A stretch of DNA of 64,000 nucleotides from Henricia sp. BOLD:AAB3569 (lineage: Eukaryota > Echinodermata > Asteroidea > Spinulosida > Echinasteridae): the NCBI GenBank assembly GCA_037783545.1, contig JBBELK010000491.1:1-64000 (forward strand), in the 5' to 3' direction. Position numbers and translations under genes: made by a program. The notes under the pieces were generated by a model. It ran no database searches. It saw nothing but the letters and a program-made list of their open reading frames with translations, and had not been told where the DNA came from. Each line of letters starts with the position of its first letter. Within the stretch, counting starts at the first letter, position 1. Of this stretch, positions 1-64,000 are shown in pieces.

Positions 1-69
1 AGGAGTAATATGACACTACTTGGACAATTTTTTAAGCAGCCAATTTGTATTTTTGTTGTGTTTTTGCAG

Positions 70-3000
70 TTGTGATTTCAATTGATAGTGACAGTGATGA
101 TCAAGGGGATTCTCGGGATCACGCTTCAAGTTTGGAAGAAAGAAGTGGGACCACTTCAACAGGTAGAGCATTCTTCACAGATTGTGTGATGTTTTCTTGC
201 AAGTTCATGCCAGTTGTGTAAACTCCTTATAGGCTAGATGCCACATGACTTCATCATGTAGCAATTGCATACACTGAAGCCAATTTCACCAAAAGGTACG
301 CAGCTTGCACAACTTTTGAAAATGACATTGCTTGCATGAAATCATCGCAAGATTTTTGCACGGTTTATGTAATAAAATGTTGCTCAAAAAGGCTTTACAC
401 AGCTGTGTAAAGTTTCGTTAAATTGGCTGGTTGTAATGTGATCCTGTGACGTCATTCTTTTGCTTAAAGTATTTTCAATCAATGTTTCTGATTGGGGAAA
501 CAATCTGCCTGGATGTATTGGGCTATTTGTATGAAAACAAAGCCGGTTTCATTTTTAAAATCAAGTTTGGATATTACCTTATTCAATAGAAAGACAAAAT
601 GGACTGAAAGTGATACAGTGTATTTGCCTATGGTAATATAGCTTGGTTTTGTTTTTGTTTGTACCTTTTCACAGAAGACCGGTTGATACCACCAGTTTTT
701 GAGCCGTCCCATGACAAGCAAATTGCGCCACGGAAGTATCGAATGAGAGATCAGGTGCGTGTTGGGGAAAAGTGGTTTTTAGGACTCTTAGTTATCAAAT
801 CGCAACCACTCTACCACCCCACCTCACCCTTGCACTTGTCCTTTCCTCCTTCCCACCCATATCCCGTCTTTCCCCTCCCCTTCTTGCCCCTTCCTACAGC
901 CCTCCCTCTCTTCTCCCCACCCCAATCCCTTCCCTAACCCCTATCCCTTCCTGCCTCCCTGCCTACACCACCCCAGTCTGCCACTACCTGCCACAGTATT
1001 ACAATGTCAACTTCTTATTTCTCTTTTGCCAGTCTGGCAACATCCCTGAAATCCCGGTCGTTGTGAGGTCTGACGATCACGCGGTAGTCCTGTCATCCAT
1101 TCTGCTACGGTTTGGTTCCTTAGGAATTTGTGGTCCATCGTCAGTCGAGTTTCGCAGTGACCGCTTTCTATTCCATCTGCCCGGTAAGTGAGATACAGTG
1201 AAACTTGGCTAGGGTCCTAGGCGCTGATAAAAATAATGTTTATTGTGTTTTTTCGTCACTCGTGCTGCAGTTTGCCGTATCTCTGTGCACACAATTTTGA
1301 GGACACGGGTCACCGAAATGGAGATTCTCTTTTTGGTTATCTCAACCTGAGGCTGTGATTGGTCAATTTTAAAATGGGCGGAACTTACTGGATGGGTATA
1401 CTGTCTTTTTGACATAGCAACTAGATATTTATATAATATTGGATGGCTTTGAGGGTGATATGAGAATATACCGCACGAGTCATGAAAATACCGAACGAGC
1501 CGAAGGCGAGTTCGGTATTTTCATGACGAGTGCGGTATATTCTCATATCACCCGAAAAGACATCCAATATTATTGTTATATAAAATGAAGCTTTGTTTTG
1601 AAAGATTTCCGCGAAATTTTTGTCTCTTTGGTGTTGCAACTTCAGTTTACAAATGCATGCGCTTTTGTTACTGTTGTACAGTATTTTTTGTTACTGTACT
1701 CTGGCGCGCGTTGCACACGCACGCAATCCATTCCCTCGATCCATGACGCGCGCACGCACGTCGAATCTGGGCTCTGTGCTGCACAGTAACAGAAACGCAC
1801 GGTGTCCGCAAAAGCTTCATTTTATATAATAATGTGTTTTATTGTGTTTTAACCCCCTGTTGGTAGTTGGTCAACAACTCTAGTTTTGCTGCAAAAACAT
1901 TTCCCAAGAAAGACAATTAATTCCTTGATTTGTTTCCTTTGTCTTTCATTTTAAAGCTGCATACCCTGTGACTTACATACATTTTGATACCAAAAACCTG
2001 GAGTTGTGTCAGTACTCCTTGTTGCGAGGAATGCCAACGATCATTCTGGAAACAACGTGTCATTTTGCAAGAGTCATTAGAGAACGATTACGCATGGTTA
2101 AAGGTCAAGCATATTTTGACCCAAGCAGTGAAAGTAAGTAAAATGGTGAATTCACACTGACATTTTTTCACGTGTTGACGTGTGTCAATTTCAAGATAGT
2201 ATACATGATTGGTAAACTGTTACAAATAGTTTTATCCCCATGTGTGATTGAAGATATGCATTATTAAAACCAACCTGAGCAAAAACCAGCTCCGTACTTC
2301 GTCTAACTTTCGAGAAAACAGTCAAAAAAGGGTTTTCAGTCATTTCGCCCTAAAACCACTTCGCCCTGAACCATTTTGCCCTGAACCACGGCCTGTGCCC
2401 CAAAAGTGGTTTTGGGGCGAAGTGGCATTTGGGCGATGTAGTGTTTGGACGAAGTGATTTAGGGCGAAATGGCACTCGGGCGAAGTGGTTTGGGGGCGAA
2501 ATGACACTTGGGCGAAATGGTTTTGGGGCGAATTGAATTTTCATCTCATGAGACGAAAAATAATTGTTTTACTCATTTCTCAAAGACTATAGCACTTCAG
2601 ACAAAACTTCAGGGGAAGTTTTCTACGGTCATCATGTTTATATTGTGTAAGTTAGGCGTAAATCTGTGAATATTTCTCATTTTCGAGATACCAATCATGT
2701 ATACTGCCTTTAAAACACAGCGGGAAAACTCTGCACTGAAAACCTCAAAATCAAACTGGACAGCAAGGTTTTTGTGATTCTGTGATTTTCACTGTGTAGG
2801 TTCACGTCAGTTTCCCTCCATTTTCTGGAGGTGATGTGCCTCACATTTACACCTGAAATTACACCATTCACCAATGTAAATGCAGCCTGCATTATTTCAG
2901 AAATTTTGCATCTGTGAAGTGTGTGATTATAATTTGTTTAAAGCAAACAAATTAATTTTGTAATACATCTAAAATTATATTTACTGAAAAGTCAGGAATG

Positions 3001-6000
3001 GTGTGTGCAGCCATTACATACTTTATTAACTCTTTCACTAGAAATGTCTGCTCCTGGCCACTGTCAACGGCTCGCCTGTACACATAAACAAACGTTGGCC
3101 TTTAATTAATTACATAACAGACCTTGCAAAACCCTGTAGTGAAAGAGCTAAGGACAAAAATTGTAAAACGAACCAATTGAAATGTTGTTTACATGAATGT
3201 TTTTCCAGTTGAATTTGAGAAGAGAATAGTCTTCCGTCCAACCCAGGACCCACTACCCAGAAATGCTGTGCAATATCTTGAAGCCATCTTTCAGCGAATT
3301 GCTTCAGCCATGGGATGTGACAAAGGTATTGTGACTGATTTGTTTGTTTAGTTTCATTCTGTTGATTCAGACCTTGTGTGTAAAACATATAAGACAGGCT
3401 GAACAAATTCCTCACAAAATCTTAAATTGTTCTCACTCAAACTTTTTTGTTTTTTCATCAAATCTGCACTTACCAATGATAGATGAGTCATTACAAAAAA
3501 AATAAAAAATCACTCACTGATCTCCTGTGGATCCCAGCTTACATAAAATCCTTAAAATACAAGCTGACAATATAAATTACTGAAAAATCACAAGTTCAAG
3601 GACAGAACAATTTGTGATTTATGAGTAATTTTTATTGTCAGTTATTTCTCTTTCTTTATAATTCTCCCTGGCATGTCCCTTAACTTCACCATCTCATACT
3701 TTGAACTGGTTATCAAAAAACAGTGCTGGTGAATATATAATTACAATCTGTTTGGAGATTATACGTTCATATAGACCCTTTGTACTGACAGCCATGTTAT
3801 AGATAGGACATGTTTCCTTACTTAAATGATATGACAGATCCACAAAGTGCCTACTCATGCATGATGCACAGTGGCAATGTGATTGTCCTCTTCATGTAAA
3901 GGGTCTATAGCATTGTCATGTTTTGTATGCATCTTTATTATTTCTTTCTTTTCATGGGTTTTTAATGTTAGAAAAGATGTTCATCAAGCATAGCAAGACG
4001 GCAATTAGTTCCTTCTTGGGAAGATGCAGCCCACAAAGAAAAGATCTCACTGAAGATTATTTGCTGAGAATATCTTCCCAGCAGGTATGAAGTTTCCATA
4101 AATTTGTATTGACTTTGGATAACCTTATTCATTTTAAACACAACATCTGGTATGGTACCTGATCACCATTGAAATGAAACAACCAAACTTGGGATGAGAG
4201 GAGAATCGTAAGGGCCTTATCGGGGTTCGAACCTGAGACCTCTGACTCACTAGGCAGATGCCCTACCAGCTGAGCTATAAGGCACAGTTGGTATACTCCC
4301 TCGGGTTTTAACAATAGACCTAATTCTTCTCTCGGTGTTGCATGGTGGCGCAACTGGGCAAAGTGGCTAGTTGATAATTTGTACTAACTGGCGAGACCTG
4401 TTACCTGATTTAAATACATGACCAGAGGCCGATTTCACAAAGCGCTAAGACGCGTCTTATGAAGGGTCACTCTTCTTGTCTTGGGACGTTGGTATGGGAA
4501 TTAGGACGCATTAAACTTGTCTTAACCTTTGTGAAATCGCCCCCTCTTTTACTTTATATTGTGTATAGCTAAGCAGCAACCAACGTGAAATGATGTCAGT
4601 CACTCATCCAGACAAAACAACTCCCTTGGCTTCTGAAGACCCTCCGAGCGATGACAATATTACGACTAGCAGCACCGTTAGTCAGTCACCGATAGCTTCT
4701 AGTGTCAAGACAGACCAAGTCAAGACTGAGTCGCTTTCAAAAGACAGTCCAGTTGAGTCAACCAGTAACAATCAGATCACGACCTCAGGCCCATGTCAAC
4801 CTAAACTGTAAGTCCATAATAAGGATTATTCACACTGAGCCTTTTCACGTGTAAATGTGACGCGCGTCGCTTTGAGAAAGTGGTGTTGAGTGAAATGACT
4901 CTCTGTGAATCACAAAAACAATTTCTGCCCAAGTTGATTCTGTGAGTTTTAGAGCGACATTTCACTTTATATTCCTTCTACAGCCCATTTTTTTAAAGCG
5001 ACATGCATTGCATTTGGGTCTGTTCCACAGTAATGGGGTACATTTAAAAATAAGTCAATAATTCCTTTCAGATGTCTTTAGTTTATCTAAGAATTAAAGA
5101 AATGTTCTCAGGAGATAACTTTTGCCACAACATACATTTTTGAAAAGCAAGTGTAAAAATTTTCCTATTACGCATGTAACGTGGACTGACAATTTTGTGA
5201 CATTTTTTTCCGTCTTTGTTACATGCGTAATAGGAAAATTTGTGCACGAGGTTTTCACATATGTATGTTGTAGGAGTATTTTTCTTACTCCTTGGTGAAA
5301 AAGTTATTTCCTCAGTTTAGTTTGATAATTTAAAGATAAAATTAAGACATTTGAAGTGAACTGGGACCTAAGATCTTGAATGTTACAGAAATGTACCCCA
5401 TTACTGTGGACAGACCCATTTACACGCGAAAAGACTCAGTGTGGATCCGATTCAGAGTTGTTATTTTGTATTCTGAGTGGGAATGACGAGTCACTTCTTA
5501 AAGACACTTTGGTTTGAGTTCTTTTACGTCATTCATCATCGTTTGACAGGGTTCAAGACGCATTATTAATTATTTGTAATTAGTGAGGAGTTTATCTCAA
5601 AACATTATGCAACTGTTTATTTATTTTTTTGACAGAATCTTGGTGTATCCACCACCCCCAAGCAAAGGAGGTGTTGTTATTCACAAAGTGGACTTGGAAT
5701 GTTTGGATGAGGGAGAGTTTCTCAATGATGTCATCATTGATTTCTATATCAAGTAAGTTTCATTTGTTGTTTTATTTCAGTGGTGATTAGGTACCATACC
5801 CAATATTGTGTTTGTTACAGTTGCGCTACCATGCAACACACAGAGAAAACCCGATAGCTCAGCTGGTAGAGCATCTGCCTAGTGTGTCAGAGGTCCTAGG
5901 GAAAACCGGAGGGAGTATACCACTGTGCCTCATAGCTCAGTTGGTAGAGCATCTGCCTGGTGTGTCAGAGGCCTTGGGGAAAACCGGAGGGAGTATACCA

Positions 6001-9000
6001 CTGTGCCTCATAGCTCAGCTGGTAGAGCATCTGCCTGGTGTGTCAGAGGTCCTAGGGAAAACCGGAGGGAGTATACCACTGTGCCTTATAGCTCAGCTGG
6101 TAGAGCATCTGCCTGGTGTGTCAGAGGTCCTAGGGAAAACCGGAGGGAGTATACCACTGTGCCTCATAGCTCAGTTGGTAGAGCATCTGCCTGGTGTGTC
6201 AAAGGTCTTGGGGAAAACTTGAGGGAGTATACCACTGTGCCTCATAGCTCAGTTGGTAGAGCATCTGCCTGGTGTGTCAGAGGCCTTGGGGAAAACCGGA
6301 GGGAGTATACCACTGTGCCTCATAGCTCAGCTGGTAGAGCATCTGCCCTGTGTGTCAGAGGTCTGGGGGAAAACTTGAGGGAGTATACCACTGTTCCTTA
6401 TAGCTCAGCTGGTAGAGCATCTGCCCTGTGTGTCAGAGGTCTTGGGGGAAACTTGAGGGAGTATACCACTGTTCCTTATAGCTCAGCTGGTAGAGCATCT
6501 GCCCTGTGTGTCAGAGGTCTGGGGGAAAACTTGAGGGAGTATACCACTGTTCCTTATAGCTCAGCTGGTAGAGCATCTGCCCTGTGTGTCAGAGGTCTTG
6601 GGGGAAACTTGAGGGAGTATACCACTGTGCCTTATAACTCGGCTGGTAGAGTATCTGCCCAGTAGGTCAGACATGTCACAGGTCTCGGGTTCAAATCCCG
6701 ATAAGGCCCATATGATTTTTCTCTCATCCCAAGTATGTTATGTGTTGACATATATGGTTCAGAAATGACTGCAGCACAAAAGTGTGCACCACTGTTGACT
6801 AACGCCCACAGACTAAATTGCCAGTTTGTTTTACTTCCTAAATCAAAGGCTCCATGGCCTTAATTTATGGTGGGTATGGCTAAAGTTGTAATTATTCTGA
6901 TTTACATGTACTTTGTTTGTCTTCAAAAAAGGTATTTATCAAGAGCTCCTTTTTATCCGTCACAGGTACCTTGTGAGTGAAGTCTTAAGTGAAGAAGATC
7001 GGCAGAAGACCTATGTGTTTAGTTCCTTCTTCTACGGTCGTTTGATGAGACGAGAGTACAATCATGACAAGTTCCCTGGGGACGTTCCCTCAAGTCGCAT
7101 GGAGAGACGGCATCAGAAAGTTTGGAAATGGACTCGCAATGTGGACATCTTTCAAAAGGATTTCATCATCGTACCTATTAATGAACAGTGAGTGTTGAGG
7201 CTTGAAAGTTTATTATTGTCAATTACACCGAGAAACAAAAGAAACGCACATTTTCATTTTAATTAAGCTTCCGGCTGCAGCACACATTTCACCACTCTCC
7301 AGCGATGTACTGACATTTAAGGAGGCGAAGTCGAAAGTGGCGAATTCTGAAATTGACTTTTTTTTCGTATGGCCATTAAATCTCACCCTTTTGGACAAAA
7401 CTGATGAAACTCACTCAGTTAAATTTGTCTGGCCTTGTTCACATGATGTGAAATGTTTGTTTAATTTTTGTCAAATGCCAATTCTTCTGGATTTTGAAAC
7501 AGATTCATTTTGAAAATGACTGATCTTGTGATTCCAAACACAGATGAAAACCCTCCTAGATTGTCAATTAACAACCTCAGAGATTTTCAAATGTCTGAAG
7601 TCGGCAAATCAACCTATTTTCTGGGTCTTTCCCAGAATTTGGGAAAATTGGCAGCTCTGTTTTTGTTTTCATTTAAGGTTGCAAACTTATGCAAATTAAA
7701 CTTTGCCTGTTTCTCTTTAGTTCTCACTGGTACGTGGCCATAATCTGCTATCCGGGTCTTGTTGGTGCGTCAGAAAACCTACACAGTCCTGATGTTAATG
7801 GAGAAAGTATGCGTAACTCGGGTAGGCCAAGTATTTCTTGATCAAATTTGGTTGCTTTACTTGTGTTTACATGACGTTTTAAAATCTTGCAGTGGTTAAC
7901 AACATTATAACCCTGGTCATTGGGCACAACTCCTTGGGGAGTTTGCAGCCTGACACAAGCACTCAAGGGGGTGGGGTGGGGGAGGGGAGGGGAGGGGAGG
8001 GTGGGGGGAGGTGGGGGTGCTGCAACCCTTGCAGGTACCCATTTACTCCTGGGTAGAAGGAGGCAACTTGCCCAAGAACACATGGGTGTGGCTGGGATTA
8101 AAACCTACAACAGTCATAATTGAACAAGATGTTGAGGTCAGTATGTGAAACCGCTTGGCCATGCCTGCAACTCTCCCCAATTAAATTCATACCCCTTGTC
8201 ACTCTTGTGGTCTTGCACATTATGTTGTAAAATTCAAAAGATTATCATTTTATTTTGTTTGCTTTATTTTTGTTATATAGCTACAACTTCCGAGTGTTCA
8301 GACAATGGGAAACGTTCTAATGATTCCGATGATGTCGGCGAGAATGACATGATTTCCAGTAAGAGAACGAAGCTTGCAGATGAGAGATTAAGTCTTACAA
8401 GTAACATGATGCATTTAGACGTATCTACACATGACCCTGATAAATCAAAACAACATACCCATGATGACCAGGACAGTCAAACTGAACAGACTCCACTCAA
8501 GACACAGGGTACAGCTCAAACTGAACAGACTCCACTCAAGACACAGGGTACAGCTCAAAGACGCAGAGTTCAAATAAAGAGGTTAGAGCGTTTACAGTTT
8601 TCTCAGGTTTTTATATAATTGTTACAAACACAAAACATGTTGGTCTTTTAAATTGAAGTTTGAATTTTGTATCATTTGCAAGATAAAACGTTTTACAGAT
8701 TTGTGGAATAAGAGTGTAACAAGGAAGAATGTTGGTTACTAATGGTAAACTAGCCTGAAGAAATTGTAGCTACTTGGATGCATCAATGCTTTAAAAAAAG
8801 AAGCCGCGTCACTACGTCATTTTGGGAGACTTCAACTTACGCTAAACATAGTTCTTCTATTTTTGGCCTAAACACATTGTCAACTACGAGAAACCCTTGT
8901 TTTCAGCACGTGCAATGACACAGTATGCTTTACATTTAACCTCTAAATGTCCACTATTTCTTCCTACAGACCCTGCATACTGGTGTTTGATTCCTTGGGA

Positions 9001-11433
9001 GGTCCACCTAGGAGAAATGTCATACAGAATCTTAGAGAGTAAGTCGGATCTTATGGGAGACTTTGAGATGTTTGGTGGCAGCAAACATAGCGGTCCCATA
9101 TGATCAGTCTGCTATTGTTTGCGTCACTCGTGAGCTAAAGTGCGCACGCTCAAACAATAGAGGACTGATCACGTGGGACCGTTATGTCTGCTGCCACAAA
9201 GCGTCCCCATAGTCTCCCATTATTGTTGCATTATCTATCGTATTTTGTTTTTGCACTTAGACCTGCTTTCTACATTATATATTTCTAGCACACTTTGTGT
9301 GTTTTTTTACAGTGAACAATGTGCTGCTTCGCTGCTTTGCTGCTGGTGTTTTTATTTTCAGGGAAATTTTTTTACACTACATGTACTCACAATAAGTTTT
9401 GTATATTGTGTGTGTACGCAGATATTTTATTGAGGATATGCATTCCGCTTGAATGATTTTGTATATGATTAGACAATTGTATCTGCACGACAGACACACC
9501 TTGTCACAGGAATAGGTAAAAACAGTCATAATAAATAAATAAAAATCCGAATTTGAACCACACCAATATCCCCAACTTATAGTGAGTAGTGTATTTACAA
9601 AAATAAAACCTTGTGAAAATTTCCACTTTACATTATTAGAGTTACGAATACATCATGGCTGAGCTGAAGAACCTCCTAGGTGGCTACAGGGCAACGACTT
9701 AATTTGGCTAATCTTAGCAACCAGATCCCTTTAGGGGAGCCTACAAAAGCAGCAGCAGAGTTACGAATTGCAGAATGATTCACTTTTATTAAACGGCGCA
9801 TTGTGATTGTCTGGTATCTTTTCTCTAGATATTTAACTGTTGAAAGGCAAACAAGGAAGAAGACTGAGCATGTATATGATGCTCAAACAATGAAAGGGTT
9901 TCAGCCCAGAGTGCCTCAACAAAACAACTTCAGTGACTGCGGTGTCTTTCTTCTACAGTACGTCCAGACGTTTTTCGAGGTAAATTAATAGACCAGAAAC
10001 ATAATGACGCTAAGTTTGTTTACATGCGCGCAAATCTATGGGGAGTCTCAGGGCACCAGACAACATAAAGCCATAGGAAAGCATGTAAACCGTGATGTCA
10101 TTGTTACAGGTCCATTGGACAAAACAGTTTTTTCACCCCAAGTACTTTGTTCTCAAACGTCACAAAAAAAAAAAAATGAGTTCTATCCAAATTTGTGGCT
10201 CACATCAAGGGTAATCAATCATATATATATATACTAATATTGTTGATGGGCAATCTGAATGTGCCCTAACGTGACGCAATCGACGCTGATTGGCTGAATT
10301 GTTGAGATCCATTTGCATGCACGCACCGTGTGTACAGAACACAACGCCGATAGACAAGATTTTATTCACCTGAAATGTCTATTACAGACTCTTGTGTCAT
10401 GTCGACCTGAAGCGAACGATACTACCTTCAGATTCTGGTGAATTTCTCGTAAATGAATGATTCTTCTCTGTATTTTAGTTTTGGAATTTACGAATGTACT
10501 TAAGAACTTTATTTCCTTTTAATGCCAAGTGCATCAGATTGTTTATTGCGCCAAGAGAGAACGGAAAGTAAAATGCTCCACGTTTAGGCATCCTGAGATC
10601 TCAGGGAATTTCCACTCTGCAAAGCGACGTGACAATACCCTGAGGAAATACCCGCAAATCTGTGGAGCGAGCCGGCTGTTGTCTTGAGCCAACTCACGCC
10701 CGAGTCATTTTGATGTAATTTAATCAATTCGGTCATGTTATGCGGAAAAGAAACAATTTCTATACTTTCCAGAAATTGTATTGGGTTCCGTTCCTTATGA
10801 CTGTCCCATTCCTACCAAACTTTCAAACGACAAACCTTATTTACTCCGCAGTTTTCCAAATTAATAACGGGGATGCATGCTGACGAATGTAATGGAACGG
10901 ATTCCCCAGTATGCTTTAAATAGCAGCCAATCGCCGACGCGGACAACGGCCAGCATTACCGAGTACATGTATCACATGCATGCACGGTGTTTACAATCTG
11001 CGCGCCTTACATTTGAATGCCTGCAATCGTGCTGCATGTGCACTGCAAGCATCCTGATTGGTCCAGCAGAGGCGACAAGATTTCTGTCGCTAGTCCCACC
11101 GCCAAATGGGGCCTTTTTCAACAGGGCCACTACGCAGGAGTTGGGGAGTGCGTTAAAGGGGCACTGTTGCAAGAGGATGCGTTTAGGGGACACCAACAAT
11201 ACTGAGTTGTGTAGTTCACATGAGGTATCCAGACCTACAATAATTATTTGTATGCTTGTGTGTAATCTATTGCTGGTATTGTTTTGTTTCCCCAGAATCC
11301 CATTATGAACTTCACCATTCCAATCCGAGGTCTGGAGACCTGGTTCAGAGACGTTGAAGTCAAAAGAAAACGAAGTGAAATTCGTGATTTGATTCATGAA
11401 CTTAAGAAACGCCATGAAGCAAATCAAAGGTGA
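70..11433 (+). CDS. SENP6/SENP7 (ULP2)-type SUMO protease, 3' part, 14 exons
   Basis: Cysteine protease that removes or edits SUMO chains in the nucleus (family knowledge). Exons, all AG/GT bounded and in phase: 70-162, 675-754, 1033-1183, 1957-2133, 3209-3325, 3972-4084, 4569-4807, 5636-5752, 6966-7187, 7721-7821, 8281-8581, 8970-9038, 9829-9979, 11296-11433 (TGA). Together they give 688 residues; the 5' end is outside the window. The first visible exon carries a SUMO-interaction-like stretch, [10 protein letters not shown]. The protease domain opens in exon 5636 with [15 protein letters not shown]. The catalytic triad is His at 7725-7727 (SHWYVAI), Asp at 8989-8991 (LVFDSLGG) and Cys at 9938-9940 ([12 protein letters not shown]). 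An acidic low-complexity exon (8281-8581) sits between His and Asp, as expected of the loop insertions that separate SENP6/7 from SENP1/2/3/5. SENP6 and SENP7 are vertebrate paralogues, so no single symbol is assigned. Confidence 0.93.
1430..1830. mobile_element. Composite foldback element
   Basis: The inner hairpin 1452-1553 has arms of about 44 bp, GGGTGATATGAGAATATACC to ATACCGAAC and its complement, around CCGAAGGC. Outer arms extend to CCAATATTA. A second inverted pair, TTATATAAAATGAAGCTTT at 1577 and AAAGCTTCATTTTATATAA at 1812, encloses the right part. Intron between SUMO-protease exons 1033-1183 and 1957-2133. Confidence 0.8.
2340..2535. repeat. Degenerate tandem repeat of GGGCGAAGTGG, in both orientations
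   Basis: Units such as TTCGCCCTAAAACCAC on the left and GGGGCGAAGTGGCATTTGG on the right, about 16-20 bp each. The unit inverts near 2400. A related block is at 16263-16350. Confidence 0.7.
3366..3492 (+). repeat. Interspersed repeat copy, matched at 18567-18717
   Basis: CAGACCTTGTGTGTAAAACA, TTCCTCACAAAATCTTAAA and CATCAAATCTGCACTTACC recur in the same order and strand at 18567-18717. Family unknown; intronic. Confidence 0.7.
3772..3911. mobile_element. MITE-like element, family A
   Basis: Terminal inverted repeat ATAGACCCTTTGTAC at the left and its counterpart AAAGGGTCTATAG at the right. The interior CACAAAGTGCCTACTCATGC appears inverted in the copy at 22312-22462. Confidence 0.75.
4137..4365 (-). 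mobile_element. tRNA-derived SINE, near full length
   Basis: On the minus strand: a leader with GAGGGAGTATACCAACTGTG, a tRNA-like head (4285 down to about 4213) with A-box TAGCTCAGCTGG and B-box GGTTCGAACC, then a body with TTTGGTTGTTTCATTTCAATG and a tail GGTGATCAGGTACCATACC. The related body occurs at 5790 and 12428. The head resembles a tRNA, but its anticodon stem does not pair well, so it is called a SINE, not a tRNA gene. It lies in a SUMO-protease intron. Confidence 0.85.
4429..4546. mobile_element. MITE-like element, family B
   Basis: Ends GGCCGATTTCACAAAGC and CTTTGTGAAATCGCCCC are inverted repeats. A related element is at 12588-12736. It sits directly upstream of SUMO-protease exon 4569. 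Confidence 0.75.
4831..5443. mobile_element. Nested foldback elements
   Basis: Outer ends CACACTGAGCCTTTTCACG (4831) and the complement ending GACTCAGTGTG (5442). Inside lies an element with about 29-bp ends, GGGTCTGTTCCACAGTAATG (5018) and CATTACTGTGGACAGACCC (to 5419). In its centre is a hairpin with 24-bp arms, AAATTTTCCTATTACGCATG (5157-5180 and 5218-5241). Intronic. Confidence 0.85.
5787..6715 (+). repeat. 78-bp minisatellite built from the 5' half of a tRNA-derived SINE
   Basis: TAGCTCAG (tRNA A-box) recurs at 5855, 5933, 6011, 6089, 6167, 6245, 6323, 6401, 6479, 6557 and, as TAACTCGG, 6635: eleven units at exactly 78 bp. Each unit holds AGCTGGTAGAGCATCTGCC plus the SINE leader GAGGGAGTATACCACTGTGC. 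Only the last unit goes on to a B-box (GGTTCAAATCC, 6688-6698) and the tRNA 3' end ATAAGGCCC. The right half alternates two unit types, giving a 156-bp super-period. The array lies in the intron between exons 5636-5752 and 6966-7187 of the SUMO protease. Because 78 is divisible by three, it is open in two frames, but it is not a gene. Confidence 0.95.
7968..8018 (+). repeat. G-run tract, quadruplex candidate
   Basis: Purine-only tract of G-runs three to six long, spaced by A or T, with units GGGGAGGGGAGGGGAGGG. It lies in the SUMO-protease intron 7822-8280, on the transcribed-sense strand. Confidence 0.7.
9049..9222. mobile_element. Foldback/MITE-like element
   Basis: Arms TATGGGAGACTTTGAGATG, GTGGCAGCAAACATAGCGG, GGTCCCATATGATCAGTC on the left and GACTGATCACGTGGGACCG, CTGCTGCCACAAAGCG, CATAGTCTCCCAT on the right. 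It begins ten bases past the donor of exon 8970-9038. Confidence 0.85.
9650..9756 (+). mobile_element. Unclassified 107-bp insertion with perfect 12-bp target duplication
   Basis: Flanked on both sides by AGAGTTACGAAT (9638-9649 and 9757-9768). The inner sequence ends in AGCAGCAGC, like a retroposon tail. It lies in the intron before the catalytic-cysteine exon of the SUMO protease. The family is not recognised. Confidence 0.7.
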
Positions 11434-11528
11434 CACAGGCCATCGGACTTGAGACATCCTCGGCAATATTGATGTGTGGAGAGTTGCTCGACACCATTCT
11501 TATCGTGTTACAAGGAGCAAGTTTGATT

Positions 11529-11812
11529 CACCGCGGCCGAGTGGTCTGGGTCATTGACTCGAAATCATGCGGTTGCGGGTTCGAACCTCCCCCCAGCTGC
11601 GGTACTCAACCACACTTGTTCCATCCTTCGGAGGGGATGTAAAGCCGTTGGTCCAGTGTGTTAGGTAATGGTAACGCACTCTAAAGATCCCAGAGCATTT
11701 TTTCGTGAAGAGAAAGGGGATTTTCTGGCCATTTATAATTCTTCATGTGTGACAGTGCAATGGGCACCTTAGAGGAATCCTTGGTATGGATACCAGAAAG
11801 AAATAATAATAA
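11529..11812 (+). mobile_element. Second tRNA-derived SINE family, near full length
   Basis: The head GGCCGAGTGGTCTGG (A-box-like) and the B-box GGTTCGAACC at 11578-11587 indicate a Ser/Leu-type tRNA origin. A body with GTAAAGCCGTTGGTCC follows, and a tail GAGGAATCCTTGGTATGGA with an AATAATAATAAG end. It sits in the 3' flank of the SUMO protease. Truncated relatives are at 20444 and 29225. Confidence 0.85.
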
Positions 11813-11821
11813 GAGCTTGAG

Positions 11822-11882
11822 ACGCCATGAAGCAAATCAAAGGTGACAAAGGGCCTTGGACTTCAGACAGCTCTAGCAATAT
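11822..11882 (+). repeat. Duplicate of the SUMO-protease stop-codon region
   Basis: ACGCCATGAAGCAAATCAAA, then GGTGACA and GGCAATATT-like sequence matches 11409-11470, which contains the last codons and the TGA of the protease. The copies are 413 bp apart with a SINE between them. Confidence 0.85.
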
Positions 11883-11923
11883 CTTCGTCAAACGAAGTAA
11901 TTTCTGTAGTGAGAATGGGGTCT
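11883..11923. mobile_element. Solo terminal repeat of MITE family C
   Basis: CTTCGTCAAACGAAGTAATT, then GTGAGAATGGGGTCT matches the right end of the element at 23814-24346 (CTTCGTCGAACGAAGCAATT, GAGAACGGGGTC). No left end is seen. Confidence 0.65.
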
Positions 11924-12427
11924 TTGTTTGCACGTTGGTTGTCTTAGTGTGGTTAGCAACCCCAAACAAAGGGAACAGGGAGATGAAGGCCTGTCAACAG
12001 TTTGGCCTTGATAAAATGAATACATGTATTTCATAAACGGGGAGGGAAAAAAGTGCAAATAGTTTGTTGGTCTATCTGGGAACGATTTTTTTGGGTGGTT
12101 TTTACAAGCCAACAATCTTTATGAAAGGCCCATTGTATAAAACTCAATGACCCAGAGTTTGAAGTCATGATTTGAGAAGAAAACAAAATACTCAAAGTAA
12201 TGGTAGCAATGGTAATAAACAACAAATAATTTTTTTATAAAATTGTACCTTTCTGCCAAAAAAAAGTGTGCTTATCGTTTTTATAACCATGCATATATTG
12301 TAAAGGTTTTCTGAGGCATTGCTGCATGCTAATTTACCAACATTCTTCAGTTATGTAAAGCTGGTGTCAAGGAACTCGTAACAAATTTCATCTTGCAATC
12401 TCTTGCCAAATTTAACAAACAAAATTC

Positions 12428-12545
12428 AAGAGGTCCTGGGTTCAAATCCTGATAAGGCCCTTACGATGTTTGGTCGTTTCCTTTCAATGGTGATTAGACA
12501 CCACACTAAATATTGTGTTCATTACTTGAGCTCCCGTCACAGAAC
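12428..12545 (+). mobile_element. 3' part of the same tRNA-derived SINE
   Basis: Starts at the B-box region (GGTTCAAATCC, 12439-12449), continues GATAAGGCCCTTACGAT, TTTGGTCGTTTCCTTTCAATG and GGTGATTAGACACCACAC. The order matches the minus-strand copy at 4137-4365; the A-box half is absent. Confidence 0.8.
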
Positions 12546-12587
12546 AAACCGTGAACAATGTTTGGATATAAGCACGCATGCCTGTAC

Positions 12588-12736
12588 AATCTGGGGTCGA
12601 TTTCACAAAAACTTGGGACGCGTTGCAAGTACCAAATCCATCGCAACTCCCTGAACCCTGTGTAATTTTGCCACGGTTTCACGATGGAATTGGTACTTGC
12701 GATGCATCACAATTCTTTTTGAAATCAACCCCAGGT
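12588..12736. mobile_element. MITE-like element, family B, second copy
   Basis: Ends CTGGGGTCGATTTCACAAAA and TTTTTGAAATCAACCCCAG are inverted. The interior pair GTACCAAATCCATCG and CGATGGAATTGGTAC is also inverted. Related ends at 4429-4546. Confidence 0.75.
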
Positions 12737-13081
12737 GTCTCTTTTATTTGAAACAAGATTCTTCAAGTAAGGAAATGAGTAGTTCAGATACAACACATGG
12801 ACATCATCTACTCTACTTTTATAACATGAATATTCTAAAAACAAAAGTTGGTTGACCCTGGAATGTTTGAAAGTTATCTATTAAACGCATTCACAGGTTG
12901 CAACCATACAATATTGTATGTGTATTGGCTGAATCACCAATATGGTAATCATTTACAAGTTTACTGGAGATTTAAAAAAAAACTTTTTTACATGCACACT
13001 TCGTTCTCAGGTATCCTTTTGTGAAATGAACTAAAGATATTTACTCGAGATTTTGATACATCTATCTGAAATATTTGAATA

Positions 13082-13219
13082 AAATGGTACTTTAAAGAGA
13101 ACTAAAATAAGTACGACCATGATGAGCTTTCGTAGCTACACGTACTTCATCAGATGCAATTATGAATTAGTTGTTGCTATGAAAGCTTATTTTAGTTAGT
13201 CTTTAAAGTGCTACCATTT
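13082..13219. mobile_element. Foldback element
   Basis: Arms AAATGGTACTTTAAAGAGAA, CTAAAATAAG and CTTATTTTAGTTAGTCTTTA, GTGCTACCATTT, with inner GAGCTTTCGTAGC against TTGCTATGAAAGCTT. Confidence 0.75.
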
Positions 13220-13445
13220 GAAATTAAGATGTAACCGTACATCCTTGATAATGGTTTATAAAATACTACCAGCTTAACCACGAATTATATCGTACAGAAA
13301 ATTTGAACCCTTGGCGTGATGGCTATAACTATTTTTGCTTTCCAAAGGAACATGATTGCGCTTATAAAACATTGAGTAAAGTCCATGTAAAATAATGTAA
13401 CTTGACATGGTGGCACTAGTTGAATATTTTCAACACTTGTGACAA

Positions 13446-13463
13446 TGCCGAGGTACCTCGGCA
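13446..13463. repeat. Perfect 18-bp palindrome
   Basis: TGCCGAGGTACCTCGGCA is its own reverse complement. It stands alone in AT-rich spacer. Confidence 0.8.
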
Positions 13464-14318
13464 CACAATGTTTTTGTTATAAAATGTGGCATCAATTTAT
13501 AATTGAGAAATCATGTATGAAATATATTACATACGTAAATTCTTGTGAATGGGAATAAACAGAAAATCCCTTATTGCCTTTTTACCAAAGTTGCACATCA
13601 CCAAAAGCTGCAGCAGGACCTACATTTCAACATTTTATTTGATACCTTATCAATTTTGATTGCCCAATGCAACATACCTTGGGTAAAATGTATGGCACAT
13701 TTAACCCTGAAAGTTGTCAATGAATGCATGTTTGATATGTACACAGTCACAAACTTTGCTACAATAAAGTAAAAGTTTGTATAACTAAACATTTTAAGTT
13801 GGTGAGGCAAGCACCCCATTTGGTTTGGAAGAGTTACGACAAATAATCAACAATTTTCTCCCTGGCTTATTAATGTTGGTTTTAATTTTTCATGCCATTC
13901 TAAAAACAAAGACCAAAAGCAATTTGATACCTGGCACATTTTTTTCTCTCTGATAATTCCAGCATTAAGTGGTTGATGGTCATTTCAGTATCACTTCAAT
14001 TGTCCTTGGTACAATTAATAATGATACTGTTGTAAACTTTGCAACAAAATCATTCAACCTTTTTTTTTTGTTGGATCATGGTCCAGTAATTGGAAGAAAT
14101 GTCATTTGAAGTAAAACCCCTTATTTTTCACAGATACTGTATGCTCATGTTTTAAAATTTACAGTTATTTATCGATGGCCTACAGATCGATATTGAGACT
14201 TGTTGATGCAAGACTAAGTACATGTTTGGTCCAGTAACAATCTTGTACGCAGTATTATAATCCTTTAATTTTCCCTTAAAAAGCAGCAAAAGAAAAACAA
14301 AGTTGTATTTTACCGTTC

Positions 14319-15977
14319 TTAATGCCGAATGTCAACTTCGTGACATAGAACCTCATAATTACTTAAAGGCTTTACAAAATGAAAGTCAGGGACTCCGCAG
14401 TGTGGACACGGTATATTCTGCGAGTAGTCGCTGAAGAAGTGCGTGCCTCGTGTGGGATCTGTGACTTGTTTTCCACACTGTTTGCAGCTGAGGCGTTTTA
14501 AACAACACGGTGAAGCAGCGAAGATGTCGTAGGAGTAAAGTGTGCCGAGTTGGTGGTGGCTTCCATCCCAACGCGAGTTGCAGTTGCGACAAACGATACG
14601 CTTGATTCCTTCTAAACACTGCATGCATACTGCACCCAAGTACTGGACGCGGCCGTTTAGAGCCAAGCGTAAACTGACATCGCTGTGATTGAGTGGCGTC
14701 AAATAAAACGTTCCGTCAATCAGTGGATGGCAATCAAACACAGGCATCTGGTTCTGACAAAGCGAACATATCATCGTAGCAACACCGTGTGCTGCTAGGG
14801 TACTCAGTACAAATCCTCTGACTTCATCCGTGTCTGAGGCCTGGTCATTCTCCATTCTTATGTGATATGGGTTGCACTTCTCGGGCGGCAAAAGCTTGGA
14901 AAAAATGGAAAGGTCGACACGATGTATGAATGGCACTTCATGGTTGGCTAGTCCAACGTCGGGTTTGATTTGGCCCTTTGGTAGCACATGTTCAGTAAAC
15001 TGCTCGCAGGTTCTATTTTGTTCAACGTTCTCTTGGCCGTGTTGTGTCGGTGGAAACTGTTGGCCTTGTATAGGCCCACTTGGTGCGTCTGAGTTAATGC
15101 CAGTCTTGTTTGTATGCAATAAAGCATCCCCACCTCCAGCACTACAACTAACACTGTGCTGGGGTATACATGTAGGCCAGTCAAATGTCTGCTGTTTGTT
15201 TGCTGCTGTCGTGGGGTGTTTACATAGATTCTGTTGTTGTTGATGGTTTCCACAGCTGTTAGGCAATACAGGATTGGCACAAGTACGCGGTGACTGGGTG
15301 AGAGATGACATACTATCAGACCTTACAACTGGGCTGTGTGGAGGCGTATGATTTTCATTGGATGAGGCCGATGCGTGTCGATGTCGGCCGTGTGGATTGG
15401 GTGGTAGGGTTGTCGCTTTTCCAATACTTGGCTTGTCACTTGACTTTTTACGACGTCGATGTTTTCGCTGAGCGTTATCTTCATTGTCGGGGACGACGCG
15501 TTTTGGTGGAATCCAATCCAGATCCTTACGTAGATGACCCTTAGTACATTGGCAAGAACACGCCTTCCAGGCCAAATCGTAACCTTTCTTTGTCCACAAG
15601 TTTTGTCGGCGTTGTTTTTCGGACCAGCTGCGAGCTCGTCCTGATGAACGTAAATACGTTAGCACCTCTTCTTCCCATGCCAAGAAGCATGATTTGTGCA
15701 TGTATTTGCCATGTACACAATCTGCGTTGTTGCATACCACTTTGTCCACGTCGTCTGGATCTGCAGTGTTAACTGGTTTGCCAACTGAACACCCAAAAGG
15801 CACACAACAAGGTTTTAAACTGTCAGACACGCCAGCAGCGTTGTCATGGACTTCAGCGTCATCTTCATAAAGAACGTTTTCTCCATCATGTCCGTCGTCT
15901 TCATTGTTGCCTTCAGCTGCCTCGGCGCGGTAACGCTCGGCTTTTTGCTTTGCCCTCTCCTCCTTTGTGAACGGCAT
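14319..15977 (-). CDS. HECA: Headcase protein homologue
   Basis: Homologue of Drosophila headcase / human HECA, a cytoplasmic-nuclear regulator of growth, branching and cell cycle (family knowledge). The 552-residue reading frame has an N-terminal Headcase region at about residues 55-155 (CCVPFGCSVGKP, CNNADCVHGKYMHKSCFLAW, ending DWIPP). A basic and low-complexity linker follows (RKHRRRKKS, then Ser/Pro/Gln-rich). The C-terminal Headcase region has repeated Cys pairs (CSLC, CMQC, CRNC, CKQC, CPHC) that look zinc-binding. The frame is open eight codons further upstream, but a consensus acceptor (TTTCATTTCAG) ends at 15984, so the coding start is taken as the ATG of MPFTKEER at 15975-15977, just inside an exon whose 5' UTR continues upstream. 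The length is close to human HECA. The frame ends in TAA at 14319-14321 with no internal stop. Confidence 0.93.
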   Translation of the reverse strand: MPFTKEERAKQKAERYRAEAAEGNNEDDGHDGENVLYEDDAEVHDNAAGVSDSLKPCCVPFGCSVGKPVNTADPDDVDKVVCNNADCVHGKYMHKSCFLAWEEEVLTYLRSSGRARSWSEKQRRQNLWTKKGYDLAWKACSCQCTKGHLRKDLDWIPPKRVVPDNEDNAQRKHRRRKKSSDKPSIGKATTLPPNPHGRHRHASASSNENHTPPHSPVVRSDSMSSLTQSPRTCANPVLPNSCGNHQQQQNLCKHPTTAANKQQTFDWPTCIPQHSVSCSAGGGDALLHTNKTGINSDAPSGPIQGQQFPPTQHGQENVEQNRTCEQFTEHVLPKGQIKPDVGLANHEVPFIHRVDLSIFSKLLPPEKCNPYHIRMENDQASDTDEVRGFVLSTLAAHGVATMICSLCQNQMPVFDCHPLIDGTFYLTPLNHSDVSLRLALNGRVQYLGAVCMQCLEGIKRIVCRNCNSRWDGSHHQLGTLYSYDIFAASPCCLKRLSCKQCGKQVTDPTRGTHFFSDYSQNIPCPHCGVPDFHFVKPLSNYEVLCHEVDIRH

Positions 15978-16035
15978 ATTCACCTGAAATGAAAGGTACA
16001 CAACTTTTATGATGTGATTATGTTTTTACTTTTTG

Positions 16036-16167
16036 CAAGAATACATGTATGCACTGCAGGGTGGTGAAATAAACAGTTGCTACGTACATGTAGGCCATAA
16101 CTTCATAAGCATGATAAGGCTAGGCAATTTTGGTTTTTTTTGCCACCCTGCAGTGCATGTATTCTTG
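16036..16167. mobile_element. Foldback element upstream of the HECA exon
   Basis: CAAGAATACATGTATGCACT, GCAGGGTGG at the left and CCACCCTGCAGTGCATGTAT, TCTTG at the right are inverted, with one to two mismatches. Confidence 0.8.
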
Positions 16168-16262
16168 TAAAGTCTGTTGTAGGCCTACAAAACCTTTTGT
16201 TCAAACGAATATCCTCCCAGACTGAGTCCCATTAAAAAAAGGGGAGCTATACTTTCAGCTAT

Positions 16263-16350
16263 CTGGAAATAGGGCGAAGTGGAACTGGGGCGAAGTGACA
16301 CTAGGGCGAAGTGACAATAAGGCGAAGTAAATGCCAAATGGGGCGAAGTG
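16263..16350. repeat. Degenerate GGGCGAAGTG tandem repeat
   Basis: Five units of about 16-20 bp containing GGGCGAAGTG or GGCGAAGTA. The same motif forms the block at 2340-2535. Confidence 0.7.
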
Positions 16351-16559
16351 ACTGTAACAAAAAAACATTGTAAAACATCAGGCCGGCCTACCACACTTTA
16401 ACCGTAGAGTACTGATGCTGTAGGCATATCTTGTCAATCACACACAGGTGTGGTTTAGCAAGCTTCTTCGATCGCTCGAAGCACAAAACCCATGCACAAA
16501 AAGACGATACAACATAAAACGTAAACATTCAATATGTAGGCCTACGCCTTTGTACGTAC

Positions 16560-16740
16560 AGTGCGTGTTGTGTATAGTACTGGGACCGATAGTGGCTGTG
16601 TCACGTGATAGTACGCCCCTGGTAAAGCGACGCTGATTGGCTCGACGCATAATGTTCACGTAATTTGCATAAAGCTCAAGGGTCTCCTTTCCTGTTAGAC
16701 TCGTTACCAGTCACCTATCGCGGCTGAAAAGGTAATCTGT
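16560..16740. promoter_or_regulatory. Possible shared promoter region of HECA (-) and HLCS (+)
   Basis: Within 70 bp: TCACGTGA (E-box/CLEAR-like, 16601-16608), an inverted CCAAT box (GATTGGCT, 16635-16642) and an octamer ATTTGCAT (16663-16670). GAAAAG|GTAATC at 16731 could be the donor of an untranslated first HLCS exon. HECA begins 0.6 kb to the left; the HLCS ATG is 2.4 kb to the right. Motifs are short, so this is an inference. Confidence 0.3.
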
Positions 16741-16975
16741 GTGTCATTTTTAAGAAATATTATTTTTGTTGCTAAACATATGGATAGAACAGTTGTGTTA
16801 GTCTGTAGATTAACAAAATAATTCAAAGGTAGCGCTTAAATTAAAAGACTGAGTAAAATAAGCATAAGCTAGTTTAGTCGTAGCAGCAAAGGTCTACTTC
16901 ATCAGATGCAATCATTGCAAGATGAGTGTGTTTCTTCCTCCATGGTGTAATTAAGTATAGTACTGGCGGTCAGAC

Positions 16976-17021
16976 CATAGAGTTGTATAAGCCGTAGCCT
17001 TACGGCTTATACAACTCTATG
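16976..17021. mobile_element. Perfect 46-bp palindromic insertion
   Basis: Two identical 21-bp arms (CATAGAGTTGTATAAGCCGT plus A, and the complement) around GCCT. Flanked by GGTCAGACC (16968-16976) and GGTCAG (17022-17027), the same target sequence that borders the next element. Confidence 0.85.
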
Positions 17022-17035
17022 GGTCAGGTCAGACC

Positions 17036-17304
17036 TAGCTAAGATAATCTCAGCTCTTTTTTTATCATTTTTCATTGGGATGTGGTCTTTTAGCAGTAGA
17101 GCTGAGAGAAGTTAAGAACATGAACCCGCCATCGCAAAACAAATGTGTCATTTTCTCACCGTGACACACTAATTCCCCCTAAAACTCACCCAAACATTTG
17201 TTTTGCGATGGCGGGTTCATGTTCTTAACTTCTCTCAGCTCTACTGCTAAAAGACCACATCCCAATGAAAAATGATAAAAAAAGAGCTGAGATTATCTTA
17301 GCTA
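17036..17304. mobile_element. Foldback transposon with perfect 111-bp arms and 9-bp target duplication
   Basis: The left arm 17036-17146 and right arm 17194-17304 are exact reverse complements (ends TAGCTAAGATAATCTCAGCT). The spacer is 47 bp. GGTCAGACC flanks both sides (17027-17035 and 17305-17313). It has no coding capacity, so it would need a transposase supplied elsewhere. Confidence 0.95.
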
Positions 17305-17870
17305 GGTCAGACCGGCATATGGAGCTAGCTATCATGGCTATAAACATGATTAAATGTTTCAGTTTATCTTCTACATTTATTTAGTTGTTTTTACGTATGA
17401 ATCCCTAAATTATTAAAATCCCGACAGTATTTGAAGGTCCAGTAAAACTGACCGTAATTTACTCATATTTTTGTACCATGGTCAGACAGATAGAGGGCGC
17501 TCGTACCGTAAGCATGATATCGATACGCCGCACTTGTCGCACAGGTATGTTTTTTTACACTAAATTGTGGTGTCAACAACATTACCTTAATTCTGCCGCA
17601 GCCTAATATAATATTAATAAGGTATTTGGGCATTAGGTCTTGACCCAGGGAGTAACTAGAATACAGGGTCCACGCGACAGCACCTTTTCAAAGTTGAACG
17701 GAGACGATGCATGTGATCGAAGAGACGGCGAGACTTGACGGCAGAGCCAGAGCAGAGGGAGCCGGAGATAAGCGCCCATGCATTGGTTACTTGGTACTGT
17801 GTGCGAAAGTATCACTTTGCCGTGACTTCGTCATAAAAAAATCTGGTATTTTTTTCGTAGGCCTAGACAT

Positions 17871-18234
17871 TGAACAAAGATTTGAATGAAATTACCTCCT
17901 GGAATCAACAGATCATCAAATTCTAAGATATACTTCCCACTTGCATTTCTGTCGCAAATGTTGCATTCCTGAGATAAGTAGAAATGATAAAATTACCACA
18001 TGATTTACTGCATAAAGTAATGCACAAAATGACGCGGCGAGCGGTCTGTGCATAAAAGTGACAACAGAGGGCGCTGCGCGCGTGTGAATGGTTGTCTTGT
18101 GCACTAACTGAAGGCAATTTTTGATGGAGAAAATACAATTTTTCTACAAAAAAGCAACGTTTGCGACAAAAGTGCAAGTGGGAAATATATCTGTTGATTC
18201 CACAAGATAATTTCCTTAAAATCTTTGTTCAATC
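17871..18234. mobile_element. Foldback element with diverged arms
   Basis: Left arm with TGAACAAAGATTT, GGAATCAACAGAT, CTTCCCACTTGCA, GTCGCAAATGTTGC. Right arm with GCAACGTTTGCGAC, TGCAAGTGGGAA, ATCTGTTGATTCC, AAATCTTTGTTCA. Arms about 90 bp, loop about 190 bp. Confidence 0.85.
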
Positions 18235-18566
18235 ATAAAATGTATACAAAAAAAAACCCCAAAATCTCCGAAGTACAAAGTGACGGAAGAGGTTTTTTTG
18301 GTTAAAATTGAAAAATTGCTTCATACAATTTTTTAACTGGAACAGTTTGACTGTGCGTAAAATCCCTATACCAAGAGGTGAATTTGCAAGTTATAGTATT
18401 GTTTTAGTCGGGCGCCGCTCAAATCACGAAATGTGGTCTATAGGTTCATAAGTCTGTGAGCAAGGCTATGCAGGCCAACGATCTTAGATGAAGGCCAAGG
18501 GCAAAACTGCGGGGAAAGTTGGAGTAGGCTAGTATCTTCTTGGGAAAGAATTGAGAAGTTGATCAT

Positions 18567-18717
18567 GGCTTCAGACCTTGTGTACAAAACATGTGAGACA
18601 AGCTGAATATTTTCTAAGTGTTTCCTCACAAAATCTTAAAACTCTCACTCTTAAATTTGGGTTTTTCCATCAAATCTGCACTTACCGATCGATACTTGAT
18701 GAGTCATTTTAAAGAAA
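18567..18717 (+). repeat. Second copy of the 3366-3492 repeat
   Basis: Shares TTCAGACCTTGTGTACAAAA, TTTCCTCACAAAATCTTAAA and CATCAAATCTGCACTTACC with the copy at 3366. Located upstream of the HLCS start codon. Confidence 0.7.
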
Positions 18718-19149
18718 AACAATTTGATCAACTTCTCAACTTTTTATGTTTTCACTCCAGTTTTGTCTGTCGCGGTACACAAATGCATGACACGGGGTCA
18801 GAAAAGTGCCATCTTTCATGTCTTTAGTAGTCTCTGTACAAATTGTCATTTGTTCAGTTTTGCGGGGAAAATAATATCCATGCAAGTGAGGTATTACTTT
18901 GACACGACCATTCACGTCATTCCACCAAATTTTATTCCTTTGTCTTTGTATTTTCTTTTTTTGTATTCAGTTTTTGTGTGCCTGACAGTGTTCCTCGTAG
19001 GAGAGATCATTTGGAAGTCATACACTACATGAACATAACTCTACATACCTGCATTGAGAGTAACATCATAGGAGATTTGTGAGAAAACAGCATGGTCTCA
19101 GCAACAGTAGCACCATACTAACACATAAAAACCTACCAACATCGTAGCC

Positions 19150-22100
19150 ATGCTGTTTACAGTGTGTTATGCCTATCTGAGCGTGTCGACAGCTTGGCAA
19201 AACTACAGAGCGAAAGTCCAAGTGATGAACGCTTTACGTTGCCATGGCATTAAGGCAAGCATCTCATTCCAAAAGGTCCTCCAAAAGAGCACAGTTTGTG
19301 AGAGAGAAAAGGGCAGGATTTCAGTTCTTTGTGAGTTTGGGAAACGACCAATCACAACACAGCGTCTTGCTGAGAAGAAAGGAAAGCAAATGCAAGTTGT
19401 GACACCCAGAGTAAGTAGGCCAAGATTCTTGATGTGGTTTACACCATGAAGGTGTAAAAACTAGGCTGATATTGTATTATATTTTATTTCAATTTTTCCC
19501 GATTCATTATATTTTTTACATGTATTTAATGGGTTTAATGAACTTCAATTCGCAGCCCGTAGGCTGAATTGCATGAAGCTTACAAGAATGTTCCACCTAA
19601 ACATCGAGATACATACATTGTACATGTACGGGTAGGTCCAAATGTTCCTATGTTTGTTTATCTTGGATCGTAAACTTAAAACCACTTGCATTTCTGAAGA
19701 CTTTATTCATAATTAATCGGAAAATTCATAATTAAGGTGTCGGGTGTGGAATGCATATTGTCATTGAATACTTCACTTGTACCCGCTTTAGATGCATAAA
19801 ATTGCATCAATACTTGATTTGATCTGTTCTCACTCTAGCAACGTGTAGACCTGTCTAAAGACTGGACATCGTTCATTGATACATCACGTTGCCAACTTGG
19901 TCATTTAGTGGATTCACAGCAATCGTCTGCATCATGTCTTAATTCTGTGATTGTGCTCCTTGAGGCTTCTCCACCCAAGATAGATCACCAAGGTCGTCTC
20001 CATCTTCGGGATGTTTCCGAGGGTCGCGCGGTTAAGCTGTCTGACCTAACAATCCCTCTTGCTTGGAAATCAGGCAAACCATTTGGCGTTCTGGTTCAGG
20101 CTTCTGCAGACAGTTTTGGCGTGGTTGGATCTGCGTACATGGAAGGAGTTTTGGAGTTGGATGATGGACTTTTGGTGGATCAGATGGTCTGTGAGTATCT
20201 TTTGTGGGGTGATTGGGTAGGGCTTTTTTGGGTGGGGCTTTTGTGGGGTGATTGGGTGCGCTTTTTGGGTGGGGCTTTTGTGGGGTGATTGGGTGGGGCT
20301 TTTTGATGGTGGGTTAAACATTTCAGTTTGTAAATAAATATCAAAGCACAATCTTATTGTTTGTCAAGTGTGTACGTACTCACTTAAAGAATTCAAGTAT
20401 TCAGTTGTTGCCCGAGCCAGATTTCATGGTGCTGTTTAGCACAAAAGGAATCCTTGGTATGAATACCAGAAAGAAATAGTAATAATAATAATAAAAATCT
20501 GCTTAGCACAATGTATTTGCTTTCTACTGCAATAATGCGTTGCTAGCCAAAATTGTATGTGATGTGTATTTACTTATATTTTGCTACTGTTTCTAAAAAC
20601 ACAATTTGACGTACAATTTTGGCTGGAAACCCATTTTCCAAAGCAAACAGTGTCATGAAATTGGTCCTTTGTCTCTTATAATCGTTAATGGTTTCAATTT
20701 GCAGAGTTCGTTATTTTTGTGTAACTAATTGTTCAATCTTTCAGGTGTAGACACGATTGGTGAACCATTTAACCTTGTGATCCAGGACCCCAAAGCTTCA
20801 TGTGATGAAGGCAACTCTTATGTGTCTCCCTACAAAGATCCTTCTGTGCTTTGGAATGCACCTACCCAAAGAGGGGGTGCATCAAAGGAGGACCAAGAAC
20901 CTCAGAAGATGGAAGGTCTGTCCCATAAATCACCGTTCGAGTTGAGTGAAATTGGGGAGAAACAAAACGTAGGGATGGGAGGAGATGAGTTGGGCGTTGG
21001 AATGAAGAATTCCTCAGAGAGAGACGAGAGCAGATCAGTTAAACCTCCTAATCTGCTTGTGTTCACTGGCAGTAATGACACAGATGCGTCCAGATACGAA
21101 GTCTCTGTCCATCTATTGGAAAAGGTGCTTCCACTCCAGCGATACGTTATTTATTGGCTGAAGCATGCTCAGGTTTTGACCACTCCATGGTCTGACAATT
21201 GTAAGTTGCTGCTTGTTATGATTGGCACAGAAGACTTTCAAGATACTATCGTCAAGAGGTTTTCAGATTATGTCATGTCTGGAGGATCTATTTTAGTACT
21301 TGGTGGGGAATCTCCTCAAACATCTTTAAGTGTCGGTACAGTGGAGTACTGTGCATCGACTGGTAATGAAGTGATTTCATTTGATGCGCAGTGTGCAGAA
21401 TCGAGGATAATGCATGATTTGTTTGCTGGAGGTGACAATGCGGTTCTTGCACGGAGTTGTGGGAATGCTGTTATTACGGAGACGTCCTTTAAAAGCAATT
21501 CGGGGAAACTGATTCACTCCCAAGTAAGCACTTTGCATTTTAGTTTTGACCTTAATCACGGTGTGGGCATTTTTGTCTTGTTCCCCATATATAGTACGTG
21601 TCAGACACAATCGGTGCGTCTGCGCGATATGTAATCATCTGTTTTACGAGTATCACTGTCCGCATTACGCGTTTTCTTATTGCTACGTGTGTGTGTTATT
21701 GCGATGAACACAAACAATTTCAACACGGGGCCAAACTATTTTTCTGCAAGCCTCGCTTTCTAATAGGAGAAAAGAGAAGATGGCTGCACTGTGATAAAGG
21801 TGTATTTATTCGGGGAGCAATAGCAAGCTACTGTCACAAGTACCAAGTTGAAATGCATGAATCTATTGATAAAAGGTTTCTCCTGTTCCACAAAATCTTG
21901 GGTTAAACTTGCCCACGCCTAGTCGAAATTGGACATTTATAATAAAATTTGGTCAGTGAGCAAATATTTAATTCTTTTGTGGTTAGGACGAATCACACCA
22001 GATATTTTGTGGGTGTGCCTTTTTCCCGATTAGTGTGAAATGAGCAAGTGAAATCTCTGAGAGAATGCAGAATAATAAATAATGACTTGTTACGAGCGTG

Positions 22101-25100
22101 CACCGTTATTTATTATTTTTCAGGTCGTGCTTCAAGTTCCTTCACCAGAGACTCTTGTCCAAGACACAGAAACCTTCGACAAGTTGAAACAGTCCAATGA
22201 GCATCGACATCAGGTCATATTTGACATTCTTGGTCGCCTAGGACTGGAGTGTGCTGTATCAGATATTCCAAATTTGACTTGCTGTTACCTGCTTGGAATA
22301 GATAAGGTACTTATAGACCTTTTGCACAGGCGGCCATGATGGGGGGCAATCACATTGTCACCATGCATCATGCACAAGTAGGCACTTTGTGAATCTATTG
22401 TCACATCATTTCAATATGAAAACCTGCCCCCTGTCATGACCACTGGTGCAAAGAGTCTATTCAATGGCTTGTGAAGTTTCCTTAAAGATATATTGGAAAC
22501 CTGTTACAAACGGCGTTATTTCCATGTTTGACTGAGGATGTGTACGATAAAGGTCCAGCGTTGTAGCCAAGCATTTTTCACTGGGGGCATTGCTTTTTAG
22601 TGGGCACTACATGTATCTGGATTTTTTCGTGGGGGCGTGGCATTATATTATTTAATATTTAGGCTGGTTTCCCTGGGATAATGTGAGGAAATGGAGCTGT
22701 TATACCATGGTTGTTTAGTACAAAGACTACTACAAAGCTTGTGGCTCTCAGAGTTCACTGTGTACTGGTACATGTAGTTGTTTTTCACTCATTCTAACTC
22801 TCTCTGTAGCAAGCTTTGGGTAGTTTCATGAAGTGCATACGACCAGCATTGGCAAACGGGAAGTTAACGAGCCGGTACCTGACTATGCAGTTTGATAGTG
22901 ACTCCAGCATGATGAGTGAAGTGACACCAGACTTTCTGCCTATCATCACAGACGACACTGTGACAGAACATCAAACGTTCAATCTTGACGTTTACAAGAA
23001 ACATCTGAATTCCAGAGTGCTTGGGAATGTGGTTTTGTACACAGAAGTGATACCAACAACCATGGTGCTGTTTGAGAGGTTTGTTAATTACAGGCCAGCA
23101 GCCGATTTCTGCAACTTTCGCAACTTTTTATTACGTAAGGGACCGTCCAAAGTTGTCAAAATTAACACGGTTCTACAAAGCGTAGGAAAGGGGGGCGGCC
23201 GAAGGGCGCATAGGACTTTACATGCATTGTAAAATGTTGACATTTCAACAAATGTGTATATTTCAGGGGGAGGGAGGGGGGAGGGGGTCTTAAAAAATAC
23301 TCTGTAGAACTGTGAAAATGTTGACAACTTTGGACGGCCCTTAAGCTATGTGCTTTTTCGTAAAATCGGCTGCTGAACATTTCCTTTGGAAACTAACTGA
23401 AATTTTTAAGAAGACTACTTCGGTCAGAAAGTGAGGCCAATAATTTTACAATCTGAAAAGATTACTAAAACTTTGAATATTCCTTCAAATGTAATAACAT
23501 AGATTCCTTCATTATACCTATACTATTTTCTTTCAGTTTCATGTTTAAGGTGCCACAAGATGTTGGAGTTGTTGCCATAGCGACCACAATGACTCGAGGC
23601 AGAGGTGAGTGTGTAGACCGTATTGAATAGCTGCCATTTCGGGGGGCACCTTTTGTTACTTAAACTGTTCAACAATGGAAGCACAATATGAGCAACCATG
23701 CATGTCCTCAAGGAACAAAGAAACTGCCCCACGAAATGGCGGCTATTCGATACGGTCTATAGACCCCTTTGCACCAGCGGCCATGTTGTGTCTATATACC
23801 AGTGTGTCTCTGACCACGTTCTCACTAGAGAAATTGCTTCGCTCGACGAAGATTAGTTTATCATTAGTTAATGAAGCGTGCGTTCACATCTCACTTAAAG
23901 GCAGGGGCTCGTCAGCAATGCGCGCGCCAAATTTGTGCCACGAAATATGCTGCTCCATGTAGCAAAGACACGGAGCTGTGTATTTTGAGGGACGAATTTG
24001 ACGCGCGCGCATTGCTGACGAGCCTGTGCCTTTAACGAAGATCGAACGAAGAGCAGTACCATTCACATTAGACAACCGCTAACAAAGATCGAATGGGAGG
24101 CCACTTTGGTGCATCAATAACAACGCTTGCGCTTGGCAGCAACCAGGCCTGCCAAATCGCTTCTTCGAGCGAAGGGAGCGTTTACATTACAAATTTGCTT
24201 CGTCGAATGAAGCGATCTCTTTGTGAAATGAAGAGATTATAATCTTTGTCGATTAAAGAGGCATTCATTCTCGTCAGGAAATCTCTTCGTCGAATCATCA
24301 TCGAATCTTCGTCGAACGAAGCAATTTCTCTGATGAGAACGGGGTCTATTGTCATGTTTAGGGCGTGGTGGTAACAAGTGGCTTGGACCCAGAGGCTGTG
24401 CTATGTTCTCCTTGCATGTACGTATACCGTTTGGCTCGGAGTTTGTAGACAAACTTCCCTTTCTTCAGCACATTGCATCTGCTGCTGTTGTGGAGGCTAT
24501 TCGATCCATTCAAGGCTATCAGGTAGGGCCTTATCCATTCTAGTACTACAGTCCATTAAACAAAATGTTTTGAAGTGTGTTAACTAAAACTGTTAAACTT
24601 GTTGACTCATGTTTGACCTCGTTCTCATTAGTGAAATCGCTTTGTTCATTGAAAATTTAACGATGATTTGATGATTAGAATCGCTTCATCCGATAAAACA
24701 AATAGCTTCGTTCGACGAAGAGATCGCTTCATTCAACGAATCAAATTTGTAATGTGAAAGATTTGACACGTAACGAGATGGGGGTGTTGCACAGCTTTAT
24801 TCGATCTTCGTTAGTGGTGATCTAATGTGAACGGTACTGCTCTATGTTCGTTCGAGCTTCGTTAAGTGAGATGTGAACGCACGCTTCATTAACTAATGAT
24901 GATTAACTAATCTTTGTCGAACGAAGCAATTTTCCTTACGAGAACAGGGTCTTTGATGTTCTTTACTATTATATTCAGCCTTATAATCAAGCGCATGATG
25001 TCAAATGAATAATTGAACTGACATTGCAGGATATTGACCTGAGACTGAAATGGCCTAATGACATTTACTATGGAGATAAGATGAAGCTGGGTGGAGTTAT

Positions 25101-27286
25101 CGTCAACTCAAGCGCACTGGACAAAGTCTTCCATGCCATTATTGGTAAGTTAAAAAACTACAAGTTTAAATAAAGGTGGATTTACCTTTTTCACCCATTG
25201 CGCACCTGAATTTAATGCGCATTGCTTCAGGAAAACTCAGCACAGATAGAAATTAGAGTAAATTGACGCACTATGAAAACCACAAAATCAACTTGAAAAG
25301 CAAAGTTTTCTTTGTAATTTTCATTGTAATTTTCATTGTCCATTTTTTTCATAAGGTAAAATTAAAAAAGGGACTCCCTCTAACGCCCCTATATCTCAAC
25401 ACACTCTTCCCTTTTGTTAATGCACCAACACCCCCTAAAGGCATTCTTTGGAAATTCCTTGGATGTTTGAGACACAATGAGGAAACAATGGTAGGGGGGA
25501 TTCCCTCTAGCTGCCACATATCATGCTGCATTTGGATATTTAATAAATTCAGTGACTTTCTATTTGATTTCTCCCCCATAGGATGTGGTTTTAATGTGAC
25601 TAACAATGACCCAACAATCTGCATCAATGATCTTGTTACACTACACAACCAACAAACTGGAGATAACTTGCCACTGTTGTCTGTAGAGGAACTCATTGCA
25701 AGAACTATTAGTCAAATGGAACAACTTATCACGACGTTTCAATGTGACGGGCCGGCATCCTTTCTCCAGATGTACTACAAACGATGGCTGCACAGGTATT
25801 GTTTTGTCACTGTTGTTGTTATGTTAGCAGGGTTGTAGTCGAGTCCTCACAAGCCTTCACAAGTCCACCACAAGTCCCTGGGTCTTTATGCAAGTCACAA
25901 GCTATTCAAATGAACTCCAACAAAGGCATTCTTTTGTGCGTGTTCATCCTTTGCTTCTTGTTACAGGACTTGCGACAAACTTGTCAAGGACTTGTAATTC
26001 TATCGGCTCTGGACTTGTGATAAACTTGTAATGGACTGGACTAGAACCCTGCTTGTTAGGAGTAAATGTTAACCACTTGACGTGTAAATACATTCTGACA
26101 ATGTATAGTCACAGGGGCGGTTGACTCAGAGTGTTGCAAGGTATGATATTTTGGTGAGAAGATTCATACAACTTAATGTAGAAATGACTCTCATCCTTGT
26201 TACTGGACTTGCGACGGACTTGTCAGTATTTGTGGTGCTTGACCTGGTCATAGCTTTTGGAGTTTTTTTGGCCAGTTTTGTTTTTGTTAACCGTACATAT
26301 TCATGACCTGCAATCCTACTATTCTACTCTGCATGAAACAGTTGATGATTTTAATTTACTCCAAAGTCCAAACAGAGCCCAGTTTAATGGTTCAGGTTTT
26401 TCCATATTTTTGAGAGTGAATGATGTTAGTAATAAGTATTATATACCTCATGCGTAGATTCCTGTCATCTGATTGGTTAAAAGAAGGGGCATTGAATCAG
26501 CTAGACCCGGCGTGTGTAGAATTATGACCGTGTCCACGGGCATAGTCATTTAGCGGGTTCCGGACGCGCGCACATGTGTTAGCATAGCTGTGTTAGCATA
26601 ACTATGCAGCTGCGCGCTTCACGTAAACGTAATTTAGCAGGACGGTAATGGCGGAATCTCGACGAAGTCGTTTTGTCGTCTGTCGTAGATGATGAAGTCC
26701 TTAAGAAAATAAGAGAAGTGGCCTAGAGTGAAAACTGTGTCAGGTGAAATGTGCTACTAAAGTGCTACAATTTTTTGCTGTAAATATACAACTTTTCCGC
26801 CGTAGACCATCTTCCGAAATTGAAACCCTGACCACTGTCATGACTGTGACTGTGTATCGTTACTTTTAACCAACCTGATGACCACAATCTACACGTTCGG
26901 TATATAAAACAAATATTGACTGCTGTTTATTTGGGTCATGGTTAAGATTATAGGCCCTCGGTGATCTCGAAGCCATGACTTTGCCCCTCGGCTTCCGCCT
27001 CGGGGCACAGTCATGGCTTCGAGATCACCTTGGGCCTAAAATTTTAACCATGCCCCTCATTGCAGTCAATATTTGTATAATATTTATTGTTTACATGTAT
27101 TAACTCAGTGGCAGTAAAGTGCGCCTAGAAAGCGAGACAGGACCAGAAGTAACGGTGGAAGGACTAGATAAGTTTGGTTTCCTCTTGGTCAAAGATCAAC
27201 AGGGGGCGCTTCACAGCGTCCAACCAGATGGGAACAGCTTTGACATGACCAAGAATTTAGTACTAATGAAGGAAAGACTTAAATAA
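19150..27286 (+). CDS. HLCS: Holocarboxylase synthetase (biotin-protein ligase), complete, 10 coding exons
   Basis: Joins biotin to the target lysine of biotin-dependent carboxylases via biotinyl-AMP (family knowledge). Coding exons: 19150-19410, 19839-20190, 20745-21523, 22124-22306, 22810-23078, 23537-23604, 24362-24522, 25030-25144, 25582-25795, 27109-27286. All have GT-AG borders, and the total is 2580 bp, exactly 859 residues plus TAA. The start [10 protein letters not shown] resembles the long animal HLCS isoform. The N-terminal BPL_N/glutamine-amidotransferase-like region begins near residue 305 ([12 protein letters not shown]). The ligase core has the adenylate-binding motif GRGRGGNKW at 636-644, KWPNDIYY from 698 and KLGGV at 710-714, then GCGFNVTN. 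The C-terminal cap domain is in the last exon ([11 protein letters not shown]). The TAA overlaps an AATAAA at 27282-27287. Introns hold many foldback elements, but no exon is damaged. Confidence 0.95.
20200..20305 (+). repeat. G-rich minisatellite, 37-39 bp unit, about 2.7 copies
   Basis: Units built from TTTTGTGGGGTGATTGGGT and GGGTGGGGC. It begins ten bases after the donor of HLCS exon 19839-20190. Confidence 0.85.
20444..20499 (+). mobile_element. 5'-truncated SINE tail with flanking target repeat
   Basis: GGAATCCTTGGTATGAATAC, then AGAAAGAAATAGTAATAATA matches the tail of the SINE at 11529-11812. It is bracketed by near-identical TGTTTAGCACAA (left) and TGCTTAGCACAA (right), a likely target-site duplication. 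It lies in an HLCS intron. Confidence 0.75.
21595..21812. mobile_element. MITE-like element, family D
   Basis: Shares CCAAACTATTTTTCTGCAAG, CCTCGCTTT and GTGATAAAGGTGTA with 27537-27758. The left terminal repeat is poorly kept. HLCS intron after exon 20745-21523. Confidence 0.65.
22312..22462. mobile_element. MITE-like element, family A, second copy
   Basis: Ends ATAGACCTTTTGCACAGGCG and GTGCAAAGAGTCTAT are inverted. The interior CAATCACATTGTCACCATGC is the reverse complement of the 3772-3911 copy. HLCS intron. Confidence 0.75.
23098..23376. mobile_element. Foldback element, probably nested
   Basis: Outer ends CAGCAGCCGATTT and AAATCGGCTGCTG. Inner arms GGGACCGTCCAAAGTTGTCA (from 23138) and TTGACAACTTTGGACGGCCC (to 23340). 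It begins 20 bp past an HLCS donor. Confidence 0.8.
23613..23762. mobile_element. MITE-like element
   Basis: Ends TAGACCGTATTGAATAGCTG, CCATTTCG and CGAAATGGCGGCTATTCGAT, ACGGTCTA are inverted. It lies eight bases past the donor of HLCS exon 23537-23604. Confidence 0.85.
23814..24346. mobile_element. MITE family C, copy 1, carrying a nested insertion
   Basis: Ends GACCACGTTCTCACTAGAGA, AATTGCTTCG and CGAACGAAGCAATTTCTCTG, ATGAGAACGGGGTC. Interrupted at 23895-24035 by a separate element. It ends 15 bp before HLCS exon 24362. Confidence 0.85.
23899..24031. mobile_element. 133-bp MITE with TTAA target duplication, nested in family C
   Basis: TTAA at 23895-23898 and 24032-24035. Terminal repeats AGGCAGGGGCTCGTC and GACGAGCCTGTGCCT, and arms continue with AGCAATGCGCGCG. 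TTAA targets are typical of piggyBac-type transposases. The uninterrupted site survives in the copy at 24615-24952. Confidence 0.85.
24615..24952. mobile_element. MITE family C, copy 2
   Basis: Ends GACCTCGTTCTCATTAGTGA and GCAATTTTCCTTACGAGAAC, AGGGTC. Its interior is a reverse-oriented version of copy 1, including CGTTAAGTGAGATGTGAACG, which marks the empty target of the nested element. Confidence 0.85.
26905..27085. mobile_element. Foldback element beside the last HLCS exon
   Basis: AACAAATATTGACTGC, CATGGTTAAGATTATAGGCC and GGTGATCTCGAAGCCATGAC are mirrored by GTCATGGCTTCGAGATCACC, GGGCCTAAAATTTTAACCAT and GCAGTCAATATTTGT. It ends 24 bp before exon 27109. Confidence 0.85.
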
Positions 27287-27536
27287 ATGCAGTCTTAAAA
27301 TCTGGTAAGTCAAAGATGGAAATCCAGTAGAACTCTAGTACGCCCTCAAATCCAGGAATCTATTTTTTGTTTCAGTTGCTCACCAAATTCATTTCAAAGA
27401 GTTAAACATTTTAATGGTAACTTTAGAAAATATTGTGAAAATATCGAGTCCCAGGCTCTTTGGATGTGTTGAATTAATTCAGGTCTGGACTTGAAGAACT
27501 TGTTTTAGTGGCAACTTTCCACTTTATAGACCTTTA

Positions 27537-27758
27537 TCACGGGGCATCGATCCATCTTTGTCGGGCACGATCAGTGTGCCTTCGCGACCTACATCTACCG
27601 TTGTTGTTTTAAGAGAATCTTGATCGCGCCGCGCGTGTGATGCACACAATGAACATTTTCAACACAGGACGGACCAAACTATTTTTTTCTGCAAGCCTCG
27701 CTTTGGTTACGTTGAATAGAGAAAAAGGGAACATGGCTGCACCGTGATAAAGGTCTAT
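27537..27758. mobile_element. MITE-like element, family D, second copy
   Basis: Ends ATAGACCTTTATCACGG and CCGTGATAAAGGTCTAT are inverted. The interior CCAAACTATTTTTTTCTGCA matches 21595-21812. Confidence 0.8.
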
Positions 27759-27785
27759 TGACCCCTTTCGAACACGTGTGAATAT

Positions 27786-27996
27786 GCCATTTTGGGAGTC
27801 AAATAATGCTGAGTCAAATAATGCTGAGTCATTGTGTAAGCAATGTGCGTGCGCGTTGTGTGTCTCTCTGGTGGCCGTAACGCGGTTTAGTTCACCAATG
27901 GGAGCCTCATCATTGCGCGTTACGCGCGCTATGGACACACAACGCGCACGCACATTGCTTCCACAACGACGCGGCATTGTTTTACTCCCAAAATGA
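27786..27996. mobile_element. Foldback element
   Basis: GCCATTTTGGGAGT, GCAATGTGCGTGCGCGTTGT and ACAACGCGCACGCACATTGC, ACTCCCAAAATG are inverted. AATAATGCTGAGTC is duplicated in tandem near the left end. Confidence 0.8.
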
Positions 27997-29224
27997 CGTC
28001 ATTGGCATGAGCTCAATAGAAAAAAAAAACAGTTGAGTGTATTTCTTGTGTTCATAGTGTGGAGTGCTCATTATTAACAGCCTTGTTGCCAGTCAGAAGT
28101 GCATATGTGAAGACGATTTATAATGCGATTTACACCCAGTTTTTCCCTGAAGCCATAAACTACTCCAGCTTCAATAGAAACATTCTTGTCGTAATCGTAA
28201 ACAATCCCTGTAATCCTACTCTCTTAATCTGTCACATTTTTTCTTGGTGGTCATAAAACATGTAGCATCAACAGTGTTGGGGTTTGTTGAAAGGTGTGTT
28301 GTAAATAACATAAATTCAGTCCTTGCAAACAAAGTAGGTGTTTGTCTTGTGATCTTCTTAAAATCTTGTATATTCTGGGCCTGGTGTTTTCGATGGTAAC
28401 AATAAGCACATCATTCCAGATTTCCACTATATGCTGTTTACTGCATGGATTAACATACATGGGCCGTAATCTAAAAGCCGATATCTTGTTCGAGTGCTCC
28501 TGCATAAGGGTGAATACATTTTTAAAAGATGTGAAAGATTCACAGTTAAAAATATTAAATCATCAATGTTCATGTAAAAGTACTAGTTCATTTTGTAAAA
28601 TTCCGTAATTTTAAAATCAAAATTTTTGAGCTTTAACCTCGATCACTATTCTATGCTGAGAAATGATAGAGTATGTACTTGCCCTGGGAATAGATCTAGT
28701 CACCGAGTACAGTTTCAACCTTGTTCTCATGAACACTTATACAGTGTGCACTGATCCTGGGATTGATCACTTGAACGATTATAAACAGTAGAAATATAGA
28801 AATTATGTAAAAATTGTTCACACGGTATAACGAGTCGCGAAATTTCCGCATCGCGTTAATCGTTGATGGAAAACCGTCAGTACACTTGTTCGATTGCACA
28901 GTTGCGTTAGAATTTAACCTAACCCCCCTCGTTATCATGGAATTTTACCAAAAATAAATTGATGTAAAAGCTGGTGTATTACTGGTGATTTTCTAACGAT
29001 TTCAGATAAGTATACATATGTACCTCCTAAAAACCGCCTGGGCTCAATTTTATAACTGCAAACGAGATTATTTAATCATTTGTGCTGACACGATCAGGTT
29101 TGTGTACGTCTTCCAGACGTGGATTGAGTTTTCAATACCTGCTTCATTTCGTGGTTTCCTTCACCCCAATACGTGTGTGTAACTCAGAATTTCTTCATCG
29201 TCTTTACAGGTTTATTCATGATTA

Positions 29225-29305
29225 CAAGCTACAGTGCCACGGGTACTTTTGAGGAATACTTGGGTCCAGCACTAGAAAGAATTAATAAATATTCCCAAGA
29301 TGAAT
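29225..29305 (+). mobile_element. Degenerate SINE tail
   Basis: CTACAGTGCCACGGGTACTT, then GAGGAATACTTGG and AGAAAGAATTAATAAATATT aligns with the SINE tail at 11750-11812. The open frame through it, which looks like a short final exon, is explained by this match. Confidence 0.65.
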
Positions 29306-30536
29306 GATCCACATAGGCGGCGAAGAAAATCAGTGGTATTAGCATAAGTAATTGAATGAGTCATTTGGTGAATTTCATTAGATTACTCGGATAATTTAGA
29401 CCAAATGTGCCGGAATGGAACCAAGATGGGCCGAGACAAGCTTGCACATATATCATGAAACAAGGTTTTACATGTACATGTGTGTAGTCTCTTCATCTTG
29501 TTCACGTACTGGTCACACAAACATCTTAATTTACTGTTGGAGTAAATCATAAATTTTGAAAAATCCTCCCCACAGGTGCAAATTAACGATTCGTTTGTAG
29601 ATTTTTATGTCTGTGAATTATGGAGCTTGTAAATCAAAAGTGGTACACGTTCTTGTGAAAGAAAACAAAGTAAAATCTGTTCTTGTTGAAGGAATCGGCA
29701 AATACCTACCGTACTCTGACACGAAGAGAGCTCGGGTGCCAATTTCATAGAGGACTCTTGCTTAGTAGATAATTTTACCAGTGAAATCCTCATGTGATAG
29801 AAGTAGTGTAATGACCAGAGTCAGACCTCATTTTATCAAGCAAGGTTTTTCATGCTTATAAGAAATCGTTCATGCTTAATGCAGCTCTATGAAATTATGA
29901 ACTGGTTTCGATCCGTCTGATAGTTATCGATAATCATAATGGGAAGGGACAAAAGTTTTCTTTACCTTGATTTGATTTGATTGTCCTGTTTACAAATTTC
30001 CTTTCTGGCAGAACCTTCGAACAATTTACGTGTTTACGTGTTTAGAGGTGTAACCGAAATATAGCCGTGCAGCAATATTGCAATTAAGTTGCGCTGTGGA
30101 TATGAAAACCTAATTTTATACCACCTTTATTGAATCATACCAGTAAAATATGAACAGTTGAAACTATAGATTCACCGTGACTGTTTTGCTATGAAGTTGC
30201 ATTATGCTTTCTCGTGAAAAATTATCTGAATAACATGAAGCATGGTAGGAAAAGATTGTATGCAGCTAAATGCACAGGCTCCGCTTGATATAATATTATA
30301 ACCAGTATATCTGGTTAAATCAAAGTCGAGCTCCAATGTTGACTGATTAAAAATAGATAATTATAGTTAACAGGTTTAAGCCCAGTAAACGAGAAGAGAC
30401 GTATTGAGGAAATTGAAATGGTCATCGAAAACGAGGGTCTCATTCTTTTGTGATAAAATTTGCAAATGAAAAAGACACATGACGTAATGCAATGGCTCAG
30501 CATCTGAAACGAGGCTGCCAGTGTCGATTTGAAATT

Positions 30537-30722
30537 GTCACTATTCGCCACTTCCACGGTTCCGCCATATTGGCAAAACAGCGAGGCTTTCCTTGCATGA
30601 ACAATGACTCCCTCGCGTCGTTACCATGTCGGTTGCTGTGACGTTGACTTTTGTCCATTGTAAAATATGACGTATCCAGGAAAGCCTCGTTTTGAGCGCA
30701 ACCGTGCAAGTGGCGAATAGTA
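30537..30722. mobile_element. Foldback element
   Basis: CACTATTCGCCACTTCCACG, GTT, AGCGAGGCTTTCCT and AGGAAAGCCTCGTTTTGAGC, AACCGTGCAAGTGGCGAATA are inverted. Confidence 0.8.
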
Positions 30723-32003
30723 AAGGTAGTTGACGGCTCTGGTATCGATATGTGGACGTTCTACTCAGACCGCACTGCATTACTATACCACATGTAACAG
30801 TAACACTGACGTTCATATATATAGGCGGGATGTAGCACTTTTTAATGCCTCACACGGCAGCTGTTCTTCCACTCAATTTACTAAAAGGTCATGGAAATTT
30901 TGGAGTCAATTTCGTACCACGACGACAGTCAATTATTTTTTGCTCTAGATAATAAATATCACATGGTGTTTCATTTACTGTAGCCGTAACTCTGTATCTC
31001 GAACGAATATGCGTAATACGTTTGTGAGAATGCACTTTTTAGAAAGACGTGTACACGTACCCCCCGGTAGGCCTGTTTTGGGACTCCCTCATATCCCCTT
31101 CAGTCACAGGAATGTTTACATAAAAAAGAGTCTCTTTTAACAAATGTACACATGTGATCGAAGGGGATATTCCTATAGATCTTTGTCTTGCATTATCATA
31201 ATTGAAACTGATATATTTTTTACGGTTTTTTATGGACCTTTTTCATGTTTCTTTGTTCGTGATTTTATAACTCCAAATGTAGCTTTGAATGGAGGAAGGA
31301 AGTATATTTTATTAGTATTTCGTTGATGAATGCCAATTTGCGAACGGCTTCACGCATCATGTAACAGCCATAAAACCACAAAGACGAAAAAGTCATCAGG
31401 ATGAAACATCCAAACCGCGTGGCTTTATTATAGTTAAATTGAAGGCTTAGGGTCGAGTCACCAGGCGTCGCTTGTCTGTGCGTGCAGCGCGTCTGATTTG
31501 GTTTAATGAGAAACAGCCGAAATATACAGCCATAATAACACATGGTTTATTCATTAGTGCTGCGTAGAGTGCGGCGGATAAATTAAGCGGCTCCAAAAAG
31601 AGGATCATTTTAGGTTTAAATTTTAATGTCATGATGACTGTGAATGTTTTTCAGTAATTTGCAGATGGAAACAATTATTTTGCACGACTGAAAATAACAT
31701 GTTTGGTCGGGGCCGACCTTTATCGTGTAGGCAAAACGGCTCAATCTTTACTCCCCCATGCCCCAGTGGTACCCCCTATTTTAATGAATTTGGACGACAA
31801 GTACATGTAATATTTATGGTGCCAACGCACGGTGGCTAGGTCAAAGTTCAAGTGGTAACAAAGGACGCGGCAATAAAGCGACTGTTTGTACAGAGATGTA
31901 TCCTCGTAGTAACATGTTTGCAAAAGTGATCAGGACCTTTATCGGGTCGAGGGTCGTCTGCAGTAGCTACGCAAGCAAGTCGATAAATCGGCGAATACTG
32001 CAG

Positions 32004-32039
32004 TTGTACCATGGAATGTCTTCCTCCATGGTTGTACAT
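32004..32039. repeat. Short palindrome, recurrent type
   Basis: TTGTACCATGGAATGTCTTC, then CTCCATGGTTGTACA. The same CCATGG/CTTCC palindrome is at 41005-41042, and a half copy TTCTTCCTCCATGGTGTA is at 16932. Confidence 0.65.
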
Positions 32040-32207
32040 GTATACAATTCCGTTTGTACTTAAAGGTACACACCGGCTTCGTTGGGCTATTTTGGGCTCG
32101 AAATTGACCCATACAAGATTCTAAATGCCCTTACGAAATAAACTGAACATATCCTGAAAAGAAACCACGGAGTATTGCCGTTTTTGAGCAATTTTAAAAA
32201 AACAGGT

Positions 32208-32251
32208 CACGTGACTTTTCGGAACCAGATTCTGGTTCCGAAAAGTCACAT
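32208..32251. repeat. Hairpin inside the composite element
   Basis: Perfect 18-bp arms TGACTTTTCGGAACCAGA and TCTGGTTCCGAAAAGTCA around a single T. Confidence 0.85.
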
Positions 32252-32494
32252 GGTCTTGCGAGTTAGTTTTGTGTCCAGTCGCATGTCCAGTCACATGAAA
32301 GTTTCTTACTGCAGAACTGCACCAAATTCTACTCTGATTTTTTTCAAAATATTTATAAGTAATTGACAAAAGAGAGACTATTTATACAGACCTGAAACAA
32401 AGTTGAACATAAGTATGGAAATTCGAACATAAATTTTTGTTTCGAGAGTCCGGAGAATGGGACTCAACGAGCGCGTGCTAGTATGGCAAGATAT

Positions 32495-32997
32495 AGGGGC
32501 GTTCGAGATGCTTACACCGGGTAACACCAACTTACACCGGAGCGTTCTTTTAGCCATCACGTGATACACGAGTCTGCCCCGGTGGCAGCCACCACTGCCC
32601 GAGCTCGCGGCTAGGTCTCTGGTGTAATGACGTCATATAGTAACCGCGAGTAGTAAAACATGGCGGACAGTTTGGAATCGCGACGTGAGTACGAAGAAAA
32701 ACACAGATTTATGACACAAAATAAAAGGGAATAGGGCTGTATATACGTTTTGCTTAATCGGTAGATGTCTGTGGGCATTGACAAAGTTTATTGCGGTACT
32801 TTAGGGCAACTGTTTTTGCGTAGCGCCGGCTTCATTTTTCATCGTGAGTCAAACGATAACAGCGTTTAGAAAGCTCCACCCGGCGACAACCTTTGACATG
32901 TGTTCCCAGAAACCCCGTGTCGTTCGTTTTGCATCTTCTGGAGGCTTCCCCCGGTGTAAACCCCGTGTTACCCGGTGTAAGCATCTCGAACGCCCCT
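32495..32997. mobile_element. 503-bp MITE nested in the composite element
   Basis: Ends AGGGGCGTTCGAGATGCTTA, CACCGGGTAACAC and GTGTTACCCGGTGTAAGCAT, CTCGAACGCCCCT are perfect inverted repeats of 33 bp. Flanks are TAT-rich, which obscures the target duplication. Confidence 0.88.
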
Positions 32998-33506
32998 TAT
33001 ATACGATGGAGTGTAGTTGCCCCGCGCAGCACGGCAAATATCCCGAGTGCACACACACGGCCGGGTTGGTTGGTGGACATACGTTCGTAAAAACATGATG
33101 CTAACTTCTCTGGGGAAAACGGAAATTCATAGTCGGTCGTCCGGGCTTCCCAGTGAAATCGTGATCCGAAGATTGGAGATATCCCGAGTAGGAAAAGAGC
33201 GAATCGTTTGTGACAAAGTCGTGAAGCTCGCGCGTAGTTGCAGCGGCTGGTAAAACGTATAACCCGCCTTTCGACCGTTTTTGTTAATTTTGCACTTCTT
33301 TAGTAAATTACGGGATATTTTGATGATTTTTTTTCACAACGACAATCAAAAAAGTATTGTCAATGCTGCTACATCACTAAATCATGTAAACAGTAGGCCG
33401 GTGTGTCCCTTTAAGATGGTGCGTGTATGGACGGGGTGTGAACAAAAAAGGGAGGGAATTAGTCTGAAATGAATTTGGTTATTTAATTCAAATACAATTT
33501 CAGGCA

Positions 33507-33676
33507 TAATAGACTACTAAAGTGAAAACGTCACCCTTTGTGTGTTGCCATGGTTTTTGGGTCTACACTAAAACCAGTGAACTGTTTCCCTGCGCTATAC
33601 CAAGGGACGTTTCAGATTACCAGCGAATGTTTAGACCCAATTACCATGGCAACTGACACACTTTAGTAGTCTATTA
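33507..33676. mobile_element. MITE-like element
   Basis: TAATAGACTACTAAAGTG, GTTGCCATGGTTTTTGGGTC and GACCCAATTACCATGGCAAC, CACTTTAGTAGTCTATTA are inverted. Confidence 0.85.
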
Positions 33677-34716
33677 GAGAGAACCTATACAGAGGAATAC
33701 GGGTTGGTTTCCCAGGAATGATGAATATGAATACCCGAAAACGACCAAAGCGATCATCATTACAATTGAGTCAGAGTTGGCAAATTCACTGAACTATCAA
33801 TACGCTTACTCGACGTCCAGATGCGTGTTGAGATCAAAATCATCGACACATTCTAAATAAAAGATATCGTATACGATGGGGCTAGATTTTCACTTTAACT
33901 CTTGACCATTTTCTTGCCAGAGATAGTATTTTGGAAGAAATTGATAACAAAATTATTAGACAGTTATATAAGGACCAAGGAAGCTTTAGGGGAAATTCAC
34001 GTATACTGATGCTGATTTTACGGTATTACACAAAACAACGTCTATGTTGTTATCAGACAAAACCTTAATCTCAAACCAATCAATTAATCACTCATTGAAT
34101 TAATGACAAGTACACAGGGTCCGTGTTCACGCCACTTTTGGCTGAACATTTGCAATGCGCAATGGCACTAGCCTGATGTTAGGTGAACTGCACTTTAAAC
34201 AATTCCCATCTGCGTGCACGAAGGCGACACAACCGCCAAAGCCACGGTCCGTTCATTCCTACAGTTCAGATGTATTTTTACAAACCCCAAAGTGGGCCCC
34301 TTTCAACAATTACATGCAGGTATCACTTTTTGTGTATATACATGGAGGAAGGTTGTTTCTTTCCGCCATGTGGTATAAACAACAATATCAAAGGCTGGAA
34401 ATCCCACAGGGTGCTTGTGTGAAGCCCTTGCCTAAGCAACGGGGCGTTAAGCCGGAGAAAGCGATACTGCTTTCTACACAGGCCGCGAGTCAAGGCCGTT
34501 TGCTATAGCTATCCACACCTTTTATAGGAATAATCAGATCACCAACAAAATCCACTCTACACTCACATATGCGAGGAAATGTAAACGTTTGTAGACACTT
34601 CAGCTTCGTGATGCTTTTAATTTCCTGAATTATCGGCAGGTTTCCTTGCTTAAAAATGTACATGTGATGAAAAGTTCGAGTATATGCAGATGGGGCATAG
34701 GCTTATACAGAATGAT

Positions 34717-34973
34717 GACTCGCTCTGCTATGGGAAAAGTAGTATCGCGCAGGCTATGTCGAGTGTCGCGACCATGTGGCAGATCCGTGCACACTCATTG
34801 AAATACAAAAACAAACTGTCATGCGGAGCACCGACACTCCAGGCGGTATAGGTACTGCCAGGAATTTCCATTGTTTTTTTTTTGTATTTCAATGAGCGTG
34901 GATCCACCAGAGATTTTTACTTATGGTCGCGAAAACTCGACCTAGCCTGCGCGACTTCTATAACAGAGCGGGT
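34717..34973. mobile_element. Foldback element
   Basis: GACTCGCTCTGCTATGGGA, CGCGCAGGCTATGTCGAG, TCATTGAAATACAAAA and TTTGTATTTCAATGA, CTCGACCTAGCCTGCGCG, AACAGAGCGGGTC are inverted; arms about 90 bp with mismatches. Confidence 0.8.
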
Positions 34974-37900
34974 CACATACTACTCCCGGGAGCCTATTTT
35001 GCACTACGCCTAATTTTGGTATCGCGTGAGAATCTTCTAATTTAAGTACTTTTATAATTCCTACTTACTTAATTCCCCTATTCGTCAGACCTCTTCGACC
35101 AACCAAATACAAAGCCGAGTTTTATGGTCTAAATCGTACCAGAATATAATAGAAAAGCTATGGGATCGACTCAACCCTGATTGTGTTTTGGAGAGATTTT
35201 CTTGGCCAGTCCCTGTGTATAGCATGCAGCCGGTTATAACCCGCCCGGCTCAAGCATTCCGACTGACTGCCAATGAATGCCTAATCGCCTCTCGCGCTTC
35301 GGTAAATTTCTTTCGGTTTCATCCACCGCTATACTCTCCCGTCTATAGCATCTGTAAAAATAAATCGTGCGGCGGTGTTGACAAGAAGTCCACGTATTTA
35401 ATGTGTTTCCTAATAATAAAACCAAGGACGATGAATGCACGATAATGCAGTGAGACTGTTTACATCATTAGAGATTCAAGCATTGAGGGGTAACATTTCC
35501 TTCCATGATTCAAGCAACATTTGTGTGTGAATTCCGGCATCACTTTACTTTCGTTACTTACCGAAAATACCCTGGACCAATTGTGTCCATTTGTGCTTTA
35601 AGAGATTCACTTTTATGATGCAGATTTACGTTTCTACTTTTTCTTTTAAGTTAATTGTTTTGTACATTATTAATGCCCTTTTTAATATTCGTAGATTTTG
35701 TAAGACTCGCACCCCATCGTTACTTTCTGAAGTTACAGCAATTAATACATTTCCGAATGTGAATTTATTATAAGCGTAGGCCTACTACTTATAACCTGTT
35801 ATCAACAGGATATAATCTATTTGTGAGGTTAACATATTTGCAAGTTACAATCCCAGGTTTTTATGACTAAACCTTTTCGCGTCTACCTTTTGTGAGTTGA
35901 ATAAAAAAAGAGGAATTTAGACGACGCTCTGAATATTACGAAAGGTTACCTTATTTATGGCTCATATTTTGTTTCGTCGATTAAAAGATAAAAGAAAGGT
36001 ACACCGAAACCCATAATGACTTATTTTACATGTACGTCGCTACTGTTCCCATTTCATGGCCAACACTGCACTTAATTTTAGGATAGACACGTGCACCTGT
36101 ACTTTGCATGCATGTTCCGCAAGGTTGCAAGCCGTGTTCAGCTGCGCATGAACCGAGCTTACCGAAGCCAATACGCCGGATAGATTTCATGCCCCCAAGC
36201 ACATTTCGGTCAACTTTACCCCGATGAATTCCACAACACTTGGACCGCCTGGTGCCTTTTAAATTGGCCGAGGGACGGTCTCGGAAGCTATGGAAATATT
36301 TATTCAATAACACAGTCTTGTTTAAGCCTTGGCTTTGCGGTGATACAGGTGTAACAAAAAGTATTATTCAAGGGTGTTTTGTCTACAAATGAAACTATGT
36401 TGATAGGTAATTAGTCTAATGGTGAAATTTATTAAACATGACACCGACAGGCACGAAATCAAATGTTGAACCTTTTTATATAATTTTCCCGCTTATTTCC
36501 TTCTGGAAACAAAAATGACATGCTTGAGGGAGTTGTTTCTGGCTAATGCATCCGGCTGTATCGTATTATTTCGTATAACATTGCATTGTATGCTTTCAAT
36601 GTGAAATTTACCATAATGTCGCAGTTTACTCAAATGTTTTCATTAATTACCAGCACTTTGGACATATCGAAGCACAGTATTATAAGGTTTTATACCACGT
36701 GACCCAATAATTGTTGCAAAGGTAGTGTATGTCTGAGATATATGCACCTGATGTTGTCTGGCTTCGATTATCCAAGTGACGACAAAACCGGTTCTCTATA
36801 TTGACGAATGACTAAATGAGTCAGGGGATTGAGGGAATAGTCGATTTATTAGAACTGGCCAATAAGACCCCGGGACTACCCTGCGTCGCATTGCCAATTT
36901 CCCTTTGTGTAGACCGCTTAGTATTGCATTTTGAGAAAAGGGAGATAATAAAATTACTACATCAAAAGTAATTGGTTACTCCCGTGCCGTAATGGCATAA
37001 TTTGTTTACAATTTTATTCTGTTGCTTTCTTTAATTCTAAAGCCAGAGCATTTCCCTGGACTTGAACCAAACAAAATCACTTTAATTGTGACTGGCCACC
37101 TTGCTCCTTTGAAATACATGTATACGATAACGTTTTGAAACACTCAAAATTTCGTTAAAACGATGCAAACAAATAGGGAATCCCGATACAGAACATTGGC
37201 GGTAGTAATCGCCTGACGAGGTCATGCCAACCAATTAAATGTTTCTTATTAAGTTGTTACATCAATTCATAATGCCAACTATCTATTTATGAGATCAATT
37301 TGCACAGATACACACACGTATTTCCTGAATAAATACGCCCACGACTGTGTGCACACAGCGGACCAAAGCTAGTGTCTAGCACGAATAATCTTCCAGAGAG
37401 AAATGAACTTTGAAATTAGGAGTATCATTAATCTTTCCAAAAAGTAGGCCAAGCCCAGTTTAAAATCTCCCTAGGTACAGATAGCAAACAAATTAAAAAA
37501 ACCCATTCGCAACGCGGTGTAAGCAGCCATACCTATATTGATAATGTAATGTTACCGACAACATTAGCTACACTTTGTGGCTCAAAGTACGGACAATCTG
37601 TTTATATTTAATTAAAACAAGTTATGTACATTATGAGAAAGACATGCAAGGTTTCTGGCATTAGGTCGTACATAATGCTTACTGTATAAAGCAAGATCAG
37701 CGTTGAAATGGCTTCGCATATCGCACAAGTTCCTTAACCATGCCACCATGTAAATATTCCATCGGTAAATATTCAGCACCATGACAATATACCGAGAATA
37801 GTTATTTTACTTAAGAAGTACAAGAGTTATTTGCACTGATGACGTCTTTAGGATGCAATAGTCTTATAAACTGTCATAAGTACCGATGTTTGTGCGCATA

Positions 37901-37974
37901 ACCCGCATATACATGAATATACAAGAACATCATTACTACAGAGAATGCGAGGTGTAAAGTGTCATTTTGTGATG

Positions 37975-39786
37975 CTAAACAATGGCGGTCCGACCGGCAT
38001 CCACATTGGTATAGGCAATGCTCTTTGATTTGCTGTTGGCAGAGTATTTCACACCAATTCCTGGCATAGGGTTGATTTGTCCAGCACCAGAGGACGTAGC
38101 GAACCCAGTTGGAGCCGGAGAGTACGTAGGAACACAACTTTCCTGTTTTCGGTGACGAGAATTGCCAAAAATCCGGCCGAGAAAAGCCTCCCACGACTGG
38201 ACCGTTTTTGTGCTCCAGATCCACATGCCACTAGTTATACCGACTACCAAGAGCATGAATGTTTTGACTAGCTGTACAGGGACGGAGGGAATGGAGAATC
38301 CCATAGCACAGTCACCATTGGGCTGACAAGGATTAGCATAGGTTGCTACCATCTCCCAGTATTTCAAGTTGGCTCTTTGGTAAAAGTAACAACCTATGAC
38401 AGATGTAGCAGGTACCGTGTACAACACTGAAAACACGCCAATCCGAACCATGAGCTTTTCCAGTTTGTCAATGTTCGTGCCGCCACTTTTCATGACTTTC
38501 CGGATGCGAAACATATAGAAAAATCCGGCCAGAATGAAGAGTGTCCCTACGGCGAAGTAGACGAAGAGGGGAGCTATGACGAAACCGGCTAGGGCTCGGG
38601 GGTCCTGGCTGCCCACGAAGCACATTCCCGTAAGTTCGTCGCCATCCATTCGACGCAGCGTGAGTACGATAATGGTCTTGAGGGCCGGTATAGCCCAAGC
38701 GGCGAGGTGATAGTAACTGCTGTAGGCAGCGATCGCTTCGTAGCCCCACTTCATCCCTGCGGCCAAGAACCAAGTCAAAGTCAAGATCACCCACCACAAG
38801 GAACTTGCCATGTAGAAGTAATACTGAATAAGGAACACCACGGTGCAGCCCGTACTCTCCAGACCTTCTTGTATCAGATAATATTCGTCAGAAGCAGTAT
38901 GGCCACACGCGATAGCTCTTGGTCCGGCAATCAGTCGAATAATGTACGAGACAGAATACATGTTATAGCACATAGACAGGAATATAATTGGTCTTTCTGG
39001 GTACTTGAATCTTCCGCGATCAATCATGAAGGTCAAAACAGTCACAGAAGTTCCCACGAAACATAAAATAGACCATATTCCCATCCATAGCTCGGCGAAT
39101 TTCTTATCCGATTGTTGGAAGTACACGTCCCGGTCGCAGCGCGGAACACAGGATTTTGTTTGCGGTAAGAAGAGAAATCGTTCGTAATTGGCACATTGAC
39201 GACTAGATGATCGGTTGGATTTGGCGACTGGAGGAGTAGGCCTACCGAACCCTCCCCCTCCTCCCCATCCTTGGGGGTGGTACCTGTCATCCCCACTCGC
39301 CGGGCGGGGAGTAGCTGCACCCTCCCCATTTCCACCTGACATATTGGGTGCCACCATGCACAAATCGTCTCTCTCTACTCCACGAGGCATAGAATCACAG
39401 TTCAGGGCTCCTGGCCAAGATATGCCAAACCTCTCCATCACTGGAGCACATTTATCTCGTACCGTCTCACACATGGGCCGACAGGCCGGGATTGGAAAGT
39501 CGACTTGAGGTGAACACATTGGAGCATAAAGCGAACACAAAAAGAATCGCAAATGCTCAGCACATCCGTATGTTACCAAAGGGGAAAACTCGTCGATGCG
39601 GGGCGCAGCCTCTTCTTGCGTTTCGTGTCCAAAAAAATTGGGCATCCTCGTCATGTTGTAACCAATGTCCAAACACATGGGGATTGTAATGCGCTGACAC
39701 TGGTTGTGGCGCTGATCCAAGCATGTCACTAAGCTCCCGAACAAGATAAAAATGCAGAAACTTGGTATAACTGCCACTCCAGCCAT
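37975..39786 (-). CDS. FZD9/10: Frizzled-9/10-type Wnt receptor, single coding exon
   Basis: Seven-pass Wnt receptor of the plasma membrane; 603 residues without an intron. It starts with a hydrophobic signal peptide (residues 1-22). The cysteine-rich Wnt-binding domain covers about 30-150 and includes CLDIGYNMTRMPN, YGCAEHLRFFLCSLYAPMC and an N-glycosylation site in NMT. A Gly/Pro-rich linker follows, then seven membrane segments from about 228 to 525 with conserved YPERPIIFLSMCYN, MASSLWWVILTLTWFLAAG and FSVLYTVPATSVIGCYFYQ. The Dishevelled-binding motif KTVQSW is at 527-532. The CRD and the MKSGGTNIDKLEKLMVRIG loop match the Fz9/10 subclass better than Fz4, Fz5/8 or Fz1/2/7. The protein ends in TAIV, which differs from the vertebrate FZD9/10 tails as I know them. 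Antisense and out-of-frame ORFs over this gene are shadows. Confidence 0.95.
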   Translation of the reverse strand: MAGVAVIPSFCIFILFGSLVTCLDQRHNQCQRITIPMCLDIGYNMTRMPNFFGHETQEEAAPRIDEFSPLVTYGCAEHLRFFLCSLYAPMCSPQVDFPIPACRPMCETVRDKCAPVMERFGISWPGALNCDSMPRGVERDDLCMVAPNMSGGNGEGAATPRPASGDDRYHPQGWGGGGGFGRPTPPVAKSNRSSSRQCANYERFLFLPQTKSCVPRCDRDVYFQQSDKKFAELWMGIWSILCFVGTSVTVLTFMIDRGRFKYPERPIIFLSMCYNMYSVSYIIRLIAGPRAIACGHTASDEYYLIQEGLESTGCTVVFLIQYYFYMASSLWWVILTLTWFLAAGMKWGYEAIAAYSSYYHLAAWAIPALKTIIVLTLRRMDGDELTGMCFVGSQDPRALAGFVIAPLFVYFAVGTLFILAGFFYMFRIRKVMKSGGTNIDKLEKLMVRIGVFSVLYTVPATSVIGCYFYQRANLKYWEMVATYANPCQPNGDCAMGFSIPSVPVQLVKTFMLLVVGITSGMWIWSTKTVQSWEAFLGRIFGNSRHRKQESCVPTYSPAPTGFATSSGAGQINPMPGIGVKYSANSKSKSIAYTNVDAGRTAIV

Positions 39787-39977
39787 GTCAAATGGTGGTC
39801 AACTGTCTGTAATGTCCACAGCAGATCGAGGTATTGTCCATGTAGCGCATGAATACAGAGAAGTCTATGTATTCATAGCTTTTAGCTTCTAACGATTCGA
39901 AACGCAGGCGCTTCGCATGGGAAATTGGCCGTATGTCTGCCTAGTCATTAGCGTGCCGATCAAAACACGGTCGGTTT

Positions 39978-40005
39978 GCGTGTGTGTGTGTGTGTGCATG
40001 CGTGT
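39978..40005 (+). repeat. GT microsatellite
   Basis: Imperfect GTGTGTGTGT run within 230 bp upstream of the Frizzled start codon. Confidence 0.85.
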
Positions 40006-40671
40006 GTGCTCACGTGTCAGTCCTTATCCACAGTGCTTTGGCAGTCGCTCCGGGGTATCACCGACACTCGTCGTTACGGCTTTGTATACTGCCGACTGCC
40101 GCAGCTACAGTTAACGAGCTAGCGCATTAATAACAGTAATCCGCTGCGCTGCGAAATTATCACGTCCAGACATTCACAAGCACAAAGTACAAAACTGTAC
40201 TGTGGAATATGCACGTAGAAACCAAAAACAAGCTAACCAGTAGCTTGGGTGAGAAAACATGTCTAGTTTTTTAGTTTTTTAGGGAGCTTTCAAAGTTCTT
40301 TCGTCATCAAACAACAAAGAACTGGATATGTGATCTGGTCTGCGTAAACACTCACAAACATTCCCCGTGCTGCTCTCTCCAAGGCCGATATAAAGTGACC
40401 CTGAGCATCGTATAAAATTGAACTTTGCCTATCCCCGCACGCAGAGTCACTGCAAGAAATGTTGAGAACAGAATCAACTCAAGCACCCTAATAAAAAAAA
40501 GCAATAAATCGGCCGCGGGCTTGGCGTTCTATTAATCCATGGTCTCTCTTACTACCGGAACATGTGTGTGATCACAGAATAGACTTGTTTGCTGTATGGG
40601 CAAAAACTATGGATGCTAGGATAGGGCGACAATTCGTGTGTAAAAAAGCTATATTATAGGGCGACACGCTC

Positions 40672-40698
40672 AATAGGGCGACATTTTGGTGTCGCCCT
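40672..40698. repeat. Small inverted repeat
   Basis: TAGGGCGACA, spacer TTTTGG, TGTCGCCCTA. Confidence 0.75.
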
Positions 40699-41004
40699 AA
40701 TATATATATATTTGTTTAGATAATTCTTTTAGGTCAAAAAACATTTTAATTAGGTCTAGAACCGTCTCTCTTAGGTCTGCATCTTTGGAAGCTTCGGGTA
40801 GAAAAATAAGGTGTCATTTTGAGTGACTCTTGCCGAAATTTCGGTGGTCCCCGGGGAGAGGCTTCCCGAAATGTCGCCCTATTGCCGCATCCAGAGTTCT
40901 TTAAATTATTATTCTTATTATTATTATTTATTATTTATTATTTATTCGGCCAATACATAAAAAAAACAAGCACACACAAATTACATGCAGTGAACAAAAG
41001 TTAG

Positions 41005-41042
41005 ATGTACCATGGAGGAAGTTCTTCCTCCATGGATGTACA
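41005..41042. repeat. Palindrome, recurrent type
   Basis: ATGTACCATGGAGGAAG and CTTCCTCCATGGATGTACAT mirror each other around TT. Related palindrome at 32004-32039. Confidence 0.8.
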
Positions 41043-41636
41043 TATAAGAAAGCGCAATTTACGATGTAATACTGAATAACGCAGAGAAAAATAGACAGGA
41101 GTGGACTTGGACAAAACATTCCAAGCCGGCCAGGGTAAGCAAAAGTGAACCTAAAGTAGCCCTAAATAAAGCCTGCTTACCCAATCAAATTACTGGTTGA
41201 TGCACGTGCATTGTGACTCAATAACAACACGCCTTGTGAAATACACATTAATTGCCCCAATTGTTTAGCCCATTGTCTGTCGGGGTGGATTGGTAGCTAT
41301 TCATCGTGATGTTGAAAAATAAGGCAGCATTTTTGTTGTTCCTTTAGTCATTCATTTGTCTGTTTTATAATTATGAATTTGGAAAAGGTATGAGTTATGT
41401 GTAGGTACCCTAACTTTAGAAATATCTGTCCTGTGTTAGAGGAAAATGTCGCTCAAAGTATGTAGCAAAATCGCTACAAAAAGTCCGGCCGCTGGGGGCG
41501 GTTTACCTCTCTGGCCATCTTCAGTTTTGTAGCAAAACTGCTTGCCAACCAAACATAATTTTGTGCCGTCCTGGCACTAAATGTGTTAGCTTATTAAAAG
41601 GTAAAGCATTTAACCTTTCCCTGAATGCTTTGGCAG

Positions 41637-42644
41637 GAACAAGAAAGATTAAAACAAGAAAAGGAAGAACAGAGACTGAGAGAACAAGAAGAACAAGAAA
41701 TCAGGGAAAGAGAGCAAGAACAAAAGGTTAGCTACAAAACATTGTTTATATGAAGACGCAAGCCTAATGACTGATTTGTCCTCTTGAGAGAGCAGACAAG
41801 GTTTTGCATGTCTTCAAGGTACTTGTTCATTGTTGAAGTAATTTGGCCCATTCAAGAAGCACTATATACTGAATGCGTTTCCCGAGGACACGCTAAAACA
41901 CGTAGCATGCTCAGATCCCATGACCTCCTGCATACTAGGCAGATGTGTACATGTACAATCTTTGTAGCTTATTAAAGAGCCATGTGTTGTAGTATAGATC
42001 ATGATTGATCACGTTCAAATGACGTCACTTCCTACAAATTGTCACGTGCATCAGGATTTTGAGCGTAATTGTTTGTGACGTGCATCGGTTGCGCCATATT
42101 TCGAGCAACACGCACACGTGTTTGGAACATTTTCCAGGGTGTGCGTGCGCGTACTTGATGGCGTTAAATACGCAGTAGCATTTTTCCTACGAAGATGGCG
42201 TCTGTGAACGTGATCAATTGCAGAAAACTGCAGAAATCTGTCCCCTGAAGTGCAGCTAGTAACGCCAACAATTAGGATGAAGCAACATATAGTAATCACA
42301 GTCGGAAAAATCAAGGTACTCTGTACTGTGAATGTATAATGCCTGTTTTGATTTGGGCAATTATTCCCATTCAGGCATTATACAAGAACTCAGTGTGACT
42401 TAGTTTGGCATTATTCTCATTCAGGCGCTACTGTTATCGTTAGAGCAACAACTCCCAGATGAGCGAAGCGAGACTTGTTCGGAGTCTACTACCACACTGC
42501 GTATACGTCTGCCCGGTGGTGACGCACGTACTAACACGATGATTTCTTGCTGATCACCCCATCCTAATGGCCATGGTCTACTTGGGTACCAAGGGATACC
42601 ACTCAGAAGACTACAAAGTCTTGACAACGTTTCCAAAGAAAGAT
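41637..42644 (+). pseudogene. FAF1: FAF1-like UBX-domain exons, partial and frameshifted
   Basis: Two exon-like blocks with good borders. Block 1, 41637-41726 (TTGGCAG acceptor, AAAAG|GTTAGC donor), is 30 codons of a Glu/Gln/Arg coiled coil. Block 2, 42425-42644 (TTCTCATTCAG acceptor, GAT|GTGAGT donor), starts in the matching phase with LLLSLEQQLPDE and TTTLRIRLPGG, the linker and first strand of a FAF1 UBX domain. The frame then runs into TGA at 42548-42550. The rest of the domain (FLADHPILMAMVYLGTKGYH, then DYKVLTTFPKKD) lies one base off, as if T42540 were extra. FAF1 is a p97/VCP and ubiquitin adaptor. I found neither the upstream FAF1 exons nor the last UBX exon in the window. Introns are retained, so this is not a processed copy. 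It may be a decayed duplication, or a real gene with a one-base assembly error whose end lies beyond the satellite. Confidence 0.72.
42003..42219. mobile_element. MITE-like element between the FAF1 exon blocks
   Basis: Ends GATTGATCACGTTCA and TGAACGTGATCAATT are inverted. It lies in the intron 41727-42424. Confidence 0.75.
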
Positions 42645-42746
42645 GTGAGTACATTGGATAAGGAAAAGCATTTAGCTTCAAGTAAATATTGAACAAGCTT
42701 CATACCACTGTAGCATTCACAAAAAGCACAGCAACATATGATATGA

Positions 42747-42749
<3 letters not shown>

Positions 42750-42796
<47 letters not shown>
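42750..42796 (+). repeat. TA microsatellite
   Basis: About 22 uninterrupted TA units. A shorter TA run is at 43088-43106. Confidence 0.95.
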
Positions 42797-42799
<3 letters not shown>

Positions 42800-43317
42800 T
42801 TAGAGACCTTGGGATTGAACGAATTAACTTCTCTCATACACAGACCGAGATACTTTCTAAGTTCAAGTGGTTATTTCTTTTTCTTTTCTTTTATGTTATA
42901 CTGTCGTATGTTTTGTTAACCGTTCTTTGGATATGTTTTACTCTGATTCCCGGTTTCATCTTTCCCCTTTTTAGACTTTCGTTGTATACTTTATTATTTT
43001 ATACTGATCTTGCCTGCTGTGTCTTGTTACGTTAAATTGTATTAATTAACTTTAGAAATATACATTTACTTGTTTTATTTATTTATTTATATATATATAT
43101 ATATATTTTTAAATCAACTTTGATTACTCTTTGTTTCTGTCATTATTTAATTCTAAAGATCTTGGTTGTTTCTATCCTAATTAATGTTTTTATTTCTTAC
43201 TAGATTTTATTGGTTTCTTTTTATGTTATCCTAGGAATGTACATGTCTCATTTTTATCTTTTAACTTTTTATTATTGATAATATCAGTGTTATATTTTGT
43301 TTTAATATTCAATTTTA

Positions 43318-43392
43318 GCATACAGGGCCCTTAAGAAAAGCAGTTCTTTTTATAACTGAGAAGGCTACCCTGGTTAAATAAAACAGATAATA
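43318..43392 (+). mobile_element. 3' end of a second, plus-strand LINE of the same family
   Basis: Reads TACAGGGCCCTTAAG, then GGCTACCCTGGTTAAATAAA. The minus-strand LINE at 43476 ends with a related CAGGGCCCC and TCCTGGTTAAATA. The two 3' ends therefore converge. The AT-rich stretch from about 42800 to 43317 may be its 3' UTR but is not clearly recognisable. Confidence 0.6.
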
Positions 43393-43393
43393 A

Positions 43394-43466
43394 TTTCTAA
43401 GACATTTTTTAAAAAGTCAAATTTTGGCCATTTTTGACAAAAATCGCTGGACTAACCCCTTATCCA
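43394..43466 (+). repeat. Detached fragment of the 331-bp satellite
   Basis: About 70 bp running from TTTCTAAGACATTTTTT to GGACTAACCCCTTAT matches the satellite monomer segment repeated at 44948-45020 and onwards. It is separated from the main array by the minus-strand LINE remnant, in the same orientation as the array. Confidence 0.85.
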
Positions 43467-43475
43467 CTGTAAAAA

Positions 43476-44632
43476 TATTTTTTATTTATTTATTTATTTC
43501 TTATATTTAACCAGGAATGCCCATTCACAGGAGTATGTGGTCTTCCATGGGGCCCTGCATAATAATGAAACAATAATATGAGTACAATTTAATAAATACA
43601 AAATATTTATAAAAGCCAAAACGGTATAAAATACTTCATGGATCAAAGAGAATTTGATAAAAAAGCTAAAAGATAAAACTTCAAAATATAGGGACTAAAA
43701 TAATAGAAACATATAATATATAATTAATTAAAATTTAAAAAAACACTTAATACTAAAAAAAAAAAATACATGTACATGTACCACTTTACGTACACAACAT
43801 AAATACAAACACATACTCAATATTATACAAACACACATGGTATACACTGCAATTGCACGTACATGTAAGTGCACTAACATGTACTAACACAAACGTACAT
43901 ACAAAATCTTAAATAATATAACCAAAAAGTGATGTACATAAAAAATAACAATTTAAATGTTTACTTTGAAATTTAAAAAAATAGAATAATAAAATGGCAG
44001 ATGCTAAGAACAGGGATAATAAAAGTCACGAAATGGACATTAAAAGAGGGCTCAAGTATTAAAAGGATGTTAACAGATTTTGTTTCAGTGATTTCTTAAA
44101 ATGCTCAAGTGTAGGAGAACATCTGATATTTAAACTTAAGTTATTCCAAACTGCAATAGCTGTTACAAAAGGGCTATGCTTAAAGCAGTCAGTTCTGTAC
44201 TTGGGTATAACCAAGTATTCTAATGTGGACTGTCTCGTACCATATTCGTGCATGTCATCAACCTTTACGCAATTTTCTGTAAGGTACGCTGGAGCAAGAT
44301 TGTGAGTACATTTGTACATGAATACTGCTCTGAGATATAAAAATCGTTTTGATAATGGAAGCCAGTTAAATTCTTCAAATAGTTCTCTCGAAGGCGTATT
44401 ATATCTTTTATTCAAAATTAACCTGGCGGCATACTTTTGTAACTTAAACAGTTTGTCTGTATGTAAAGATCTCTTTCCGAGCAGATTTGAGAGCAGTAAT
44501 CAAAATGCGGTAGAATAAATGCATTGAAAAGTAACTTGAGGGAGTTGAGTGGTAAATATGGTTTAACTCTCCTCAACATCCCCAACTTTGCCTGTACTGT
44601 ACTCACTATTTTTGTACATTTTATTTATTTTG
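43476..44632 (-). mobile_element. 5'-truncated, frameshifted CR1/Jockey-like LINE (end of RT ORF plus 3' UTR)
   Basis: The minus strand encodes the C-terminal end of a non-LTR retrotransposon reverse transcriptase in two frames. 44606-44418 gives LGMLRRVKPYLPLNSLKLL and FILPHFDYCSQI. 44415-44059 gives FNWLPLSKRFLYLRAVFMYK, then APAYLTE, the YGTRQS region and AVWNNLSLNIR, ending LLTSF. The frame changes near 44450, where LFKLQKYAARLILNKRYN reads in the second frame. The endonuclease and most of the RT are missing. The 3' UTR extends to a TTTATT-rich tail at about 43480-43500. Exact ends are estimates. The clade is inferred from the shape of the C-terminal region, not from alignment. Confidence 0.8.
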
Positions 44633-44758
44633 CTTATATCTTTTAGCATAGAATCTATCAAGAGTGGCAATCAGTTTTTTGGGAGAGCCAGAGTTCGTTT
44701 CGTCTTCCAAAAACACCAAAAACCAAGACCATCGTTGGTCGAAAAGTACGCAACGATG

Positions 44759-47700
44759 ACCCAATAGATGTTATTTCTTGAATTAGACCCTGACTGCTCA
44801 CCCAGACAAAGAAATATTAAAGTTTGAAAATTTCTGATTTTGAGGAAAATTATAAATGTTTTTGGCCAAAATGTCAATTTTTCATAGGATTTGGCTTCGA
44901 GAACTACCGAAATAGGTTCAAAACGGGCTAAACTTTCGTTAGGAGTACTTTCTAAAAACATTTTACAAAAAGTCAATTTTTGTCCATTTTTGAAAAAAAT
45001 CACTGGACTAACCCCTTATGATTTTTGTCATTTTTGGCCAAATATTGTAGGAATCGGATTTTCCTCATGATGTCAGGAAATGTTGCTTAGACCCAATAGA
45101 TGTTATTTCTTGAATTAGACCCTGACTGCTCACCCAGACAAAGAAATATTAAAGTTTGAAAATTTCTGATTTTGAGGAAAATTATAAATGTTTTTGGCCA
45201 AAATGTTAATTTTTCATAAGATTTGGCTTCGAGAACTACCGAAATAGGTTCCAAACGGGCTAAACCCTCGTTAGGAGTACTTTCTGAGACATTTTACAAA
45301 AAGTCAATTTTTGGCCATTTTTGACAAAAATCGCTGGACTAACCCCTTATGATTTTTGTCATTTTTGGCCAAAAATTGTACGAATCAGATTTTCCTCATA
45401 ATGTCAGGAAATGTTGCTTAGACCCAATAGATGTTATTTCTTGAATTAGACCCTGACTGCTCACCCAGACAAAGAAATATTAAAGTTTGAAAATTTCTGA
45501 TTTTGAGGAAAATTATAAATGTTTTTGGCCAAAATGTCAATTTTTCATAGGATTTGGCTTCGAGAACTACCGAAATAGGTTCCAAACGGGCTAAACCCTC
45601 CTTAGGAGTACTTTCTGAGACATTTTACAAAAAGTCAATTTTTGGCCATTTTTGCAAAAAATCACTGGACTAACCCCTTATGATTTTTGTCATTTTTGGC
45701 CAAAAATTGTACGAATCAGATTTTCCTCATAATGTCAGGAAATGTTGCTTAGACCCAATAGATGTTATTTCTTGAATTAAACCCTGACTGCTCACCCAGA
45801 CAAAGAAATATTAAAGTTTGAAAATTTCTGATTTTGAGGAAAATTATAAATGTTTTTGGCCAAAATGTCAATTTTTCATACGATTTGGCTTCGAGAACTT
45901 CCGAAATAGGATCAAAACGGGCTAAACTTTCGTCAGGAGTACTTTCTGAGACATTTTACAAAAAGTCAATTTTTGGCCATTTTTGACAAAAATCGCTGGA
46001 CTAACCCCTTATGATTTTTGTCATTTTTGGCCAAAAATTGTACGAATCAGATTTTCCTCATAATGTCAGGAAATGTTGCTTAGACCCAATAGATGTTATT
46101 TCTTGAATTAGACCCTGACTGCTCACCCAGACAAAGAAATATTAAAGTTTGAAAATTTCTGATTTTGAGGAAAATTATAAATGTTTTTGGCCAAAATGTC
46201 AATTTTTCATAGGATTTGGCTTCGAGAACTACCGAAATAGGTTCCAAACGGGCTAAACCCTCCTTAGGAGTACTTTCTGAGACATTTTACAAAAAGTCAA
46301 TTTTTGGCCATTTTTGCAAAAAATCACTGGACTAACCCCTTATGATTTTTGTCATTTTTGGCCAAAAATTGTACGAATCAGATTTTCCTCATAACGTCAG
46401 GAAATGTTGCTTAGACCCAATAGATGTTATTTCTTGAATTAGACCCTGACTGCTCACCCAGACAAAGAAATATTAAAGTTTGAAAATTTCTGATTTTGAG
46501 GAAAATTATAAATGTTTTTGGCCAAAATGTCAATTTTTCATAGGATTTGGCTTCGAGAACTACCGAAATAGGTTCCAAAAGGGCTAAACCCTCGTTATGA
46601 GTACTTTCTGAAACATTTTACAAAAAGTAAATTTTTGTCTATTTTTGCAAAAAATCACTGGACTAACCCCTTATGATTTTTGTCATTTTTGGCCAAAAAT
46701 TGTACGAATCAGATTTTCCTCATCATGTCAGGAAATGTTGCTTAGACCCAATAGATGTTATTTCTTGAATTAGACCCTGACTGCTCACCCAGACAAAGAA
46801 ATATTAAAGTTTGAAAATTTCTGATTTTGAGGAAAATTATAAATGTTTTTGGCCAAAATGTCAATTTTTCATAGGATTTGGCTTCGAGAACTACCGAAAT
46901 AGGTTCAAAACGGGCTAAACTTTCGTTAGGAGTACTTTCTGAGACATTTTACAAAAAGTCAATTTTTGGCCATTTTTGACAAAAATCGCTGGACTAACCC
47001 CTTATGAATTTTGTCATTTTTGGCCAAAAATTGTACGAATCAGATTTTCCTCATGATGTCAGGAAATGTTGCTTAGACCCAATAGATGTTATTTCTTGAA
47101 TTAGACCCTGACTGCTCACCCAGACAAAGAAATATTAAAGTTTGAAAATTTCTGATTTTGAGGAAAATTATAAATGTTTTTGGCCAAAATGTCAATTTTT
47201 CATAGGATTTGGCTTCGAGAACTACCGAAATAGGTTCCAAACGGGCTAAACCCTCGTTATGAGTACTTTCTGAAACATTTTACAAAAAGTAAATTTTTGT
47301 CTATTTTTGCAAAAAATCACTGGACTAACCCCTTATGATTTTTGTCATTTTTGGCCAAAAATTGTACGAATCAGATTTTCCTCATCATGTCAGGAAATGT
47401 TGCTTAGACCCAATAGATGTTATTTCTTGAATTAGACCCTGACTGCTCACCCAGACAAAGAAATATTAAAGTTGGAAAATTTCTGATTTTGAGGAAAATT
47501 ATAAATGTTTTTGGCCAAAATGTCAATTTTTCATAGGATTTGGCTTCGAGAACTACCGAAATAGGTTCCAAACGGGCTAAACCCTCGTTAGGAGTACTTT
47601 CTGAGACATTTTACAAAAAGTCAATTTTTTGCCATTTTTGCAAAAAATCACTGGACTAACCCCTTATGATTTTTGTCATTTTTGGCCAAAAATTGTACGA

Positions 47701-50700
47701 ATCAGATTTTCCTCATAATGTCAGGAAATGTTGCTTAGACCCAATAGATGTTATTTCTTGAATTAGACCCTGACTGCTCACCCAGACAAAGAAATATTAA
47801 AGTTTGAAAATTTCTGATTTTGAGGAAAATTATAAATGTTTTTGGCCAAAATGTCAATTTTTCATAGGATTTGGCTTCGAGAACTACCGAAATAGGTTCC
47901 AAACGGGCTAAACCCTCGTTATGAGTACTTTCTGAAACATTTTACAAAAAGTAAATTTTTGTCTATTTTTGCAAAAAATCACTGGACTAACCCCTTATGA
48001 TTTTTGTCATTTTTGGCCAAAAATTGTACGAATCAGATTTTCCTCATCATGTCAGGAAATGTTGCTTAGACCCAATAGATGTTATTTCTTGAATTAGACC
48101 CTGACTGCTCACCCAGACAAAGAAATATTAAAGTTTGAAAATTTCTGATTTTGAGGAAAATTATAAATGTTTTTGGCCAAAATGTCAATTTTTCATAGGA
48201 TTTGGCTTCGAGAACTACCGAAATAGGTTCAAAACGGGCTAAACTTTCGTTAGGAGTACTTTCTGAGACATTTTACAAAAAGTCAATTTTTGGCCATTTT
48301 TGACAAAAATCGCTGGACTAACCCCTTATGATTTTTGTCATTTTTGGCCAAAAATTGTACGAATCAGATTTTCCTCATGATGTCAGGAAATGTTGCTTAG
48401 ACCCAATAGATGTTATTTCTTGAATTAAACCCTGACTGCTCACCCAGACAAAGAAATATTAAAGCTTGAAAATTTCTGATTTTGAGGAAAATTATAAATG
48501 TTTTTGGCCAAAATGTCAATTTTTCATAGGATTTGGCTTCGAGAACTACCGAAATAGGTTCCAAACGGGCTAAACCCTCGTTAGGAGTACTTTCTGAGAC
48601 ATTTTACAAAAAGTCAATTTTTGGCCATTTTTGCAAAAAATCACTGGACTAACCCCTTATGATTTTTGTCATTTTTGGCCAAAAATTGTACGAATCAGAT
48701 TTTCCTCATAATGTCAGGAAATGTTGCTTAGACCCAATAGATGTTATTTCTTGAATTAGACCCTGACTGCTCACCCAGACAAAGAAATATTAAAGTTTGA
48801 AAATTTCTGATTTTGAGGAAAATTATAAATGTTTTTGGCCAAAATGTCAATTTTTCATAGGATTTGGCTTCGAGAACTACCGAAATAGGTTCCAAACGGG
48901 CTAAACCCTCGTTATGAGTACTTTCTGAAACATTTTACAAAAAGTAAATTTGTCTATTTTTGCAAAAAATCACTGGACTAACCCCTTATGATTTTTGTCA
49001 TTTTTGGCCAAAAATTGTACGAATCAGATTTTCCTCATCATGTCAGGAAATGTTGCTTAGACCCAATAGATGTTATTTCTTGAATTAGACCCTGACTGCT
49101 CACCCAGACAAAGAAATATTAAAGTTTGAAAATTTCTGATTTTGAGGAAAATTTTAAATGTTTTTGGCCAAAATGTCAATTTTTCATAGGATTTGGCTTC
49201 GAGAACTACCGAAATAGGTTCAAAACGGGCTAAACTTTCGTTAGGAGTACTTTCTGAGACATTTTACAAAAAGTCAATTTTTGGCCATTTTTGACAAAAA
49301 TCGCTGGACTAACCCCTTATGATTTTTGTCATTTTTGGCCAAAAATTGTACGAATCAGATTTTCCTCATGATGTCAGGAAATGTTGCTTAGACCCAATAG
49401 ATGTTATTTCTTGAATTAAACCCTGACTGCTCACCCAGACAAAGAAATATTAAAGCTTGAAAATTTCTGATTTTGAGGAAAATTATAAATGTTTTTGGCC
49501 AAAATGTCAATTTTTCATAGGATTTGGCTTCGAGAACTACCGAAATAGGTTCCAAACGGGCTAAACCCTCGTTAGGAGTACTTTCTGAGACATTTTACAA
49601 AAAGTCAATTTTTGGCCATTTTTGCAAAAAATCACTGGACTAACCCCTTATGATTTTTGTCATTTTTGGCCAAAAATTGTACGAATCAGATTTTCCTCAT
49701 AACGTCAGGAAATGTTGCTTAGACCCAATAGATGTTATTTCTTGAATTAGACCCTGACTGCTCACCCAGACAAAGAAATATTAAAGTTTGAAAATTTCTG
49801 ATTTTGAGGAAAATTATAAATGTTTTTGGCCAAAATGTCAATTTTTCATAGGATTTGGCTTCGAGAACTACCGGAAATAGGTTCAAAACGGGCTAAACTT
49901 TCGTTAGGAGTACTTTCTGAGACATTTCACAAAAAGTCAATTTTTGGCCATTTTTGACAAAAATCGCTGGACTAACCCCTTATGATTTTTGTCATTTTTG
50001 GCCAAAAATTGTACGAATCAGATTTTCCTCATAATGTCAGGAAATGTTGCTTAGACCCAATAGATGTTATTTCTTGAATTAAACCCTGACTGCTCACCCA
50101 GACAAAGAAATATTAAAGTTTGAAAATTTCTGATTTTGAGGAAAATTATAAATGTTTTTGGCCAAAATGTCAATTTTTCATAGGATTTGGCTTCGAGAAC
50201 TACCGAAATAGGTTCCAAACGGGCTAAACTTTCGTTAGGAGTACTTTCTGAGACATTTTACAAAAAGTCAATTTTTGGCCATTTTTGCAAAAAATCACTG
50301 GACTAACCCCTTATGATTTTTGTCATTTTGGCCAAAATGTCAATTTTTCATAGGATTTGGCTTCGAGAACTACCGAAATAGGATCAAAACGGGCTAAACT
50401 TTCGTTAGGAGTACTTTCTGAGACATTTTACAAAAAGTCAATTTTTGGCCATTTTTGACAAAAATCGCTGGACTAACCCCTTATGATTTTTGTCATTTTT
50501 GGCCAAAAATTGTACGAATCAGATTTTCCTCATAATGTCAGGAAATGTTGCTTAGACCCAATAGATGTTATTTCTTGAATTAGACCCTGACTGCTCACCC
50601 AGACAAAGAAATATTAAAGTTTGAAAATTTCTGATTTTGAGGAAAATTATAAATGTTTTTGGCCAAAATGTCAATTTTTCATAGGATTTGGCTTCGAGAA

Positions 50701-53700
50701 CTACCGAAATAGGTTCCAAACGGGCTAAACCCTCGTTAGGAGTACTTTCTGAGACATTTTACAAAAAGTCAATTTTTGGCCATTTTTGCAAAAAATCACT
50801 GGACTAACCCCTTATGATTTTTGTCATTTTTGGCCAAAAATTGTACGAATCAGATTTTCCTCATAATGTCAGGAAATGTTGCTTAGACCCAATAGATGTT
50901 ATTTCTTGAATTAGACCCTGACTGCTCACCCAGACAAAGAAATATTAAAGTTTGAAAATTTCTGATTTTGAGGAAAATTATAAATGTTTTTGGCCAAAAT
51001 GTCAATTTTTCATAGGATTTGGCTTCGAGAACTACCGAAATAGGTTCCAAACGGGCTAAACCCTCGTTATGAGTACTTTCTGAAACATTTTACAAAAAGT
51101 AAATTTTTGTCTATTTTTGCAAAAAATCACTGGACTAACCCCTTATGATTTTTGTCATTTTTGGCCAAAAATTGTACGAATCAGATTTTCCTCATCATGT
51201 CAGGAAATGTTGCTTAGACCCAATAGATGTTATTTCTTGAATTAGACCCTGACTGCTCACCCAGACAAAGAAATATTAAAGTTTGAAAATTTCTGATTTT
51301 GAGGAAAATTATAAATGTTTTTGGCCAAAATGTCAATTTTTCATAGGATTTGGCTTCGAGAACTACCGAAATAGGTTCAAAACGGGCTAAACTTTCGTTA
51401 GGAGTACTTTCTGAGACATTTTACAAAAAGTCAATTTTTGGCCATTTTTGACAAAAATCGCTGGACTAACCCCTTATGATTTTTGTCATTTTTGGCCAAA
51501 AATTGTACGAATCAGATTTTCCTCATGATGTCAGGAAATGTTGCTTAGACCCAATAGATGTTATTTCTTGAATTAAACCCTGACTGCTCACCCAGACAAA
51601 GAAATATTAAAGCTTGAAAATTTCTGATTTTGAGGAAAATTATAAATGTTTTTGGCCAAAATGTCAATTTTTCATAGGATTTGGCTTCGAGAACTACCGA
51701 AATAGGTTCCAAACGGGCTAAACCCTCGTTAGGAGTACTTTCTGAGACATTTTACAAAAAGTCAATTTTTGGCCATTTTTGCAAAAAATCACTGGACTAA
51801 CCCCTTATGATTTTTGTCATTTTTGGCCAAAAATTGTACGAATCAGATTTTCCTCATAATGTCAGGAAATGTTGCTTAGACCCAATAGATGTTATTTCTT
51901 GAATTAGACCCTGACTGCTCACCCAGACAAAGAAATATTAAAGTTTGAAAATTTCTGATTTTGAGGAAAATTATAAATGTTTTTGGCCAAAATGTCAATT
52001 TTTCATAGGATTTGGCTTCGAGAACTACCGAAATAGGTTCCAAACGGGCTAAACCCTCGTTATGAGTACTTTCTGAAACATTTTACAAAAAGTAAATTTT
52101 TGTCTATTTTTGCAAAAAATCACTGGACTAACCCCTTATGATTTTTGTCATTTTTGGCCAAAAATTGTACGAATCAGATTTTCCTCATCATGTCAGGAAA
52201 TGTTGCTTAGACCCAATAGATGTTATTTCTTGAATTAGACCCTGACTGCTCACCCAGACAAAGAAATATTAAAGTTTGAAAATTTCTGATTTTGAGGAAA
52301 ATTTTAAATGTTTTTGGCCAAAATGTCAATTTTTCATAGGATTTGGCTTCGAGAACTACCGAAATAGGTTCAAAACGGGCTAAACTTTCGTTAGGAGTAC
52401 TTTCTGAGACATTTTACAAAAAGTCAATTTTTGGCCATTTTTGACAAAAATCGCTGGACTAACCCCTTATGATTTTTGTCATTTTTGGCCAAAAATTGTA
52501 CGAATCAGATTTTCCTCATGATGTCAGGAAATGTTGCTTAGACCCAATAGATGTTATTTCTTGAATTAAACCCTGACTGCTCACCCAGACAAAGAAATAT
52601 TAAAGCTTGAAAATTTCTGATTTTGAGGAAAATTATAAATGTTTTTGGCCAAAATGTCAATTTTTCATAGGATTTGGCTTAGAGAACTACCGAAATAGGT
52701 TCCAAACGGGCTAAACCCTCGTTAGGAGTACTTTCTGAGACATTTTACAAAAAGTCAATTTTTGGCCATTTTTGCAAAAAATCACTGGACTAACCCCTTA
52801 TGATTTTTGTCATTTTTGGCCAAAAATTGTACGAATCAGATTTTCCTCATAACGTCAGGAAATGTTGCTTAGACCCAATAGATGTTATTTCTTGAATTAG
52901 ACCCTGACTGCTCACCCAGACAAAGAAATATTAAAGTTTGAAAATTTCTGATTTTGAGGAAAATTATAAATGTTTTTGGCCAAAATGTCAATTTTTCATA
53001 GGATTTGGCTTCGAGAACTACCGAAATAGGTTCAAAACGGGCTAAACTTTCGTTAGGAGTACTTTCTGAGACATTTCACAAAAAGTCAATTTTTGGCCAT
53101 TTTTGACAAAAATCGCTGGACTAACCCCTTATGATTTTTGTCATTTTTGGCCAAAAATTGTACGAATCAGATTTTCCTCATAATGTCAGGAAATGTTGCT
53201 TAGACCCAATAGATGTTATTTCTTGAATTAAACCCTGACTGCTCACCCAGACAAAGAAATATTAAAGCTTGAAAATTTCTGATTTTGAGAAAAATTATAA
53301 ATGTTTTTGGCCAAAATGTCAATTTTTCATAGGATTTGGCTTCGAGAACTACCGAAATAGGTTCCAAACGGGCTAAACCCTCGTTAGGAGTACTTTCTGA
53401 GACATTTTACAAAAAGTCAATTTTTGGCCATTTTTGCAAAAAATCACTGGACTAACCCCTTATGATTTTTGTCATTTTTGGCCAAAAATTGTACGAATCA
53501 GATTTTCCTCATAATGTCAGGAAATGTTGCTTAGACCCAATAGATGTTATTTCTTGAATTAGACCCTGACTGCTCACCCAGACAAAGAAATATTAAAGTT
53601 GGAAAATTTCTGATTTTGAGGAAAATTATAAATGTTTTTGGCCAAAATGTCAATTTTTCATAGGATTTGGCTTCGAGAACTACCGAAATAGGTTCCAAAC

Positions 53701-56700
53701 GGGCTAAACCCTCGTTATGAGTACTTTCTGAAACATTTTACAAAAAGTAAATTTTTGTCTATTTTTGCAAAAAATCACTGGACTAACCCCTTATGATTTT
53801 TGTCATTTTTGGCCAAAAATTGTACGAATCAGATTTTCCTCATCATGTCAGGAAATGTTGCTTAGACCCAATAGATGTTATTTCTTGAATTAGACCCTGA
53901 CTGCTCACCCAGACAAAGAAATATTAAAGTTTGAAATTTCTGATTTTGAGGAAAATTTTAAATGTTTTTGGCCAAAATGTCAATTTTTCATAGGATTTGG
54001 CTTCGAGAACTACCGAAATAGGTTCAAAACGGGCTAAACTTTCGTTAGGAGTACTTTCTGAGACATTTTACAAAAAGTCAATTTTTGGCCATTTTTGACA
54101 AAAATCGCTGGACTAACCCCTTATGATTTTTGTCATTTTTGGCCAAAAATTGTACGAATCAGATTTTCCTCATGATGTCAGGAAATGTTGCTTAGACCCA
54201 ATAGATGTTATTTCTTGAATTAAACCCTGACTGCTCACCCAGACAAAGAAATATTAAAGCTTGAAAATTTCTGATTTTGAGGAAAATTATAAATGTTTTT
54301 GGCCAAAATGTCAATTTTTCATAGGATTTGGCTTCGAGAACTACCGAAATAGGTTCCAAACGGGCTAAACCCTCGTTAGGAGTACTTTCTGAGACATTTT
54401 ACAAAAAGTCAATTTTTGGCCATTTTTGCAAAAAATCACTGGACTAACCCCTTATGATTTTTGTCATTTTTGGCCAAAAATTGTACGAATCAGATTTTCC
54501 TCATAATGTCAGGAAATGTTGCTTAGACCCAATAGATGTTATTTCTTGAATTAGACCCTGACTGCTCACCCAGACAAAGAAATATTAAAGTTTGAAAATT
54601 TCTGATTTTGAGGAAAATTATAAATGTTTTTGGCCAAAATGTCAATTTTTCATAGGATTTGGCTTCGAGAACTACCGAAATAGGTTCCAAACGGGCTAAA
54701 CCCTCGTTATGAGTACTTTCTGAAACATTTTACAAAAGTAAATTTTTGTCTATTTTTGCAAAAAATCACTGGACTAACCCCTTATGATTTTTGTCATTTT
54801 TGGCCAAAAATTGTACGAATCAGATTTTCCTCATCATGTCAGGAAATGTTGCTTAGACCCAATAGATGTTATTTCTTGAATTAGACCCTGACTGCTCACC
54901 CAGACAAAGAAATATTAAAGTTTGAAAATTTCTGATTTTGAGGAAAATTTTAAATGTTTTTGGCCAAAATGTCAATTTTTCATAGGATTTGGCTTCGAGA
55001 ACTACCGAAATAGGTTCAAAACGGGCTAAACTTTCGTTAGGAGTACTTTCTGAGACATTTTACAAAAAGTCAATTTTTGGCCATTTTTGACAAAAATCGC
55101 TGGACTAACCCCTTATGATTTTTGTCATTTTTGGCCAAAAATTGTACGAATCAGATTTTCCTCATGATGTCAGGAAATGTTGCTTAGACCCAATAGATGT
55201 TATTTCTTGAATTAAACCCTGACTGCTCACCCAGACAAAGAAATATTAAAGCTTGAAAATTTCTGATTTTGAGGAAAATTATAAATGTTTTTGGCCAAAA
55301 TGTCAATTTTTCATAGGATTTGGCTTCGAGAACTACCGAAATAGGTTCCAAACGGGCTAAACCCTCGTTAGGAGTACTTTCTGAGACATTTTACAAAAAG
55401 TCAATTTTTGGCCATTTTTGCAAAAAATCACTGGACTAACCCCTTATGATTTTTGTCATTTTTGGCCAAAAATTGTACGAATCAGATTTTCCTCATAACG
55501 TCAGGAAATGTTGCTTAGACCCAATAGATGTTATTTCTTGAATTAGACCCTGACTGCTCACCCAGACAAAGAAATATTAAAGTTTGAAAATTTCTGATTT
55601 TGAGGAAAATTATAAATGTTTTTGGCCAAAATGTCAATTTTTCATAGGATTTGGCTTCGAGAACTACCGAAATAGGTTCAAAACGGGCTAAACTTTCGTT
55701 AGGAGTACTTTCTGAGACATTTCACAAAAAGTCAATTTTTGGCCATTTTTGACAAAAATCGCTGGACTAACCCCTTATGATTTTTGTCATTTTTGGCCAA
55801 AAATTGTACGAATCAGATTTTCCTCATAATGTCAGGAAATGTTGCTTAGACCCAATAGATGTTATTTCTTGAATTAAACCCTGACTGCTCACCCAGACAA
55901 AGAAATATTAAAGTTTGAAAATTTCTGATTTTGAGGAAAATTATAAATGTTTTTGGCCAAAATGTCAATTTTTCATAGGATTTGGCTTCGAGAACTACCG
56001 AAATAGGTTCCAAACGGGCTAAACTTTCGTTAGGAGTACTTTCTGAGACATTTTACAAAAAGTCAATTTTTGGCCATTTTTGCAAAAAATCACTGGACTA
56101 ACCCCTTATGATTTTTGTCATTTTTGGCCAAAATGTCAATTTTTCATAGGATTTGGCTTCGAGAACTACCGAAATAGGATCAAAACGGGCTAAACTTTCG
56201 TTAGGAGTACTTTCTGAGACATTTTACAAAAAGTCAATTTTTGGCCATTTTTGACAAAAATCGCTGGACTAACCCCTTATGATTTTTGTCATTTTTGGCC
56301 AAAAATTGTACGAATCAGATTTTCCTCATAATGTCAGGAAATGTTGCTTAGACCCAATAGATGTTATTTCTTGAATTAGACCCTGACTGCTCACCCAGAC
56401 AAAGAAATATTAAAGTTTGAAAATTTCTGATTTTGAGGAAAATTATAAATGTTTTTGGCCAAAATGTCAATTTTTCATAGGATTTGGCTTCGAGAACTAC
56501 CGAAATAGGTTCCAAACGGGCTAAACCCTCGTTAGGAGTACTTTCTGAGACATTTTACAAAAAGTCAATTTTTGGCCATTTTTGCAAAAAATCACTGGAC
56601 TAACCCCTTATGATTTTTGTCATTTTTGGCCAAAAATTGTACGAATCAGATTTTCCTCATAATGTCAGGAAATGTTGCTTAGACCCAATAGATGTTATTT

Positions 56701-59700
56701 CTTGAATTAGACCCTGACTGCTCACCCAGACAAAGAAATATTAAAGTTTGAAAATTTCTGATTTTGAGGAAAATTATAAATGTTTTTGGCCAAAATGTCA
56801 ATTTTTCATAGGATTTGGCTTCGAGAACTACCGAAATAGGTTCCAAACGGGCTAAACCCTCGTTATGAGTACTTTCTGAAACATTTTACAAAAAGTAAAT
56901 TTTTGTCTATTTTTGCAAAAAATCACTGGACTAACCCCTTATGATTTTTGTCATTTTTGGCCAAAAATTGTACGAATCAGATTTTCCTCATCATGTCAGG
57001 AAATGTTGCTTAGACCCAATAGATGTTATTTCTTGAATTAGACCCTGACTGCTCACCCAGACAAAGAAATATTAAAGTTTGAAAATTTCTGATTTTGAGG
57101 AAAATTATAAATGTTTTTGGCCAAAATGTCAATTTTTCATAGGATTTGGCTTCGAGAACTACCGAAATAGGTTCAAAACGGGCTAAACTTTCGTTAGGAG
57201 TACTTTCTGAGACATTTTACAAAAAGTCAATTTTTGGCCATTTTTGACAAAAATCGCTGGACTAACCCCTTATGATTTTTGTCATTTTTGGCCAAAAATT
57301 GTACGAATCAGATTTTCCTCATGATGTCAGGAAATGTTGCTTAGACCCAATAGATGTTATTTCTTGAATTAAACCCTGACTGCTCACCCAGACAAAGAAA
57401 TATTAAAGCTTGAAAATTTCTGATTTTGAGGAAAATTATAAATGTTTTTGGCCAAAATGTCAATTTTTCATAGGATTTGGCTTCGAGAACTACCGAAATA
57501 GGTTCCAAACGGGCTAAACCCTCGTTAGGAGTACTTTCTGAGACATTTTACAAAAAGTCAATTTTTGGCCATTTTTGCAAAAAATCACTGGACTAACCCC
57601 TTATGATTTTTGTCATTTTTGGCCAAAAATTGTACGAATCAGATTTTCCTCATAATGTCAGGAAATGTTGCTTAGACCCAATAGATGTTATTTCTTGAAT
57701 TAGACCCTGACTGCTCACCCAGACAAAGAAATATTAAAGTTTGAAAATTTCTGATTTTGAGGAAAATTATAAATGTTTTTGGCCAAAATGTCAATTTTTC
57801 ATAGGATTTGGCTTCGAGAACTACCGAAATAGGTTCCAAACGGGCTAAACCCTCGTTATGAGTACTTTCTGAAACATTTTACAAAAAGTAAATTTTTGTC
57901 TATTTTTGCAAAAAATCACTGGACTAACCCCTTATGATTTTTGTCATTTTTGGCCAAAAATTGTACGAATCAGATTTTCCTCATCATGTCAGGAAATGTT
58001 GCTTAGACCCAATAGATGTTATTTCTTGAATTAGACCCTGACTGCTCACCCAGACAAAGAAATATTAAAGTTTGAAAATTTCTGATTTTGAGGAAAATTT
58101 TAAATGTTTTTGGCCAAAATGTCAATTTTTCATAGGATTTGGCTTCGAGAACTACCGAAATAGGTTCAAAACGGGCTAAACTTTCGTTAGGAGTACTTTC
58201 TGAGACATTTTACAAAAAGTCAATTTTTGGCCATTTTTGACAAAAATCGCTGGACTAACCCCTTATGATTTTTGTCATTTTTGGCCAAAAATTGTACGAA
58301 TCAGATTTTCCTCATGATGTCAGGAAATGTTGCTTAGACCCAATAGATGTTATTTCTTGAATTAAACCCTGACTGCTCACCCAGACAAAGAAATATTAAA
58401 GCTTGAAAATTTCTGATTTTGAGGAAAATTATAAATGTTTTTGGCCAAAATGTCAATTTTTCATAGGATTTGGCTTCGAGAACTACCGAAATAGGTTCCA
58501 AACGGGCTAAACCCTCGTTAGGAGTACTTTCTGAGACATTTTACAAAAAGTCAATTTTTGGCCATTTTTGCAAAAAATCACTGGACTAACCCCTTATGAT
58601 TTTTGTCATTTTTGGCCAAAAATTGTACGAATCAGATTTTCCTCATAACGTCAGGAAATGTTGCTTAGACCCAATAGATGTTATTTCTTGAATTAGACCC
58701 TGACTGCTCACCCAGACAAAGAAATATTAAAGTTTGAAAATTTCTGATTTTGAGGAAAATTATAAATGTTTTTGGCCAAAATGTCAATTTTTCATAGGAT
58801 TTGGCTTCGAGAACTACCGAAATAGGTTCAAAACGGGCTAAACTTTCGTTAGGAGTACTTTCTGAGACATTTCACAAAAAGTCAATTTTTGGCCATTTTT
58901 GACAAAAATCGCTGGACTAACCCCTTATGATTTTTGTCATTTTTGGCCAAAAATTGTACGAATCAGATTTTCCTCATAATGTCAGGAAATGTTGCTTAGA
59001 CCCAATTGATGTTATTTCTTGAATTAAACCCTGACTGCTCACCCAGACAAAGAAATATTAAAGCTTGAAAATTTCTGATTTTGAGAAAAATTATAAATGT
59101 TTTTGGCCAAAATGTCAATTTTTCATAGGATTTGGCTTCGAGAACTACCGAAATAGGTTCCAAACGGGCTAAACCCTCGTTAGGAGTACTTTCTGAGACA
59201 TTTTACAAAAAGTCAATTTTTGGCCATTTTTGCAAAAAATCACTGGACTAACCCCTTATGATTTTTGTCATTTTTGGCCAAAAATTGTACGAATCAGATT
59301 TTCCTCATAATGTCAGGAAATGTTGCTTAGACCCAATAGATGTTATTTCTTGAATTAGACCCTGACTGCTCACCCAGACAAAGAAATATTAAAGTTGGAA
59401 AATTTCTGATTTTGAGGAAAATTATAAATGTTTTTGGCCAAAATGTCAATTTTTCATAGGATTTGGCTTCGAGAACTACCGAAATAGGTTCCAAACGGGC
59501 TAAACCCTCGTTATGAGTACTTTCTGAAACATTTTACAAAAAGTAAATTTTTGTCTATTTTTGCAAAAAATCACTGGACTAACCCCTTATGATTTTTGTC
59601 ATTTTTGGCCAAAAATTGTACGAATCAGATTTTCCTCATCATGTCAGGAAATGTTGCTTAGACCCAATAGATGTTATTTCTTGAATTAGACCCTGACTGC

Positions 59701-62700
59701 TCACCCAGACAAAGAAATATTAAAGTTTGAAAATTTCTGATTTTGAGGAAAATTATAAATGTTTTTGGCCAAAATGTCAATTTTTCATAGGATTTGGCTT
59801 CGAGAACTACCGAAATAGGTTCAAAACGGGCTAAACTTTCGTTAGGAGTACTTTCTGAGACATTTTACAAAAAGTCAATTTTTGGCCATTTTTGACAAAA
59901 ATCGCTGGACTAACCCCTTATGATTTTTGTCATTTTTGGCCAAAAATTGTACGAATCAGATTTTCCTCATGATGTCAGGAAATGTTGCTTAGACCCAATA
60001 GATGTTATTTCTTGAATTAGACCCTGACTGCTCACCCAGACAAAGAAATATTAAAGTTTGAAAATTTCTGATTTTGAGGAAAATTATAAATGTTTTTGGC
60101 CAAAATGTCAATTTTTAATAGGATTTGGCTTCGAGAACTACCGAAATAGGTTCCAAACGGGCTAAACCCTCGTTATGAGTACTTTCTGAAACATTTTACA
60201 AAAAGTAAATTTTTGTCTATTTTTGCAAAAAATCACTGGACTAACCCCTTATGATTTTTGTCATTTTTGGCCAAAAATTGTACGAATCAGATTTTCCTCA
60301 TCATGTCAGGAAATGTTGCTTAGACCCAATAGATGTTATTTCTTGAATTAGACCCTGACTGCTCACCCAGACAAAGAAATATTAAAGTTTGAAAATTTCT
60401 GATTTTGAGGAAAATTATAAATGTTTTTGGCCAAAATGTCAATTTTTCATAGGATTTGGCTTCGAGAACTACCGAAATAGGTTCCAAACGGGCTAAACTT
60501 TCGTTAGGAGTACTTTCTGAGACATTTTACAAAAAGTCAATTTTTGGCCATTTTTGCAAAAAATCACTGGACTAACCCCTTATGATTTTTGTCATTTTTG
60601 GCCAAAATATCAATTTTTCATAGGATTTGGCTTCGAGAACTACCGAAATAGGATCAAAACGGGCTAAACTTTCGTTAGGAGTACTTTCTGAGACATTTTA
60701 CAAAAAGTCAATTTTTGGCCATTTTTGACGAAAATCGCTGGACTAACCCCTTATGATTTTTGTCATTTTTGGCCAAAAATTGTACGAATCAGATTTTCCT
60801 CATAATGTCAGGAAATGTTGCTTAGACCCAATAGATGTTATTTCTTGAATTAGACCCTGACTGCTCACCCAGACAAAGAAATATTAAAGTTTGAAAATTT
60901 CTGATTTTGAGGAAAATTATAAATGTTTTTGGCCAAAATGTCAATTTTTCATAGGATTTGGCTTCGAGAACTACCGAAATAGGTTCCAATTAAACGGGCT
61001 AAACCCTCGTTAGGAGTACTTTCTGAGACATTTTACAAAAAGTCAATTTTTGGCCATTTTTGCAAAAAATCACTGGACTAACTCCTTATGATTTTTGTTA
61101 TTGTTGGCCAAAAATTGTACGAATCAGATTTTCCTCATGACGTCAGGAAATGTTGCTTAGACCCAATAGATGTTATTTCTTGAATTAGACCCTGACTGCT
61201 CACCCAGACAAAGAAATATTAAAGTTTGAAAATTTCTGATTTTGAGGAAAATTATAAATGTTTTTGGCCAAAATGTCAATTTTTCATAGGATTTGGCTTT
61301 GAGAACTACCGAAATAGGTTCAAAACGGGCTAAACTTTCGTTAGGAGTACTTTCTGAAACATTTTACAAAAAGTCAATTTTTGGCCATTTTTGCAAAAAA
61401 TCACTGGACTAACCCCTTATGATTTTTGTCATTTTTGGCCAAAAATTGTACGAATCAGATTTTCCTCATAACGTCAGGAAATGTTGCTTAGACCCAATAG
61501 ATGTTATTTCTTGAATTAGACCCTGACTGCTCACCCAGACAAAGAAATATTAAAGTTTGAAAATTTCTGATTTTGAGGAAAATTATAAATGTTTTTGGCC
61601 AAAATGTCAATTTTTCATAGGATTTGGCTTCGAGAACTACCGAAATAGGTTCCAAACGGGCTAAACCCTCCTTAGGAGTACTTTCTGAGACATTTTACAA
61701 AAAGTCAATTTTTGGCCATTTTTGCAAAAAATCACTGGACTAACCCCTTATGATTTTTGTCATTTTTGGCCAAAAATTGTACGAATCAGATTTTCCTCAT
61801 AATGTCAGGAAATGTTGCTTAGACCCAATAGATGTTATTTCTTGAATTAAACCCTGACTGCTCACCCAGACAAAGAAATATTAAAGTTTGAAAATTTCTG
61901 ATTTTGAGGAAAATTATAAATGTTTTTGGCCAAAATGTCAATTTTTCATACGATTTGGCTTCGAGAACTTCCGAAATAGGATCAAAACGGGCTAAACTTT
62001 CGTCAGGAGTACTTTCTGAGACATTTTACAAAAAGTCAATTTTTGGCCATTTTTGACAAAAATCGCTGGACTAACCCCTTATGATTTTTGTCATTTTTGG
62101 CCAAAAATTGTACGAATCAGATTTTCCTCATAATGTCAGGAAATGTTGCTTAGACCCAATAGATGTTATTTCTTGAATTAGACCCTGACTGCTCACCCAG
62201 ACAAAGAAATATTAAAGTTTGAAAATTTCTGATTTTGAGGAAAATTATAAATGTTTTTGGCCAAAATGTCAATTTTTCATAGGATTTGGCTTCGAGAACT
62301 ACCGAAATAGGTTCCAAAAGGGCTAAACCCTCGTTATGAGTACTTTCTGAAACATTTTACAAAAAGTAAATTTTTGTCTATTTTTGCAAAAAATCACTGG
62401 ACTAACCCCTTATGATTTTTGTCATTTTTGGCCAAAAATTGTACGAATCAGATTTTCCTCATCATGTCAGGAAATGTTGCTTAGACCCAATAGATGTTAT
62501 TTCTTGAATTAGACCCTGACTGCTCACCCAGACAAAGAAATATTAAAGTTTGAAAATTTCTGATTTTGAGGAAAATTATAAATGTTTTTGGCCAAAATGT
62601 CAATTTTTCATAGGATTTGGCTTCGAGAACTACCGAAATAGGTTCAAAACGGGCTAAACTTTCGCTAGGAGTACTTTCTGAGACATTTTACAAAAAGTCA

Positions 62701-64000
62701 ATTTTTGGCCATTTTTGACAAAAATCGCTGGACTAACCCCTTATGAATTTTGTCATTTTTGGCCAAAAATTGTACGAATCAGATTTTCCTCATGATGTCA
62801 GGAAATGTTGCTTAGACCCAATAGATGTTATTTCTTGAATTAGACCCTGACTGCTCACCCAGACAAAGAAATATTAAAGTTTGAAAATTTCTGATTTTGA
62901 GGAAAATTATAAATGTTTTTGGCCAAAATGTCAATTTTTCATAGGATTTGGCTTCGAGAACTACCGAAATAGGTTCCAAACGGGCTAAACCCTCGTTATG
63001 AGTACTTTCTGAAACATTTTACAAAAAGTAAATTTTTGTCTATTTTTGCAAAAAATCACTGGACTAACCCCTTATGATTTTTGTCATTTTTGGCCAAAAA
63101 TTGTACGAATCAGATTTTCCTCATCATGTCAGGAAATGTTGCTTAGACCCAATAGATGTTATTTCTTGAATTAGACCCTGACTGCTCACCCAGACAAAGA
63201 AATATTAAAGTTTGAAAATTTCTGATTTTGAGGAAAATTATAAATGTTTTTGGCCAAAATGTCAATTTTTCATAGGATTTGGCTTCGAGAGCTACCGAAA
63301 TAGGTTCCAAACGGGCTAAACTTTCGTTAGGAGTACTTTCTGAGACATTTTACAAAAAGTCAATTTTTGGCCATTTTTGCAAAAAATCACTGGACTAACC
63401 CCTTATGATTTTTGTCATTTTTGGCCAAAATGTCAATTTTTCATAGGATTTGGCTTCGAGAACTACCGAAATAGGATCAAAACGGGCTAAACTTTCGTTA
63501 GGAGTACTTTCTGAGACATTTTACAAAAAGTCAATTTTTGGCCATTTTTGACAAAAATCGCTGGACTAACCCCTTATGATTTTTGTCATTTTTGGCCAAA
63601 AATTGTACGAATCAGATTTTCCTCATAATGTCAGGAAATGTTGCTTAGACCCAATAGATGTTATTTCTTGAATTAGACCCTGACTGCTCACCCAGACAAA
63701 GAAATATTAAAGTTTGAAAATTTCTGATTTTGAGGAAAATTATAAATGTTTTTGGCCAAAATGTCAATTTTTCATAGGATTTGGCTTCGAGAACTACCGA
63801 AATAGGTTCCAAACGGGCTAAACCCTCGTTAGGAGTACTTTCTGAGACATTTTACAAAAAGTCAATTTTTGGCCATTTTTGCAAAAAATCACTGGACGTC
63901 ATTTTTGGCCAAAAATTGTACGAATCAGATTTTCCTCATAATGTCAGGAAATGTTGCTTAGACCCAATAGATGTTATTTCTTGAATTAGACCCTGACTGC
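44759..64000 (+). repeat. Satellite array, 331-bp monomer, higher-order organised, open at window end
   Basis: The anchor ACCCAATAGATG recurs at 44759, 45091, 45422, 45753, 46084, 46415 and so on to 63962: 57 starts, nearly all 331 bp apart. Four intervals are 501 bp (from 50055, 55850, 60323 and 63147) and contain one extra shortened monomer of 170 bp. Monomers are AT-rich and fall into at least three variants, told apart by AAACTTTCGTTAGG with TTTGACAAAAATCGC, AAACCCTCGTTAGG with TTTGCAAAAAATCAC, and CCCTCGTTATGAG with CTGAAAC and TTTGTCTATTTTT. Each monomer contains the perfect palindrome ATTTTTGGCCAAAAAT. Long frames are absent apart from chance ones at both ends. The length is about two nucleosomal repeats. 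The array has no visible right end. Confidence 0.97.

Follow-up and report, generated by a model that had tools for sequence, protein, structure and literature searches.

A tip-to-tip hairpin beside a deleted foldback element in a Henricia genome, probably the repaired excision scar of a P-like transposon

The locus

The window, which is the whole 64,000-nucleotide stretch analyzed here (C491:1-64000 within a searched genome of 740.7 Mb in 2104 contigs), contains frames with matches to the headcase and frizzled families of proteins, ten tandem 78-bp units at 5854-6659 that resemble tRNA-like sequence, tRNA matches at 4212-4284 and 6628-6709, and a long satellite array at 44758-63601 with a 331-bp unit (about 170-bp sub-repeat). 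Two foldbacks lie side by side between 16968 and 17313. Their parts, with the readings developed below and the evidence for each, are as follows.

16968..16975, + strand: GGTCAGAC, candidate left 8-bp target duplication of a departed P-like element (8-bp duplications at sister scars).
16976..17021, no strand: 46-bp hairpin CATAG...CTATG, 21 nt of one transposon tip and 25 nt of the other, read as a probable excision scar (468 arm matches genome-wide, more than there are scars; identical 46-bp junction at L089, there with a different duplication, GTCCTTAT).
17022..17026, + strand: GGTCA, partial repeat of the target word, possibly a fill-in over-run at the right-hand duplication (sequence; putative cause).
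17027..17035, + strand: GGTCAGACC, putative right-hand duplication of the P-like element and, at the same time, left 9-bp duplication of the 269-bp element (sequence and family-wide duplications).
17036..17304, no strand: 269-bp foldback TAGCTA...TAGCTA, deletion derivative of a 708-bp palindromic family (genome copies compared).
17305..17313, + strand: right 9-bp duplication GGTCAGACC of the 269-bp element (sequence and family-wide duplications).

The arms of the 269-bp element (17036-17146 and 17194-17304) are identical along 111 bp, with zero mismatches, and the target word that flanks it as a 9-bp duplication occurs at 16968-16976, 17027-17035, and 17305-17313 and nowhere else on either strand of the 64 kb. 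The perfect arms, the 9-bp duplication, and the three copies of one target word had been reported in a preliminary description of this locus and are borne out here; element and duplication are repeated on a second contig, C821. The smaller feature had been described as a 46-bp perfect palindrome bordered by the same word. Its arms are indeed perfect (22 nt each, 16975-16996 and 17001-17022), but they are separated by a 4-nt core, and the feature is therefore a hairpin and not one unbroken palindrome. The bordering words are present as well, but the duplication belonging to the hairpin is taken to be 8 bp long (GGTCAGAC, 16968-16975), and because five extra bases, GGTCA, stand between the hairpin and the next full target word, its 8-bp flanks match directly at only 6 of 8 positions. 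As a single strand, 16968-17313 folds more stably than every one of 100 shuffles, at 36 s.d. under their mean. Just left of the small hairpin, positions 16934-16944 hold a one-armed CTTCCTCCATG tip without a clear duplication.

Both foldbacks are present, letter for letter, on the window contig and on C821. Over the long stretches compared, C821 is 99.7 to 99.8% identical to the window, with 18 single-base differences in about 19 kb, and it is probably the window's other haplotype. An assembly artefact, which the preliminary description had named as a possible source of the perfect symmetry, can be given almost no credence: no support for it was found, the same letters stand on C821, and sister copies of both features occur at many unrelated places.

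The 269-bp element and its family

The 269-bp element is an internally deleted member of a repetitive family with ends TAGCTA...TAGCTA (also written TAGCTAAG...). It is not single-copy but belongs to a dispersed family, of which 35 two-ended copies were measured, and with no coding frame of its own it agrees with its initial description as a non-autonomous element. The family search, in which the best 40 of 1275 first-look candidates were scored, reported 122 matches, a figure that is not a copy number because both strands of the palindrome are counted and 40 of the 1275 candidates were scored. Around these matches, 39 loci were extracted, two being the window's own copy and that on C821, together with four longer stretches for loci that had shown a single end. 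The 35 measured copies are the 39 loci minus L002 (the window itself) and L006, L008, L011, and L014 (one end only), plus L040, which completes L006. Target duplications are exact at 9 bp in 26 of these copies, 8 bp long in 1, 5 bp long in 3 (one locus), and absent from 5; with likely allelic repeats removed in a tally based on flank comparison, an exact 9-bp duplication is found at 22 of 29 loci.

The TAGCTA boundary is common to the family copies, and comparison among them shows how the window copy arose. At 708 bp, L024 has an 8-base centre between two perfect arms of 350 bp each, and many other copies retain one arm nearly whole while the other is partly lost. In the window copy, 158 to 163 nt from one arm meet 111 nt from the opposite arm, and the two pieces overlap by 5 nt (ACATT) where they meet; its perfect arms are thus the remainder of a longer palindrome. 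The perfection itself may reflect gene conversion from arm to arm or the youth of the copies. Changes private to one copy and yet in both arms occur in 3 of the 30 copies compared (L003, L032, and L040), the arms of the window copy show no differences, and the two 350-bp arms of L024 are identical, so that youth and conversion may each contribute. A frame scan of L040, a 2357-bp relative, showed no frame over 119 amino acids inside it, and for the single arms of the 708-bp family at L041 to L043, the other end was not found within about 10 kb.

The assignment of this family can be narrowed. Its duplication had been placed near those of hAT and Mutator elements, and of these the Mutator type is favoured. 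The 9-bp length in 26 of 35 copies, with 8 bp in only 1 of 35, accords with the 8- to 10-bp, mostly 9-bp, duplications of Mutator elements and MULEs and led us to reject hAT, and the inverted repeats are longer than 100 bp, as in Mutator elements and MULEs (111 bp in the window copy and up to 350 bp in L024). On this sequence anatomy, the family resembles Mutator/foldback elements in duplication length and long arms. Tm1, a Mutator/Foldback element of root-knot nematodes, likewise has 9-bp duplications, long foldback-like inverted repeats, and MITE-like members, but its arms are described, in the sections cited, as largely tandem repeats of 13 to 15 bp that are 93% alike on average, whereas the arms here reach 350 bp and are identical in one copy (PMC3169594). 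Muta1, a MULE of Aedes aegypti, shares the 8- to 9-bp duplications and has 145-bp inverted repeats; it differs in having a transposase, and according to the cited part of that report, it excises about 90% precisely in yeast when the duplications are present, whereas the 269-bp family is known from transposase-less copies only (PMC5225508).

Two further observations concern the long palindromes. Their centre (L008, L022, L024, L027, L033, and L037) has the form ATGCGCAT-TGGTTACCAGACGTGATC...-ATGCGCAT and varies among copies. L016 and L027, two members of the 708-bp family, seemingly occupy positions that differ by one base within copies of a shared dispersed repeat (TAGTTTTAG / AGTTTTAGA); on the other side of L016, the matching duplication is absent.

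Copies and larger relatives of the small hairpin

A 20-nt arm of the small hairpin matches the genome at 468 places with up to 1 mismatch, and a reversed-pattern control gives 0; since one hairpin can match twice, larger elements match too, and haplotype copies count apart, scars are fewer than 468. Among the matches listed, 48 sites with one exact 20-nt arm each were read, a selection that misses scars with two short arms. At 30 of the 48 sites, there is a two-armed hairpin whose 8-bp flanks match at 7 to 8 of 8 positions (29 loci and L067, a duplicate of L066), and L069 and L073 are two-armed with flanks matching at 6 of 8. At L047 (by eye), L053, and L080, an intact 8-bp duplication encloses a hairpin whose second arm is rearranged, mutated, or nearly absent, while L051 and L078 are one-armed with flanks matching at 7 of 8. 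Five of the 48 sites (L065, L072, L076, L081, and L084) are one-armed, and a duplication was looked for there and none found. At the remaining six (L052, L054, L057, L082, L090, and L093), the arm runs on into a larger element.

These larger elements are candidates for the parent of the hairpin. The parent's ends read CATAGAGTTGTATAAGCCGTAAGGC... (also written CATAGAGTTG...), and the end followed by TAGAG.GCGC is found at 64 places in the genome with up to 1 mismatch. Five larger elements of about 1.4 to 3.4 kb were checked at both ends: L054, L107, L108, and L109 have 8-bp duplications, identical at L107 and L108, and L106 has none. When 9 frames, taken from larger elements or from stretches beside single ends, were searched against Pfam, none matched above a cut-off. 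End-pattern searches of bacterial and archaeal contigs and of viral contigs gave 0 matches each. The 36 target duplications of this family lean toward GT....AC, with G1 in 25, T2 in 22, A7 in 15, and C8 in 22, and contain 53 of 144 possible palindromic pairs, whereas 2000 shuffles average 34.7 and reach 49 at most.

The two foldbacks are not members of one family, an assignment we rejected on the grounds that their ends (TAGCTA... versus CATAGAG...), their duplication lengths (9 versus 8 bp), and their relatives elsewhere all differ. Successive insertions of related elements at one target, as first proposed, are thus upheld as to the same word being used twice and set aside as to relatedness; their recency, also proposed at first, would be no more than a possibility, with both features present on both contigs.

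Arm lengths and junctions

The junctions were compared in 30 scars (29 loci and the window; L067, L069, and L073 were left out). Two-armed scars keep 8 to 25 nt of tip on each side, and in none of the 30 does an arm extend beyond base 25 into TAGAG.GCGC, the element sequence that follows, a ceiling for which a script counted arm length to 25 only and positions beyond were judged by reading the sequences. It could be proposed that such hairpins are products of interrupted gap repair, or of ordinary in-place internal deletion of full-length copies, with no end joining of tips; larger elements with the same ends do exist, and internal deletion shaped the 269-bp element of the other family. Such a process should leave arms of many lengths, however, and with 0 of 30 two-armed scars keeping more than 25 nt of either end, we regard this origin as very improbable.

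The joins themselves are varied, with 16 different junctions among the 30 scars. Two tips alone explain 27 of the 30, with a mean apparent overlap of 1.48 nt compared with 0.51 nt for random joining, and under a null of uniform trimming, none of 5000 simulated means reaches the observed value; one of the three remaining junctions, L059, has a changed base in the arm. The commonest products, 48 and 40 bp with four scars each, match what would be expected if two 25-nt tails ending in GGC annealed, at GC for the 48-bp product and at GGC/GCC for the 40-bp one. An overlap of 2 to 3 nt is found in 12 of the 22 recurring scars versus 1 of the 8 unique ones. Where the second tip is reduced to 2 to 3 bases (L080) or is absent (L078 and L051), the duplication still matches at 7 to 8 of 8 positions.

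Two loci on one contig are informative in this respect. L069 (C43:2807850-2808200) and L070 (C43:2866500-2866850) have homologous flanks and the same target, GTGCACAC, with different scars, and may be duplicates or misplaced alleles. L069 also holds a duplicate of its left flank together with the tip, which resembles the templated insertions known from break repair.

A different account of these copies is that the hairpin is a micro-MITE of 29 to 48 bp, itself mobile and making 8-bp duplications, in which case the window would record two insertions. Many dispersed copies with matching 8-bp duplications would fit such an element, as would the recurrence of 8 junction classes at 22 of the 30 scars. 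Nevertheless, we consider it unlikely, given the 16 junction types, the arms that end at 25 nt, the duplications that persist where the second tip is short or absent, the templated flank copy in L069, and the concentration of 2- to 3-nt overlaps in recurring scars; moreover, the smallest two-armed form, 29 bp, would presumably offer little room for two transposase sites.

A probable excision scar of a P-like element

The reading that we prefer, and hold to be probable, is that the 46-bp hairpin is the repaired excision scar of a P-like element that was cut about 25 nt inside its ends; the insertion assumed at first would accordingly give way to a departure. This preference stems from the 25-nt arm ceiling, the varied and microhomology-rich junctions, L069 and L070 with the templated copy, and the duplications kept where the second tip is short or absent. 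In such a history, a P-like transposon with CATAGAGTTGTATAAGCCGTAAGGC... ends would have entered at GGTCAGAC and produced an 8-bp duplication. Its transposase, of a class and cut position that we infer, would have cut one strand at the element edge and its partner about 25 nt farther in, so that 25 nt of single-stranded transposon tip stayed on both broken chromosome ends. These identical and non-complementary tips would then have been trimmed and end-joined, leaving a tip-tip hairpin between the duplications, and GGTCA could stem from fill-in synthesis that displaced a strand and ran into the duplication. Either earlier or later than this excision, the unrelated, internally deleted 269-bp element would have entered the same word in the same register. 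The three target words would thus be the departed element's left copy, its right copy shared with the 269-bp element, and the latter's right copy.

Several observations count against an excision scar. The 8 recurring junction classes are what mobile-element subfamilies might also give, and the window's own junction recurs at L089 with an overlap of 0. No full 25+25 blunt join is found among the 30 scars, and L069 and L070 could carry one and the same scar, changed in one of them once the locus had been duplicated. The 269-bp element has its 9-bp duplication starting at the same base as the 8-bp one, no duplication was found at the 5 of 48 one-armed sites noted above, and the 9 frames gave no Pfam match.

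Comparison with P elements and their excision

The transposase of the P superfamily combines THAP with a split RNase H and a GTP-binding insertion, and the P-like mechanism is understood mainly from work on flies. Cuts by the P transposase are staggered by 17 nt (PMC7776569). In fly P excision junctions, the order is duplication-tip-tip-duplication, the tails measure 17 nt, and both short microhomologies and templated insertions occur (Table 1 of PMC2895639). The small hairpins share with these footprints the 8-bp duplication on both sides, the tip-to-tip arrangement, tips that begin with CAT, joins at microhomology, and templated insertions, as far as the cited portion of that work describes them; they differ in that the Drosophila tails are 17 nt long whereas the ceiling here is 25 nt, from which anatomy the cut would be deduced, and in that the Drosophila footprints come from experiments whereas here many natural scars lie in one genome and are known without their transposase (PMC2895639).

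The target also fits the P superfamily. The duplication is 8 bp for P and has a mode of 7 bp for 1360 in the material cited (PMC3276498), and Galileo has a duplication consensus of GTANTAC or GTATTAC according to the cited passages (PMC4168063). The parent element has 8 bp at 30 of 48 sites and at 4 of 5 larger elements, and its 36 duplications present a weakly palindromic GT...AC target.

An 8-bp duplication, such as the parent element makes, is equally that of hAT elements. The footprints known for hAT elements generally consist of a few bases, with no transposon tips, whereas the small hairpins retain tips of 8 to 25 nt on both sides. Because the support is anatomical and comes without a transposase, we describe the parent element as P-like by its sequence anatomy and do not file it as a P element. 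To our knowledge, 25 nt would be the longest stagger of any cut-and-paste transposon.

A second scar family and a possible archive of excisions

A second set of scar-like hairpins, found via its tip word CATGGAGGAAG, has 7-bp duplications.

Window 41004..41041, no strand: scar-like hairpin GATGTAC-CATGGAGGAAGTTCTTCCTCCATG-GATGTAC, 7-bp duplication (tip word, script).
Window 32003..32037, no strand: scar-like hairpin GTTGTAC-CATGGAATGTCTTCCTCCATG-GTTGTAC, 7-bp duplication (tip word, script).
L001:2280-2315: second-family hairpin with tip CATGGAGGAAG and duplication GTAACAC (script).
L039:2171-2210: second-family hairpin with tip CATGGAGGAAG and duplication GTCCAAC (script).
L069: candidate second-family scar with a truncated second tip and duplication GGTGCAC (by eye).

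Elsewhere in the loci, CATGGAGGAAG words lack such a 7-bp duplication or are part of other sequences. A hairpin script, run with flanks matching at 7 to 8 of 8 over 246,795 bases (loci and window), returned mostly simple-repeat, satellite, or probably chance matches, plus the centre of the 708-bp family. This second family is like Galileo and 1360, as those are characterized in the cited portions of the reports, in its 7-bp duplications of the form G....AC, with a GT start in 3 of 5 as read (PMC4168063, PMC3276498); it differs from them in its ends, CATGGAGGAAG..., and in being known from scars, without a full element or transposase. At L069, the apparent second-family scar sits on the duplication of the first scar, and together with the window, this suggests that a duplication was re-used as a target at two loci.

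Taken together, it seems somewhat better than an even proposition that this genome is a natural archive of P-type excision scars, probably hundreds of them and from at least two families (8-bp and 7-bp duplications), that the enzyme of the 8-bp family cuts about 25 nt inside the ends, and that the scars record, over evolutionary time, the repair of germline breaks with long non-complementary 3' tails. Tiny dispersed palindromes of this kind are easily taken for artefacts or for miniature transposons. Should they be exit scars, a genome sequence by itself would reveal where an unstudied transposase cuts, how many departures it has made, and which repair pathway acted in many natural cases. A P-like mechanism would then also be shown to leave behind an extensive, visible residue in an animal other than the fly, and with a longer stagger. 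Footprints from fly experiments are known; what would be new here is that the scars are natural and numerous, with a longer inferred stagger. Judged by titles and abstract openings of the papers listed, the literature offered no description of genome-wide natural P-type scars, which is not proof of absence.

One further difference between the two contigs lies close to the locus. Opposite window positions 17691-17746, C821 has about 655 extra bases, with about 55 bases of adjoining window sequence at both ends of the alignment break, and these bases include a second-family scar with the duplication GTAACAC.
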